From Tabrizicola sp. (GTDB lineage Bacteria > Pseudomonadota > Alphaproteobacteria > Rhodobacterales > Rhodobacteraceae), in NCBI RefSeq assembly GCF_030373185.1, contig NZ_JAUCZH010000010.1, positions 1-54,806 on the forward strand: DNA of 54,806 nucleotides, given 5' to 3'. Below, piece by piece: positions 1 through 54,806 of this stretch (positions are counted from its first letter, which is position 1; each line of letters starts with the position of its first letter). Both the position numbers and the translations under genes were made by a program. The notes beneath the pieces are model-generated. The model saw nothing but the letters and a program-made list of their open reading frames with translations. It was not told the DNA's origin and did no database searches.

Positions 1-56
1 GACGTGCGGAGGGCTTGGGCAAACAGAGACTGGTTCGCATTCGTCTGACACCACCT
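1..56 (+). mobile_element. IS6-family right-end remnant
   Basis: The stretch ending CTGACACCACC closely matches the right ends at 313-366 and 12910-12962, which share a TTCGCAT..GTCTGAC core. It meets the serine recombinase fragment abruptly at about 56. Only the outer end of the element is inside the window, so its transposase cannot be judged. Confidence 0.6.
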
Positions 57-270
57 GCGCGCCTGCTCGGCGGGGAACAGTTCGTCCCATAGCGGGTCAA
101 GCTGCTGTAGGGCCGCGCGGGCGTCGGCCTCGGAGATGTCGTCGGCGTGGGCACGCGCCGCCTTCCAGGGCCCCGCAACAATCTCCGGCTGGCGGAACAC
201 GGCGCGCAGCTGGTCGACCACGGCGGCCTCGATCTCGCCCGCGGGCACGCGGCCCACGGGGCACGACCCG
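57..270 (-). pseudogene. Large serine recombinase fragment
   Basis: Read on the minus strand this gives an open stretch beginning SCPVGRVPAGEIEAAVVDQL and ending LWDELFPAEQAR. I recognise it as the region after the zinc ribbon in large serine recombinases (phage or ICE type) common in alphaproteobacteria. The catalytic N-terminal resolvase domain and the C-terminus are missing. Both edges coincide with IS6-family ends, so IS activity appears to have cut the gene. It cannot encode an active recombinase. The family call rests on recalled motif text, not on a search. Confidence 0.6.
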
Positions 271-366
271 CGCCGCCGCTCTTGCCGAGTGGCGCGGCCT
301 TCTTGCAGCCTAACAGATCGTGATCGCTCGAAAACTGAGACGAGTTCGCATTGGTCTGACACCACC
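271..366 (+). mobile_element. IS6-family 3' remnant (transposase tail and right end)
   Basis: The reading frame at 272-313 gives AAALAEWRGLLAA then stop, matching the last residues of the transposase at 12206-12909 (AAALAAWRSLLAA). The following noncoding end, TAACAGATCG.. to CTGACACCACC, aligns with the right end of that element at roughly 80% by eye. The rest of the element is gone. The remnant points the same way as the 12178-12962 copy. Confidence 0.7.
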
Positions 367-515
367 TTTCTTTGGTTTTCCGAGGCTGATCCGGGCCGCA
401 TCCGATGTCGATGACCGTTTCCGCTTCCCACAGCTTGAGGAGACAACGCGTCTTTCCGCCTGTGATGCGGGCCGGACTGCGGTGATCGCTGCGTCAGGCG
501 CTTGCAAGAGAATGA

Positions 516-543
516 TTGCCCTGTGCGGTTACCCTGTTACTAT
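516..543 (+). promoter_or_regulatory. Possible sigma-70 promoter of the amine operon
   Basis: TTGCCC and TACTAT are separated by 16 bases and lie 37 bases upstream of the first start codon. The -10 overlaps an imperfect dyad with arms ACTA and TAGT (539-551), which could be an operator, perhaps for the TetR regulator at the end of the operon. Weak evidence. Confidence 0.3.
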
Positions 544-579
544 ACGGTAGTTCAATCACGAATCGCCTGAGGAGTCGGC

Positions 580-2649
580 ATGGCGCGTGACCCACGCTTT
601 GACATACTTTTCGAACCCGTGCGGATCGGGCCCAAGCTGGCGCGGAACCGGTTCTTTCAGGTGCCGCACGCCTCGGGCATGACCAATGCGGCGCCTCATG
701 TCAGGGCAGCGTTCCGCGAAACCAAGGCCGCGGGGGGGTGGGGCGTCGTCTCGACCGGGGCCTGCTCGGTGCATCCATCGTCGGACGACAGCCCGTTCCC
801 CTTTGCCTCGCTCTGGGATCAGGCGGATGTGCGCAGCCACGCGCTCATGACGGAGGCGGTGCATCGCCACGGGTCGCTTGCGGCGGTGGAGTTGTGGCAT
901 GGCGGGGCGGCGGCGGTGAACCGGACCACGCGGCACGCTCCCCTGTCGCCGTCGGGCATCCCGTGGATGGCGACGCATGTGCCGTTCATGTCCTCGGCAC
1001 GCCCTCGGGTGATGGACGCAGCCGACATCCGCGACCTGATCCGCTGGCATGCCGAGGCGGCGGTCAAGGCCGAGGAGGCGGGGTTTGATATCCTTTATGT
1101 CTACGCAGGCATGGGCTATCTGCCCTATCAATTCCTGCTGTCGGACTACAACCAGCGCACGGATGACTACGGCGGGTCGGTCCGCAACCGGGTGCGGCTG
1201 GTAGAGCAGTTGATCGATGCGGTGCGTGAGGCAACCCATGGGCGTTGCGCAGTCGCGCTGCGGATTTCCATGCAAGAGCTGCGCACCAGACCGTCCGAAG
1301 TGGCACCGACCGAGGCGCATGAGGTAATCGGCCTTCTCAAGGATGTGCCGGATCTCTTTGACGTGAAGATGGACTATTCCGCCTTCGATTGCGCCGCCAG
1401 CCGCTATACCCCGGAAGGCAGCCACGAGACGGTTGTGGATTTCCTGAAATCGGTCACCGACAAGCCGGTTGTTGGCGTCGGCCGCTTCACCAGCCCCGAC
1501 ACGATGGTGTCGATGATCAAGCGCGGCGTGCTGGATTTTATCGGTGGCGCGCGGCCATCCATCGCCGATCCGTTCCTGCCGAAGAAGATCGAAGATGGGC
1601 GGGTTGAGGACATCCGCGAATGCATCGGCTGCAATCTTTGCATTTCCAGCTGGCATGACGGGGTCTGGGTGCGCTGCACGCAGAACCCCACAGCAGGCGA
1701 GGAGTGGCGGCGCGGCTGGCATCCCGAGATCGTCAGGCGCGACGGGCAAGGGCAGGTGCTGGTTGTGGGCGCCGGGCCTGCTGGGCTGGAAGCGGCGCTG
1801 ACGCTGGCGCGGCGCGGGCATGAGGTGGCGCTGGCCGACAAGGCGCGCGAGTTCGGCGGGCGCTTGCGTTGGGAAAGCCGGTTGCCGGGACTGGGCCAGT
1901 GGCACCGGGTGGTTGACTACCGGATGGGCCAGTTGCGCAAACTTCCAAACGTCTCGCTTTACCCCGAAAGCGACCTAACTGCGCCGGATGTGGCGGAGTT
2001 TGGCGCCGAACATGTGGTGATCGCCACCGGCGCGCGCTGGTTGCCGCATCTGTGCGGTGCGAATGAACTGCCCTCGGGGCCGCTGGAGGCCCCCCGCGTC
2101 TACACGCCCGACGATCTGGCGGCAGGCGTGGTGCCAGAGGGTCCAGTCGCGGTCTTCGACTATGACAGCTATTATCTTGGGTCCGCGATTGCCGAGCAGC
2201 TTGCCGGGCTGGGGCTTGATGTCACCTACATCACCACCGCAGGGGCCGCTGCCGCCTGGGGCTTCATGACCAATGAACAGCCCTTGGTTCATCAGTCCTT
2301 TGCGGCAAAGGGCATCGCCTTGCGCACGCTTGAGGTCGTGACCGGGTTTGATGGGGAGGAGTTGCGGCTGGCCCAGATCTACAGCGGCGAAGAGCGGCGG
2401 ATTGCCGTGCGCTCGCTGGTCATCGTGGGCTACCGTGCAGCGGGAAGCGCTCTGCATGAGGCGCTGGCGGCTGACGCAAAGCCGGGGCATCTGCACCTGA
2501 CAGGTGACGCGAATGCCCCCGGCGCGATTGTTCATGCGGTCTATCAGGGCCACAAGACTGCGCGGGAACTCGGGGTTGCAACTGTCACAGCGCGGCGGGA
2601 TGCGCCCTTTGCCCCGCGGGATTTCCAATTGCCCGAGGCCGCCGAATGA
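580..2649 (+). CDS. TMADH-like flavin/iron-sulfur oxidoreductase lacking the flavin Cys
   Basis: A 689-aa protein of the trimethylamine/dimethylamine dehydrogenase family: N-terminal FMN TIM barrel (about 1-340), a 4Fe-4S cluster site with Cys348, 351, 354 and 366 (ECIGCNLCIS..RCTQN), then an ADP-binding Rossmann region starting VLVVGAGPAGLEA. Compared with the Methylophilus enzyme as I recall it, the Cys that carries 6-S-cysteinyl FMN is Ala (QVPHA), substrate-pocket Tyr60 is Ala, and the catalytic YGAH motif reads YAGM. A demethylating role on TMA itself is therefore unlikely; dienoyl-CoA-reductase-like or other amine/ylide chemistry is possible. The start is supported by GAGG at 569-573. 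It overlaps the next gene by ATGA. Confidence 0.85.
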   Translation: MARDPRFDILFEPVRIGPKLARNRFFQVPHASGMTNAAPHVRAAFRETKAAGGWGVVSTGACSVHPSSDDSPFPFASLWDQADVRSHALMTEAVHRHGSLAAVELWHGGAAAVNRTTRHAPLSPSGIPWMATHVPFMSSARPRVMDAADIRDLIRWHAEAAVKAEEAGFDILYVYAGMGYLPYQFLLSDYNQRTDDYGGSVRNRVRLVEQLIDAVREATHGRCAVALRISMQELRTRPSEVAPTEAHEVIGLLKDVPDLFDVKMDYSAFDCAASRYTPEGSHETVVDFLKSVTDKPVVGVGRFTSPDTMVSMIKRGVLDFIGGARPSIADPFLPKKIEDGRVEDIRECIGCNLCISSWHDGVWVRCTQNPTAGEEWRRGWHPEIVRRDGQGQVLVVGAGPAGLEAALTLARRGHEVALADKAREFGGRLRWESRLPGLGQWHRVVDYRMGQLRKLPNVSLYPESDLTAPDVAEFGAEHVVIATGARWLPHLCGANELPSGPLEAPRVYTPDDLAAGVVPEGPVAVFDYDSYYLGSAIAEQLAGLGLDVTYITTAGAAAAWGFMTNEQPLVHQSFAAKGIALRTLEVVTGFDGEELRLAQIYSGEERRIAVRSLVIVGYRAAGSALHEALAADAKPGHLHLTGDANAPGAIVHAVYQGHKTARELGVATVTARRDAPFAPRDFQLPEAAE

Positions 2650-4169
2650 CCCGGGCCGAGGGGCGCAGACGGCAGGCCAGCCGCGCCCTCGGCGGGGTGC
2701 CGCAGCGGCCATGGGGTCAGGTCGAGCGGCTGATGCCGCCGGTCAAGGTGATCAGTGACGATCAGGTTGCCGCTATCCATGCGGCGGCGCTGGATGTGCT
2801 GGCGCGGCAGGGCTTGCGCGTTCTGCATGGACCCGCGCGCAAGCTTTTCGCCGGAGCAGGGGCTGAGGTGCGTGGCGACACGGTCCGAATTGATCCCGCC
2901 CTTGTTGCCGGGCTGCTGGCGACGGTGCCGGCCACCTTCACGCTGGAGGCCCGCAACCCCGCGCGCAACCTGAAGCTTGGCGGCGGCTGGTGCGCTTATG
3001 GCGCGGTCGGTGGTCCGGCCTATGTCATGTGCAACGACAAGGGCCGCCGGGACGGCACCTTTGACGAGATGTGCGATTACATGCGGCTGATCCAGTCGCT
3101 GAACGTCATCCATCAGGAAGGCGGCGGCCCGTTCGAGCCCCTGGACCTGCCCGCCAACACCCGCCATCTGGACATCTACCACGCGCAGATCCGGCTGGTG
3201 GACAAAAGCTGGCAGACCCAGACCCTTGGCCTTGCCCGCACAATGGACGGGATCGAGATGGCAGCGATCATGCTGGGTACGACGGTCGAAGGATTGCGAG
3301 ACCGGCCCACGCTTCTGGGGATCATCAACACCAACTCCCCCCTTCAACTGGATGTGCCGATGGCCGAGGGGCTGATCGCCATGGCCGCACATGGGCAGGT
3401 GAATGTGATCACCCCCTTCACGCTGGCGGGGGCGATGGCGCCGGTAACACTGGCGGGCGCGCTGGTCTTGCAGCATGCCGAGGCGATGGCGGGGATCGTG
3501 CTGACCCAGATCGTGCGGACCGGCGTGCCGGTGATGTATGGCGGCTTTACCTCCAACGTCGATATGAAGTCCGGCTCCCCGGCGTTCGGGACGCCGGAAT
3601 ATGCCAAGGCCGCGCAGGCCTCGGGCCAGTTGGCGCGGCACATCGGGGTGCCGTTCCGGTCGTCCAACGTGACGGCGGCGAATGAGGTGGATGCCCAGGC
3701 GGCCTACGAATCCCAGATGGCGCTCTGGGGTGCCTTGACCGGCGGCGCGCATCTCTTGAACCACGCAGCGGGTTGGTTGCACGGCGGGCTGACGGCGAGT
3801 TTCGAAAAGCTGATCCTTGATGCCGAGATGCTTCAGATGATGGACGCCTATTTCGAGCCGATAGCGACCGACCCCGGCGCACTGGCGCTGGACGCGATCC
3901 TGGAGGCGGGCGCGGGCGGGCATTTCTTCGGGACGGCCCATACGATGGCGCGCTATGAGACGGCGTTTCACGCTCCGATGCTGTCGAACTGGGACAACCA
4001 TCCGAACTGGCTGGCCAAGGGCAGTATCGATGCCCGGACCCGGGCGAACATCGTCTGGAAGGAGGTGCTGGCGGCGCATGAGGATCCTGCGTTGGACCCT
4101 GCCGTGGATGAGGCGCTGACCGCCTATGTCACCCGCCGCAAGGCCGAGGGCGGGGCACCGATGAACTGA
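2646..4169 (+). CDS. MttB-family (trimethylamine methyltransferase-like) protein
   Basis: A 507-aa protein of the MttB superfamily, TIM-barrel methyltransferases that move a methyl group from a quaternary or tertiary amine to a corrinoid protein. Recognisable stretches are FTLAGAMAPVTLAGALVLQHAEA and YGGFTSNVDMKSGSPAFG. There is no in-frame TAG, so this is a non-pyrrolysine homologue like the glycine-betaine and proline-betaine enzymes. No corrinoid protein or reactivase gene lies nearby, so its methyl acceptor is unknown. It is translationally coupled on both sides (ATGA with the oxidoreductase, TGATG with the hydrolase). The exact substrate cannot be read from sequence. Confidence 0.82.
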   Translation: MTRAEGRRRQASRALGGVPQRPWGQVERLMPPVKVISDDQVAAIHAAALDVLARQGLRVLHGPARKLFAGAGAEVRGDTVRIDPALVAGLLATVPATFTLEARNPARNLKLGGGWCAYGAVGGPAYVMCNDKGRRDGTFDEMCDYMRLIQSLNVIHQEGGGPFEPLDLPANTRHLDIYHAQIRLVDKSWQTQTLGLARTMDGIEMAAIMLGTTVEGLRDRPTLLGIINTNSPLQLDVPMAEGLIAMAAHGQVNVITPFTLAGAMAPVTLAGALVLQHAEAMAGIVLTQIVRTGVPVMYGGFTSNVDMKSGSPAFGTPEYAKAAQASGQLARHIGVPFRSSNVTAANEVDAQAAYESQMALWGALTGGAHLLNHAAGWLHGGLTASFEKLILDAEMLQMMDAYFEPIATDPGALALDAILEAGAGGHFFGTAHTMARYETAFHAPMLSNWDNHPNWLAKGSIDARTRANIVWKEVLAAHEDPALDPAVDEALTAYVTRRKAEGGAPMN

Positions 4170-6211
4170 TGGGCAAGCACATGGAAACCCGCGCCGATTT
4201 CCCCTTCGCTCTGATCGAGGAAGAAAACATCTGGGTTCCCATGCCCGACAGCACCCGTCTGGCCGGGCGGCTTTGGCGGCCCGAGGGCGCAGGGCCGGTG
4301 CCGCTCATCCTCGAATACCTGCCCTACCGCAAGCGCGACGGGACGCGGGCGCGGGACGAAAGGATGCACCGCTACCTTGCCCGGCATGGCTATGCCTGCC
4401 TGCGGCTCGACATTCGCGGAACGGGCGATAGCGAGGGCGTGCTGCACGACGAATATTCGGTGCAAGAGCAACTGGACGGGGTAGCGGCGATTGACTGGCT
4501 GTCCAAGCAGGCGTGGTGCGACGGGCAGGTCGCGATGTACGGGATCAGTTGGGGTGGGTTCAACGGCCTCCAGATCGCCGCGCGCCAGCCGCCCGCGTTG
4601 AAGACGATCATCACGGTGGGGTCGACCGACGACCGTTATGCGACCGACATCCACTGGGTCGGCGGGTGTCTGTCGAAGGATAATTTCGACTGGTCCTCGA
4701 CCATGTTCGCGATGCAGGACCTGCCGCCAGACCCGGTGATCGTGGGCGAGGCGTGGCGCGGTATGTGGGAAGCGCGACGCGAGGCGAACCGGCCCTGGAT
4801 CCTGCGCTGGCTGGAGCACCAGTCGAGGGATGACTACTGGCGGCAGGGGTCGGTCTGCGAGGATTTCTCGAAGATCAGGATCCCGGTCTATGCGGTGTCG
4901 GGCTGGGCGGACAATTATTCCGAGGCGGTCCCGCGGTTGCTGGCCGGCCTTCAGGGGCCGCGGCTGGGGCTGATCGGACCATGGGCGCATTCGTTCCCGC
5001 ATGACGTGACCGTGGAACCGGCAATCGGCTGGCTTCAGGAGGTGCTGCGTTGGTGCGATCACTGGCTGAAGGGCCGCGATACCGGGATCATGGCTGAGCC
5101 GATGCTGCGGGCCTGGATGCAGGACCATGTGCCGCCACAGACCTGCTATCACAAACGGCCGGGGCGCTGGGTGGGTGAGGATCAATGGCCTTCGCCTCGC
5201 ATCCAGCCGCAACGGTTGGCCTTGGGCGCGAACGGTCGGCTGGGCGGCACGGGGCAGGGGACGGTCAGTATCTGCTCCCCCCTATGGGTAGGCCTGACGG
5301 CGGGAGAGGTCGGGCGCTATGGCGACGAGGCGGAATGGGCCACCGACCAGCGCGAGGATGATGGCGGGTCGCTGGTGTTCATGACCGAACCGCTGGCGGA
5401 GCCGCTGGAAATCCTTGGCGCCCCGCAGCTTCACTTGCGCTTTGCCAGTGACAAGCCGCAGGCACTGGTGTCGGTCCGGGTCAATGATGTGGCCCCCTCG
5501 GGCGCGTCAACCCGCGTGGCCATCGGGCATCTGAACCTGTGTCACCGCTATGGTCACGGCTCTCCGCAGGCGCTGGTGCCGGGGCAGGTGGCCACGGCTG
5601 CGGTCGATCTGGATGACATCGCCCACAGTTTCCCCGTCGGGCACCGGATCGCGGTCTCGATCTCGACCGTCTACTGGCCCATCGCTTGGCCATCGCCAGA
5701 ACTTGCGACCCTGACCGTCCAGCTTGGCGACAGCGCGCTGGAGTTGCCTGTCCGCCCGCCCCGGCCCGAGGATGCCGGCATGCGCTCCTTCGATCCACCC
5801 GAAGCGGCTGCCTCTGATCCGCAGCATGACTTGCCTCCCGATCTGACCGCCGATCCCGCCACCCCCGTGATCCGCCGCACGGTGCACCGGGATCTTCTGA
5901 CCGGTGAGATGGTGGTGGATTTTCCGCGCTGGACCTATGCCACCGAAATGCCCGCCATCGGCCAGACCCATCGCGGCACCGGCCTTGCCCGCTACCGGAT
6001 CACCGATGGCGACCCGCTCAGCGCGCGCTGCGAAACCCGCTATACCGTGCAGATTGACCGGGTGGACGGCACTTTCACCCATGAAAGCGAAGGGTCGCTG
6101 TCCTGCGACGCCACGCATTTCATCGTCGAGATGCGATTGCGCATCACCGAGAACGGAACGCAGGTCTTTGCCCGCGACTGGAACGAGAGGATCCCGCGTG
6201 ATCATATTTGA
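4169..6211 (+). CDS. CocE/NonD-family alpha/beta hydrolase
   Basis: A 680-aa X-Pro dipeptidyl-peptidase S15/CocE-type hydrolase. The nucleophile elbow is YGISWGGF (Ser about residue 129), preceded by YLPYRKRDGTRARDE and RLDIRGTGDSEG. A C-terminal jelly-roll domain begins near residue 390 (GAPQLHLRFASDKPQALVSVRVNDV). Known relatives cleave cocaine esters, acyl amides or X-Pro peptides. There is no signal peptide, so it acts in the cytoplasm on imported substrate. Lying between MttB and a peptide-type importer, it probably releases the N-methylated moiety from an ester or amide conjugate (inference). Start by TGATG coupling; Met5 is an alternative. Confidence 0.82.
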   Translation: MGKHMETRADFPFALIEEENIWVPMPDSTRLAGRLWRPEGAGPVPLILEYLPYRKRDGTRARDERMHRYLARHGYACLRLDIRGTGDSEGVLHDEYSVQEQLDGVAAIDWLSKQAWCDGQVAMYGISWGGFNGLQIAARQPPALKTIITVGSTDDRYATDIHWVGGCLSKDNFDWSSTMFAMQDLPPDPVIVGEAWRGMWEARREANRPWILRWLEHQSRDDYWRQGSVCEDFSKIRIPVYAVSGWADNYSEAVPRLLAGLQGPRLGLIGPWAHSFPHDVTVEPAIGWLQEVLRWCDHWLKGRDTGIMAEPMLRAWMQDHVPPQTCYHKRPGRWVGEDQWPSPRIQPQRLALGANGRLGGTGQGTVSICSPLWVGLTAGEVGRYGDEAEWATDQREDDGGSLVFMTEPLAEPLEILGAPQLHLRFASDKPQALVSVRVNDVAPSGASTRVAIGHLNLCHRYGHGSPQALVPGQVATAAVDLDDIAHSFPVGHRIAVSISTVYWPIAWPSPELATLTVQLGDSALELPVRPPRPEDAGMRSFDPPEAAASDPQHDLPPDLTADPATPVIRRTVHRDLLTGEMVVDFPRWTYATEMPAIGQTHRGTGLARYRITDGDPLSARCETRYTVQIDRVDGTFTHESEGSLSCDATHFIVEMRLRITENGTQVFARDWNERIPRDHI

Positions 6212-6232
6212 CCCATCAGGGGAGGCGCGCTG

Positions 6233-7183
6233 ATGCTGGCCTACGCGATCCGGCGGCTCGGGCTTTCGCTTCTGATCCTGATCGTGGTGATGACCGCCAT
6301 GTATGCGATGGTCTTTCTGGTGCCGGGCGATCCGGCCTCGCTGGCGCTGGGGCCGCGCGCGACGCCGGAGTTGAAAGAGGCTCTGCGCGAACGGATGGGG
6401 CTGGATCAGCCGATCCTGACGCAGATCCTCTATTTTTTCGGCAATGTGCTGCAGGGCGATCTTGGCACCGATGTCTGGTCAAAGCGCCCGGTTCTTGACC
6501 AAATCCTTGAAGTGTTCCCGAACACGCTGATCCTTGGCGTAGTGGCGCTGGGCTGGGCGCTGATCATGGGCGTGCTCTTGGGCTGTGCTGCGGTAATCTG
6601 GCGCGACACGTTGGCCGACCGACTTCTGGGGGTGTTGTCGGTCAGTGTCATCTCGATCCCGTCATTTGTCGTGGCAATCTATGCGCTGATCATCTTTGCG
6701 GTCTGGCTGAAATGGCTGCCCGCCATCGGGGCGGGGCAGAAGGGCGATTTCGCCAGCCAGGCCCGCGCGCTGATCCTGCCCGCCTTTGCCGTGGGTGTCG
6801 GCTGGGTCGGATACCTGGCCCGATTGATCCGCGCCTCGATGCTGGAGGTGATGGAGGCGCCGCATATCCGCACCGCCCGCGCCTTTGGGATGTCAGAGCG
6901 CGACATCGTCTTTCGCCACGCGCTGCGGGTGGCCATCGTGCCGACCATCTCGATTCTGGCGGTGGGGTTCGGGTCTATCCTGTCCAGCGCGGTCTTTGTC
7001 GAAAGCGTGTTTTCCCGGCCCGGTATCGGCACGCTGATCACCGCTGCGGTGGAAAAGCGGAACTACCCCGTGGTCATGGGGACGGTCCTGTTCATGACAG
7101 CTTTCTACCTTGCTGTCGTCACTGCCGCCGATCTGTTGATCGCGCGGCTGGATCCAAGGGTGCGCGATGTCCTCCGCAGTTGA
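6233..7183 (+). CDS. Dipeptide/oligopeptide-type ABC permease (DppB-like)
   Basis: A 316-aa inner-membrane permease with about six hydrophobic segments and the DppB pattern: an N-terminal helix followed by FLVPGDPASLALGPRATPE, and an EAA-type loop (RTARAFGMSERDIVFRHALRVAIVP). The start follows GGGGAGGCGCGCTG. Its C-terminus overlaps the next permease gene by 17 bases. It pairs with the DppC-like protein to form the channel of the importer encoded by the next genes. Confidence 0.9.
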   Translation: MLAYAIRRLGLSLLILIVVMTAMYAMVFLVPGDPASLALGPRATPELKEALRERMGLDQPILTQILYFFGNVLQGDLGTDVWSKRPVLDQILEVFPNTLILGVVALGWALIMGVLLGCAAVIWRDTLADRLLGVLSVSVISIPSFVVAIYALIIFAVWLKWLPAIGAGQKGDFASQARALILPAFAVGVGWVGYLARLIRASMLEVMEAPHIRTARAFGMSERDIVFRHALRVAIVPTISILAVGFGSILSSAVFVESVFSRPGIGTLITAAVEKRNYPVVMGTVLFMTAFYLAVVTAADLLIARLDPRVRDVLRS

Positions 7184-8045
7184 TGACATCACCCTTCCGG
7201 CCCGGCGCGGGATTGGCCGAGCGCTGTTGCGTGACCCGATGGGGCTGGCCGGGCTGGTGTTGGTGGTTGCCTTCCTTGCCATGGCGCTGCTGGCCCCGTG
7301 GATTGCCCCCTATGACCCGATAGCGCTGAATGTGAAGGCCAAGTTCCAGCCCCCATCCGCCGCGCATTGGGCCGGGACCGATCATCTGGGGCGGGATCTT
7401 CTGTCGCGCATCATCTGGGGCGCGCGGTTGGCGCTTGGCATCTCCATCACCTCGGTCGGGATCGCGGGGGCGCTCGGGCTCGTCCTGGGGCTGGTTGCCG
7501 GCTATGGGCCGCGCTGGCTCGATTCCGCGCTGGTGTTGGTGTTTGACAGCATGTCTTCCCTTCCGATGATCTTCTTCGCGCTTGCGGTCATCACCGTCCT
7601 TGGCCCCGGCACCACGACCCTGATCCTGGTGATCGTGCTGGTGTCGTTTCCGTCCTATGCCCGGCTGATCCGGACCCAGACCCTGTCACTGTCCGGGGCC
7701 GACTATATCCTGGCCGAGCGGGCCATGGGCGCCGGCCCTGTGCGGATCATCTTCCGGCACCTTCTGCCGAATGTCGTGGGGCCGATGGTGATCCTGATCT
7801 GCATGGATATTCCGGTGGTCATCATGCTGGAAGCGGGGCTGAGCTATCTCAACCTCGGGGTAAAGCCGCCGTCGCCGTCCTGGGGCAACATCCTGGCCGA
7901 GGGCTACAATTCGCTGCGGCAGGCCCCGCATATCGTTGTCATTGCCGGTATCCCGCTGGTGCTGGCGACGCTGGGCTTCACCTTTCTGGGCGAAGGCTTG
8001 CGCGACGTTCTTGACCCGCGCGGCGCCGGGCGGAGGTGGACATGA
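7167..8045 (+). CDS. Dipeptide/oligopeptide-type ABC permease (DppC-like)
   Basis: A 292-aa second permease with the OppC_N region (LLRDPMGLAGLVLVV..APYDPIALN), the family hallmark GTDHLGRDLLSRIIWGARLAL, and the cytoplasmic coupling loop LAERAMGAGPVRIIFRHLLPN. It ends overlapping the ribosome site and start of the ATPase gene. The substrate class, peptide-like or a larger amine conjugate, is inferred only from the family. Confidence 0.9.
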   Translation: MSSAVDDITLPARRGIGRALLRDPMGLAGLVLVVAFLAMALLAPWIAPYDPIALNVKAKFQPPSAAHWAGTDHLGRDLLSRIIWGARLALGISITSVGIAGALGLVLGLVAGYGPRWLDSALVLVFDSMSSLPMIFFALAVITVLGPGTTTLILVIVLVSFPSYARLIRTQTLSLSGADYILAERAMGAGPVRIIFRHLLPNVVGPMVILICMDIPVVIMLEAGLSYLNLGVKPPSPSWGNILAEGYNSLRQAPHIVVIAGIPLVLATLGFTFLGEGLRDVLDPRGAGRRWT

Positions 8046-9001
8046 GCGCGCCCCTGTCCGTGGAAAACCTGTCGGTCGTCTACCGCGTAGCGGGGGGCAT
8101 CTTGCAGGCGGTGCGCGATGTGTCGCTGTCCGTCCAGCGGGGCGAGGTTCTGGGGATCATGGGTGAAAGCGGTTGCGGCAAGTCCACGCTTGCCGCCGCG
8201 ATGATCAACCTCTTGCCCGTGGGGGCAGAGATCCGGCAGGGCGGGGTGCGGATCAACGGCACCGACATGCTGAAACTGCCCCCCGCAGCGCAGCGTGCCT
8301 TGCGCGGGCAGTCGGTGGCCATGGTGTTTCAAGACCCGATGACCGCGTTCAACCCGGTCTTGACCATTGGCCGGCAGCTGGCCGATTTCGCTGGCGCGCA
8401 TGACCCCGCCCGCGCCACGCCTGACCGTCTTGTTGCGATGCTGGCCCGTGTCGGTATCCCCAATCCCGCGCGGTTTCTTGACCGCTATCCGCATGAGCTG
8501 TCCGGCGGCATGCGCCAACGCGTGGCCATCGCGGCCGCCCTGTTGATGCAACCCGATGTGCTGATCGCGGATGAGCCGACCACCGCGCTGGACGTGACGA
8601 TGGAGGCGCAGATCATCCACCTTCTGCGCGACCTGCGGACCAGCTTTGACGGCGCCATCGTGATCGTGACCCACCATCTGGGTGTGATCGCCGAGCTGTG
8701 TGACAGGGTGGCGGTGATGTACGCGGGCGAGGTGGTCGAGGAAGGTACGGTCGACGCGATCTTCCACGCAGCCCTGCATCCCTATACCCGCGCACTTCTG
8801 GCCTGCGACCCGGCGGTGGTCGATCCCTCTTCCGGGCGCCTGCCCACCATCGCGGGCCGTATACCCGACCTGACCGCCTTGCCGCCCGGCTGTGCTTTCC
8901 TGACGCGCTGCACCATGGCGCTGCCCGCCTGTCACAATCCGCCACCGCGAGTCCTGTTGGCCGAGGGTCGGTCCGTGCTGTGCCACCGGGTGCAGCCATG
9001 A
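8042..9001 (+). CDS. ABC importer ATPase (OppD/DppD-like)
   Basis: A 319-aa nucleotide-binding subunit with Walker A GESGCGKST, Q-loop VFQDPMTAFNP, signature LSGGMRQR, Walker B VLIADEPTTALD and switch His in IVTHH. The C-terminal Opp extension has the Cys-rich FLTRCTMALPAC, which in this subfamily can bind an Fe-S cluster. The start is ATG 8042, six bases after GGAGG; an upstream GTG at 8036 sits inside that ribosome site and is less likely. Confidence 0.9.
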   Translation: MSAPLSVENLSVVYRVAGGILQAVRDVSLSVQRGEVLGIMGESGCGKSTLAAAMINLLPVGAEIRQGGVRINGTDMLKLPPAAQRALRGQSVAMVFQDPMTAFNPVLTIGRQLADFAGAHDPARATPDRLVAMLARVGIPNPARFLDRYPHELSGGMRQRVAIAAALLMQPDVLIADEPTTALDVTMEAQIIHLLRDLRTSFDGAIVIVTHHLGVIAELCDRVAVMYAGEVVEEGTVDAIFHAALHPYTRALLACDPAVVDPSSGRLPTIAGRIPDLTALPPGCAFLTRCTMALPACHNPPPRVLLAEGRSVLCHRVQP

Positions 9002-9984
9002 CCCCGGTGCTGGATTTGCAGAACCTGTCGGTCGATCTACCGCTGGGCGGTTTTCTGTCAAGAGCGCGGCTGACGATCCTGCAAGACGTGAACCTGACGG
9101 TGGCGCGGGGGGAAAGCGTGGCGCTGGTCGGGGAAAGTGGGTCGGGCAAGACCACGCTGGCGCGGGCGGTGATGGGGCTGCAAGGGATGAGCGGTGGCGA
9201 GATCCGCCTTGACGGGCAGCCCGTGGCCGGCAAGGCGGGCCTTGCCCGCTTGCGGCGTGATGCGACGATGATGTTTCAGGATGCGACGGCCTCGCTCTCG
9301 CCCCGGTTGACGGTGGGTTATCTGGTGACCGAACCCTTCCGAATTCACCGCCAGCCGCTGCCCGACCCCGACCGCATGGCGCGCGACCTTCTGGCGACCG
9401 TCGGCTTGCCTGCCGCCATCGCCCGGCGCTATCCGCACGAGCTTTCGGGCGGGCAGGCGCGGCGGGTTGGCGTGGCGCGCGCGCTGGCGCTGCGGCCACG
9501 CCTCGTCATTGCCGATGAACCGACGGCGGGGCTTGATGTGTCGGTTCAGGCCGAGGTTCTGAACCTGATGGCGGACCTGCGCCGCGACATGGGGCTGGCC
9601 TATCTGATCATCACTCACAACCTGGCGCTGGTGCGCCATGTCGCCGACCGCGTCGCCGTGCTGTATCTTGGCCGCGTTGTCGAGGAGGGGCCGACGGCCG
9701 AGGTCTTTGCCGCCCCGGCGCATCCCTACACCGCCAGCCTGATCGCCGCCGAACCGAAGCCGGACCCGCGCCGCCGCCGCGCTGACCTTGCGATCAAGGG
9801 CGAGGTGCCTTCGGTGCTGCGGCGGCCCTCGGGCTGCGAATTTCACACCCGCTGCGGGCTTGTGCAGGACATCTGCCGGCAGAACGCGCCCGATCTGCAC
9901 CCAACCACCACCGGGCGTCTTGCCCGCTGCCACTTCGCCGATCAAAATCAGGAACAGGGAGACCACCATGCACTGGAGCACTGA
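8998..9984 (+). CDS. ABC importer ATPase (OppF/DppF-like)
   Basis: A 328-aa second nucleotide-binding subunit: Walker A GESGSGKTT, Q-loop MFQDATASLSP, signature LSGGQARR, Walker B VIADEPTAGLD, and C-terminal Opp tail CEFHTRCGLVQDIC. ATG 8998 overlaps the previous stop by ATGA; an in-frame GTG at 8980 would add six residues without a better ribosome site. It completes the heterodimeric ATPase of the importer. Confidence 0.9.
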   Translation: MTPVLDLQNLSVDLPLGGFLSRARLTILQDVNLTVARGESVALVGESGSGKTTLARAVMGLQGMSGGEIRLDGQPVAGKAGLARLRRDATMMFQDATASLSPRLTVGYLVTEPFRIHRQPLPDPDRMARDLLATVGLPAAIARRYPHELSGGQARRVGVARALALRPRLVIADEPTAGLDVSVQAEVLNLMADLRRDMGLAYLIITHNLALVRHVADRVAVLYLGRVVEEGPTAEVFAAPAHPYTASLIAAEPKPDPRRRRADLAIKGEVPSVLRRPSGCEFHTRCGLVQDICRQNAPDLHPTTTGRLARCHFADQNQEQGDHHALEH

Positions 9985-11518
9985 CCGTCGCGGATTCCTC
10001 AAGGCTGCGGGCGCGGGCCTTGCCGCCGCAGCCGCCATACCACGTTTTGCCTGGGCCGCCGAGGGCACCACCCTGCGGCTGCGGGTCGGTGCAGATTTTC
10101 AGGTGCTGGACCCGTTCGGCATCATTGGCGAGTTGGATGACATCATCCCGCGCTGCACCAACGTCACGCTGGTGCGTCTCGGCGACATGCGCGACGGCAA
10201 CCAGTGGCGCCCCTGGGCCGCCGAAAAGATCGAATGGCTTGACGACACGCGGCTAGCCTTCACCCTCCGCGAGGGACTGAGCTGGACCGGAGACTATGGC
10301 CCGGTCACGGCGGCTGACGTGAAATTCTCGTTCGAACGCATCGCGGGGTCCGACAGCGCCTGGGCCTATCAATTTGAAAAGCTGAAAGAAGTCGAGGTGA
10401 TCGACGACCGCAGCGGTATCATCCACCTGACTGAACCCTTCGCCCCCTTCATCGTGATTGCGCTGCCCTATTACGGCGGCCATATCGTCAGCCAGAAGGC
10501 GGTCGAGGCGGCAGGCGGCAGCTACACCACAGAAATCCCGGCGCAATGTGGTCCTTACCTCTTTGACACATGGGAGCAGAACCAGAAGGTCACTCTGAAG
10601 GCGAACCCCGACTGGACCGGCGAGAAACCGGCCTTCGAGCGCGTGGAGTTCTACATCGTCACCGACGATCAGGCCGCCCAGCTGGCCTATGAGGCCGATG
10701 CTTATGACTTTACGCGCGTGGCGGTCGGGGCTGCCGCACAGTTGCAAGGCGCGATGCCCGAAGGCGCGGCGCTGATCGAGGCGCCGGGCACGCGCTATGC
10801 GTGGCTGACGATCAACATGAACGCCGAACCGCTGAAAGACCCCCGGGTGCGGCAGGCGATCCAGTATGCCTATGACGGGCAGGCGGTGCTGGACGGCGCC
10901 TATGACGGGTTGGTGGGGCGCTCTACCGGGGTAGTTCCGCCGACCTCTGGCTTTGCCCGGCCGACGAACCTGATCGCGACGCGGGATGTGGAGAAGGCGA
11001 AGGCACTTCTGGCCGAGGCGGGGGCCGAGGGGTTGGAGTTGAACCTTTACGCGCTGACCGATGGCACCAGCCAGACCATCGCCCAGATCATTCAGGCCAA
11101 TCTGGCCGAGGCGGGGATCACGATCAACATCCAGCCGGTCGACGATGCCGCCTATTGGTCACTGGGCGACATGACGGCGGGCGAGGGGTACAAGTCGATC
11201 GAGCTGGTGCTGATGAACTTTGCCGGTGGCATCGATCCGACGGAAAACCTGGTCTGGTTCCGCCCCGACCAGATCGGCATCTACAACTGGTCCTTCTTCG
11301 ACAGCGCGGAATATGAAAGCCTTTACCAAGCCTCGATGACGGAACAAGACCTCGACAAACGCCGCGACATGTTCAATCGGATGGAAGACCTGATGGAAGC
11401 CTCCGGCGGATTCGTCTTCATCTGCTTTGAACCCTATCTTGCAATTCATGACGCCGATCTGGTGCCAGTGATCCTTGCAGATGGCCACCCCGATCCGGTC
11501 GCCTTCCGCAGGGCCTGA
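9968..11518 (+). CDS. Extracellular solute-binding protein, family 5, Tat-exported
   Basis: A 516-aa periplasmic binding protein of the DppA/OppA class. The N-terminus is a Tat signal (TDRRGFLKAAGAGLAAAAA) cleaved near WAAEG. The family-5 pattern LREGLSWTGDYGPVTAADVKFSFERI follows. The start is preceded by AGGGAGACCACC and lies 17 bases inside the ATPase gene. Tat rather than Sec export implies folding before secretion. It should set the specificity of the importer and is the protein to test for substrate. Confidence 0.9.
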   Translation: MHWSTDRRGFLKAAGAGLAAAAAIPRFAWAAEGTTLRLRVGADFQVLDPFGIIGELDDIIPRCTNVTLVRLGDMRDGNQWRPWAAEKIEWLDDTRLAFTLREGLSWTGDYGPVTAADVKFSFERIAGSDSAWAYQFEKLKEVEVIDDRSGIIHLTEPFAPFIVIALPYYGGHIVSQKAVEAAGGSYTTEIPAQCGPYLFDTWEQNQKVTLKANPDWTGEKPAFERVEFYIVTDDQAAQLAYEADAYDFTRVAVGAAAQLQGAMPEGAALIEAPGTRYAWLTINMNAEPLKDPRVRQAIQYAYDGQAVLDGAYDGLVGRSTGVVPPTSGFARPTNLIATRDVEKAKALLAEAGAEGLELNLYALTDGTSQTIAQIIQANLAEAGITINIQPVDDAAYWSLGDMTAGEGYKSIELVLMNFAGGIDPTENLVWFRPDQIGIYNWSFFDSAEYESLYQASMTEQDLDKRRDMFNRMEDLMEASGGFVFICFEPYLAIHDADLVPVILADGHPDPVAFRRA

Positions 11519-11541
11519 CCGAAGCCAAAGGACCGACTGAC

Positions 11542-12174
11542 GTGACCGTTGCGCCACCCAAAAAGTCCCGGCTGTCTGCCGGAAAAAGGCGCGCTCTTCT
11601 GGAAGATGCCGCCCGCGCCTGCATGGCGCGCGGCGGTATCCGGGAATTCACGGTCGACAAGATCGTGGCCGAGGCGGGCGTGTCGCGCGGGCTGATCACG
11701 CATCACTTCGGGTCGATGGACGGGCTTCTGGTCGCCGTCTACAGCCGGATGTATGACGAATGGATCGCTGCCATCTCTGCACCGCGCCAGGGCCTTTCCC
11801 GTCTGGAATCTCTGGTCGAGGCGCTGGTCTCGCCCGCGCTGTTCAGCCGTGAGGTTCTGAACATCTGGCTCACCCTCTGGGGAGAGATTGCCAACAACCC
11901 GGTCCTGCGTGCGGAACACCGGGCGCGCTATAGCCAATACCGCGAAAGTATCGCCGCCGCACTGCGTGAGGCGGCCCCGCCCGGGTCTGGGATCGACATG
12001 GACACGGTTGCCTCGGCCTTCATCTGTCTGGTAGACGGTCTTGGCGTGCAGCGCTGTGTCGACCCCGACCTTTTGCCCGAAACGGCCGCCCGGGCCACCT
12101 GCTGGGCCTTGCTGTCGCCGCATCTGACGTTGGGCGACAAGCCCGTGGGCAATGTCAGAGGGATGGAGACTTGA
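11542..12174 (+). CDS. TetR/AcrR regulator, BetI-like
   Basis: A 210-aa regulator with an N-terminal TetR helix-turn-helix at about residues 30-60 (TVDKIVAEAGVSRGLITHHF..DGLLVAVY) and a C-terminal domain like that of BetI (LVDGLGVQRCVDPD). BetI-type repressors sense choline or related quaternary amines, which fits the MttB/TMADH content of the operon. The start is GTG. The stop lies only three bases before the left end of an IS6-family element, so the gene is intact but anything once downstream is displaced. It probably controls the upstream operon. Confidence 0.85.
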   Translation: MTVAPPKKSRLSAGKRRALLEDAARACMARGGIREFTVDKIVAEAGVSRGLITHHFGSMDGLLVAVYSRMYDEWIAAISAPRQGLSRLESLVEALVSPALFSREVLNIWLTLWGEIANNPVLRAEHRARYSQYRESIAAALREAAPPGSGIDMDTVASAFICLVDGLGVQRCVDPDLLPETAARATCWALLSPHLTLGDKPVGNVRGMET

Positions 12175-12177
12175 GCC

Positions 12178-12962
12178 GGCGGGGTCGGTTGCCTGGCATT
12201 TGGGGATGACCACACGCAGCCCCTTACGGTACTTTCGCACCAGCCCCAAGATCATCCGCCTTGCCGTGATGATGTATGTCCGGTTTCCGCTTTCGCAGCG
12301 GAACGTCGAGGATATTCTTCACGAGCGAGGGATCGACATCAGCTACGAGACGGTCCGGTTCTGGTGGCACAGATTTGGCCCGCTGTTTGCATCCGAGATC
12401 CGCAAACGTCGGGTTTCGGGGATGCGGTCGAGCCGCTGGCGGTGGCACTTTGACGAAGTTTTTGTGAGATCAACGGCGAGCGGCGCTATCTTTGGCGGGC
12501 CGTCGATCACGAAGGCGAAGGGCTCGAAAGCTTCGTGACGAAGACACGCGACAAGAGAGCGGCATTGAGATTCGTGAAGAAAACGCTTAAGCGGCACGGC
12601 TGTGCCGACGAAATCGTGACTGATCGCCTTCGTTCTTATGGGGCTGCCCTCAAAGACCTCGGAATTCCGGAATTGCAGGAAACCGGCCGCTGGGCAAACA
12701 ATCGCTCCGAGAATTCGCACCAGCCGTTCCGAAGGCGCGAGCGGGTGATGCTACGCTTCCGGCGGATGCGAACACTACCGAAGTTCGCATCCGTCCACGC
12801 CTCGGTCCACAATCATTTCAACCAGGAGCGCAGCCTCTCGTCACGAACCGTCTTCAAGCTGAACCGTGCCGCCGCCCTCGCAGCGTGGCGCAGTCTTCTT
12901 GCAGCCTAACAAATTGTCATTGCTGGGAAACTGAGACGAGTTCGCATCCGTCTGACGGCACC
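12178..12962 (+). mobile_element. IS6-family insertion sequence (inactivated)
   Basis: An element of about 785 bp. The right end is GGTGCCGTCAGACGG.. read on the minus strand (ends about 12962). The left end GGCGGGGTCGGTTGCC at 12178 shares GG.GG.GTC.G with the better-preserved right ends at 56 and 366. The exact left boundary is an estimate, and I could not see an 8-bp target duplication (CTTGAGCC versus CTCCATTG). Its transposase is frameshifted. Confidence 0.7.
12206..12909 (+). pseudogene. IS6-family transposase, frameshifted
   Basis: The first frame encodes MTTRSPLRYFRTSPKIIRLA.. through HFDEVFV, containing the first catalytic Asp. At 12464-12471 GTGAGATC has lost one base relative to the expected GTGAAGATC. 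The second frame then gives INGERRYLWRAVDHEG.. and runs to LLAA, with the second Asp (EIVTDRLRSY) and the Glu (NRSENSHQ). All three catalytic residues are present, but no single full-length product can be made unless ribosomes frameshift there. The short A-run makes that unlikely. Family assignment is firm. Confidence 0.85.
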
Positions 12963-13661
12963 CTCCATTGCCTGCAAATCCGCCTCGCGTCTCCGCGGGC
13001 TGCGGATCCCGTTCGGTTTGCTCGTGCGCAAAGAACAGGGAATTATCAGGGAATTTCGATTCTCTGGGGACATTTTCGGGATTCTCCGGCTGGAATCCTC
13101 GCGCGTTTTCCGTGGGTTACGGCCGAATTCCTTGCTCCTCAGGAACAGGGAATTCAAATCAGCGGATCAGGGAAGAAAATTCTACAGAACAGGGAAAGAA
13201 TTGGGAAGAACAGGGAAGCGCGGGTTTGGGGGGCTTCCCTGGTCGGCGGGAGGACTTGGCATCCTCAGGGATGGTGGCTAGCTAGAACTTCATCGAACGG
13301 CAGTTCTCGTGAGGGTTGTTTGATGCGGGTCGCGCTGCAACGCTCCTCATTGGCGCGATCATGACCCGCGTCGGAATCCCTCCCGAGGACGAACCCGCGG
13401 GGGTCTTGGATCTTGCTATTGGAAAAGCGCGCAAAGCGCCGGAGCAACGGCTGCATCCGGGGCGCGACCGAAGGGTATCATGCTGCCTGAGGCGGGCGCA
13501 ACTTCGTTCGCTGATCCTGACAAAGCTGCTTGTTCAGCTCTGATTGCTGACATGATTCCCACTCCGGAAGGCCTTCCTAGATGTTCTGTCATCGTGTCTG
13601 CTGGTCCAAGGCGTCAGGCCTGGTCAAGCCGGGTCTGACCCGATCCGATTGAAAGCCTCGG
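12963..13661. other. Gene-poor scar with repeated AACAGGGA motif
   Basis: I see no convincing gene here. The left half repeats AACAGGGA at 13034, 13144, 13188 and 13209, and TCAGGGA at 13046 and 13167. Similar runs often lie beside IS elements and integrase genes in alphaproteobacterial genomes (recollection). Short open frames have no ribosome site or recognisable domain. It is best read as decayed mobile DNA between the IS and the uronate locus. Confidence 0.45.
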
Positions 13662-14582
13662 TCATGTCGCAAATTCTACAGCAGATCTGACCAAGGCTCC
13701 CGGCCCTGCAATCACCCGTGCGGCAAGGGACGTACCAGCGGATACGGCCTTGGAGAGTTTCGCCCCGGCGAGGTAGCTGGCAAGGAAACCTGCGTTGAAG
13801 CTGTCTCCGGCGGCTGTCGTATCCAGCACCGGCGCTGCCGGGACTGGGACCGGATGGTGTTCGGATTTGCCAGCCTGCCATGTTACAATAGGTCGTGGGC
13901 CATCTTTGACGACCACCAGTGCTTCCCCGTGACTTGCGTATCGTTGCGCCGTGGCGGCAGGGTCGGGGTCGCCGAAATGGCGGGCTTCGTCGTCGTAAGA
14001 TGGCAGAACGATGTCTGCACCAGCTGCCAGATCAGTGATCGATTGCAGCATTGTTGCCGTGTCCGGCCATAGCGAAGGCCGGATATTGGGATCAAATGCT
14101 ACCCGGCTGCCAGCGGCCCTTGCATGTGCCAGCGACGCCATCAATCTGGATCGGGCGTCTGCGTCGAGGATCGCCAGGGTGATCCCCGACAGATAGATCA
14201 GATCGGCCCCGTCAAGCACCCTGTCCAGCCGTGTTGCGTCCTCGGCCAGCAGGCGTGCGGCAGAACTGGAACGCCAATAGGCAAAGCTCCGTTCACCATT
14301 GTTCAACTGGATCAGATAAAGGCCTACACTTCGTTCCGGCACCCGCTGGACGTGGTCGGTGATGATGCCTTCTGCTGCCATGAAATCAAGCATGCGGTCT
14401 GAAACGGCGTCTGTCCCCACGGCCGAAAGGTAGGAAACACTTGCGGTGACTGGCAGAAGGCGGCGCAGATACCAGGCAGCGTTGAATGTATCGCCGGCAT
14501 AGCCCATCGTGAACAGACCGTCGCCGACGGGCGCAAGCTCCACCATGCATTCCCCAATTGCGATAACGCGCATTTCAGCCAT
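13662..14582 (-). CDS. kdgK: 2-keto-3-deoxygluconate kinase (PfkB family)
   Basis: A 306-aa ribokinase/PfkB sugar kinase. It begins MRVIAIGECMVELAPVG and has the substrate-side motif GYAGDTFNAAWYLRRLLP typical of KdgK, and the C-terminal PfkB signature DTTAAGDSFNAGFLASYLAG with the catalytic Asp. It phosphorylates 2-keto-3-deoxygluconate, the end product of the divergent uronate genes, giving KDPG for the Entner-Doudoroff aldolase. The start overlaps the stop of the GntR gene; ATG 14573 is equally possible. Upstream in-frame codons inside the GntR gene are not native coding sequence. Confidence 0.88.
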   Translation of the reverse strand: MAEMRVIAIGECMVELAPVGDGLFTMGYAGDTFNAAWYLRRLLPVTASVSYLSAVGTDAVSDRMLDFMAAEGIITDHVQRVPERSVGLYLIQLNNGERSFAYWRSSSAARLLAEDATRLDRVLDGADLIYLSGITLAILDADARSRLMASLAHARAAGSRVAFDPNIRPSLWPDTATMLQSITDLAAGADIVLPSYDDEARHFGDPDPAATAQRYASHGEALVVVKDGPRPIVTWQAGKSEHHPVPVPAAPVLDTTAAGDSFNAGFLASYLAGAKLSKAVSAGTSLAARVIAGPGALVRSAVEFAT

Positions 14583-15273
14583 CATCCGAGAAATAGGCGG
14601 CGTTTTCGCCGCGGATTCGGACAATCTGGTGCAGGATGCGGGACAGGTGGATCCGCACCATTTCCGCAGCGCGCTCCTCATCGCGTGACCGAAGAGCCGC
14701 CAGGATATCCTTGTGCTCCGCGAAGGCGTGTTCCAGTGCAAACGACAGCGACAGGAACCGCACCCGGTCCATGTGGGACTTCATCTCGCGCGCCGTTTCC
14801 CAGGCAAAGCCAGTGCCAGAGCGTTCGCAGATTTCCCTGTGAAACTGGTCGTCCAGATCGTGAAATTTCGCCGGGTCATGCGCGGCAACGGCAGCGGCTT
14901 GCTGGTCAATGATCGCCTCGATCGCCGAAAAATCTTCTTCGGTCAGTGTTTTGCAGGCAACGCGCGCCGTCTCAGCCTCGATCGACAGGCGGATGAAGCG
15001 CGCTTGCATCACCGCGCGTTCTGAAATGGCCGAAACGACGGTGGCGCGTTGTGGACGGATGGTCAGGAAGCCCAGCTTCGACAGCCGGTAGAACGCATCG
15101 CGCACCGGCTGACGCGACACGCCAAGTGCGCGGGCGACGTCGAACTCTGAAAGCCTGGTGCCGGGTGGAAGTTCCAGGCGCAGGATCTGGCGGTGCAATT
15201 CTTCAAAGACTGAATCTGCGACCGACGACCGTTGGATCGGCTCCAACACGCTCAGCGCCTTGCTGTTCAGCAT
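14575..15273 (-). CDS. GntR-family regulator, FadR (FCD) subfamily
   Basis: A 232-aa regulator with a winged helix at about residues 15-75 (VFEELHRQILRLELPPGTRLSEFDVARALGVSRQPVRDAF) and an all-helical FCD effector domain with metal-binding His in HDLDDQFHREIC. FCD regulators of the UxuR/ExuR kind sense uronates. Start ATG 15273 is placed seven bases after AAGGAGG; the upstream ATG lies inside that ribosome site. It is cotranscribed with kdgK and divergent from uxaC, so it probably represses both directions. Confidence 0.88.
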   Translation of the reverse strand: MLNSKALSVLEPIQRSSVADSVFEELHRQILRLELPPGTRLSEFDVARALGVSRQPVRDAFYRLSKLGFLTIRPQRATVVSAISERAVMQARFIRLSIEAETARVACKTLTEEDFSAIEAIIDQQAAAVAAHDPAKFHDLDDQFHREICERSGTGFAWETAREMKSHMDRVRFLSLSFALEHAFAEHKDILAALRSRDEERAAEMVRIHLSRILHQIVRIRGENAAYFSDDG

Positions 15274-15338
15274 TTGCGAACCTCCTTGCATTCATGCACC
15301 AGCCTAGTCGTGGCCCGTGCGAGCAGCAACTGGAATAT

Positions 15339-15348
15339 TAGTTGACTA
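15339..15348. promoter_or_regulatory. Putative GntR operator TAGTTGACTA
   Basis: TAGT-TG-ACTA is a short dyad of the GntR type (GT..AC core) in the divergent gap between the GntR gene and uxaC. It overlaps an AT-rich stretch (TATTAGTTGACTAGCATAAA) that could hold a promoter. Single site, inferred. Confidence 0.4.
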
Positions 15349-15409
15349 GCATAAAAAGAATCCCCAATGTGACCATCAATCAAAGCGTCTGCACCGGGGG
15401 AGGGTGAGA

Positions 15410-16816
15410 GTGGGCCTGCTTCATCCTGACCGTCTGTTTCCGGCCGATCCTGTGTCGCGTGACCTTGCGCGCGCGCTCTATGGCACGGTCGGCTCCCTGC
15501 CGATCATCAGCCCGCACGGCCACACCGACCCGGCCTGGTATGCGACGGATGCCGCCTTTCCTGATCCCGCCCAGCTTTTCGTGACGCCCGACCACTACGT
15601 CTTCCGCATGCTCTGTTCGCAAGGCATCCCGCTTCAGGCTTTGGGCGTCCCGCGTGCCGATGGCGGCCCGACCGAAACCGATGGCCGGAAGATCTGGCGC
15701 ATCTTCGCGCAGAACTATCACCTGTTTCGGGGTACCCCGTCCCGCATGTGGCTGGATCATGCGTTCGAGACGATCTTCGGTTTCGACCAGCGGCTGACCG
15801 CCGCCAACGCCGACGATTACTACAACCGCATCGCCGAAGCCCTGCAAACTCCTGCCTTCCGCCCCCGAGCCTTGTTCAAGCGGTTCAATATCGAGGTCAT
15901 CGCCACCACCGATTCCGCTTTGGACGACCTGTCGCATCACCACGCCATCCGCGCTTCGGGCTGGCGGGGCAGGGTGGTCCCGACCTATCGGCCCGATAGC
16001 GTCGTCGATCCCGATTTCCCGGGCTTTGCCGCCAACATCGCCCGGCTTGGCGATATTACCGGTGAAGACACCCACAGCTGGCCGGGCTACCTGAGCGCCC
16101 ATCGCCAGCGTCGGGGGTTCTTCAAATCCTTGGGTGCCACCGCCACCGACCACGGTCACGCCACGGCAAGGACGGAAGACCTGTCTTTGCAGGATGCTGC
16201 CGCCTTGTTTGCCCTTGTCCTGACCGGCAATGCCACGCCGGACGAAGCTGACGCCTTCCGCGGCCAGATGCTGACCGAAATGGCGCGGATGAGTCTGGAC
16301 GATGGCCTTGTCCTGCAATTGCACCCCGGTAGCCGTCGCAACCACAGTGCCGGCATCCTTCAGAAATTCGGCCGCGACAAGGGCTTCGACATCCCCGGCC
16401 GCACCGATTATGTCGCTGCCCTCCGCCCGCTTCTGAACGCGGTGGGGATGGAGCCGTCGCTTGCCATCATACTCTTCACGCTGGACGAAACCGCCTATTC
16501 CCGCGAACTGGCGCCCTTGGCGGGCGTCTATCCGGCGTTGAAGCTGGGGCCGCCCTGGTGGTTCCATGACAGCCCCGAAGGCATGCGGCGCTTTCGTGAG
16601 ATGGCGACCGAAACCGCGGGCTTTTACAACACCGTCGGCTTCAACGACGATACCCGCGCGTTCCTTTCCATCCCCGCGCGGCACGATATGGCCCGCCGGG
16701 TAGACTGCGCCTTTCTGGCCGATCTTGTGACAACCGGAAGGCTCGACCGCGAGGAGGCGTTCGAGCTTGCCCCCCAACTGGCCCATGGCCTTGCCAAGGC
16801 CGCCTACAGACTGTGA
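15410..16816 (+). CDS. uxaC: Uronate isomerase
   Basis: A 468-aa glucuronate/galacturonate isomerase of the amidohydrolase-like superfamily. The N-terminus [20 protein letters not shown] and metal-binding ISPHGHTDP are characteristic, as is the C-terminal [21 protein letters not shown]. It converts D-glucuronate to D-fructuronate and galacturonate to tagaturonate. GTG 15410 is chosen because GGGGGAGG lies six bases upstream and family proteins start at this point; GTG 15404 directly abuts the ribosome site. First gene of the uronate operon. Confidence 0.93.
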
Positions 16817-16839
16817 CCAACATCAGGAGGAGACCACCA

Positions 16840-17820
16840 ATGAAGCTGAGAACAACCCTTGCCGCTCTCATGGCCACGGCCGCCCTGTCCGGCGCTGCCT
16901 TCGCCGAATGTGAGCTGACGCTGAAATCGTCCGACACCCACCCCGACGGTTATCCCACTGTCGCAGCGGTGCAGGTCATGGGTGAGATGATCAAGGAACG
17001 TTCGGGCGGGCGCATCTGCATCGAGGTGTTCCACTCGGCCCAGCTGGGCGAGGAAAAGGACACGATCGAACAGACCAAGTTCGGCGTCATCGACATGAAC
17101 CGGGTCTCGATGGGGCCTTTCAACAACATCATCGAGGAAACCAAGGTTGTCTCGCTGCCCTTCATCTTCCGTGGCACCGACCACATGCACCGCGTGATGG
17201 ACGGCCCGATCGGCGAGGAAATCCTTGCCGCCTTCGAGCCGCATGGCTTTATCGGTCTGGCCTATTTCGACGGCGGCTCGCGCAGCTTTTACAACAGCCA
17301 GAAACCCATCGATTCCATCGATGACCTTGCGGGCATGAAAGTGCGCGTCATGCAGTCCGACGTCTTCGTCGACATGATGAGCGCGCTTGGCGCCAACGCC
17401 ACTCCGATGCCTTACGGTGAGGTCTATTCAGCACTGCAAACCGGCGTCATCGACGGGGCGGAAAACAACTGGCCGTCCTTCGAAAGCTCGGGCCACTATG
17501 AGGTTGCGGGCTATTACACGCTGAACGAGCACCTGATCGTGCCAGAGGCGCTGGTGATGTCAAAGGTCAGCTGGGACAAGCTGACGCCGGAAGACCAGGC
17601 CCTGATCCGTCAGGCCGCCAAGGACTCTGTCGCCATCAACCGTGAGCTTTGGGCCGCGCGTGAGAAGGTGTCGGAAGAAAAGATACGCGCGGCAGGCGTG
17701 CAGATCATCGACAACATCGACAAGACCCCGTTCATCGAGGCGATGGTGCCGGTCTACGAAAAGCACGCAAACACACCGAAACTTCAGGATCTCGTGACCC
17801 GCATCCAGGCGACCGAATGA
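16840..17820 (+). CDS. TRAP transporter substrate-binding protein (DctP family)
   Basis: A 326-aa periplasmic binding protein with a Sec signal peptide ([22 protein letters not shown]). DctP-family landmarks are the conserved Arg region [45 protein letters not shown], and the helix after it. AGGAGG precedes the start by nine bases. Its place between uxaC and kdgF/kduI suggests hexuronates or unsaturated uronates as ligand, as in characterised TRAP uronate binders. Confidence 0.92.
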
Positions 17821-17833
17821 TCTGAGGCCAAAT

Positions 17834-17857
17834 CGGGCGGCCGTGTCAGGCCGCCCG
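17834..17857 (+). promoter_or_regulatory. Intercistronic hairpin between TRAP genes
   Basis: CGGGCGGCC and GGCCGCCCG form a perfect 9-bp stem with a GTGTCA loop, 14 bases after the binding-protein stop. There is no T-run, so it is more likely an mRNA-stabilising or attenuating hairpin that lets the binding protein be made in excess over the membrane subunits. Confidence 0.65.
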
Positions 17858-17874
17858 CACCAAAGGGGGATATC

Positions 17875-18396
17875 GTGCAGGACGTGATGGAACGGGTGGC
17901 CCGCGTGCTGGGCCATGTGGCGACGGCTGCGCTCTGGGTCGCCGGGGCCGCGCTGGTCCTGATGACCGCCGTGATTGCGGCACAGGTGGTCTTCCGCTAC
18001 GGCCTCAATTCCTCGCTGATCTGGAGCGAGCCCTTCGCCGTTATCCTAATGGGCTGGTTCATCTTCCTTGGCGCTGCCGTCGGCATCCGCGAAGGCTACC
18101 ACCTTTCGTTCGACATCCTGATCATCCTTCTGCCCTTGCGCGCGCGGCTGTGGCTGTTCTCGGTTTCCGACATCGCTGTGACCGGCTTCGGGATCGGGAT
18201 GGTCTGGTTCGGCGGGCAGTTGGCCGGGTCGGCCTGGAATATAAAGCTGCCTTCGCTGGGGATCACCGGCGCAATCGATTTTGCACCCATCGTCGGCGGT
18301 GGGGTGCTTATCATCCTCTTTTCGCTTGAACGCCTGGCGCGGCGGGCGGCGGGCCTGCCAACCCAACGCTTCGGCGACACCCCGGCGGAGGCCTGA
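17875..18396 (+). CDS. TRAP transporter small permease (DctQ family)
   Basis: A 173-aa protein with four hydrophobic segments and the DctQ pattern (QVVFRYGLNSSLIWSEPFAVILMGWFIFLGAAVGIREGYH). GTG start after GGGGGATATC. It anchors the large permease in the membrane of the sodium-driven TRAP system. The hairpin in front may lower its expression relative to the binding protein. Confidence 0.9.
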   Translation: MQDVMERVARVLGHVATAALWVAGAALVLMTAVIAAQVVFRYGLNSSLIWSEPFAVILMGWFIFLGAAVGIREGYHLSFDILIILLPLRARLWLFSVSDIAVTGFGIGMVWFGGQLAGSAWNIKLPSLGITGAIDFAPIVGGGVLIILFSLERLARRAAGLPTQRFGDTPAEA

Positions 18397-18399
18397 CCC

Positions 18400-19680
18400 A
18401 TGGAGCTTTGGATCCTGTTCGGCACCTTCGCCACCCTGCTTCTGATCGGCACGCCGGTCGCCTTCTGCCTTGGCATCTCGTCTTTTGCGACCGTGGTCTA
18501 CATGGGCTTGCCGCCGGTCGTCGTCTTCCAGCGGCTGAACTCCGGCGTCTCTGTCTTTGCCCTCATGGCGATCCCGTTCTTCATCTTCGCCGGTGAGTTG
18601 ATGGTCAGGGGCGACATCGCCCGCCGTCTTGTCGCGCTTGCCGGGGGCCTTGTCGGCCACATGCGCGGGGGGCTGGGTCAGGTGAATATCTCGGCCTCGG
18701 TCCTGTTCGGTGGCATCTCAGGTTCGGCCGCTGCCGACGCCTCGGCCATCGGGGGGCTGATGATCCCGCAGATGAAGGAACGCGGCTACGGCGTTGACTA
18801 TGCAGTGAATGTCACTGTCGTTTCGTCGATCATCGCGCTGATGATCCCGCCCAGCCACAACCTGATCATCTATTCCATCGCCGGGGGTGGCCGCATCTCC
18901 ATCGCCGATCTTTTCACCGCAGGCATCCTGCCCGGCCTTGTGCTGGCCCTGTCGCTGATGATCGCTGCCTGGCTGGTGGCCACCAAACGCGGCTACCCGA
19001 CCGACCGCTTTCCCGGCTGGATGGCAGTTGGCGGCCTGTTCCTGAATGCGATCCCCGGCATCCTGCTGATCGCCATCATCTTCGTTGGCGTCCGGTCCGG
19101 CGTCTTCACCGCCTCGGAATCCTCCTGCATCGCGGCCGTCTATGCGCTTTTGGTCACCGTGCTGGCCTACCGCACGATGAACTGGTCGAACTTCACCGCC
19201 GCCACCTTCGCTGCCGTCCGCACCACCGCGATGGTCCTGATGGTCATTGGCTGTGCCGCCGCCTTCGGTTGGCTTCTGGCGATCCTCAAGGTTCCGACGA
19301 CCATGATCGAGGTGATGAAGGGGGTCTCGGACAACCCGATCGTGATCCTGCTACTGATCAACCTTCTGCTGATCTTCCTTGGCACCTTCATGGACATGTC
19401 GCCCCTGATCGTGATCACCACGCCGATCTTCCTGCCCGTCGCGACCGCCTTCGGCGTCGATCCGGTGCATTTCGGCGTGATCATGGTCTTGAACCTTGGC
19501 ATCGGGCTTTGCACCCCACCCGTCGGCGCGGTCCTTTTCGTCGGCTGTGCGGTCGGCAAGATCGGGGTCGGCCAGGTGCTGAAGTCGATCTGGCCGTTCT
19601 ACGGTGCCGCTTTCGGCACGCTGATGCTTGTCACCTATATCCCCGGGCTGTCGCTCTGGCTGCCCTCGCTGTTCCGGTAA
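18400..19680 (+). CDS. TRAP transporter large permease (DctM family)
   Basis: A 426-aa polytopic membrane protein of the DctM/YiaN class with about 12 hydrophobic segments. Family landmarks include PFFIFAGELM, GQVNISASVLFGGISGSAAADASAIG, IPPSHNLIIYS, and NLGIGLCTPPVGAVLFVGCAVG near the end. GGAGG precedes the start. It is the transport channel of the uronate TRAP system with the two preceding genes. Confidence 0.93.
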   Translation: MELWILFGTFATLLLIGTPVAFCLGISSFATVVYMGLPPVVVFQRLNSGVSVFALMAIPFFIFAGELMVRGDIARRLVALAGGLVGHMRGGLGQVNISASVLFGGISGSAAADASAIGGLMIPQMKERGYGVDYAVNVTVVSSIIALMIPPSHNLIIYSIAGGGRISIADLFTAGILPGLVLALSLMIAAWLVATKRGYPTDRFPGWMAVGGLFLNAIPGILLIAIIFVGVRSGVFTASESSCIAAVYALLVTVLAYRTMNWSNFTAATFAAVRTTAMVLMVIGCAAAFGWLLAILKVPTTMIEVMKGVSDNPIVILLLINLLLIFLGTFMDMSPLIVITTPIFLPVATAFGVDPVHFGVIMVLNLGIGLCTPPVGAVLFVGCAVGKIGVGQVLKSIWPFYGAAFGTLMLVTYIPGLSLWLPSLFR

Positions 19681-19684
19681 TCCC

Positions 19685-19990
19685 ATGCCCTATCCTGTCG
19701 TCACCACCGGCCCCGGCGTCACCCGTGAGGTCTTGTCCGACCACCCCGACCTCATGGTCGTCGCCTTCCGCTTCGACGCGGGCGGCGAGGGGGCTTTGCA
19801 CAATCACCCCCACGTTCAGGCGACCTATGTCCAGTCGGGCCGCTTCCTGTTCACTGTCGAGGGACACGACCGCGAGGTCGGACCGGGCGACAGCCTGATA
19901 GTTCCCGGCGGCACCGTTCATGGCTGCCGCTGCCTCGAGGCGGGCTTGCTGATCGACAGTTTCACCCCCCGCCGCGACGATTTCCTTTGA
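19685..19990 (+). CDS. kdgF: KdgF-type cupin
   Basis: A 101-aa single-cupin protein. Metal ligands are visible in GALHNHPHVQATYVQSGRF and VPGGTVHGC. In pectin and alginate degraders KdgF linearises 4,5-unsaturated monouronates to the keto form used by KduI. Position directly before kduI supports that role, and it implies the cell receives lyase-derived unsaturated uronates even though no polysaccharide lyase gene is present here. Confidence 0.82.
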   Translation: MPYPVVTTGPGVTREVLSDHPDLMVVAFRFDAGGEGALHNHPHVQATYVQSGRFLFTVEGHDREVGPGDSLIVPGGTVHGCRCLEAGLLIDSFTPRRDDFL

Positions 19991-20001
19991 AAGGCCCTTC
20001 C

Positions 20002-20826
20002 ATGCTGACTGTTGAAACCCGTCCCGCCATTTCCCCGACCGAGGCCAAGGGCATGGATACCACCGCCCTGCGCGGCGCCTTCCTGGGTGAGGGGCTGTTC
20101 GCTCCCGGCGAAATCCGCCTGATCTACAGCCACTATGACCGGATGATCACCGGCGGCGCCGTCCCTGCGGGTGGGTCGCTGACCCTTGATCAGGTCAAGG
20201 AATGTGGCACCGCAAGCGTGCTTGATCGCCGCGAGTTGGGCGTGGTCAACGTCGGCGCGGCTGGCTCTGTCACCGCCGCAGGGCAGACTTATGCAATGGA
20301 GAAAGGCGATGTCCTGTATCTTGGCCGTGGCCTTGGCCCTGTCAGCTTCGCAGGACAGGGGCGGTTCTACCTCACCTCCGCCCCCGCCCATGCCAGCCTT
20401 CCCGCCCGGCTGATCCGTCTTGGCGAGGCGAAGTCCTTCACCACTGGCGCGCCCGAGACGGCGAACCACCGCACGATCTACCAGTTCATCCACCCCGAGG
20501 TGATGGAAAGCTGCCAACTGGTTCTGGGGTATACGAAATTCCATGGCGGTTCGGTCTGGAACACCATGCCCGCCCACCTGCACGATCGCCGGATGGAGGC
20601 CTATTTCTACTTTGACCTCGCCCCCGACGCCCGGGTGTTTCACATGATGGGACGGCCTGAGGAAACCCGCCACCTCGTCGTAGCCAACGAAGAGGCGGTG
20701 CTGTCGCCGCCCTGGTCGATCCACTGCGGCGCTGGTACCGGCAGCTATACCTTTGTCTGGGCAATGGCGGGCGACAACGTGGACTACAAGGACGTCGAGA
20801 TGGTTGGCATGGGGGATCTGCGGTGA
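20002..20826 (+). CDS. kduI: 5-keto-4-deoxyuronate isomerase
   Basis: A 274-aa bicupin isomerase. Typical KduI text is YSHYDRMITGGAVPAG, and the zinc site is seen in MPAHLHDRRMEAYFYF (two His and a Glu) with a further His in PPWSIHCG. It converts 5-keto-4-deoxyuronate (DKI) to 2,5-diketo-3-deoxygluconate, the substrate of the next gene product. ATG 20002 follows AAGG; a TTG five codons upstream is less likely. Confidence 0.93.
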   Translation: MLTVETRPAISPTEAKGMDTTALRGAFLGEGLFAPGEIRLIYSHYDRMITGGAVPAGGSLTLDQVKECGTASVLDRRELGVVNVGAAGSVTAAGQTYAMEKGDVLYLGRGLGPVSFAGQGRFYLTSAPAHASLPARLIRLGEAKSFTTGAPETANHRTIYQFIHPEVMESCQLVLGYTKFHGGSVWNTMPAHLHDRRMEAYFYFDLAPDARVFHMMGRPEETRHLVVANEEAVLSPPWSIHCGAGTGSYTFVWAMAGDNVDYKDVEMVGMGDLR

Positions 20827-21551
20827 ACCCGTTTTCCCTGCAAGGTCGCCATGCGCTGGTGACCGGCGCCAATACCGGCATCGGACAGGCAATAGCCGTG
20901 GGATTGACGCAAGCGGGCGCAAGGGTCACCGTCGCGGCCCGGCGCGACTGTGCCGAGACGCTGGCGCTGATCCCCGATGCCCGCGCCATAACCCTCGACT
21001 TCGCAGACCCGATGGCGGCGGGCGAAACCTTCACGGCAGGCGACTTCGACATCCTGATCAACAACGCCGGCACCATTCGCCGCGCCGATAGCCTGGACTT
21101 TACCGAGGAAGACTGGGACGCGGTGATGGACGTGAACCTCAAGGCCGTCTTCTTCACCGCGCAAGCCTTTGCCAGGGCGCTGGTCAAGCGCGGGGCAGGG
21201 GGCGCCATCGTCAACATCGCCTCGCTTCTGTCGTTTCAGGGCGGCATCCGGGTACCCTCCTACACCGCCGCCAAGCATGGCGTTGCGGGGCTGACCAAGC
21301 TCTTGGCCAACGAATGGGCCGCGAAGGGCATCAACGTCAATGCCATCGCGCCCGGCTATATCGAGACGAACAACACCGAGACCCTGCGCGCCGACCACGG
21401 CCGGAACGAGGCGATCCTAGGCCGCATCCCCGCCGGTCGCTGGGGCCGCCCCGAGGACATCGCCGGCACCGCCGTCTTCCTCTGCTCTCCGGCCGCCACC
21501 TATATCCACGGCGCGGTCCTCAACGTCGATGGAGGCTGGCTTGCCCGCTGA
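20823..21551 (+). CDS. kduD: 2-dehydro-3-deoxy-D-gluconate 5-dehydrogenase (SDR)
   Basis: A 242-aa classical short-chain dehydrogenase: cofactor motif TGANTGIGQ, NNAG, catalytic Ser region NIASLLSFQGG, and YTAAK with catalytic Tyr and Lys. It reduces 2,5-diketo-3-deoxygluconate to 2-keto-3-deoxygluconate. GTG start inside GTGA, overlapping the kduI stop. Confidence 0.9.
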   Translation: MNPFSLQGRHALVTGANTGIGQAIAVGLTQAGARVTVAARRDCAETLALIPDARAITLDFADPMAAGETFTAGDFDILINNAGTIRRADSLDFTEEDWDAVMDVNLKAVFFTAQAFARALVKRGAGGAIVNIASLLSFQGGIRVPSYTAAKHGVAGLTKLLANEWAAKGINVNAIAPGYIETNNTETLRADHGRNEAILGRIPAGRWGRPEDIAGTAVFLCSPAATYIHGAVLNVDGGWLAR

Positions 21552-21629
21552 AATCCGTACGGCCCAGAAGTTTTCGGAGATTTCTGCAGGTTGCTTCCAA
21601 AGATATTGGCCCAGCCCGGAGGCCACGGC

Positions 21630-23039
21630 ATGATCCTCCGCCGCACCACCCCCGCCCCGAAAACCGGCATTGTCCACCTTGGCCTTGGCGCCTTTTTCCG
21701 TGCGCATGGCGCGGTCTATATCCAGGAGGCCGACGGGACCGGCGACTGGGGCATCCTCGGGGTGTCACTGCAACGCCCCGATGTCCGCAACGCGTTGCAA
21801 CCGCAAGACGGCCTTTACACCGCCCTGGAGCTTGGCCCGAACGGCCAGACCGTGCAAACCGTGACCAGCGTCACCGGCGTCCTCGTGGCCCCGGAAGACC
21901 CGCAGGCGGTGCTTGCCGCCATGTCCGACCCCGCGGTCAGGATCGTCACTCTTACCGTCACCGAAAAGGGCTATTGCTACGAACCCGCAACCGGCCTGCT
22001 GAACGCGGATCACCCCGATATCATCCATGATCTGGAAGTCCCGCTGCCCCGCTCGACCATCGGCTTTCTTGTCCGTGCCCTGGCCATCCGCCGCGCCGCA
22101 GGTCACCGCCCCTTCACCGTCCTTACCTGCGACAATCTTCCGGCCAACGGCCGGCTTGTCCGCGGCCTTGTGCTGGACCTTGCCGGGCGGATCGACCCGG
22201 CCTTGGCGGAATGGATCGCGGCCGAAGCCTGTTTCCCCTCAACCATGGTTGACCGGATCGTCCCGGCCACCACGCCCGACACCATCGCCACAGTCCAGCG
22301 CCTTACTGGCATGACCGACGCCGCGCCGGTCCAGCACGAACCCTTCCGGCAATGGGTGATCGAGGATGATTTCGTCGACAACCAGCGCCCCGACCTTGCA
22401 GCTGTTGGTGCGGAACTGGTCGAGGACGTCACCCCTTTTGAGCATATGAAGCTACGGATGCTGAACGGCACTCATTCCGCGCTGGCCTATCTGGGCTACC
22501 TTGCCGGGCATGAAACCATCGCAGATTGCATGGCCGACCCGGTCTTCGCCACCTTCATCCGCGCGCTTTGGGCTGATGAGATCATCCCAGCGCTGACCCC
22601 GCCGCCTGACGCTGATCTGAACATCTATGCCGACCGACTGTTCGACCGCTACAGCAACCCCGGTATCCGCCACCGCACCTGGCAGATCGCAATGGATGGC
22701 AGCCAGAAGCTGCCGCAGCGCATTCTTGGGACGCTGGCCGACAATCTGAAAGCGGGGAGGGAAAGCCCCGGCCTGATCCTTTCTGTTGCCGCCTGGGTGC
22801 GGTATGTCGGCGGCACCGATGAGTTGGGCCAACCCATCGACGTGCGTGACCCGCTCGCTGCCCGCCTTCGTGCCTTGCTGGACAGCAAGAGCACGCCAGA
22901 GGGCAAGGTCGCGGCACTGTTGTCCTTCCGCGAGATCTTCCCGGAAGCCTTGGCCGCAGCCCTCTTGGCTCATGTCACCACCACCTACAAATCCTTGTTG
23001 AAAAATGGCGCCCGCCGCACCTTGGAGAGCATGACATGA
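21630..23039 (+). CDS. uxuB: Fructuronate reductase (mannonate oxidoreductase, mannitol dehydrogenase family)
   Basis: A 469-aa long-chain polyol dehydrogenase. The N-terminal NAD motif is HLGLGAFFRAHGAVYIQ, and the catalytic Lys/His motif KLRMLNGTHSALAYLG lies in the C-terminal domain (about residue 275). It reduces fructuronate to mannonate, the substrate of the next gene product. ATG 21630 is set seven bases after GGAGG; the TTG at 21591 would add 13 residues with no support. A UxaB-like tagaturonate reductase is the alternative, but coupling to uxuA favours UxuB. Confidence 0.88.
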   Translation: MILRRTTPAPKTGIVHLGLGAFFRAHGAVYIQEADGTGDWGILGVSLQRPDVRNALQPQDGLYTALELGPNGQTVQTVTSVTGVLVAPEDPQAVLAAMSDPAVRIVTLTVTEKGYCYEPATGLLNADHPDIIHDLEVPLPRSTIGFLVRALAIRRAAGHRPFTVLTCDNLPANGRLVRGLVLDLAGRIDPALAEWIAAEACFPSTMVDRIVPATTPDTIATVQRLTGMTDAAPVQHEPFRQWVIEDDFVDNQRPDLAAVGAELVEDVTPFEHMKLRMLNGTHSALAYLGYLAGHETIADCMADPVFATFIRALWADEIIPALTPPPDADLNIYADRLFDRYSNPGIRHRTWQIAMDGSQKLPQRILGTLADNLKAGRESPGLILSVAAWVRYVGGTDELGQPIDVRDPLAARLRALLDSKSTPEGKVAALLSFREIFPEALAAALLAHVTTTYKSLLKNGARRTLESMT

Positions 23040-24226
23040 TCGAAAGCTGGCGTTGGTATGGCCCGTTCGACAAGATCACCCTGGCCGAAATTGCCCAGAC
23101 CGGGGCTACGGGTATCGTCACCGCCCTGCACGAAATCCCTTATGGCGAGGTCTGGCCCTGCGACCTGATCGCTGCCCGCAAGGCCGAGATTCAGGCGGCA
23201 GGCTTCCAATGGGTCGTGGTCGAAAGCCTGCCGATCCACGAACGCATCAAGCGCGGGGAAGGGGACTTGTCCCAGCTTTTCGCCAACTACCGGCAAAGCA
23301 TGGCCAATCTGGCTGCCAACGGTATCCGCACGATCTGCTACAACTTCATGCCGCTGATCGACTGGACCCGCACCGACCTTGCCGCACCTGTCGCCCGTGG
23401 CGGCACCTGCCTGCGCTTTTCTGCGCCGAAGATGGCGGCCTTCGAACTGCATATGCTTGGACGTCAGGCTGCCGAAGCCGACTACCCCGAAGCGGTTCGC
23501 AAGGACGCCGCCGTCTGGTTCCAGCAGTCTTCCGAGGCCGATCGTGAGACGCTTCTCCATTCAATCATGTCCGGCCTGCCCGGGGCCTATGACCGCTATG
23601 ACATCGCGGGACTGAAAACGGCGCTGCAAGGCTACGATGGCATCCGCCGCGACGACCTGCGCGCCAATTACCGCCGCTTTCTGGAGGAGATCATCCCAGC
23701 CGCTGAAGACCTTGGCATGCGGCTCTGCGTCCACCCCGACGACCCACCGCGCGACCTTCTGGGCCTGCCGCGCATCGTTTCGGACGCGGACGGGATTGCC
23801 TTTGCCTTGAACGCGGTATCCGCGCGGGCCAATGGCCTGACGCTCTGCGCCGGTTCGCTCGGCGCGAACCCTGCGAACGACGTCCCCGCAATCGCCCGCC
23901 GTTTTGCCGACCGAATCCACTTTGCCCACTTGCGCAATGTCCGCAAGGACTTCGACGGCAGCTTTGAAGAGGCCGCGCATCTGGAGGGTGACACTGACAT
24001 GGTCACGCTGATCGATGCGCTGCTTGCCGAAGAACGCCGCCGCCTGGCCGAGGGTCGCGCCGACGCGTCTTTCCCCTTTCGCCCCGACCATGGGCATGAA
24101 CTGCTGACGGATATCGGTCGCGGCACCCATCCCGGCTATCCATTGATCGGCCGTCTCCGCGGCCTTGCCGAATTGCGTGGCGTTGCGAGCGCTTTGTCAG
24201 CGCGTGCAAGTAGCGTGACGGACTGA
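23036..24226 (+). CDS. uxuA: Mannonate dehydratase
   Basis: A 396-aa xylose-isomerase-like TIM-barrel dehydratase. It starts MIESWRWYGPFDKI and includes TGIVTALHEIPYGEVW, the metal region CVHPDDPPRDLLGLPRIV, and HFAHLRNV. It dehydrates D-mannonate to 2-keto-3-deoxygluconate, which KdgK then phosphorylates. ATGA overlap with uxuB. Last gene of the operon; no clear intrinsic terminator was seen after it. Confidence 0.93.
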   Translation: MIESWRWYGPFDKITLAEIAQTGATGIVTALHEIPYGEVWPCDLIAARKAEIQAAGFQWVVVESLPIHERIKRGEGDLSQLFANYRQSMANLAANGIRTICYNFMPLIDWTRTDLAAPVARGGTCLRFSAPKMAAFELHMLGRQAAEADYPEAVRKDAAVWFQQSSEADRETLLHSIMSGLPGAYDRYDIAGLKTALQGYDGIRRDDLRANYRRFLEEIIPAAEDLGMRLCVHPDDPPRDLLGLPRIVSDADGIAFALNAVSARANGLTLCAGSLGANPANDVPAIARRFADRIHFAHLRNVRKDFDGSFEEAAHLEGDTDMVTLIDALLAEERRRLAEGRADASFPFRPDHGHELLTDIGRGTHPGYPLIGRLRGLAELRGVASALSARASSVTD

Positions 24227-24704
24227 TTGCCGATCCATTCCAACGTGATCCTTGACCGATTGCCGCGAGGTCTGGCCGAAAGATCCCTGGTCAGCCTGCA
24301 ACTGAAGCTGGTCAGGATCTGAGAGCGTCAGAAACCCAGTGTACTGACCCAACCCATGCAGCCCTCAGATCCGGTCAGGCGTCGAAACATCCGGCAATCG
24401 TTTTGCCCAGCAGATTTCGGGCCGGAGCCCAGTTTCGGAAGGCGCAGCCCGTCCGTCCGATGGGCCGAGAACGCGGGGCCACCAGGCCAGAATGCCGCTT
24501 TTTCCACACTTGTTCTGCCCGACTTCGGGCGCTTGCCGGATCGTGGATACCACTCGGGAAAAAAGGCGTCGAACAAACGGCCACCAGATTATCGGTTCGG
24601 CGGCCAACCATCCGAGGGTCACTTTCACACCGGCAGATATTTCCAAGAGCATTCTTCGGGATGCTTGATATGCTTCTGGCCAGCGGCACCAGTATTCAAG
24701 GCCA
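24227..24704. other. Intergenic stretch with no recognised gene
   Basis: About 480 bases between uxuA and the regulator gene. Short open frames exist on both strands but show no start context, domain or codon pattern that I would defend. It presumably holds the end of the uronate transcript and the promoter of the next gene, neither of which I can place exactly. Confidence 0.4.
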
Positions 24705-26249
24705 ATGGACAGCATTCGCTTCTCAGATTTTGTTCTGCAACGCCGGACCCGGCAGCTTAGCCGTGCAATGGAGATCGTTCCGATCGGGGCGCGGGCCTTT
24801 GATCTGTTGGACATACTGATCACCCATCGTGACCGGGTGGTCGGCCGGGACGAGATCATGGCCGCCGTCTGGCCCGGAGCGGTGGTGGGTGAGAACAACC
24901 TGAATGTGCAGGTGGCCAATCTGCGCAAAGTCCTGGGGGGTGATGCGATCCTGACGGTGCCGGGCCGGGGTCTTCGCTTTGGTCTGGAGGTCGGGCAAGC
25001 GGGGGCGCTGGACCTGCCGGACCGGCCATCGGTGGTCGTCTTGCCATTCACCGATCTTGGGGGCGATCCCGATCTGGCCTGGTTCGCTGATGGATTTGTG
25101 GAAGACATCACGACCGAGTTGTCGCGCTTTCGCGATCTCTTTGTGGTCGCCCGCAACTCGGCTTTCGTCTATCGGCATGGGCCGCGCGATCTGCGCGCCA
25201 TTTCGCGGGAACTGGGCGTTCGCTATGCCGTCGAGGGCAGCGTCCGTGCCACGACAGACCGCGTCCGGGTGACGGCGCAGTTGATCGACGCCACGACCGG
25301 CGGCCATGTCTGGGCTGAAAGGTTCGACCGCGAACTGACCGCGCATTTCGACACGCAGGCGCGGGTCGCGCGGGCGGTCGTGACCTGCCTTGCCCCGCAG
25401 ATCGACCGGGCCGAAGCCGAGCGCATCCGCATCACCCCGCCGGAAAACCTGACGGCGCGGGGATTGGCGCTAAGCGGCTGGTCGGCCATTTCGGCGGGCG
25501 ACATGGCCTATGACCGCAGCGCCCGCGACAAGGCCGATGACCTCGCACGGCAGGCGCTTGCGCTGGACCCGGCGTCAGGTCTGGCCTGGCGGGTTCTGGC
25601 GTGGGTGGCCTGGTGGCACGTCTATCATGCGACGACAGCGTCGGTGCCTGAAACCCTTGCCGAAGGGATCAATGCCGCAACCCGGGCGATCGCGGCGGAC
25701 CCGACGGATCATCACGCACGACGCATCCGCGCCTTGTTGCATTTCATGCAGCAGAATGCCGATGCCGGCCTGCCCGAACTGCGCCAGGCGCATGAGATGA
25801 ACCCCAATTGCGCCGTGACCCTGGCCTGGCTGGGGCTTTACGAGGGGTTTCATGGCGATGCCGACAGGGGCGTGGTCCTTGCCGAGGCCGCCCTGCGGCG
25901 CAGCCCGCGTGACCCTGCGCGCGGATCACTTCTGGCCGCACTGGGGTTCGCCCATTTTGCCGTGCGCAATTATGCCGCTGCGGCAGAAGCGGCGGATGCG
26001 GCGTTGGCCGAGGCGTCTGGCAGCGCAACACCTCTGATCCTTGCCGCGATTGCCTGGGTGGGAGCTGGCCGGGTCGACCGCGCCTCAACGGCCTTTGAAC
26101 GGGTCAAGGCCATTGCGCCAACACTGGTCGAGGCGCGGCTGGCCGGGCGCTGGCTGACCTCGAACGCGGATTACCTTGCCCGGGCGCACACATTCTTTCG
26201 CATCGCAGCCGGGCTCGCGCCACCCGAGGCCGCCGACGCCTTGCGCTAG
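24705..26249 (+). CDS. Winged-helix (OmpR-type) regulator with TolB-like and TPR domains
   Basis: A 514-aa protein. Residues about 1-95 form a Trans_reg_C winged helix (PIGARAFDLLDILITHRDRVVGRDEIMAAVWPG..ENNLNVQVANLRKVLGG). Residues about 110-230 resemble the TolB/FlgO-like domain of CadC- and adenylate-cyclase-like regulators (VVVLPFTDLGGDPDLAWFADGFVEDITTELSRF). The remainder is Ala-rich TPR helices. There is no receiver domain and no transmembrane helix, so it is a soluble one-component regulator with unknown input. Its target may be the adjacent NTF2/CrtA-like gene group (inference from position only). Confidence 0.8.
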   Translation: MDSIRFSDFVLQRRTRQLSRAMEIVPIGARAFDLLDILITHRDRVVGRDEIMAAVWPGAVVGENNLNVQVANLRKVLGGDAILTVPGRGLRFGLEVGQAGALDLPDRPSVVVLPFTDLGGDPDLAWFADGFVEDITTELSRFRDLFVVARNSAFVYRHGPRDLRAISRELGVRYAVEGSVRATTDRVRVTAQLIDATTGGHVWAERFDRELTAHFDTQARVARAVVTCLAPQIDRAEAERIRITPPENLTARGLALSGWSAISAGDMAYDRSARDKADDLARQALALDPASGLAWRVLAWVAWWHVYHATTASVPETLAEGINAATRAIAADPTDHHARRIRALLHFMQQNADAGLPELRQAHEMNPNCAVTLAWLGLYEGFHGDADRGVVLAEAALRRSPRDPARGSLLAALGFAHFAVRNYAAAAEAADAALAEASGSATPLILAAIAWVGAGRVDRASTAFERVKAIAPTLVEARLAGRWLTSNADYLARAHTFFRIAAGLAPPEAADALR

Positions 26250-26331
26250 GGGATGCCACGCCGATCAGGCACAAGGCCGAACGCGAAAATTGCCGCAGCA
26301 CTCAGGGAAGGAAGACGTCAGGTGCGACAGA

Positions 26332-26703
26332 TCACCCGGCTGGTCGCAGAAAGAACACTTTTGAGACGATCTGCCAGCGGCCCTCATGCCGCAACAGCGT
26401 CAGCGTGTCGTCGTAATGCATGCCAAGCCAGATGTCTTCAACCTGAACCGTCGCCACGTCTCCGACCACCGAGATCGCATTTATGACGTGCCATGGTGAC
26501 AGGTCCGGCTCCTTGACGGCCTCTGCGACTAAGGTGATGAATCCCTCACGGCTTTCCCACTCCAACCCGCCCTCGAAATGCCCGATGCTACAGGCTTTTT
26601 CGTGCAGGGCAGCACGGAGTTTTGCGGCATCGTTCTGACACATGCCTTCGACGTAGGTTCTGACGACCTCGGCAATCTCGGCATAGGTTTGCGCGTCCTG
26701 CAT
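26332..26703 (-). CDS. NTF2-like (lumazine-binding-type) protein
   Basis: A 123-aa protein of the NTF2 superfamily, of the putative lumazine-binding sort: an N-terminal helix pair (YAEIAEVVRTYVEGMCQNDAAKLRAALHE) then a curved sheet ending GRWQIVSKVFFLRP. The start follows GGGAGGCGCAAG. Proteins of this fold serve as small enzymes or ligand carriers. It is transcribed divergently from the GYD gene. Function unknown. Confidence 0.75.
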   Translation of the reverse strand: MQDAQTYAEIAEVVRTYVEGMCQNDAAKLRAALHEKACSIGHFEGGLEWESREGFITLVAEAVKEPDLSPWHVINAISVVGDVATVQVEDIWLGMHYDDTLTLLRHEGRWQIVSKVFFLRPAG

Positions 26704-26933
26704 CTTGCGCCTCCCCGGCGGCCTTTGCCCGTCCAGCGGCCCGGGGTCCGGAGGATGGCCCGCTTAGCGTGACATCCGCACCCTTGGCAAACAAGCGTTT
26801 CCACGCAAAGTCACCCGCCGCTTTAGAACTTTTTAGCCGTGCTGATAGCCGGAGACCGGCGGGAGGCGCATGGTTTTGCACAGGCAGTGGCGAAGAATGA
26901 CCCCTGCCATCAACGCAATCGGGAGGATACCAC

Positions 26934-27266
26934 ATGGCGTTTTATCTTTATCAGCTCAGCTATTCGAAAGAGGCGATCAAGGCGATGGTAGCCAGCCCCT
27001 CTGACCGCGAGGCGGCGGCCCGCAAGTTGATCGAGGCGCTTGGCGGCAAGCTGCATCATCTGTTCTTTGCCTTTGGCGAATATGATGTGATCTGTCTGAT
27101 CGAAGGGCCGGACGACAAGATGATGATGGCGGGTGCTGCGGCGGTTGCCTCGGCGGGAACCATTTCCCGCTCTTCGACCGTCAAGCTGATGACAGCCGCC
27201 GATGCGATGGCCGCAATGACCATGGCGGGAAAGGTGACCGGCGCCTATCAGCCGCCGCAGGGCTGA
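26934..27266 (+). CDS. GYD-domain protein
   Basis: A 110-aa GYD-domain protein with the conserved FGEYDVICLIEGPDDKMMM core and a ferredoxin-like fold expected to dimerise. GGGAGGATACCAC precedes the start. GYD proteins occur widely without a settled function. Here it is the first gene of a tight plus-strand group ending with a SnoaL-like gene at 29644. Confidence 0.85.
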   Translation: MAFYLYQLSYSKEAIKAMVASPSDREAAARKLIEALGGKLHHLFFAFGEYDVICLIEGPDDKMMMAGAAAVASAGTISRSSTVKLMTAADAMAAMTMAGKVTGAYQPPQG

Positions 27267-27268
27267 AC

Positions 27269-28042
27269 GTGTCCGCAGATATTGCGGCGGGGGCACACCC
27301 CGCAGCCGACCTGGGTGACCACGACTGGATCACCCTTCACCGCCTGCGCTTTCCCGACGCGATATCTGCGCATGACAGGACGTTTCCGCCGGTGCCGGGC
27401 GCTCCGGTCTGGCGGTTCTGTCCGCAGCACACGCCGGGAGAGGACGGGCTTGTCACCCTGTCCTCGGACATCTGGTGCGGCATGGGGATCTGGGACAGCC
27501 GTGCCGAAGCCGAGGCCATGCTTGCCGATCCCGGTGCCGCGATGCCCTGGCTGCCCGAGGCCGTCGCGGCCTGGCACTGCCTTGCGGTCCCGTTCTCGCA
27601 TCGCGGTCAGGTCAACTGGCGCGGACATGTCGAGGACGGCACCGCCGTGCGCCCCGTCCCTGCCGATCCCGGTGGCCCGCTGGTGGTTATCACCTCGGCC
27701 GGGTTCCTGTCTCGCGAGGCCCATATGCTGCCCCGCATCCGGCTGTTCGTCGAAGGCGTGACCGAGGTCATGGCGTGGTATGGCGCCTTGCCCTCGAACC
27801 TGCGCAACGGTGCGTTCAACGGCCCTGACGGGCGCCAGGGCTTTACCTGTTCGCTCTGGCGCTCGGACGAGGCGATGCGCGAAGCCGCCTACAGCCACGG
27901 TCGCCACCGCGCCCGGATGGAGGAGAACCGCGCCGGGCTGATGTTCGACTATTCGTCCTTCACCCGCCTGCGCGCGCTGCGCAGTCATGGGGATTGGGAC
28001 GGCGACCCCTTTGCCGAATTGCAGGAAGGAACCATGACATGA
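27269..28042 (+). CDS. CrtA-like (spheroidene-monooxygenase-like) protein
   Basis: A 257-aa protein whose C-terminal half resembles CrtA: VITSAGFLSREAHMLPR.., a GRQGFTCSLWRSDEAMREAAY block parallel to CrtA's TFSIWPD..MEEFA, then FTRLRALRSHGDWDGDPFAEL. CrtA is a heme-dependent carotenoid oxygenase with a dimeric alpha/beta barrel. No carotenoid gene lies in the window, so another substrate is likely. Residues 1-25 form an extra leader. GTG start two bases after the GYD stop. The similarity is from memory and moderate. Confidence 0.6.
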   Translation: MSADIAAGAHPAADLGDHDWITLHRLRFPDAISAHDRTFPPVPGAPVWRFCPQHTPGEDGLVTLSSDIWCGMGIWDSRAEAEAMLADPGAAMPWLPEAVAAWHCLAVPFSHRGQVNWRGHVEDGTAVRPVPADPGGPLVVITSAGFLSREAHMLPRIRLFVEGVTEVMAWYGALPSNLRNGAFNGPDGRQGFTCSLWRSDEAMREAAYSHGRHRARMEENRAGLMFDYSSFTRLRALRSHGDWDGDPFAELQEGTMT

Positions 28043-28422
28043 CCACCGACATCGCTGCGATCGCCGCAGACTACACCGCCGCCTGGAACAGCGGCTCGGC
28101 CGAGGCCGTGGCGGCGTTCTATGCCCCGGGTGGCACAATCGTCATAAATCGCGGCACCCCGTGGGAGGGGCGCGCCGGCGTCGCCGCGATGGCTGCGGGG
28201 TTTTTCGCCGATGTGCCTGACCTGAACCTGACCTGCGACGGGCTTCGCATCGCAGGCGACCACGTTGCCTATCTGTGGACCTTCACCGGCCATCATGCGC
28301 AGAGCCGCAATCCGCTGCGGATCACCGGGTGGGAGGAGTGGGATCTTGACGCGGCCGGCAAGGTCATCGCCTCACGCGGCTGGTTCGATGGGCAGGATTA
28401 CGCCCGGCAGGTGGCCGGGTGA
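28039..28422 (+). CDS. SnoaL/NTF2-like protein
   Basis: A 127-aa NTF2-fold protein (IAADYTAAWNSGSAEAVAAFYAPGGTIVINRGTPWEGRAG..), ending WDLDAAGKVIASRGWFDGQDY. Such proteins act as polyketide cyclases, isomerases or limonene-epoxide-hydrolase-like enzymes. ATGA overlap with the CrtA-like gene and GTGA overlap with the methyltransferase show strict translational coupling. Substrate unknown. Confidence 0.82.
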   Translation: MTTDIAAIAADYTAAWNSGSAEAVAAFYAPGGTIVINRGTPWEGRAGVAAMAAGFFADVPDLNLTCDGLRIAGDHVAYLWTFTGHHAQSRNPLRITGWEEWDLDAAGKVIASRGWFDGQDYARQVAG

Positions 28423-29210
28423 GCGCTGGAACAGCACAGGTGAATGGCCGCCTTTGGGGGGCAAGCGCGCGCGACTGGGCCGAGGTCCAGGAAGGCCAGT
28501 TCGCCGCCGCCTTTCACGCGGTGCTGGCCCATGCCGGGGTGCGACACGGTACCCGGCATCTGGAGGCGGGCTGCGGTGCGGGCATGGCGGCGGCCCTGTC
28601 CGCCACTTTGGGCGCGCAAGTCGCGGGCGTGGATGCGGCCGAAGGGATGCTGGCGATTGCCCGTGAACGCACGCCCGGAGGTGATTTCCGGCAAGGCGAT
28701 CTGGAGGCGCTGCCCTTCGCCGATGACACCTTCGACCTTGTCACCGGCTTCAACGCCTTCCAGTTCGCAAGCGACCCCATCAAGGCCTTGCGCGAGGCGG
28801 GGCGGGTCACACGTCCGGGCGGGATGGTCGTCGTCACCACCTGGGGCGATCCCGCAGGCATGGACGCCGCTACCCTGGTCGCGGCCATGAAGCCGATGTT
28901 GCCCCCCGCGCCGCCGGGTACCCCGGGCCCCTTCGCCCTGTCGGACGAGACGGCCCTGCGCGCCTTCGCCATCGCGGGCGGGCTGACCCCTGTTGCAGTC
29001 TTCGACGTGGACTCGCCCTGGTTCTACCGCGACGAGGCAACCGCCCTGCGCGGCTTCGGGTCCGCCGGCGTTGCAACCCTGGCGCGCGAGCGCGTCGGCG
29101 AGCCTGCATTCAACACGGCCATCAGCGCGGCCTTGGCCCCGTTCCGGCAAGCCGACGGCAGCTTTCGCCTTGGCGCCCGGGCGCGGTGTCTGGTCACCAC
29201 AATCGACTGA
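28419..29210 (+). CDS. Class I SAM-dependent methyltransferase
   Basis: A 263-aa methyltransferase of the UbiE/Methyltransf_11 sort: SAM motif I HLEAGCGAGMAAAL, acidic loop VDAAEGMLAIARE, and motif II/III region DLEALPFADDTFDLVTGFNAFQFASDP followed by REAGRVTRPGGMVVV. GTG start overlapping the previous stop. Probably methylates a small molecule handled by the coupled SnoaL- and CrtA-like proteins. Confidence 0.87.
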   Translation: MSAGTAQVNGRLWGASARDWAEVQEGQFAAAFHAVLAHAGVRHGTRHLEAGCGAGMAAALSATLGAQVAGVDAAEGMLAIARERTPGGDFRQGDLEALPFADDTFDLVTGFNAFQFASDPIKALREAGRVTRPGGMVVVTTWGDPAGMDAATLVAAMKPMLPPAPPGTPGPFALSDETALRAFAIAGGLTPVAVFDVDSPWFYRDEATALRGFGSAGVATLARERVGEPAFNTAISAALAPFRQADGSFRLGARARCLVTTID

Positions 29211-29221
29211 AAGGAAGCCAG

Positions 29222-29644
29222 ATGAACGATATCGAAAGGACCGTCCGCCAATTCCACGAAAGCTGGGATCTGCGCGACCCGGAGCGCGGCGTCGCGGTCA
29301 TTGCCGAAGATTGCCGGTTCGAGGATGTCGCACGCGGCGAAGCGCAAACCGGGCCGGACGGCTACCGGATGGATTATCACCGCTGGCGCGCGGCTTTTCC
29401 CGATGGGGAGGTCAAGGTCGTCAACGTCATCACCGGCGCGGATGGTTGGGCCGTGGTGGAATTCCTGAACAGAGGCACCCAGACCGGCCCGCTGCACTCC
29501 AGCCTTGGCGTCTTTCCACCCTCGGGCCGCAAGATGGAGGTGCGCTATTGTTCGGTCATGCGGGTGCAGGACGGCAAGGTGGTCGAAGGACGCGATTATT
29601 ACGACAGCGCCAGCATCGCCCGCCAACAGGGGCTCGTGGCATGA
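29222..29644 (+). CDS. SnoaL-like (ester cyclase-type) protein
   Basis: A 140-aa NTF2-superfamily protein: VRQFHESWDLRDPERGVAVIAEDCRFEDVARGE.., HSSLGVFPPSGRKMEVRYCSVMRVQDGKVVEGRDYYD. This is the SnoaL-like polyketide-cyclase pattern. AAGGA precedes the start. It is the second SnoaL-like gene of the group, 11 bases after the methyltransferase. Function unknown. Confidence 0.82.
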   Translation: MNDIERTVRQFHESWDLRDPERGVAVIAEDCRFEDVARGEAQTGPDGYRMDYHRWRAAFPDGEVKVVNVITGADGWAVVEFLNRGTQTGPLHSSLGVFPPSGRKMEVRYCSVMRVQDGKVVEGRDYYDSASIARQQGLVA

Positions 29645-29684
29645 GAACCGCCACGGATTTGCTCCACTGCAACCGGAGACACCG

Positions 29685-29942
29685 ATGACCCCGCCCGCCT
29701 ACTTCAACGCCACGCCCGCCCTTGACCTGGCGATTCCGTCAAGGCGGGCGCCATCGCGATCGACCTGTTCGCCGAGGCTGGCCGCTATCCGCCCAAGATG
29801 GGGCAGCCGGACCAAAATAGAGATGCAGACACTTTACCAGAGTGTCGGCTTCCGCTTTACCGACCCCTATCCCGAAAGCGGCACGGTCAGGACCGATCCG
29901 CGCGCCGCGGTGAACCTGGTTTTCATGCAACTCGACCTTTGA
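29685..29942 (+). pseudogene. Degenerate gene with GNAT-like tail
   Basis: The frame opens after GGAGACACCG with MTPPAYFNATPALDLAIP, becomes Arg/Ser-rich (a +1 frame reads KAGAIAIDLFAEAGRYPPKM over the same bases), then ends with a clear GNAT acetyltransferase C-terminus, MQTLYQSVGFRFTDPYPESG..FMQLDL. It looks like pieces of two genes joined by deletion. The matching N-terminal GNAT piece may be the one at 31864-32183. No function is expected. Confidence 0.55.
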
Positions 29943-29964
29943 TCCTGCAATTATGGAGACACGC

Positions 29965-30840
29965 ATGTCTGCCAATCCGGAACCCGCCCTCCGCATTTAT
30001 ACCGACGCCATTTCCGACAGCTCCCGCTGGGACGCTTTCTTGCCTCGCGCGGGGGATATCGTCGTCTCCACTCCGCCAAAGTCAGGCACCACCTGGACAC
30101 AAGGCATCCTTGCCATGCTGATCGCAGGCGACCCGGAGGTGGACGCCCAGACCTCGATGAAATCGCCTTGGATCGACATCAATATTCGCGATCTCGGCGA
30201 GGTCATGGCGAGGCTAGAGGCGCAGGAGCACAGGCGGCAGGTCAAGACGCACACGCCTTTCGATGGCATCCCCTTCTGGCAGCAGATTCGATATGTCACG
30301 GTCTATCGTCACCCGATCGACGTGCATTTTTCTTATCGTAGGCATCTGGCCAACATGGCCCGCGACGTGGGGCAGGCCCCCCTGTCCGACAACCCGTCTG
30401 ACAGCTTTCGGGAATTCCTGGCAGAGGACGTCAATCACGAGGGCCTTGGATCGATCCTGGACCACTACCGCTGCACACTCGCGCGCGAGCCGCGTGAGAA
30501 TTTGATCCGACTGCACTATGCCGACATGCTGTGCGATCTTCCGGGTGCTGTGGCGTCGTTGGCGGCGCATGTCGGGATCGCCCTTCCGGCCGAGGTCATG
30601 GCGGCCGTCACCGAGGCCGCGACATTTGCCAGCATGAAAGCCAATGCGGCACGTTTCACGCCGTCAGCCGGACAAGGATTCTGGAAGGCAGATGCGGGGT
30701 TCTTTGACAGCGCAACATCGCGAAAGTGGGAGGGTTTGCTGACCGATGATGACCTTGCGGCCTATGATGCCAAGATGAGCGCAGGACTGACGGTTGAAGA
30801 ACGCGGCTGGCTGGAATGGGGGGATGCAGGCCGTGGGTGA
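29965..30840 (+). CDS. Sulfotransferase (cytosolic SULT-like)
   Basis: A 291-aa PAPS-dependent sulfotransferase. The 5'-phosphosulfate loop is STPPKSGTTWTQGIL, the catalytic His lies in QVKTHTPFDGIP, and the 3'-phosphate motif is VYRHPIDVHFSYRRH; a C-terminal FWKADAGFFDSATSRKWEG closes the PAPS site. ATG 29965 is taken because GGAG lies six bases upstream; the alternative 29953 start contains that ribosome site. It probably sulfates a hydroxylated or amine-bearing small molecule. Physically close to the methyltransferase/CrtA-like group. Confidence 0.9.
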   Translation: MSANPEPALRIYTDAISDSSRWDAFLPRAGDIVVSTPPKSGTTWTQGILAMLIAGDPEVDAQTSMKSPWIDINIRDLGEVMARLEAQEHRRQVKTHTPFDGIPFWQQIRYVTVYRHPIDVHFSYRRHLANMARDVGQAPLSDNPSDSFREFLAEDVNHEGLGSILDHYRCTLAREPRENLIRLHYADMLCDLPGAVASLAAHVGIALPAEVMAAVTEAATFASMKANAARFTPSAGQGFWKADAGFFDSATSRKWEGLLTDDDLAAYDAKMSAGLTVEERGWLEWGDAGRG

Positions 30841-31076
30841 GGATCGAATGGCCTTCACCAAAGTTGGCAGTCGAGATCGCAACACATCGCGGTGCCGCGG
30901 GGCGGTCAATCTGCGCGACCCAAACGAAAACCGGGTAGATTTCTTTCGCGCACTTACCCAAGCGCCGCAGCAAAGGGAAGGGTGGGGAGCGCCGGAGTTG
31001 AGCAATCAACTTGTTTCGGGCGTCGACACCTGTAGGGAAATGATCCCTGCCCAAGACACAGGATTGGAAAGCCGCC

Positions 31077-31817
31077 TTGCCTGATCTTACCGACCCCTTC
31101 GCCCACCACCCCGAATTGCGCGGCCGGATAGCCGATCCTGAAAGCTCTTTCTTTCGGACATTCAACATCGAGGCCGAGCTCGCGCGCGATCCGGCGCTGC
31201 GGGACTGGGTGCATGGCGACACACGGCGCGAGGCGATCCGGGCCGAGGCATTGGCCGGCCATGCAGGAGACCTGTGGATCTTCGGCTATGGTTCGCTGAT
31301 GTGGGATCCTGCATTGCGCTTTGTCGAGGTGCGGCGCGCGCATGTTTCAGGCCATGCCCGCCGCCTGATCCTGGTCGACACAAGGGGGGGGCGCGGCACG
31401 AAAGAAGCGCCGGGCCTGTTCGCGACGCTTGATGCGGGTGAGGGTTGCGAGGGGCTGGCCTTTCGGATCGCGGCGGCGGACGTCGAGGTCGAGACCGAAA
31501 TCCTGTTCCGGCGCGAGATGCTCGCACCCGGTTATCTTGCGCGATTCGTCCCGGCCCGGATCGGCGACACGGATATCCGTGTGCTGACCTTTCTTGCGGA
31601 TCACGACGTACCCGACGTCCGCCCTGATCTGACCCATGAGGAACAGGTTCGCTTCCTTGCCCACGGGGCGGGCGACCTTGGCACAAGCCGGGAATATCTC
31701 GCCAATATCGTCGAGCACTTCACCCATCTGGGGATCACTGACGATCATTGCGCCGAGCTTTTGCGCGCGGTCGACGCCTACCTTGCCGTCAGGGCAGGCG
31801 CGGTGGTGCCTTCGTGA
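31077..31817 (+). CDS. ChaC-like gamma-glutamylcyclotransferase
   Basis: A 246-aa ChaC/GGCT-type protein: substrate loop LWIFGYGSLMWDPAL, HARRLILVDTRGGRGT, GLFATLDAG and the catalytic Glu region ETEILFRREM. It degrades glutathione or gamma-glutamyl peptides to 5-oxoproline. The TTG start has no good ribosome site and is provisional; the conserved core begins about 60 residues in. Codon use matches neighbours. Confidence 0.82.
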   Translation: MPDLTDPFAHHPELRGRIADPESSFFRTFNIEAELARDPALRDWVHGDTRREAIRAEALAGHAGDLWIFGYGSLMWDPALRFVEVRRAHVSGHARRLILVDTRGGRGTKEAPGLFATLDAGEGCEGLAFRIAAADVEVETEILFRREMLAPGYLARFVPARIGDTDIRVLTFLADHDVPDVRPDLTHEEQVRFLAHGAGDLGTSREYLANIVEHFTHLGITDDHCAELLRAVDAYLAVRAGAVVPS

Positions 31818-31863
31818 CCGCCCGCATCCTCCACGAGACTGCTTTCCAAAAAGAAGAGCCAGA

Positions 31864-32183
31864 ATGGCCATAACCGTTGCCGTCAGTGCCGAACCAGCTG
31901 ACCGCGGGCAGATTGACCCGCTGTTGCGGGAGTTCCACGCCATCGGCCCGCAAAAGCTGGCGGCACGCGGGGGCCGGCATTCGACGTCGATGATGCCATC
32001 GCGGACTTCGGGGGCCATACGGGCGATTACATTCCACCTGACGGGCGCAACTGCCTGGCGCAGGACAAGGGCGCGGGCCTTTGGCAAATGGTAGATCAGA
32101 CTGCCCCAGCGCCTCGGAAAGGCTCCGCCGTTGGCATAGTGGTCCGCCCTGACTTGAGCCCAAGCGCGGCTTTGTCCGGCTGA
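31864..32183 (+). pseudogene. Frameshifted GNAT acetyltransferase N-terminal fragment
   Basis: The first frame reads MAITVAVSAEPADRGQIDPL..LAARGG. Near a G-run at 31969-31973 the coding moves by one base, and the next frame continues PAFDVDDAIADFGG..YIPPDGRNCLAQDKGAGLWQMV, the usual GNAT beta-strand pair before the acetyl-CoA site. The acetyl-CoA loop itself is missing and the frame ends LSPSAALSG. It appears to be the front half of an acetyltransferase whose back half resembles the tail at 29685-29942. Confidence 0.55.
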
Positions 32184-32267
32184 AATCCCTTCAATGATCG
32201 CAGGTTCGCCATATTTTTGCCGTTCTGGAAACGCTGGAGTAGATCGAACAACGAGCAGGGGTGTAAG

Positions 32268-33290
32268 GTGTCGTCGATAAGCGCCGGGGGAAAAGTGGTT
32301 CAGCTAGAGGTCGAGGGCCGGGAGAGGCCGGGTCATGGCGGGATCCGCCGGGTGACCTTGATCGTGCCAGTCTATAACGAACAGGACAGCATCACACCCT
32401 TTCTGGAAAAGCTGGGGGGTGTCCTGGACGACATCCATGCGCTGGCCTTGGTCGACATCCTGTTCGTGAATGACGGCAGCCGGGATGCGACCGAACGGCT
32501 GATCCTTGCGGCCGCTGCGGACCGCGCCGATATCTCTTTGATCAATCTGTCGCGCAACTTCGGCAAGGAAGCGGCGCTTTTTGCCGGGCTGAATCATGCG
32601 AGCGGTGATGCCGTCATCCCGCTGGACGTTGATCTTCAAGACCCGCCCGAGGTGATCGCCGAAATGATCCGGCGCTGGATCGCGGGGGCAAAGGTCGTCA
32701 ACGCCCGCCGGGCGCGCCGCGATGGTGACAGCCGTTTCAAGGCGATGTCGGCGCGGGCATTCTACAGGGTCTTCAATGCGATGGCCGATCAGCCGATCCC
32801 GCAGGACGTCGGCGACTTTCGTCTGCTTGATCGCACGGTGGTGGACGCTGTCTGTCGGCTTGGCGAAAGGTCGCGCTTCAACAAGTCACTCTTTTCATGG
32901 GTGGGCTTCGAGGCCGAGGAAATCACCTTTGACCGCCCCGCCCGGGCAGCCGGGGAGACCAGCTGGTCATACTGGAAGCTGTGGAAGCTGGCGCTTGACG
33001 GCATCTTTGCCGCCTCGACCATGCCGCTGCGGATATGGACATACGTTGGCATCCTGATGGCGATGATTTCGCTGGTCTACTCTGCCTATCTTCTTGCAAC
33101 GACGCTGATTTTCGGGGTGGACGTGCCGGGCTACGCCTCGACCGTGATCCTGATCCTTGTGTTCGGGGGCTTGAACATGTTCGCGCTGGGCATCATTGGC
33201 GAATATGTCGGGCGCATCTATACCGAGGTGCGCCAGCGCCCGCTTTACATCGTGCGATCCCACCATCCTGCCCCGAAAGCCGAAGACTGA
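32268..33290 (+). CDS. Family 2 glycosyltransferase (GtrB/DPM1-like)
   Basis: A 340-aa polyprenyl-phosphate sugar transferase: VTLIVPVYNEQDSI, LFVNDGSRDAT, the metal motif DVDLQDPPEV, and GDFRLLDRTVV in the catalytic domain, then two C-terminal membrane helices (about 265-325). GtrB-like enzymes load a sugar onto undecaprenyl phosphate. GTG 32268 is preferred, with AGGGG six bases upstream. First gene of a three-gene operon with a methyltransferase and a GtrA-containing membrane protein. Confidence 0.88.
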   Translation: MSSISAGGKVVQLEVEGRERPGHGGIRRVTLIVPVYNEQDSITPFLEKLGGVLDDIHALALVDILFVNDGSRDATERLILAAAADRADISLINLSRNFGKEAALFAGLNHASGDAVIPLDVDLQDPPEVIAEMIRRWIAGAKVVNARRARRDGDSRFKAMSARAFYRVFNAMADQPIPQDVGDFRLLDRTVVDAVCRLGERSRFNKSLFSWVGFEAEEITFDRPARAAGETSWSYWKLWKLALDGIFAASTMPLRIWTYVGILMAMISLVYSAYLLATTLIFGVDVPGYASTVILILVFGGLNMFALGIIGEYVGRIYTEVRQRPLYIVRSHHPAPKAED

Positions 33291-33291
33291 C

Positions 33292-34020
33292 ATGGACCGC
33301 ACCGTTTACGACCGGATGAACGAGCTTGAGGCGACACATTGGTGGTTTGTCGCGCGCCGCAAGGTCATTGCCACCTTCGTCGCACAAGAGCTGAAAGCGC
33401 GACCTCATCCCCGAATTCTGGAAGCGGGTTGCGGCAGCGGGGGGAACCTGACGATGCTGGCCCGGTTCGGGCAGGTTGATGCCTTTGAATATGACGGCGT
33501 GGCGCGCGAACATGCCATGTCCAAATCAGGGCTGGATATCCGTTTTGGCGCGCTGCCGGATGATTTGCCGTTTGATGACCGGCGCTATGATCTGATCGGC
33601 CTTTTCGATGTGTTGGAACATGTCGAAGCGGACAGCGCTTCTTTGGCAGCGTTGGCTGACCGACTTGAGGTCGGTGGCAAGATCCTTGTCACGGTCCCGG
33701 CCTTTCCGTTCCTGTGGTCAAAGCATGATGAGCGCCACCACCACTTTCGCCGCTACACCCGTGCCAGCCTGACCGAGGCTGCCCGTCAGGCCGGGTTGAA
33801 AGTGAGCTATTGCAGCTATTTCAACACGTTCCTCTTCCCGCTGGCCGTGACCGCGCGGGCGGTGAAGCGCCTGACAGGGCGCGATACCCCGGATGATAGG
33901 ATGCCTCCCGGCTGGTTGAACGGGGTTCTGGTCCGCATCTTCGGGATTGAAAGCCGGGTGCTTAAGGCGGTTCGGTTTCCGGTTGGCCTGTCGCTGGCTG
34001 CGGTTCTTGAAAGGGCCTGA
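33292..34020 (+). CDS. Class I SAM-dependent methyltransferase
   Basis: A 242-aa methyltransferase: motif I RILEAGCGSGGNLTML, then FDVLEHVEADSASLAAL and KILVTVPAFPFLWSKHDERHHHFRRYTR. This last sequence is common in methyltransferases of surface-polysaccharide and lipid-linked sugar loci. It starts one base after the GT2 stop, so cotranscription is certain. It likely methylates the transferred sugar or its carrier. Confidence 0.87.
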   Translation: MDRTVYDRMNELEATHWWFVARRKVIATFVAQELKARPHPRILEAGCGSGGNLTMLARFGQVDAFEYDGVAREHAMSKSGLDIRFGALPDDLPFDDRRYDLIGLFDVLEHVEADSASLAALADRLEVGGKILVTVPAFPFLWSKHDERHHHFRRYTRASLTEAARQAGLKVSYCSYFNTFLFPLAVTARAVKRLTGRDTPDDRMPPGWLNGVLVRIFGIESRVLKAVRFPVGLSLAAVLERA

Positions 34021-34028
34021 CCATCGGT

Positions 34029-35894
34029 ATGGTTGCGCAGTTTACGAGGTTTGTCGGCGTCGGGGGGCTGGCAACGGTCGTTCATGTCCTGTGCGCGCTT
34101 GTTCTGCGTCATTTGCTGGCTATTTCAGATCAGCAGGCCAATCTTGCGGGTTTTTCCGCTGCCGTGCTGGTATCTTATGTTGGACACGCGCGTTTTACCT
34201 TTGGGGTAGAGATGCGGTCTGGTCCGCAATTCCTAAGGTTTGTTTTCTTGTCGCTGTTTGGTCTTGCAACCAGCAGTGGCACAGTCTGGGTCGTCTCATC
34301 GCATCTTGGGTTCAGCTTCGCTACTGCAATGGCAGCAGTTGCCGTCCTTGTGCCGGGCATGACCTTCCTTGTGCTGCGGTTCTGGGTCTTTGACGGTCGG
34401 ACGCCGACCATCGGGCTTTTCCCTTCTGGACTGGTACTGCCACTGTTGCTTGCGGTGTCGGTTCTGGCGCTGTTCTGGGGGCGTATGCTGAACCACGATA
34501 CTGCGTGGTATCTGATCGCCACGCGTGACTGGCTGGGTGGAGCCACGCTTTACGTCGACGTGATGGAGGTCAATCCGCCGCTGAACTTCTATCTGACTGT
34601 TCCCGCGCTGTTGTTTGCTGATCTGCTTGGCGTTTCTGATACCAACGGGCAATACATTGCGCTGAGCCTGCTCATCTTTCTCAGCCTGTGGTGGTGCAGC
34701 GCGATCATCGGTTCAGATCGCCAACTCTCGCCCGCGTGGGCGGCACTGATGCTGGTCGGGATCGCCGCGGCCTTCGTTGTTCCGGCGCTGAACAACATGG
34801 CGCAGCGCGAGCAGCTGCTTGTCATTCTGGCAATGCCTTGGGCGCTGCGACAGATCGGCTCTGCGCCGGGCAGCCGGGGCCAGGACGTTGCCAGTGCTGC
34901 CTTTGCGGCGGTCGGGGTCTGCCTGAAGCCGCATTTCGTGGTGTTTCCAATTGTCGTGACGGTGTTTCATTGCGTGCGGCTGCGGTCTTTGTGGCCGGTT
35001 GTTTCCGCCGCGAACCTGACCTTTCTTGGGCTTGGGCTGGCCTATGTCGGCTATGTGGCTGTTGTGCATCCGCTCTATCTGACCGAAATCCTGGGCATCG
35101 CGCGCGATGTCTATGGGGCATATGGCTCCGAGGTTGGGCCGCTTCTGGCGCAGCTCCAGTTCGAGGCGCTGCTGATGCTGGTGCCGGTGCTTGTTGCCCT
35201 TGGCGCGCGGGGCCAGAACCGCGAGGCGGGGGTGTTTCTGGTGCTGTCTGGCGCCGGGTTGGCCAGCTACCTGATGCAAGGCACGGGCTTTGGCTATCAT
35301 GCAATCCCGTTCCGGACCTTCGCCATGATCGGTTGCGTCCTTCTGATGATCAAGGCATCGCGGTCGGGGATGACTGTTGCGGCACTCGCGGTTGCGGTGG
35401 CTCTTGCCGGACTTGTTGCCGGGTCGGTCCGGCGCGGCCTTTACAGCAACGGCGCCGTATCGGAGATCTCGCGCATTGCCAGCGGGTTGGGGCAGGTGGA
35501 TGGCGTGATCGTGCTGTCCAGCCACGTCTATGCCGGGCCGCCGGTTGCGCTTGCGCTCGATGCGGACTGGGCCAGCCGATACCCGGCGAACTGGTTGGTG
35601 CCTGGGGCGATCAACCGCTTGGCAAGGACCGATTGCGCCAGGGAAGCGGCAGTCTGCGCAAGGCTTGCGGCCATCGCCGCGCGTAACCGGGGTGACAACA
35701 TCGACGATATCCTGTCGCACCAACCCGACCTGCTGATCATTGACCGGCAGTCGGGCTATTTCGATGCAAATCCCTTCGACTGGCAGGCGTTCATGGCCGA
35801 AGATCAAGACTGGTCGCAGGTCGTGGCTGCCTACCGACTAACAGCCACGACCGACCGTTTTCTTTATTTCCAGCGCCTTGCGGTCTTGCCCTGA
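34029..35894 (+). CDS. GtrA domain fused to a GT-C-like membrane glycosyltransferase
   Basis: A 621-aa polytopic protein. Residues about 1-120 form a GtrA domain (FVGVGGLATVVHVLCALVLR.., SYVGHARFTFG, FWVFDG), usually a stand-alone flippase-like protein. Residues 130-620 carry about ten further hydrophobic segments and a GT-C/ArnT-like luminal motif (HDTAWYLIATRDWLGGATLYVDV..NPPLNFYL, with an acidic residue near the start of the loop). Together with the GT2 gene this gives a full GtrA-GtrB-Gtr set in two polypeptides. It should translocate a lipid-linked sugar and transfer it to an envelope acceptor. Confidence 0.78.
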   Translation: MVAQFTRFVGVGGLATVVHVLCALVLRHLLAISDQQANLAGFSAAVLVSYVGHARFTFGVEMRSGPQFLRFVFLSLFGLATSSGTVWVVSSHLGFSFATAMAAVAVLVPGMTFLVLRFWVFDGRTPTIGLFPSGLVLPLLLAVSVLALFWGRMLNHDTAWYLIATRDWLGGATLYVDVMEVNPPLNFYLTVPALLFADLLGVSDTNGQYIALSLLIFLSLWWCSAIIGSDRQLSPAWAALMLVGIAAAFVVPALNNMAQREQLLVILAMPWALRQIGSAPGSRGQDVASAAFAAVGVCLKPHFVVFPIVVTVFHCVRLRSLWPVVSAANLTFLGLGLAYVGYVAVVHPLYLTEILGIARDVYGAYGSEVGPLLAQLQFEALLMLVPVLVALGARGQNREAGVFLVLSGAGLASYLMQGTGFGYHAIPFRTFAMIGCVLLMIKASRSGMTVAALAVAVALAGLVAGSVRRGLYSNGAVSEISRIASGLGQVDGVIVLSSHVYAGPPVALALDADWASRYPANWLVPGAINRLARTDCAREAAVCARLAAIAARNRGDNIDDILSHQPDLLIIDRQSGYFDANPFDWQAFMAEDQDWSQVVAAYRLTATTDRFLYFQRLAVLP

Positions 35895-35905
35895 TCTTCG
35901 GGTCT

Positions 35906-38900
35906 TCAGGTCTTGAAGATCCGGTAGATCGCCGGGATCACCAGAACCGTCAGCAGGGTCGATGTGAACAGCCCGAACAGAAGCGAGATGGCAAGCCCCT
36001 GAAAGATCGGGTCCGACAGGATGGTGACCGCCCCGATCATCGCTGCGATTGCGGTCAGCAGGATCGGCTTGAACCGGATCGCCCCGGCCTCGATCAGCAC
36101 CTCAATCGGAGCCTTGGCCGGGTCAGCATGGCGGATGAAATCTACCAGCAGGATCGAGTTCCGGACGATGATCCCTGCCAGCGCGATGAAGCCGATCATC
36201 GAGGTGGCCGAAAAGGGTGCCGAAAACAGCCAGTGCCCGAACATGATGCCAAGGAAGGTCAGCGGCACCGGCGTCAGGATCACCAGCGGCAGCCTGAAAC
36301 TGCCGAACTGCGCCACGACAAGGATGTAGATTGCCAGAAGCGCCACAGCAAAGGCCGCGCCCATGTCGCGGAAGGTGATGAAGGTCACTTCCCATTCCCC
36401 GTCCCAAAGCAGCGTGATCGCGGTTTCATCCTCGGGCTGACCATTGAAGCGGATCACCGGTTTGGTGCCGTCTTCCCAATCCATCCGGTCCAGCGCCTCG
36501 GCCACGGCAAGCATGCCGTAAAGCGGGGCCTCGAAAGCGCCAGCCAGTTCCGCCGTCACCATTTCCGCCGCGCGGCCGTTGTGGCGGAACACGGGAAAGC
36601 TGGCGCGTTCCTCGCGGACGGTGATGACATCGCCCAATTCAACCACCCCCCGCGCGCCGGGAATGAGGTTGGCGGGGATTGGCGTGGAGAGGAATCTTTC
36701 GTCCATCACCCGGTCACCCTTGTTGCGGGCGATTTCCAGCGGGATCGGGTAGCGGCCATCCTCACGGTGGGAATAGCCGACGATCTGGCCGCTGTTGAGA
36801 AGCGCGATCGTGTCGAAGACGTCGCTTTCCTGCACCGCAAAAAAGTCGACATCGTCGCTGTTCACCGTTGCGCGCAGCCGCCGGGCCTGCGTGCCAAAGC
36901 TGTCATCGACATCGACGATGAACGGCACAGCTTCAAACGCCTGACGGATCTTCGTTGCCGCCGCGCGCCGGGCTTCGGGGGTGGGGCCGTAAACCTCGGC
37001 CAGAAGGGTGGCGATGACGGGCGGGCCTGGGGGCGGTTCCACCACTTTCAGGCTGGAGCCTGCGGGCAGGTCCAGCGCCTTCAGCCGTTCGCGCAGGTCC
37101 AGTGCGATGGCGTGGCTGGCCCGGTCGCGGTGGTCCTTGGTGGTCAGGTTGATCGCCACTTCGCCAAGGTGCGGTTCCTGCCGCAGAAAGCTGTGGCGCA
37201 CGAGGCCATTGAAGTTGAAGGGCGCCGCCGTGCCGGCATGGGTCTGCGCGCCCAGAACCTCGGGCAGGTCCATCACCACGCGGGCCACGTCCTGGGCGAC
37301 ACGGTCCGTCGCCTCGACGCTGGCACCTTCGGGCAGGTCGATCATGACGCTGAGTTCGGACTTGTTGTCGAAGGGCAGAAGCTTGACCGTCACATCCCGC
37401 GTGTAAAGCGCGGCAAGCGAACCGAAGGACAGCACTACCGTCACCAAGAGGAACACCCAGGACCGGGCCTTGGTCTGCAACAGCGGGCGGGCGACGGCGG
37501 TGAACAGCGTCCCAAGCCGCCCGCCGGGATGACCGCCGAAGGTGTCGTCATGCGCATGCGCGCTCATGTCGGCCTTGCCTGCAACCTTGACCATCAGCCA
37601 CGGCGTTATGATCACGGCCACGAAGAAGGAAAAGATCATTGCCGCCGAGGCGTTGGACGGGATCGGGGACATGTATGGCCCCATCAACCCCGACACGAAC
37701 AGCATCGGCAACAGCGCAGCCACCACGGTCAGCGTGGCCACGATGGTCGGGTTGCCGACCTCGGCCACCGCATCCACCGCCGCCTTTGCGCGCGGGCGGC
37801 CGTCCTTCATGCCCCAATGGCGGGCGATATTTTCAATGACGACGATGGCGTCGTCGACCAGGATCCCGATGGAAAAGATCAGCGCGAACAGCGACACCCG
37901 GTTCAGCGTGTAGCCCATGATCCATGCTGCAAACAGCGTCAGCAGGATTGTCACCGGGATCACGATGGCAACCACAACGGCCTCACGCCAGCCGATCGCA
38001 AAGAACACCAGGGCAATGATCGACACAGTTGCAAGACCAAGGTGGAACAACAGCTCATTGGCCTTTTCATTTGCCGTCTCGCCATAGTCGCGGGTCACTG
38101 TCAGGGTGACGCCGTCGGGGAACAACCGGCTTTCGGCGGCCTTGACCCGGTGCAAGACCGCTTCGGCCACCACAACGGCATTGGCACCCGCGCGCTTGGC
38201 CACAGCCAGCGTCACGGCCGGCGATCGGTGGATGGCGTCGCCTTCACGGGTGATCTGGGACACGATCCGGTCGGAACTGTCGGGAACAAAGGCCACATCT
38301 GCCACGTCCGAGACATAGACCGCCCGTCCGTCGCGGGTGGTCAAAAGCAGACCCGCCACCTCGGCCGGGGCGGTCAGGGTTTCGCCTGCGACGAGATCAA
38401 CCTGTTCGCCGCCATCGCGCAGCTTGCCGGTGTTCAGCGCCTTGTTGGCTTGCGAGACTTTGCCCGCAAGCTGTTGCAGCGTCACGCCATAAAGCGCTAG
38501 CCGTTCGGGGTCGGGGGCGATGCGGATCACCTCTTGCGCGTCGCCGACCAGATAGGTCAGGCCGACTTCATCGGTCTTTGCGACCTCGGCCTGCAATTCG
38601 CGGGCGATGCGGGTCAGGTCATTGGCGGTGGCCGGGCTGCCCGGTTCAGCCGAAAGGGTCAGTGTCAGGATCGCCACATCGTCGATGCCCCGGCCGATCA
38701 CCAAAGGTTCGGGGATGCCAAGGGGGATGCGGTCCATATTGGCACGCAGTTTGTCATGCACCCGCAAGATTGCGTCTTCGGCCTTGGTGCCGACCAAAAA
38801 GCGCGCGGTGACCATCGCGGAATCGTCGCGGGTCTGGGAATAGACATGTTCGACCGCGTTGATGCCCTTGACCAGCACCTCCAGTGGTTCGGTCACCAGC

Positions 38901-39118
38901 TTGACGCCATCTTCGGCCCGCAGGCCAGGGGCTTGCACATGGATATCGACCAGCGGGACCGAGATCTGCGGCTCTTCCTCACGCGGAAGGCTGATCAGCG
39001 CCACAAGGCCCACGGCGACGGCGGCAAGGATGAACAGGGGCGTCAGAGCGCTGGCGATGAAGGCCTTGGTCAGCCCCCCGGCAATGCCAAGGCCCTTTTG
39101 CGGGGCGTCGCTGCTCAT
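35906..39118 (-). CDS. RND-family efflux permease
   Basis: A 1070-aa AcrB/HAE1-like pump with 12 membrane helices and two large periplasmic loops. N-terminal helix then SLPREEEPQISVPLVDIHVQAPG; TM4 proton-relay residues lie in GILVDDAIVVIENIARHWG. It exports substrates from periplasm or membrane with the adaptor encoded just upstream (4-base ATGA overlap). No outer-membrane TolC-type gene is present. Convergent with the GtrA-fusion gene, 11 bases apart. Substrate unknown; sulfur compounds are possible by context only. Confidence 0.92.
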   Translation of the reverse strand: MSSDAPQKGLGIAGGLTKAFIASALTPLFILAAVAVGLVALISLPREEEPQISVPLVDIHVQAPGLRAEDGVKLVTEPLEVLVKGINAVEHVYSQTRDDSAMVTARFLVGTKAEDAILRVHDKLRANMDRIPLGIPEPLVIGRGIDDVAILTLTLSAEPGSPATANDLTRIARELQAEVAKTDEVGLTYLVGDAQEVIRIAPDPERLALYGVTLQQLAGKVSQANKALNTGKLRDGGEQVDLVAGETLTAPAEVAGLLLTTRDGRAVYVSDVADVAFVPDSSDRIVSQITREGDAIHRSPAVTLAVAKRAGANAVVVAEAVLHRVKAAESRLFPDGVTLTVTRDYGETANEKANELLFHLGLATVSIIALVFFAIGWREAVVVAIVIPVTILLTLFAAWIMGYTLNRVSLFALIFSIGILVDDAIVVIENIARHWGMKDGRPRAKAAVDAVAEVGNPTIVATLTVVAALLPMLFVSGLMGPYMSPIPSNASAAMIFSFFVAVIITPWLMVKVAGKADMSAHAHDDTFGGHPGGRLGTLFTAVARPLLQTKARSWVFLLVTVVLSFGSLAALYTRDVTVKLLPFDNKSELSVMIDLPEGASVEATDRVAQDVARVVMDLPEVLGAQTHAGTAAPFNFNGLVRHSFLRQEPHLGEVAINLTTKDHRDRASHAIALDLRERLKALDLPAGSSLKVVEPPPGPPVIATLLAEVYGPTPEARRAAATKIRQAFEAVPFIVDVDDSFGTQARRLRATVNSDDVDFFAVQESDVFDTIALLNSGQIVGYSHREDGRYPIPLEIARNKGDRVMDERFLSTPIPANLIPGARGVVELGDVITVREERASFPVFRHNGRAAEMVTAELAGAFEAPLYGMLAVAEALDRMDWEDGTKPVIRFNGQPEDETAITLLWDGEWEVTFITFRDMGAAFAVALLAIYILVVAQFGSFRLPLVILTPVPLTFLGIMFGHWLFSAPFSATSMIGFIALAGIIVRNSILLVDFIRHADPAKAPIEVLIEAGAIRFKPILLTAIAAMIGAVTILSDPIFQGLAISLLFGLFTSTLLTVLVIPAIYRIFKT

Positions 39119-40068
39119 TCCGCAGCTCCTGTCAGAACGTCACCAGCTTCCAGACCGGACAGGATTTCCACCATGACAGCACCGTCCATTTCGTGCCGTT
39201 GGCCGGGAACGACAGACCGCAGTCCGGCCTTGGTAGAAACGAAATCAATACCTTGCCGGGCGATCAGCGCCGCCTCAGGCACCAGAAGCGCCTGACGTTC
39301 CCCCACCGGCAGCCGCACCAGCACGCGGGCATCGACAAAGCGGTCGGGCAGGTCTGGCACCTCGACGTCGGCTACGACGCGGCCGTTTTCGATAAGCGGG
39401 TAAAGTCGCACCAAGGAGCCTTTCGCCTCGCCCTCGGGGGTTATGATGCGGATTTCGTCGCCTTCTTCCAAAGCCATGGCATGACGTTCAGGCACCGCGA
39501 GGCGCAAAAAGAACCCGCCGCCGCCAATGCTGGCCACCGCTTCGCCCGGCATCACCACCGCGCCCATCGACACCGGAACATCCAGCACCCGCCCCGCCAC
39601 TGGCGCCAGCACCGCGCCTTCGGCAACCTGCTGTTCCACCACCTGCCGTTCTGCGGCAATCGCTGCTATCTGCCCCTCAAGCACATCGACCTGCGTGCGC
39701 AGGGCGTCCATCCGTTGCACCGTTGTCACCCCGCGCGACAGAAGCTCTTCTCCCCGGGCCAGTTCGGTGCGGGCGTTTTCAAGTTGCGCGGCAAGGGACG
39801 CAGACTGTGCTTCGATCGCGCGCAATTGCAGGGCCAGCTTTTCATCCACGATCATCCCAAGCACTTGCCCGGCGCTGACGGTATCGCCCTCACTGACTGA
39901 AAGATCCACCAGCGTGCCGCCCAGACGGGCGCGGGCGGGGACGCGGTCGCGTGCCTCGATCCGGCCATAGACCGATTTCCATTCGGTCACGACCGATGGG
40001 ACCAAGCCTTCGGCCTGCACGACCATGGGCCAGAGGAGCGCAAATGCAGTGAGTAAACGCAAGGACAT
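39115..40068 (-). CDS. RND periplasmic adaptor (membrane fusion protein)
   Basis: A 317-aa HlyD/MexA-type adaptor. Signal peptide MSLRLLTAFALLWPMVVQA, lipoyl halves (ARLGGTLVDLSVSEGDTVSAGQVLGMI and GAVLAPVAGRVLDVPVSMGAVVMPGEAV) flanking a coiled hairpin (residues about 85-150), then beta-barrel and C-terminal domains. Start set at the signal peptide; the frame extends 95 codons upstream without coding character. Pairs with the pump gene that overlaps its stop. Confidence 0.88.
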   Translation of the reverse strand: MSLRLLTAFALLWPMVVQAEGLVPSVVTEWKSVYGRIEARDRVPARARLGGTLVDLSVSEGDTVSAGQVLGMIVDEKLALQLRAIEAQSASLAAQLENARTELARGEELLSRGVTTVQRMDALRTQVDVLEGQIAAIAAERQVVEQQVAEGAVLAPVAGRVLDVPVSMGAVVMPGEAVASIGGGGFFLRLAVPERHAMALEEGDEIRIITPEGEAKGSLVRLYPLIENGRVVADVEVPDLPDRFVDARVLVRLPVGERQALLVPEAALIARQGIDFVSTKAGLRSVVPGQRHEMDGAVMVEILSGLEAGDVLTGAAE

Positions 40069-40145
40069 CGGGGCAGCCTTTCCGTCAGACAGGAAACAAG
40101 TTGAGCGGGGCAGGGGGTGCCCCGCGCTGATCGGTATGGCCGCGA

Positions 40146-41351
40146 CTATTCCGCCGGAACGGCTGGCAGGCGCGGGGCCGAGAAATGTTTGCGGTTCAGC
40201 AACAGGACAAGCACCACGGTCAGAAGTTGTGCCACGACGGCAAGGCCCGAAAGCATCCAGTAGGCCGCGCCGAACTTGGCGATCAGACCGGCACCCACAA
40301 GACCCTTGTTGATGAAGAACTGCAACATGACCGCAAAGGCCACCCCCGGGCAAACCAGCGCATAGCTTGCAGCCGAGGCATCAGGACCGGTGACAAAGCG
40401 CTTGAAGTAGCCTTGTGCCTTAAGAACGGCAGCCCCGAACAACAGAAACGCCACCTGCACGCCGACGAACGCTGACAAGAGATACAGGTAATCGCCATCC
40501 GTCAGATGGGCGCCGAAATGCACGCCAAGCCCGTGGTTCACCCGCAGGACCAGAATCCCCAGCACCGTGACCAGCGGCACGATGATGGTGACGGTGGGTG
40601 CGGCTTCGGCGTTCACGCCGTGTTGGGCCATCGAGACCAGCCCAAGGATCATGGCAACCACGGCAATCAGCAGCGACAGCATCAGAAAGACCGTGGCCAG
40701 CACGATGGCCGTTCCCGCCGTGACCGGATTGGCCGACAGCGCAGCTGCGGCAGACAGGCCAACGCCAACCATCGCGAAGGCGAAGGCCGGCAGGACTTGG
40801 GCAAACGAATTGTTGGAAACCCAGTCAAGCCCGCCATTGCCGAAGACGCGGCCGTAAAAGCGGCCAAGCTGCGCCAGCGCCAGAAAGCCGGTCAAAAGGA
40901 AGGCAATGATGGCCGCGGGGAACAGGTATTCGACAATGCTCCACAGCCCTGGCACGAAGACCAGCCCCAGAATGAAGCCCACGTTGATCGACATGGCAAT
41001 GGCAAGCGGCAGGGCAAGAAGCTGGCTTTCCGCATTGGTCTTGCGCAGTTTGGCCATCCGGTCGCTGCGGCTGAAGGCGGCATTCTGACCCAGGTTCCAG
41101 AACAAGAGTTTCAGGTTCAGGAAAGAAAACACGACCACTGCCGCGATGGCGATGGCGATCATCCCTTGGGTCAGCAGGCTGCCGCGAGCCCATGCGGCGG
41201 CAATATCCTCAAAGACCGGAACCTGTTGGCCGGGATGCGGGATCCACATGTAAAGCCACATGAAGAACGACACGGCCAGCCCGCCCGCCCCGACCGAGGA
41301 CAGGAAGTATTGCGGCACCCAGGTGTCGGAAGGTTTTGCAATTCTGGACAT
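40146..41351 (-). CDS. TsoY-like polytopic membrane protein
   Basis: A 401-aa protein with about ten hydrophobic segments, starting MSRIAKPSDTWVPQYFLSSVGAGGLAVSFFMWLYMWIP. It resembles the TsoY family, in which some members contain selenocysteine (recollection). Here its only Cys, residue 334 in SYALVCPGVAFAV, could be the counterpart of that residue. The family's biochemical role is not known to me. GGAGACCAAA precedes the chosen start; ATG 41363 is an alternative. Operon with the flavoprotein and small membrane protein upstream. Confidence 0.62.
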   Translation of the reverse strand: MSRIAKPSDTWVPQYFLSSVGAGGLAVSFFMWLYMWIPHPGQQVPVFEDIAAAWARGSLLTQGMIAIAIAAVVVFSFLNLKLLFWNLGQNAAFSRSDRMAKLRKTNAESQLLALPLAIAMSINVGFILGLVFVPGLWSIVEYLFPAAIIAFLLTGFLALAQLGRFYGRVFGNGGLDWVSNNSFAQVLPAFAFAMVGVGLSAAAALSANPVTAGTAIVLATVFLMLSLLIAVVAMILGLVSMAQHGVNAEAAPTVTIIVPLVTVLGILVLRVNHGLGVHFGAHLTDGDYLYLLSAFVGVQVAFLLFGAAVLKAQGYFKRFVTGPDASAASYALVCPGVAFAVMLQFFINKGLVGAGLIAKFGAAYWMLSGLAVVAQLLTVVLVLLLNRKHFSAPRLPAVPAE

Positions 41352-41388
41352 TTTGGTCTCCATCGTCTTGCAGGTTGGGAAAGGAGTG

Positions 41389-41739
41389 TCAGCCGTGCTT
41401 GCTGCGAAACAGCGACTGTGCGGTATAAACCAGAATGGCCATGCCGATCGCGCCAAGCGTGGCGATGCCAAGCACGACGACCACGTCGATCGGACCGCCG
41501 ATATCGCGAAAGCCGGAACTGGTGATCTTTTGCACGAACACAACGGCGGCGACGGCTCCGACGGGCATCGAAAGCTGCGCCCAGAGGAATTTGCGCATCG
41601 ACAGCGCCCGGTCACGGATCAGGACATAAAGGTAAAGCCCGGTCACGACCACGGCCACCGCGACCAGCGCCCAGAACAGACCGCGCCCGAACATCTCTTC
41701 GAAGACGGCGATCAAGGTTTGAAGAGTAAGCTCTTTCAT
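41389..41739 (-). CDS. Small membrane protein (DUF5368-like)
   Basis: A 116-aa protein with three hydrophobic segments (residues about 20-42, 55-72, 85-108), starting MKELTLQTLIAVFEEMFGRGLFWALVAVAVVV. I associate this with DUF5368, which recurs beside sulfide-dehydrogenase-like flavoproteins and TsoY-like proteins. GGGAGAACCGCC precedes the start. It is likely the membrane anchor or quinone-side partner of the flavoprotein encoded 12 bases upstream (inference). Confidence 0.65.
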   Translation of the reverse strand: MKELTLQTLIAVFEEMFGRGLFWALVAVAVVVTGLYLYVLIRDRALSMRKFLWAQLSMPVGAVAAVVFVQKITSSGFRDIGGPIDVVVVLGIATLGAIGMAILVYTAQSLFRSKHG

Positions 41740-41751
41740 GGCGGTTCTCCC

Positions 41752-43098
41752 TTATGCCTTGCCGCGCAGCATCGCGTTGTAGGTGGCCTTCAGCGCCACC
41801 TCTTTCATCAGCCAGCTGATCCACAGCTCTTCCAAGGGCGCGATCACGCCGGGGAAGCTGGGGACAAGGTTGTTGTTGTAGTCGAACTCGACCAGCATCG
41901 CGCGACCGACCCGGGTGATCAGCGGGCAAGAGGTGTAGCCATCATACGTCTCAACCCCCTCGCGGCCCTCGATGGCGGCGATCAGGTGATCCTCGACCAC
42001 CGGCACCTGCCACTTGACCGATGCCGCCGTTTTGCCTTTCGGCACACCGGCCACGTCGCCCAGCGCAAAGATCTCGGGATAGCGCAGGTGGCGCAGGGTT
42101 TTCTGGTCGCATTCGACCCAGCCCTGATCCGTCCACTTGTCGGCCCATGACAGGCCAGACTGCCGCACAACATCTGGCGCGCGCTGCGGCGGGATCACAT
42201 GGAGATAGTCATACGGAATCTCGACGGTGGACTTCACTTCGGTCTTGGTGACGGAGTCGATTTCCGTCTTCTCGAAGGTCGCGCGCTTCTGGCCGGGTTC
42301 GATGGAGAGCAGCTTGTGGTTCATGTGGGTCTTGATCCCACGTTGCCCGAACAGCATCCGCACTTTTTCAGCCACGATCGGCACACCAAACAGCGCGCCT
42401 TGCGGTGCGGCATAGTGGACTTCGTATTTCCCTGCACCGACGCCTCGGCTGGCGATATCCTCAACGAGGAAGGCATGCTTAAGGGGGGCGCCTGCGCACT
42501 TCATCTCGGTCGTCGGGCGGGTCATGACGGCGACACCACCCTCTTCGGTGAACTTCCGCGCGGCATCCCAAGTCTTCGCGGCATACTCAGGCCCGGCATA
42601 AAGTGCGCCGATCCCGTTTGAGCCGACCATATCCAGCGAAAAGCCAGGGATCGCGCCATGATCCAGCACCAGTCCGGGGGCCACGATCAGGAAGTCATAG
42701 TCCAGCCGGGTGCCGCCTTCCGTGGTGACTGACTTGGCGACCGGATCAATCGCTGCTGCCTTTTCGGACACCAGTCTGACACCGGACGGCAGCCAGTCGG
42801 TTGTCTTGGACAGGGTGTAGGAGGCGGGCTTCAATCCCGCCGCAACCAGACTGAGACCGGGTTGATAAAGATGTTCGGCGCGGGCATCGACAAGCGTGAT
42901 CTCAGCGCCGTCCAGCCGGTCGATGAGGCGGTTTGCCATGGCCGTTCCAGCCGCTCCGGCCCCGATGATCACGATGCGTGCCTTGGTTGCGACCTTGGCT
43001 GCGCGGGCCGGCGCGGTGAGAGTGGCGGCAGCCAGACCCGCCGCAGCCAGTCCGAGCAGCCCGCGCCGAGACGGCCGTATGTCTTCATATGTAAGCAT
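41752..43098 (-). CDS. Sulfide:quinone-oxidoreductase/FCSD-like flavoprotein, Tat-exported
   Basis: A 448-aa FAD protein. Tat signal RPSRRGLLGLAAAGLAAATL; FAD Rossmann ARIVIIGAGAAGTAMANRL; second flavin motif EIFALGDVAGVPKGKTAASV. Cysteines in TEMKCAGAPLKHAF and YTSCPLI match the redox pair of sulfide:quinone oxidoreductases and flavocytochrome c sulfide dehydrogenase. It probably oxidises sulfide in the periplasm, passing electrons to the membrane via the next gene products. ATG 43098 follows AGGGACAATCAC. An FNR box lies 106 bases upstream. Confidence 0.85.
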   Translation of the reverse strand: MLTYEDIRPSRRGLLGLAAAGLAAATLTAPARAAKVATKARIVIIGAGAAGTAMANRLIDRLDGAEITLVDARAEHLYQPGLSLVAAGLKPASYTLSKTTDWLPSGVRLVSEKAAAIDPVAKSVTTEGGTRLDYDFLIVAPGLVLDHGAIPGFSLDMVGSNGIGALYAGPEYAAKTWDAARKFTEEGGVAVMTRPTTEMKCAGAPLKHAFLVEDIASRGVGAGKYEVHYAAPQGALFGVPIVAEKVRMLFGQRGIKTHMNHKLLSIEPGQKRATFEKTEIDSVTKTEVKSTVEIPYDYLHVIPPQRAPDVVRQSGLSWADKWTDQGWVECDQKTLRHLRYPEIFALGDVAGVPKGKTAASVKWQVPVVEDHLIAAIEGREGVETYDGYTSCPLITRVGRAMLVEFDYNNNLVPSFPGVIAPLEELWISWLMKEVALKATYNAMLRGKA

Positions 43099-43203
43099 GT
43101 GATTGTCCCTCACAACTCTGCATCCTGACGCCCAAGGCCATCGGTCGGCCTGAGTTTTTCCGGATCATTTCACGGCTGATAGTGGCGAACCGACTCTCAC
43201 GCC

Positions 43204-43217
43204 TTGATCTGGATCAA
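43204..43217. promoter_or_regulatory. FNR/FnrL box TTGATCTGGATCAA
   Basis: A perfect TTGAT-N4-ATCAA dyad in the gap between the divergent flavoprotein operon and the Rrf2 gene. It is 106 bases upstream of the flavoprotein start and 171 upstream of the Rrf2 start. It implies oxygen control by FnrL or a Dnr/Nnr paralog that reads the same site. Confidence 0.85.
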
Positions 43218-43387
43218 TATACTTGCAGCCAGGATATGACTTAAACTGAAGGGTGAACGCACTGAAGTGCCTAAATGGGTGGCTCATTTGTCCCTTCGTG
43301 CGAACCCGGTAACGCTGGAGTTGGCGTCATGAAAACCCACAAGCCAAAGTGGACTTTTGATAAACTGCGATCAGGAACAGACCTGCA

Positions 43388-43855
43388 ATGCGACTGACGA
43401 TCCGCACTGATCTTGCCGCGCGTGTCCTGATGTATTGCGCGATGAACCCGGATCGGGTGGTTCGCAGTTCCGAAATCGCGTCATGCTGCAATTCTTCCGG
43501 CAACCATCTTTTGCAGGTCGTGAACCTGTTGCAGGTACATGGCTTCATCGACACAGTGCGCGGGCGAGCGGGTGGGATGCGGCTGTCCCGACCAATGGAA
43601 CAGATCTCGGTCGGGCAAGTCTTTCGGGCGTTCGAGAGGGCGGTTCCTCTGGCAGAATGCTTTGATGAGTCGACCAATACCTGCCCGCTGCGACCTGCCT
43701 GCCGACTTCGGACATTCCTTGTCCGGGCTGAGGAAGCCTTCTATCACGAACTGGACATGGTGACGCTGGCCGATCTGGTCCGCGGAAATTGCGGGTTTGA
43801 GGCTTTGCTGAAGCTGCACGGCCAGATGGTGCCAACCTGCTCCCCAAGCCCTTGA
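43388..43855 (+). CDS. Rrf2-family regulator, NsrR-like
   Basis: A 155-aa Rrf2 regulator: winged helix (SSEIASCCNSSGNHLLQVVNLLQVHGFIDTVRGRAGGMRLSRP) and three cluster Cys in ECFDESTNTCPLRPACRLR (C-X7-C-X5-C), the spacing of NsrR from Gram-positives. It likely binds an Fe-S cluster and senses NO or redox state. Extra Cys pair at residues 33-34 in the recognition region is unusual. Divergent from the sulfide-dehydrogenase operon, which it may control together with FnrL. Confidence 0.85.
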   Translation: MRLTIRTDLAARVLMYCAMNPDRVVRSSEIASCCNSSGNHLLQVVNLLQVHGFIDTVRGRAGGMRLSRPMEQISVGQVFRAFERAVPLAECFDESTNTCPLRPACRLRTFLVRAEEAFYHELDMVTLADLVRGNCGFEALLKLHGQMVPTCSPSP

Positions 43856-43900
43856 CGGCTCTGACAGCGCAGAGATCGATGGCTTCCGTGCCAGCCTGGA

Positions 43901-45130
43901 TCAGGTGGCCTGAGCCAAGGCCCGTTGCGCAATGTGGGCGGCCAGCCGTTCCGCATCGCGCCACGCCCCCCAGATGAAAGCCGAGCCCCGACAGGACAGC
44001 CAGGGCAGGCCAATGAAATACAGGCCCGGCACCGTGGACACCCCGTCCTTGTGGTGGGGGCGGCCGTCCTCTCGGAAGATGTCGATGTCGATCCAGCTGA
44101 AATCCAGCTGAAAGCCGGTAGCCCAGATGATGCTGCTGATGCTTTCGGATTGCAGGTCAAGTGCTAGGACCGGATCGGTGACACACGCGGGCAGGGGCAG
44201 GAAGTGCCGCGCCTGAGGCTCTTCGGGCAGATCAAGGCCCTGCGCGCGCGCGTAGGCGTCTGCTTCATCCAGCACCGACAGATAATTGCGGTCACCGTTT
44301 TCGATATTGGCCGCAAGGTCGGGGGCAAAGTGCATCCTGCCGTCGCGGTAGTCGCCCGCGCGCCCCAGAAGCGTGACCCCAAGGGCGGCAAGACGGCGAA
44401 AATCCATCGTATGCCCGCCATAAGCGCCCGACACGGCGATGGTGACATGTTCGGTTCCCGGGGTGGGGGCCTTGGCATCCCATTTGCCCAGCTTTCCCAG
44501 CCACCAGACAAAATCCTGCCCGCGATAGCGCCGGGGCGGGCGGTCGTGCGGGCCAATCGACAGATAGACGCGGCGCCCGGCGCGGACCAGCTCTTCCGCG
44601 ATCTGCGCTCCGGAAGAGCCTGCACCCACCACCAGAACCGCCCCTTCGGGCAAGGCAGCAGGGTTCTTGTAGGCGTTGGAATGGATCTGGGTCAGATCAG
44701 GTTCAGTGACCACCGCAGGGATCACCGGGCGCTGAAACGGGCCTGTGGCCACAACAACATTGCGGGCGGTAATGCTGCCCGCTGGCGTGTCCGCGCGGAA
44801 CCCGTCTCCCTGCCGTTCCAGCCTTGTCACATTCACACCGCAACGCACTGGCGCGTTGATCTGCCGGGCAAAGGATTCAAAATAGTCGGCCACCTGATCC
44901 TTGCCGGGAAAGGCTTCCGGATCAATGCCTGCAAAGGTGGCTTCGGGAAAGCGGTCATGCCAAGCCGGGCCGTTTGCCACCAGCGAATCCCAGCGTTCCG
45001 TCCGCCAGCGTTCCGCGATCCGGGCGCGTTCCAGGACCAGATGCGGGCAGCCCTGTTTCGCCAGATGCGCGCTGGTGGCGATGCCCGCCTGCCCGCCGCC
45101 GATCACAAGGGTTTCGATTTCTTCGGTCAT
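43901..45130 (-). CDS. NAD(P)/FAD-dependent monooxygenase-like flavoprotein
   Basis: A 409-aa flavoprotein of the FMO/CzcO-like group: FAD motif LVIGGGQAGIATSAHLAKQG, ATGPFQRPVIP, NADPH motif VLVVGAGSSGAQIAEELV, and C-terminal IIWATGFQLDFSWI plus PGLYFIGLPWLSCRGSAFIWG. The classical FMO fingerprint FxGxxxH is absent. ATG 45130 is chosen; the 19 codons upstream have no coding character. It follows DUF1028 by 87 bases on the same strand and may oxidise an amine or sulfur intermediate of the upstream operon. Confidence 0.82.
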   Translation of the reverse strand: MTEEIETLVIGGGQAGIATSAHLAKQGCPHLVLERARIAERWRTERWDSLVANGPAWHDRFPEATFAGIDPEAFPGKDQVADYFESFARQINAPVRCGVNVTRLERQGDGFRADTPAGSITARNVVVATGPFQRPVIPAVVTEPDLTQIHSNAYKNPAALPEGAVLVVGAGSSGAQIAEELVRAGRRVYLSIGPHDRPPRRYRGQDFVWWLGKLGKWDAKAPTPGTEHVTIAVSGAYGGHTMDFRRLAALGVTLLGRAGDYRDGRMHFAPDLAANIENGDRNYLSVLDEADAYARAQGLDLPEEPQARHFLPLPACVTDPVLALDLQSESISSIIWATGFQLDFSWIDIDIFREDGRPHHKDGVSTVPGLYFIGLPWLSCRGSAFIWGAWRDAERLAAHIAQRALAQAT

Positions 45131-45217
45131 CGCTGTCTCGCTGTGGCTTTGGTCCGGTTTATCGGAGCGGCGGCTTCGGAAAAACAAGTGAATGGCTAGG
45201 CTTTGATTAGGTGGGGG

Positions 45218-45889
45218 CTATTCATCGCCTGGCACCCCATAAGACGGGGCCTGCGTCGGGTCTTCGGCGCGCTGGACATAGGCCGCCATCTGCGGGGCAT
45301 AGATATCCCACGCCGTGCGCAGCATCCCGATCGGATCATCGGCCCAGTCGATGCGCAGATCGACCAAGGGCCATGACAATCGGTCGGCAACCTTCAGACC
45401 GGCTGACCGCACTGGCCCGGCTTCGCCCCCGGCGGCAAGGCCAGCCTCCAACGCTTGCATGAGCCGTTCGGCAAGAGGGCCGGTCGCCGCCTCAAACGCC
45501 GCGACCATGGTGGCGGGGATGGTGTCTCGGGCCAGAAGATTGCCGCCCGCCGCGCAATCCGTGCCGCGCGCTTCACCCCAAAGGCCAAGCACCTGCCCGC
45601 CGGAGTGGATGGCCGTTTGCCCGGCGCGGTCGATCACCAGAAGTTGGCGATAGTCGATATGGGCGCGGCCCGTGGTGATCGCGCCAAGCGCCTGCGGTGC
45701 GGCCAGACCCGCTGCAAGCTGATCAAGGATCAGCGGGCCAAGGGCAGGATCGGTGATGTTCTGGCTGGCCACCGCACCGGCCCCCGCCCGCACATGCGCG
45801 CAGCGTGCCGCCACGGCGGGCGAGGATGAGGATATCGCCACCCCGAACTGCCCGGTTCGCACACAGCGCGCGACGATCGAGAAGGTCAT
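45218..45889 (-). CDS. DUF1028 protein (Ntn-hydrolase-like)
   Basis: A 223-aa DUF1028 protein, starting MTFSIVARCVRTGQFGVAISSSSPAVAARCAHVRAGAGAVASQN, with GNLLARDTIPATMV and the C-terminal PLVDLRIDWADDPIGMLR. The family has an Ntn-hydrolase fold and is often found beside RidA and amidohydrolase genes, suggesting amide or imine hydrolysis. It lies four bases after the RidA gene. Confidence 0.85.
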   Translation of the reverse strand: MTFSIVARCVRTGQFGVAISSSSPAVAARCAHVRAGAGAVASQNITDPALGPLILDQLAAGLAAPQALGAITTGRAHIDYRQLLVIDRAGQTAIHSGGQVLGLWGEARGTDCAAGGNLLARDTIPATMVAAFEAATGPLAERLMQALEAGLAAGGEAGPVRSAGLKVADRLSWPLVDLRIDWADDPIGMLRTAWDIYAPQMAAYVQRAEDPTQAPSYGVPGDE

Positions 45890-45893
45890 CGGA

Positions 45894-46307
45894 TCAATCC
45901 GGGATCACGGCGGTGCCGTCGATTTCGACCAGCCAGTCAGGCCGGGCAAGGGCCGTGACGACAACCCCGGTCGACACCGGATGCACGCCCTTGATATATT
46001 CGCCCATGGTCCGGTAGACGGCCTCGCGGTGGCGGACGTCGGTCAGATAGACCACGACCTTGCACAGATGATCCATGCTGCCGCCGCATTCTTCCAGCAG
46101 CTGCCGGATGTTCTGCATGACCTTGTGGGTCTGTTCGACCGGATCATGGCTGTTGATGTTCTGCGCGGTATCAAGGTCTTGCGGGCATTGGCCGCGCAGA
46201 AAAACCATCCGGCCACGGGCCACGACGGCCTGTGCCAGATCGTTGTCCAGCTTCTGTTCGGGGTATGTGTCCTTGGTGTTGAACTTGCGGTGGCGGTAGT
46301 GGGTCAT
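45894..46307 (-). CDS. RidA/YjgF/YER057c-family protein
   Basis: A 137-aa RidA-like protein: LAQAVVARGRMVFLRGQCPQDLDT, VMQNIRQLLEECGGSMDHLCKVVVYLTDVRHRE, GVVVTALARPDWLVEIDGTAVIP. The usual catalytic Arg region is replaced by the ARPDWLVEI variant, so it belongs to an Rid subgroup rather than the archetype. RidA proteins hydrolyse reactive enamines and imines, which is apt after an amine dehydrogenase. ATG 46307 follows AAGGACGCCGCA and overlaps the dehydrogenase stop. Confidence 0.85.
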   Translation of the reverse strand: MTHYRHRKFNTKDTYPEQKLDNDLAQAVVARGRMVFLRGQCPQDLDTAQNINSHDPVEQTHKVMQNIRQLLEECGGSMDHLCKVVVYLTDVRHREAVYRTMGEYIKGVHPVSTGVVVTALARPDWLVEIDGTAVIPD

Positions 46308-48502
46308 TGCGGCGTCCTTCGGCAAATCGGTTGGGGCGGACCCTGCCTTATCGGCGCGTTCGGCGGAAGCAGGGCTTTCTTTCGCAAGGCTTGGGCGTTT
46401 CCTACGTGCTGCGGCAGGGGCTGCGGCAGGCGGGTCGGGCCGGGGTCGAGGGCCGTGATCTCGCGCCGGAAAGCGGGGGTGTCGGGGTCTTGCTGCTGGT
46501 CCAGCCCCTCGGCCCAGTTGCGCCCGGCATAGGTGGCCCAGGCGATCGGGCCGGGGGCGGCGGCATCGCCGATCAGCTGAAGCGTCTTGATCCCCGCGCC
46601 TGCCCAGTCAAGCGCGCGGGTGGCGTGAAACAGGCTGTCATTCGGCTGGCGCGAGGTGACAAGCACCACCGCATCGGCGGCCAGGGATGTTTGCCGACCG
46701 GTCCAGATGCAGCCAAGGATTATCTCATGCGCACCAATCACTTCGGGGGCTTTGCTAAGGTGAACGGTGACGCCAAGTTCCAGAAGCCGCCGCATGATGA
46801 CGCCCTGTTCAAGGGTGTTGTCTGTCCATTCGGCCACCTTGACGGCGGGGGTGATGAAATCGACCGAGTTGCCCTTGGCCAACAGAAGCTCGGCAAGGAC
46901 CGAACCCATATAGAAATGGTCATCATCGTATAGGGTTACGTGGCGACCTTCAGGTGCATTCCCTGCCATCAGATCATCGGGCGTATAGATCGGCATCGCC
47001 GGATCGGTCGGGATCGGGTGGAGGTGAACCCGCGCCACCGCGTCGCGCCGCCAGGTGGCCCCGGTGGCGATGGCGACGTGATCGGCGCCCATGGCGAGGA
47101 GGTCGTCAGCCGTCAGGCGGCTATCGCGGTAGATATCGACGTTTGGCAGCGGGGCGAGTTGGCCGGTGCGGTAGTCGGCCACGCGGCCCCATGTCGAAAG
47201 ACCGGGAAGTTGGCGTTCGCGGGCGACGCGCCCGCCGAGGGTGGTGGTGGCTTCGGCCAGAGTGACCTTGTAGCCGCGCTTGGCGGCTTGCAGCGCGGCC
47301 TCAAGCCCGGTTGGTCCGGCACCGACGATCAGGACGCTTTCCGATGCGCCCTTTGGCCGAGCCCGTTCGGGGTGCCAGCCCTTGCGCCATTCCTCCATGA
47401 AGGCGGTGTTCTGGGTGCAGCGGCTGATCGCCCCGGTCATGTCGCCGGACACGCAGATGTTGCAGCCGATACATTCGCGGATGTCTTCGTAGCGGCCTTC
47501 CTCGATCTTTTTCGGCAGGAAGGGGTCGGCGATACTGGGGCGCGCGGCACCGATGAAATCGAGGATGCCGGAGCGGATCTGCCGCACCATCGCATCGGCG
47601 CTGGTAAAGCGACCGACGCCGACGACCGGCTTGGAGGTCAGCGCCTTGATCCCGGCCACAAGGTCTTCCTGCGCGCCTTCGGGTTTGAAGCGGCTGGTGC
47701 CGGAGCAAGCCTCCCATGTGCCGTGGGCAAGATCCCAGAGGTCGGGCAGGTCGGCGTGCATGGCGATGAAATCGCGCAGTTCGGCGTTGGAAAAGCCGAG
47801 GGTGCCAGCTTCATGCAGCGAAAGACGCAAGGTTACGGCCAGTTCGCCTTTTGTGGTTTCGCGAGCGTCTTCAATGATTTCACGGATGAACCTTGAGCGG
47901 TTTTTCAGGCTGCCGCCGTATTCGTCGGTGCGGTGGTTGGTGGCGCGCGACAGGAAGTGTTGCAGGATGCCAAAGCCATGCGCGCCGTAAAGGCAGATCA
48001 GGTCAAAGCCCGCCTCTTGGCTGCGCCGGAAGGCGGCGCGGAACCAGTGGCGGAGGTCGCGGATATCCTGCTTGTCCATCGTCCGGGCCTGCACCGGGTC
48101 AGAGGTGAAGGTCAGGATCGGCCCGCCAGTGACGGCCAGCGGCACCTCTCGGCTGTAAAGGTTCGGGCCGTTGATGCCGGAATAGGCCAGCTGGATGCCT
48201 GCAAGCGCGCCGTTGGATTTCATCGCATCAGCCATGGCGGCCAAGGCCGGGATGTCCTTGTCTTCCCACAGGTGCTGTTCGATGAAGGGCGTAATCTCGG
48301 AGGTCGGGTGGATTTCCGTCTGTTCGGTGAAGATCACGCCCCAGCCGCCTTCAGCCTTGGTGCGGCGCATTTCGGCCACGGCAGAGGGGTCGCGGTAGCC
48401 GCCGCCGTTGCAATGGGGAACCTGATAGAAGCGGTTCTTCGCCGTCTTCGGGCCGATTTGCAGCGGTGTGAACAGGATGTCGTGGCGCGGGTCGCGGGTC
48501 AT
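46304..48502 (-). CDS. TMADH/DMADH-like amine dehydrogenase
   Basis: A 732-aa trimethylamine/dimethylamine dehydrogenase family enzyme. It retains the flavin-linking Cys (KNRFYQVPHCNGGG, Cys31), the catalytic YGAH motif, four cluster Cys (ECIGCNICVSGD..RCTQN) and GAGPTGLEAA. The pocket residue equal to Tyr60 of TMADH is Gln (FTEQTEI), the change I recall for dimethylamine dehydrogenase, so a secondary amine substrate is plausible. The C-terminus is about 40 residues longer than its paralog at 580. ATGA overlaps with nitrilase upstream and RidA downstream fix the operon. Confidence 0.88.
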   Translation of the reverse strand: MTRDPRHDILFTPLQIGPKTAKNRFYQVPHCNGGGYRDPSAVAEMRRTKAEGGWGVIFTEQTEIHPTSEITPFIEQHLWEDKDIPALAAMADAMKSNGALAGIQLAYSGINGPNLYSREVPLAVTGGPILTFTSDPVQARTMDKQDIRDLRHWFRAAFRRSQEAGFDLICLYGAHGFGILQHFLSRATNHRTDEYGGSLKNRSRFIREIIEDARETTKGELAVTLRLSLHEAGTLGFSNAELRDFIAMHADLPDLWDLAHGTWEACSGTSRFKPEGAQEDLVAGIKALTSKPVVGVGRFTSADAMVRQIRSGILDFIGAARPSIADPFLPKKIEEGRYEDIRECIGCNICVSGDMTGAISRCTQNTAFMEEWRKGWHPERARPKGASESVLIVGAGPTGLEAALQAAKRGYKVTLAEATTTLGGRVARERQLPGLSTWGRVADYRTGQLAPLPNVDIYRDSRLTADDLLAMGADHVAIATGATWRRDAVARVHLHPIPTDPAMPIYTPDDLMAGNAPEGRHVTLYDDDHFYMGSVLAELLLAKGNSVDFITPAVKVAEWTDNTLEQGVIMRRLLELGVTVHLSKAPEVIGAHEIILGCIWTGRQTSLAADAVVLVTSRQPNDSLFHATRALDWAGAGIKTLQLIGDAAAPGPIAWATYAGRNWAEGLDQQQDPDTPAFRREITALDPGPTRLPQPLPQHVGNAQALRKKALLPPNAPIRQGPPQPICRRTPQ

Positions 48503-49257
48503 GGGATCAGTCTCAGATCTTCGGATTGGGTCGAAAGGCGTGCAGGGTCGCGGGCGGGAATCTCGGCGATCAGGAGGGTGGGGGTTTCCCCGGCCTGAGC
48601 CAGTATCTCGCCATGCGGACCGGCGATCAGGCTGCTGCCGACATAGGTCAGATCACCCTCTTGCCCGCAGTAATTGGCATAGGCGATGGTCACCCCATGG
48701 TTTGCCGCCATCGCGGGAACGGTGTGCTGCGCGACATGGGTGAAGGGCTGCATGTTTGCGGTGGGGGCAAGGATCACCGTCACGCCACGGTCAGAAAGAG
48801 ACTTGATGTGGGGCGCGAATTCTATGTCGTAACATATCAGGATCGAAGCCATTTCTCCGGACAGGGTGAAGGTGGCATAGGCAGAACCGGGGTTATAGAG
48901 CGCGCGTTCGCGGGGGCCGTAAAGCTGAACCTTGCGGTAGTTGGCCAGAAGCGACCCGTCCGGCCCGAAGCAGGCAGCGGCATTGTAGACGACCGCGCCG
49001 TCGCGTTCTGCGTAGCCTGTCACCAACGCGCAGCCGGACCGCTTTGCCGCAGCGGCGAGGCGGTGCAAGTGCGGGCTGTCCAGCGGGATGGCGCGGGCGG
49101 GGATGTCAGGCTGGTTATAGCCTTGCAGCCAGACCTCGGGCAGGACCAGCGCTGCGGCACCCATCGCCGCAGCGGCGGTGAGGGCAGTTTCGGCCTGTGC
49201 AAGGGCGGCTTCAAGGTCAGCGGCGGGTGAAGTGGACTGCCAGAGTGCGAGTTTCAT
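48499..49257 (-). CDS. Carbon-nitrogen hydrolase (nitrilase superfamily)
   Basis: A 252-aa nitrilase-superfamily amidase with the Glu-Lys-Cys triad: LVLPEVWLQGYN, NYRKVQLYGP and ILICYDIEFAPH. The C-terminal half has YANYCGQEGDLTYVGSSLIAGPHGE. The family hydrolyses amides of deaminated polyamines, omega-amides or carbamoyl groups. It follows a polyamine-type transporter and precedes the amine dehydrogenase, so an imported N-alkylated amide is a fair guess. A strong hairpin lies 11 bases before its start. Confidence 0.87.
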   Translation of the reverse strand: MKLALWQSTSPAADLEAALAQAETALTAAAAMGAAALVLPEVWLQGYNQPDIPARAIPLDSPHLHRLAAAAKRSGCALVTGYAERDGAVVYNAAACFGPDGSLLANYRKVQLYGPRERALYNPGSAYATFTLSGEMASILICYDIEFAPHIKSLSDRGVTVILAPTANMQPFTHVAQHTVPAMAANHGVTIAYANYCGQEGDLTYVGSSLIAGPHGEILAQAGETPTLLIAEIPARDPARLSTQSEDLRLIP

Positions 49258-49267
49258 GTGTTGCTAC

Positions 49268-49287
49268 CCGGGGGGCCAGCCCCCCGG
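49268..49287. repeat. GC-rich palindromic intergenic repeat
   Basis: CCGGGGGG-CCAG-CCCCCCGG forms a perfect 8-bp stem, followed by ACCCCCCGGGATATTTT on the plus strand. Near-identical units are frequent between genes in Rhodobacterales (recollection). It sits between the binding-protein gene and the nitrilase start and could block or uncouple read-through. Confidence 0.55.
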
Positions 49288-49317
49288 ACCCCCCGGGATA
49301 TTTTGGGACAGAAAATG

Positions 49318-49339
49318 GGGGCCGCAGATTTGCGGCCCC
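49318..49339 (-). terminator. Probable intrinsic terminator after the binding-protein gene
   Basis: On the minus strand GGGGCCGCA-AATC-TGCGGCCCC makes a perfect 9-bp stem eight bases after the binding-protein stop, followed by CATTTTC. The short T-run makes it a moderate terminator, so the catabolic genes may be partly uncoupled from the transporter genes. Confidence 0.6.
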
Positions 49340-49347
49340 GCCAAATT

Positions 49348-50367
49348 TCACTTTTTCAGGTTTGTCCAGATTGCGTCGTAAAGCTTCTGGGTTTCCTCAT
49401 CACAGGCTTGGGCGAAGACGCCGGGAGTGATGCCTTCAGGCGGGTTGTTTTCCGGGCTGGTCTTGATCGCCTCATCCAGATAGGGCGCCACACCCGTCAC
49501 GCCGGCGGTATAGGCGGCGTAGTTGGTGACGGCGGCTGCGTTCACCGGATCGAGCAGGAAGTTCATGAACTTCAAGGCGTTATCCCGGTTCGGTGCGTCT
49601 TTCAGCAGAACGACGTTGTCCATCCAGACGACGTGGCCCTCTTTCGGATAGACGTATTCCACATTGGCGCCCTCGGCCCGGGCCTTGGCGGAAAAGCCGT
49701 TGTAGATCATGCCTGCCGCCGCGTCGCCCGAGACCAGCACGTCCTTGGCAATGTCTGACCCGAAGCTGGCCCAATGCGGTTTTGCGGCCAGAAGCATGTC
49801 ATTGAGGGCGCGGAGCTGGTCACGATCCTGGGTGCATTGGGGGATGCCAAGGTAGAGGCTGCCGAGGATCAGCACCTCGTTCTGGCTGTCGAGGACGTTG
49901 ATCTTGCCGCGCAGTTCGGCTGGCGGGTCGAAGAGCGTGGCGAGCGACGAGATATCGCCCTGATAGACATCGCGATTGACCGAGAAAGAGGTGGAGCCCC
50001 ACTGGTAGGGAATGGAATGTTTGCGGCCCGCGTCAAATGGGACATCCATCCACTGTGGTTCTATATTGCCGAGATTTGGCATTTCCTCGGGGGTGAAGCT
50101 GTCGAGCATCCCGTCATTGGCCATGATGCCAACCATGAAATCGGCTGGCACGGCCACGTCATACTGGCCCAGCCGTCCGGCTTTGAGAGAGGCCAGCATG
50201 GATTCGTTGGAATCAAAGGTATCGATGGTGACGGTGATGCCGGTTTCGGCCTGAAACTTGTCGACCAGTTCTTGCGGGATGTATTCGAACCAATGATAGA
50301 CCTTCAGCTCGCCTTGCGCAAAAGCGGGTGAGGCCAGAAGGCAGGTTCCCAGAAGCAGCTTTTTCAT
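49348..50367 (-). CDS. Polyamine-type periplasmic binding protein (PotD/PotF family)
   Basis: A 339-aa family-1 binding protein with Sec signal MKKLLLGTCLLASPAFA, then GELKVYHWFEYIPQELVDKFQAETGITVTIDTFDSNE, the PotD/PotF opening. Other family text: YDVAVPADFMVGIMANDGML, VPFDAGRKHSIPYQWGSTSF and GHVVWMDNVVLLKDAPN. It should bind putrescine, spermidine or another cationic amine and delivers it to the two permeases encoded upstream on the same strand. Confidence 0.9.
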   Translation of the reverse strand: MKKLLLGTCLLASPAFAQGELKVYHWFEYIPQELVDKFQAETGITVTIDTFDSNESMLASLKAGRLGQYDVAVPADFMVGIMANDGMLDSFTPEEMPNLGNIEPQWMDVPFDAGRKHSIPYQWGSTSFSVNRDVYQGDISSLATLFDPPAELRGKINVLDSQNEVLILGSLYLGIPQCTQDRDQLRALNDMLLAAKPHWASFGSDIAKDVLVSGDAAAGMIYNGFSAKARAEGANVEYVYPKEGHVVWMDNVVLLKDAPNRDNALKFMNFLLDPVNAAAVTNYAAYTAGVTGVAPYLDEAIKTSPENNPPEGITPGVFAQACDEETQKLYDAIWTNLKK

Positions 50368-50384
50368 GTGACTCTCCAGTTGGG

Positions 50385-51185
50385 TCAGGGGGTCTGTCGC
50401 CCCTTGCGGTTGATCAGGTAGGCGGCGGTGACAAACAGCACGCTGACCGCCAGCATCAGCGTGGAAATCGCCATGATGTTGGGCTTGATGCCCTGCTTGA
50501 CCGATCCGAAGATTGCAGTCGGCAGGGTTTCCATGCCGGCACCCTTGACGAAGTTGGTGATGATGAAGTCGTCAAGAGAGATGATGAAGGCCAAAAGCCA
50601 GCCCGAGGCAAGGCCAGGGGCCAGAAGCGGCAGAAGGATCAGCCTGAAGGCCTGCGCGCGGGTGGCGTAAAGGTCGCGGGCAGCCTGTTCGTATGAGGCC
50701 TCGATCCCCTCCAGCCGGGCCGCGATGGGTAGAAAGGCGAAGGGGATGCAAAAGGCCATATGGGCGACAAGGATGGTGCCGTAGCCTGTTGTCAGCCCGA
50801 TCGCGGTGAAAAAGATCAGGCTGGCAACGGCGGTGACGATTTCCGGCACCATCAGCGGCAGGTTGATCAGCGCAAAGCTTGCCCCTCTGCCGCGAAAGCG
50901 CCCGCCCTTGACCATGGCCAGCGCGGCGGCAGTGGCGATGATCGTGGCGGCGGTGGCGGCCATCAGCGCGATGGTGATCGAGTTCCATGCCGCCTGACCG
51001 AACCGCTTTGCATCCGGCCCGGTGAAGACATCGACATACCAGCGCATGGAAAACCCACCCCATTGCGTGATCGAGGTCGAGCCGTTGAAGCTGTAGGCCA
51101 TCACCACGATCAATGGCGCGTAAAGAATGACGAGGCAAAGGATGGTCAGCCCAAGAAAGCCGGGATAGTGACGCACGCCTTTCAT
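50385..51185 (-). CDS. Polyamine-type ABC permease (PotI/PotC-like)
   Basis: A 266-aa permease with six hydrophobic segments: [28 protein letters not shown], and coupling loop [30 protein letters not shown] followed by [15 protein letters not shown]. The start overlaps the PotH-like stop by ATGA; the longer in-frame extension is a shadow over the upstream gene. Confidence 0.9.
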
Positions 51186-52081
51186 CGCGCCCCCTCCCGT
51201 GCTGCGGTGCGGGCGTAGAAGATAAGGGCGATCAGTACCAGGGTCAGCAGGATCATGCTGACGGCCGCGCCAAAGGGCCAGTTGCCCTGACTGCCCTTGA
51301 ACTGTTCCTCGATCAGGCTGCCGATCATGAAGGTCTTCGCGCCGCCCAGAAGATCTGGCGCAAGGAAGGCGCCAAGGGCGGGGACAAAGACCAGGATGCA
51401 GCCCGCGATGATCCCGGGTTTGACCACCGGCAGCACGATCTCGCGCAGGGTGGTCCAGCGGCTGGCGTAAAGGTCGGCGGCGGCCTCGGACAGGGCGAAG
51501 TTGTAGCGTTCGACTGCGGCATAGATCGGCAGCACCATGAAGGGCAGGTAGCTGTAAAAGAGGCCAAGCTGCACAGCGAGATTGGTGTTGACCAAGGGCA
51601 GCGGGCCAGAGGTCAGCCCGATCGACATCAGCGCCTCGTTCAACGGGCCATTGTCGCGGATCAGGAATTTCAGGCTGACCGTGCGGATCAGAAGGTTGAC
51701 CCAATAGGGGATGGTGATCAGGAACAGCCAGACAGCGCGGGTCCGGGCGGGCCTTGTGGCGATGAACCAGGCTGTCGGAAAGCCCACGACCAGGCACAAC
51801 GCAGTGCAGATTGCGGCTTGCAGAAGGGACCGACCGAAGATGTTGATATAGGTCCATTCCAGCCTTGCCGGTTCATCGCCGAACAGGCCTCGGTCGATGA
51901 AGAACTGGTCATAGGCGGCAAGGGTGAAATCCCAGATCACCCCGCCGCGGAATTCCTTGGTCAGGAAGGAATAGACCGCCATCAGGATCACGGGCAGCAG
52001 CGAGAACAGCCCGATCACCACCCAGGTCGGGATCAAGAGGCGGGGCGCGAGGGGGCGCCAGCTGTCATCACCGCCCGCCAT
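51182..52081 (-). CDS. Polyamine-type ABC permease (PotH/PotB-like)
   Basis: A 299-aa permease: [59 protein letters not shown] (the PotB/PotH hallmark), and coupling loop [26 protein letters not shown]. It starts one base inside the ATPase stop. Forms the channel with the PotI-like subunit. Confidence 0.9.
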
Positions 52082-53151
52082 CAGTCGGCCAGAAGGCGCG
52101 CGGCGCCTTCCTCCAGGTGCAGGCCGATCTGCGCGCCGGGGCTTGGCACTTCGGTGCGGGCAGCGTTTTGCAGCCGGATGGTGAAGGCGGTGTCATCGGC
52201 AAGGCGGGTCAGCACCTGAAGGTCGGACCCAAGATAGACCACCCGCTCCACGGTGGCGGACAGGTCTGCGGCGGACAACTCGGCGCTGTCGCTGATGGTC
52301 ACCCGTTCGGGGCGGATCGACAAGGAATGGCGGCCCGGCGCGACCAAGGCGGAAGGGCAACTCAGACGGTGGCCACCGGGCAAGGTCAGCGTGGCGCGGC
52401 CTTCATGCACTTGGTGAACATCGACCTCCAACAAATTGGTTTCACCGATAAAGTCTGCCACGAACCGGTTTGACGGGGCCTCGTAGATTTCCTGCGCGGT
52501 GCCGATCTGCTGCACCTGACCTGCCGACATGACGGCAATCCGGTCTGACATGGTCAGGGCTTCTTCCTGATCATGGGTGACGAAGATGAAGGTGATGCCG
52601 GTGTCTTCCTGCAACTGCTTCAACTCCACCCGCATCGCTTGCCGCAGCTTCAGGTCAAGCGCCGAGAGCGGTTCATCGAGCAACAGAACCTTGGGCGCGG
52701 GGGCAAGGGCGCGGGCAAGGGCGACGCGCTGCTGCTGGCCGCCGGACAGCTGCGAGGGCAGGCGGTCGGCGAAAGCGGAAAGATGCACCATCTCCAGCAT
52801 CTTGCCTGCGCGGGCGCGGCGACCGGACAAGTCCAGGCCTTGCATCTTCAGCCCGAAAGCCACGTTGTCGATCACCGACATGTGCGGAAACAGGGCGTAG
52901 TGCTGAAAGACCGTGTTCACCGGGCGGCGGTTTGGCTCCAGCCGGGCGATATCTTCGCCAAACAGCCGAATTTCGCCCGCCGTCACAGCCTCGAACCCGG
53001 CGATCAGGCGCAAAAGCGTGGTCTTGCCGCAGCCTGACGGGCCAAGCAGCGTGAAGAAAGCGTTGTCGGCGATGTCTAGTGATACGCCATGCAGGGCGGT
53101 GAACTCGCCAAAGGTCTTCACGACGGAGCGGATGTCGATGGCGGTGGTCAT
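52081..53151 (-). CDS. Polyamine-type ABC ATPase (PotG/PotA-like)
   Basis: A 356-aa ATPase: Walker A GPSGCGKTT, Q-loop VFQHYALFPH, signature LSGGQQQR, Walker B LLLDEPLSALD, switch FVTHDQEEALTM, and a C-terminal TOBE domain (residues about 285-355). First gene of the minus-strand transporter operon; its start codon abuts a GGTATGAT half-site shared with the LuxR-side palindrome, suggesting control by that regulator. Confidence 0.92.
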   Translation of the reverse strand: MTTAIDIRSVVKTFGEFTALHGVSLDIADNAFFTLLGPSGCGKTTLLRLIAGFEAVTAGEIRLFGEDIARLEPNRRPVNTVFQHYALFPHMSVIDNVAFGLKMQGLDLSGRRARAGKMLEMVHLSAFADRLPSQLSGGQQQRVALARALAPAPKVLLLDEPLSALDLKLRQAMRVELKQLQEDTGITFIFVTHDQEEALTMSDRIAVMSAGQVQQIGTAQEIYEAPSNRFVADFIGETNLLEVDVHQVHEGRATLTLPGGHRLSCPSALVAPGRHSLSIRPERVTISDSAELSAADLSATVERVVYLGSDLQVLTRLADDTAFTIRLQNAARTEVPSPGAQIGLHLEEGAARLLAD

Positions 53152-53182
53152 GGTGCGATATCATACCCCCGGGTTCTTCCGG

Positions 53183-53223
53183 TTCAGGCTATGCTTGCCT
53201 GAATTGGGGGTATATACCCCCAA
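53183..53223. promoter_or_regulatory. Two abutting palindromes in the potG-luxR divergent region
   Basis: TTCAGGC-(7)-GCCTGAA occupies 53183-53203 and is followed without a gap by the perfect 20-base palindrome TTGGGGGTATATACCCCCAA (53204-53223). GGTATGAT at 53228-53235 and its inverse ATCATACC at 53160-53167 lie on either side. The layout suggests cooperative binding by the LuxR-type regulator or another dimer, controlling both directions. Confidence 0.65.
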
Positions 53224-53240
53224 TGAGGTATGATCCCGCC

Positions 53241-54035
53241 ATGCAGTCCTTGCCCAATCTTGCCGAAAGCCGGCTGGCCGAAGCGATCACCCGGATCGGG
53301 CGTGATCGCTTCGAACCGGCGTTGTGGGAGCTGTTTCTGGCGTTGGTGCGACCCGACAATCTGATCGTTCTTGCCTATCGTGACTCCGGGTCGCCCATGG
53401 TCCTTTATCAACGGGCGACTACGCCGCAGGTCTTCGCCGAACTGGACCGCACCTATCTTGCCGGTGCCTACCGGCTGGATCCCTATTTCGAATTGCACCT
53501 GCATCGCGCCCCTGATGGGGCTTACCGGATCCGCGATATCGCGCCGGATGCCTTTCATCGCAGCCGATATTTCATCGAATACTACCACCAGACAACGTTG
53601 ATCGACGAAATCACCTTTGTCGCCTCGCCCGGACCGGGGGTGACTTTGAACATCTGCATCGGGCGCGACAGCAATTCCGGGCGCGCCTTTTCGGCAGCGG
53701 AAATGGAAACCTGTCAAAGACTTGCGCCGGTTGTTGCGGCGCTGGTCCGGGCGCATTGGCAAGGGTTGGCAAACAGCGCCGGTCCGGCCGAGGATACGTC
53801 GCGGGTTCTTGCCGAGGCGGCGCGGCGGCAGCATGCAATCAGCCTGTCGCCCCGGCAGGCCGAGGTTGCCCTGTTGATCCTGCGCGGTCATTCCACGATG
53901 TCGATCGGGCTTCGGCTGGGGCTCTCGCCGCAAACGGTCAAAGTATTTCGCAAACAGCTTTACGCAAGATGCGCAATATCTTCGCAGGCCGAGTTGTTTG
54001 CGCTGATGCTGCCCTTGCTCAAAGACGGGGCCTAA
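53241..54035 (+). CDS. LuxR-family regulator
   Basis: A 264-aa regulator with a C-terminal LuxR helix-turn-helix (SPRQAEVALLILRGHSTMSIGLRLGLSPQTVKVFRKQLYARC) and an N-terminal sensory domain of about 180 residues with no membrane segment and no receiver Asp pattern. No autoinducer synthase gene is present, so an amine-type ligand is more likely than quorum signal. ATG 53241 is preferred because ATG 53223 lies inside the palindrome. Its stop overlaps the phoU stop. Confidence 0.83.
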   Translation: MQSLPNLAESRLAEAITRIGRDRFEPALWELFLALVRPDNLIVLAYRDSGSPMVLYQRATTPQVFAELDRTYLAGAYRLDPYFELHLHRAPDGAYRIRDIAPDAFHRSRYFIEYYHQTTLIDEITFVASPGPGVTLNICIGRDSNSGRAFSAAEMETCQRLAPVVAALVRAHWQGLANSAGPAEDTSRVLAEAARRQHAISLSPRQAEVALLILRGHSTMSIGLRLGLSPQTVKVFRKQLYARCAISSQAELFALMLPLLKDGA

Positions 54036-54745
54036 TCTTCTGCCGGGGTCACTGGCCCCCCAGCCTTCGGGCGTGGATCGGTGGGCAAGACGCCGGTCGC
54101 CAGATAGAGCGCCTGTTCGGCAATGGCGGTGGCGTGATCGCCTGCGCGTTCGATGTTCTTGGCTATGAAATGCAGATGCATCGATGGGCCGATATTGCCC
54201 GCACTTTCCATCATGTAGGTGAACAGCGACCGAAACAGCGTGTTATACATCTGGTCGATGTCGAGATCCCGGTTGCGGACCTGTTGCGCCAGCACGGCAT
54301 CCCTGCGCACCAGTGCCAGTTGAGCATCTTCCAGCATTTTCGCCACCAGTGTGGACATACGGCGGATTGTACCGGCATGGCCCTCGACCGGAGCAGAGGT
54401 GCCAAGGACGCGGGTCCGTTTTGCCACGTTCTTTGCGTAATCGCCAACCCTTTCAAGGCTGTGCGCCGCGCGCATGACTGCAAGCACCAGCCGCAGGTCA
54501 CTGGCGGTGGGCGCGCGTCGGGCGATCAGGGTGGCGGCTTCGGTCTGGATGAAGTCCTCCAGCGCGTCGAGTGCCGCATCCCCGGCGATCACCCGGTCGG
54601 CGGCGGGCAGGTCTTGCGTCTCAAGCGCGCGGGCGGCTTCGACCAACGCGGATTCCGCCATGCTGCCAAGCCGGATCAGATGGGCCTGTAGAGCTTCAAG
54701 GTCGCGGTCGAAGGCTGACAGGATGTGGATTTCGTTCGAGGGCAT
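54032..54745 (-). CDS. phoU: Phosphate transport regulator PhoU
   Basis: A 237-aa protein of two PhoU three-helix repeats. Metal-binding signatures are seen in RAAHSLERVGDYAKNVAKR (repeat one) and HFIAKNIERAGDHATAIAEQ (repeat two). It couples the Pst transporter to PhoR signalling and represses the Pho regulon under phosphate surplus. It follows pstB by 11 bases. Convergent with the LuxR gene, the two stop codons sharing bases. Confidence 0.95.
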   Translation of the reverse strand: MPSNEIHILSAFDRDLEALQAHLIRLGSMAESALVEAARALETQDLPAADRVIAGDAALDALEDFIQTEAATLIARRAPTASDLRLVLAVMRAAHSLERVGDYAKNVAKRTRVLGTSAPVEGHAGTIRRMSTLVAKMLEDAQLALVRRDAVLAQQVRNRDLDIDQMYNTLFRSLFTYMMESAGNIGPSMHLHFIAKNIERAGDHATAIAEQALYLATGVLPTDPRPKAGGPVTPAED

Positions 54746-54756
54746 GGCCTGGCTCC

Positions 54757-54806
54757 TTACCCGATGCGCCCGGTGATATAGGATTCGGTCCTTGGGTCTT
54801 TCGGGT
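54757..54806 (-). CDS. pstB: Phosphate ABC ATPase, C-terminal end (partial)
   Basis: Only the last 15 codons are present, read on the minus strand as PKDPRTESYITGRIG then stop. This is the usual PstB ending. Immediate position before phoU supports the call. The rest of the gene and the pst operon lie beyond the window edge. Confidence 0.85.
   Translation of the reverse strand, partial: PKDPRTESYITGRIG

Follow-up and report, generated by a model that had tools for sequence, protein, structure and literature searches.

A 54,806-nucleotide stretch of Tabrizicola sp. DNA (the window) carries a tightly packed array of genes for small-molecule-modifying proteins. What does such a set act on, and how is its expression controlled? 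The earlier note had taken positions 26332 to 30840 for a single small tailoring pathway. These limits proved too narrow, as a regulator gene (24705-26249), a presumed operator (26822-26836) and a ChaC gene (31077-31817) belong to the array.

Composition of the array

24705 to 26249, forward strand: regulator with winged helix and TPR (OmpR/PhoB-type Trans_reg_C, E 3e-12, residues 26-92)
26332 to 26703, reverse strand: divergent NTF2-like protein (Lumazine_bd_2 PF12893, E 1e-28), between regulator and operator
26822 to 26836, forward strand: presumed operator, direct repeat TTTAG-N5-TTTAG (TTTAGAACTTTTTAG), from pattern matching against shuffles, genome and orthologues
26844 to 26849, forward strand: -10-like hexamer GATAGC, 7 bp downstream of the second TTTAG
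26934 to 27266, forward strand: GYD-domain protein (GYD PF08734, E 6e-21)
27269 to 28042, forward strand: CrtA-like protein, predicted to bind haem with H213 as proximal ligand (CrtA profile match, AF2 model)
28039 to 28422, forward strand: SnoaL-like protein 1 (SnoaL_2, E 3e-16)
28419 to 29210, forward strand: class I SAM methyltransferase (Methyltransf_11, E 8e-24)
29222 to 29644, forward strand: SnoaL-like protein 2 (SnoaL PF07366, E 1e-23)
29685 to 29792, forward strand: scar left by deletion within a cupin gene, of which just the two ends survive (blastn to L037)
29808 to 29942, forward strand: scar in which the C-terminal end of an acetyltransferase-like gene survives (75% identity with L036 12506-12850, residues 71-114)
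29953 to 30840, forward strand: sulfotransferase (Sulfotransfer_1 PF00685, E 4e-33)
31077 to 31817, forward strand: ChaC-like gamma-glutamylcyclotransferase (Pfam), right end of the array

The regulator, the ChaC gene, the direct repeat and the gene scars (29685-29942) were absent from the earlier note. A reading-frame check of the window found open frames intact for every gene that it had named. Its description of a compact block, with genes 2 to 11 bases apart or overlapping, held when the spacings were re-read from the sequence: 2 bases separate the GYD stop (27266) from the CrtA-like GTG (27269), 4-base overlaps join the CrtA-like stop (28042) to the SnoaL-like 1 ATG (28039) and the SnoaL-like 1 stop (28422) to the methyltransferase GTG (28419), and 11 bases lie between the methyltransferase stop (29210) and the SnoaL-like 2 ATG (29222). 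Pfam matches (E 4e-33 to 3e-16) likewise bore out the GYD, SnoaL-like, methyltransferase, sulfotransferase and divergent NTF2-like labels. PADLOC models run against nine array proteins matched only the methyltransferase (residues 34-157, to mad2), as expected from a generic methyltransferase domain.

Co-occurrence, which had been proposed as a check, was found: the gene set is together in 10 genomes, with a cargo that varies from one to another. Among the 10 CrtA-type arrays, the GYD gene is present in nine, ChaC in eight (the L057 copy is split over two frames), SnoaL-like 1 in seven, the sulfotransferase in six and SnoaL-like 2 in three. A full-length M19 dipeptidase match lies behind ChaC in six and is absent at the window copy; ChaC and M19 could be ordinary neighbours of the array. 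The methyltransferase orthologue occurs in three, and also in the sister arrays of L041, L096, L098, L099 and L146; in the last of these, another conserved gene follows it. The divergent NTF2-like gene holds the same place in three (window, L036 and L042). The L042 copy is split into two reading frames. Some entries represent the same genome or an identical protein (L003, L039 and G119; L004, L043 and G024; L037, L147 and G433; L005 and L053). The UxuA and glycosyltransferase genes flanking the window array were matched in none of the nine related loci.

Relationship of the CrtA-like protein to haem enzymes

The 27269-28042 product had been labelled both CrtA-like and heme oxygenase-like; the first label stands, and the second is inexact for what is a CrtA relative. 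The protein had no Pfam match up to E 0.1, PF13816 (aldoxime dehydratase) included, and that family was not matched elsewhere in its genome either. It is very unlikely that the gene encodes a second spheroidene monooxygenase and that the cluster belongs to carotenoid synthesis. hhalign did pair it with CrtA at 99% probability over 220 columns, but its sole NCBIfam match, CrtA (NF045923), scored 32.9 bits, below the cut-off of 300, whereas the genome's own CrtA (L002) reached 381.6 bits and adjoins bchI. In a tree that excludes L001, L004, L008, L027, L043, L063 and L064, CrtA formed a clade apart from the CrtA-like proteins (support 100/100). None of the neighbours scanned from 21591 to 35891 belongs to a crt/bch photosynthesis cluster. 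The CrtA-like gene occurred in only one of 32 genomes of the genus. Its relatives at 61% identity or less were viewed at 21 loci, and the window's array genes were missing from the surroundings of all of them; flanks were short at several.

The earlier note had allowed that the protein might prove an unrelated fold with no cofactor. The AF2 model predicts ferredoxin-like domains fused to each other, the C-terminal one carrying the proximal His, a fold of the CrtA/aldoxime-dehydratase type. In Foldseek, aldoxime dehydratase ranked below an anthrone-oxidase-like protein, and TM-scores reached about 0.5 at most. H213 is kept in 26/26 CrtA-like, 6/6 distant and 16/16 CrtA-side rows, counts that exclude L004 and L043 (4-residue pieces) and L063 (cut by a contig end), with L064 outside the groups. 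It aligns in register with OxdA His299, whose role we took from an excerpt of PMC4835899, and CrtA is stated in part of PMC10604819 to hold a 5-coordinated haem. The CrtA-like protein is predicted to bind haem, with H213 as proximal ligand.

The regulator and its presumed operator

Apart from its winged helix, the regulator matched only TPR families in Pfam. The BTAD transcriptional-activator domain, which defines SARP activators, was absent from its matches up to E 0.1. Its highest 19-residue hydropathy mean was 1.42, and it is probably a soluble, one-component regulator. An orthologue 79 to 97% identical heads all nine related loci. Distant regulators (36-38% identity) were found in Shinella, Sinorhizobium, Azospirillum and Azoarcus; in each of the four annotated regions opened among 319 records matched, they adjoin an SDR gene and cupin, carboxymuconolactone decarboxylase or HlyD/MFS genes.

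The TTTAG-N5-TTTAG repeat lies just 3' of the regulator stop codon. It matched once in the window, against 0.01 times in shuffles, and once in the 3.6-Mb genome. In 394 genomes it stood behind 12 of 12 regulator orthologues, one site having two mismatches, and behind none of the four paralogues tested; the G501 and G503 orthologues were first found through the repeat alone. Three of 12 occurrences of the stringent repeat were not next to any regulator orthologue, a looser pattern was not commoner than its reversed control in the 394 genomes, and the weak G568 site taken alone is no more than chance could give at its locus (a match in 31 of 200 shuffles). The two TTTAG motifs are 10 bp apart, the 3' one sits 7 to 8 bp from the -10-like hexamer, and a G occupies +27 in all 20 repeat sites. 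We infer that GATAGC is the promoter -10 element, and the repeat is presumably the regulator's operator. Because of this promoter geometry, the regulator is most likely a transcriptional activator, as the SARP proteins are.

Variable cargo, proposed function and known systems

Because the cargo differs between genomes, the array is not one fixed pathway, contrary to the single pathway first proposed. Judged from its sequence, the window copy is also partly decayed. By blastn to L037, 29211-29737 corresponds to 12409-12943 and 29743-29792 to 13167-13216, where L037 has an intact cupin gene. The GNAT label of the second scar was given by eye, because its reference gene in L036 has no Pfam match.

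We regard the region, with about even confidence, as one copy of a regulator-operator-cargo unit: an activated, exchangeable gene set for modification or detoxification. The soluble regulator would be encoded first, followed by an operator in the -35 region next to its end and by a cargo of modifying enzymes transcribed as a single operon. The haem-dependent CrtA-like enzyme would most likely oxidize, the NTF2-fold proteins rearrange or hydrolyze, and a methyl-, sulfo- or, in other genomes, acetyltransferase conjugate; ChaC, with M19 dipeptidase in relatives, would process a glutathione part. The substrate would be a molecule that the locus itself does not build, a compound coming from outside or arising from stress, and the units would move between genomes, exchange cargo and lose genes.

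Alternatively, other loci of the genome might supply an endogenous scaffold (a carotenoid, quinone, polyketide or fatty-acid product) for the cargo to decorate, and a signal or antibiotic bearing methyl or sulfate groups would result, under a pathway-specific activator. This is possible but doubtful. Antibiotic pathway activators share the SARP-like repeat geometry (in the part of PMC10936776 consulted), CrtA homology would allow a polyene-like substrate, and the top Pfam match of SnoaL-like 2 is the SnoaL polyketide cyclase family. However, one fixed product sits poorly with a cargo that differs between genomes and in L163 comes down to a single SnoaL-1-like gene, and a Pfam scan of array genes, covering part of the neighbours, turned up no scaffold synthase, in line with the earlier note.

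It is unlikely that the genes form a loose stress regulon, unrelated protective functions sharing a promoter and no pathway. The GYD gene is not bound to the unit, as five of its eight orthologues (at least 75% identical) in 189 genomes lie elsewhere, next to other genes. Cargo has also been gained and lost, and the arrays retain fragments of cupin, GNAT, CrtA-like and M19 genes. Yet the identified cargo pool is narrow (SnoaL/NTF2, GYD, methyltransferase, sulfotransferase, cupin, GNAT, CrtA-like, ChaC, M19 and MFS), and its order is retained in several genomes.

Returning to the exchangeable unit, we tentatively suggest that the regulator gene and the operator fixed behind its stop codon might together serve as a plug-in platform for expression. 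By recombination in the conserved end of the regulator gene, new cargo would come under a ready-made, signal-controlled promoter, a swap like that of integron cassettes, but through a one-component activator. Bacteria might in this way put together and exchange small pathways for detoxification or tailoring. If the detoxification reading is true, a single exchangeable locus would provide a bacterial analogue of the oxidize-conjugate-degrade route by which foreign compounds are handled. The array shows combination and exchange of small modifying-enzyme sets (SnoaL, GYD, cupin, sulfotransferase, methyltransferase), offers a regulator-operator pair that can be tested directly, from a regulator class for which we found no function, and places an uncharacterized CrtA-like clade among likely haem proteins.

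We found no description of this gene set in the literature searched, in agreement with the earlier note. The CrtA-like protein resembles CrtA spheroidene monooxygenase in the aligned 220 columns, the shared histidine and the W-x15-H spacing, but it falls below the family cut-off, in a separate clade outside the photosynthesis cluster, and has H111 at a position that is mostly Ala in CrtA. With haem aldoxime dehydratase (OxdA, PF13816) it has about 10% identity; that Pfam family was unmatched, and the profile comparison was not significant. The wHTH-TPR (CadC-family) regulators of rhizobia and others, with SDR-cupin-HlyD neighbours, share the domain layout and adjoin small-molecule enzyme or efflux genes. 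They differ in cargo and in their divergent gene orientation, and the TTTAG repeat in this form was absent from all five regions L102-L106. SARP activators differ in that the window regulator is alphaproteobacterial, with no BTAD found and no scaffold genes seen, and in that its repeat, directly behind its own stop codon, has a period of 10 bp rather than 11. The likeness lies in an N-terminal OmpR-type DNA-binding domain and TPR within one regulator (AfsR type) adjoining small-molecule genes, and in direct repeats about one helical turn apart, the second of them some 8 bp from a putative -10 element in the window; SARP repeats are given in part of PMC10936776 as 11 or 22 bp apart, with the 3' repeat 8 bp from -10.

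Genes and conservation of the array

The earlier note had described the genes between 26332 and 30840 as resembling a small tailoring pathway without a scaffold synthase; their reading frames are open in the window sequence, with the spacings that it had claimed. Pfam searches placed the NTF2-like gene in PF12893 and the remaining genes in GYD, SnoaL_2, Methyltransf_11, SnoaL and Sulfotransfer_1. The CrtA-like protein of 257 residues was assigned to no Pfam family, its sole match being the CrtA model with a score far under that model's cut-off. Two genes identified by Pfam beyond this set, a regulator and a ChaC-like gene, also belong to the array:

24705-26249, winged-helix/TPR regulator
26332-26703, minus strand, NTF2-like protein
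26934-27266, GYD protein
27269-28042, CrtA-like protein
28039-28422, SnoaL-1
28419-29210, methyltransferase
29222-29644, SnoaL-2
29953-30840, sulfotransferase
31077-31817, ChaC-like protein

A mannitol-dehydrogenase-family gene and UxuA lie to the left of the array, and a glycosyltransferase, a methyltransferase and a GtrA-like gene to its right. The window copy is decayed; positions 29685-29792, between SnoaL-2 and the sulfotransferase, correspond to only the two ends of a cupin gene intact in L037 (L-numbers denote loci in the searched genomes), and 29808-29942 to the final third of an acetyltransferase-like gene present in L036 (Pseudotabrizicola sediminis). Remnants were also found of cupin genes in L036 and L057, of GNAT in L040, of M19 in L043 and of the CrtA-like gene in L149.

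Searching the genome_contigs collection with an alignment of 22 sequences of the CrtA-like protein yielded 30 loci. The co-occurrence of the block genes held in other genomes, the CrtA-like gene being located in the same cluster in nine of these loci (Pseudotabrizicola and Roseibacterium, two each; Alterinioella, Jannaschia, Marivita, Sedimentitalea and one further Rhodobacteraceae). The other 21 loci, several with short flanks, gave no match to any of the 10 other window genes that served as queries; in one of them, L046, the CrtA-like gene adjoins another NTF2-like family, DUF4440. An Amidohydro_2 gene is found downstream of the CrtA-like gene in both L046 (11060-11998, Gemmatimonadetes MAG) and L048 (2779-3525, Flavobacteriaceae MAG).

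Among the ten arrays, window included, the regulator (residues 67-514 only recovered in L042) and a direct repeat described below were present in all, GYD in nine, ChaC in eight (broken across two frames in L057), SnoaL-1 in seven, and the sulfotransferase and a full-length match to M19 dipeptidase in six each. SnoaL-2, the divergent NTF2-like gene and the window-type methyltransferase occurred in three each, and a second methyltransferase type in two. In L037 and L041 there are, in addition, two cupins and a GNAT gene, and an MFS transporter replaces GYD in L037. In none of the nine related loci was there a match to the internal controls, UxuA (23036) and the glycosyltransferase (32217). In L042 (3497-5937, Pseudotabrizicola MAG), the array ends behind the CrtA-like gene and is followed by ApbE-family and P-type ATPase genes.

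The CrtA-like gene was found at E <= 1e-20 in one of 32 genomes of the genus, that of the window itself, and at no less than 43% identity in 6/198 family genomes; it is therefore accessory and probably moves horizontally. Divergence along the array is unequal between the window and L036, with 94-98% identity for the regulator, NTF2-like and GYD proteins (24705-27266) and 71-87% for the other shared cargo, as we call the enzyme genes behind regulator and repeat. L182 carries GYD, NTF2-like and MFS genes together as a cargo-like set by itself, with no regulator within 1.5 kb. GYD orthologues (75-76%) in two other genomes (L173, L174) adjoin a gene resembling an ammonium transporter by eye, and GYD may have a role independent of the array. 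The true CrtA of the host (L002, G000:C1:331596-332192, 381.6 bits) adjoins bchI, which makes a photosynthesis gene cluster in this host probable.

A direct repeat behind the regulator

Comparison across loci of the DNA 3' of the regulator stop codon revealed an element common to them, predominantly TTTA[GT]A[AT]C[GT]TTTTAG, that is, two TTTAG spaced by 10 bp, a presumed operator. In the window it lies at 26822-26836, oriented towards GYD, and is the only match in the 3.6-Mb genome; when one mismatch was tolerated, shuffles gave 0.01 matches in the window. We counted 20 sites in 17 loci, on the same strand behind 20/20 regulator orthologues or fragments (57-100% identity), and none within 1.5 kb of four of four paralogues (32-34%). 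The site starts 12-46 bases 3' of the stop in 16 cases, overlaps it in L146, and is 573-591 bases away in three cases, with the divergent NTF2-like gene between. The 3' repeat is followed by 7-8 bases and a -10-like hexamer, and one G is invariant in all 20 sites. Paralogous wHTH-TPR regulators stand two or three in tandem in L036 (3643-6620), L043 (4271-7162) and L101 (1368-5917).

Most of the 17 counted loci had served to derive the motif, so genome-wide searches for regulators and for sites are fairer tests. Among the best three candidates at most scored per genome in a protein search of 394 family genomes, 12 regulator orthologues of at least 64% identity were found in 11 genomes, 11 of them followed by the site. 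The twelfth (genome G568) has a site with two mismatches about 23 bases 3' of the stop, by itself within chance (31 of 200 shuffles). Conversely, a stringent form of the site had 12 matches in the 394 genomes, nine of which, assigned by eye, lie behind a regulator orthologue; in G501 and G503 the site was met first and the orthologue then. Three (G197, G471, G595) have no preceding orthologue. A looser pattern, in 68/394 genomes, was no commoner than its reversed control and is no proof by itself.

Sister units with other cargo

Elsewhere, this regulator and repeat stand ahead of different cargo. Five units (L096, L098, L099, L146 and the second unit of L041) share a core of a window-type methyltransferase then a small unassigned gene, joined in all but L146 by a membrane-protein-like gene (both genes at 14793-16627 in L041), whose L098 copy has no Pfam match. 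The window methyltransferase may thus derive from this kind of unit. Upstream of the methyltransferase, L098 has a cupin, L099 a PF17784-type sulfotransferase and L096 a small protein. In L097 the cargo consists of a gene for a small protein, one for a PF17784 sulfotransferase and a partial membrane-protein-like gene; L071 has a cupin and this sulfotransferase as far as the contig end, and L163 a SnoaL-1-like gene alone. Both L040 and L096 have a second repeat behind a regulator fragment of about 55 C-terminal residues, such as a fusion of two units with decay of one of the regulators might leave. Because of these fragments and the differing cargo, we conjecture that regulator and repeat form a 'platform' for exchangeable cargo.

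Cargo function and control

The cargo pool comprises a predicted haem protein, NTF2-fold proteins, methyl-, sulfo- and acetyltransferases, cupins, ChaC with M19 dipeptidase, and MFS transporters. ChaC and M19-type enzymes degrade glutathione and its dipeptide. The cargo might perform oxidation, rearrangement, conjugation, glutathione processing and export. Since it is variable and no scaffold gene was seen among the array genes scanned with Pfam, we favour the modification of an outside compound over the making of a fixed product. Tailoring biosynthesis is a plausible alternative, with the kinship to CrtA and the presumed control discussed below, similar to that of SARP (AfsR-type activators of antibiotic pathways), in its favour.

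The gene families of the array are already known. The regulator-repeat-cargo unit was not found in the literature searched, which covered few subscription journals, and within it appears undescribed; the one paper matched on 'GYD domain' concerns Burkholderia thailandensis.

Distant regulators of the same build (36-38%) occur in Shinella, Sinorhizobium, Azospirillum and Azoarcus. The search for them matched 319 records; of five regions opened, four were annotated, and in each of these four the regulator adjoins an SDR gene accompanied by cupin, carboxymuconolactone decarboxylase or HlyD/MFS genes. Across 385 genomes of the class, the best regulator matches, own genome aside, were 37-40% identical, so that close orthologues, judged by sequence identity, were seen only in the family among the genomes searched. 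By analogy with SARP activators, we infer that the regulator would activate transcription of the cargo; it may instead act as a repressor. The layout of repeat and promoter is alike in kind to that of the direct-repeat promoters of SARP activators, from which this system differs by its 10-bp spacing and by a regulator with no BTAD domain in Pfam.
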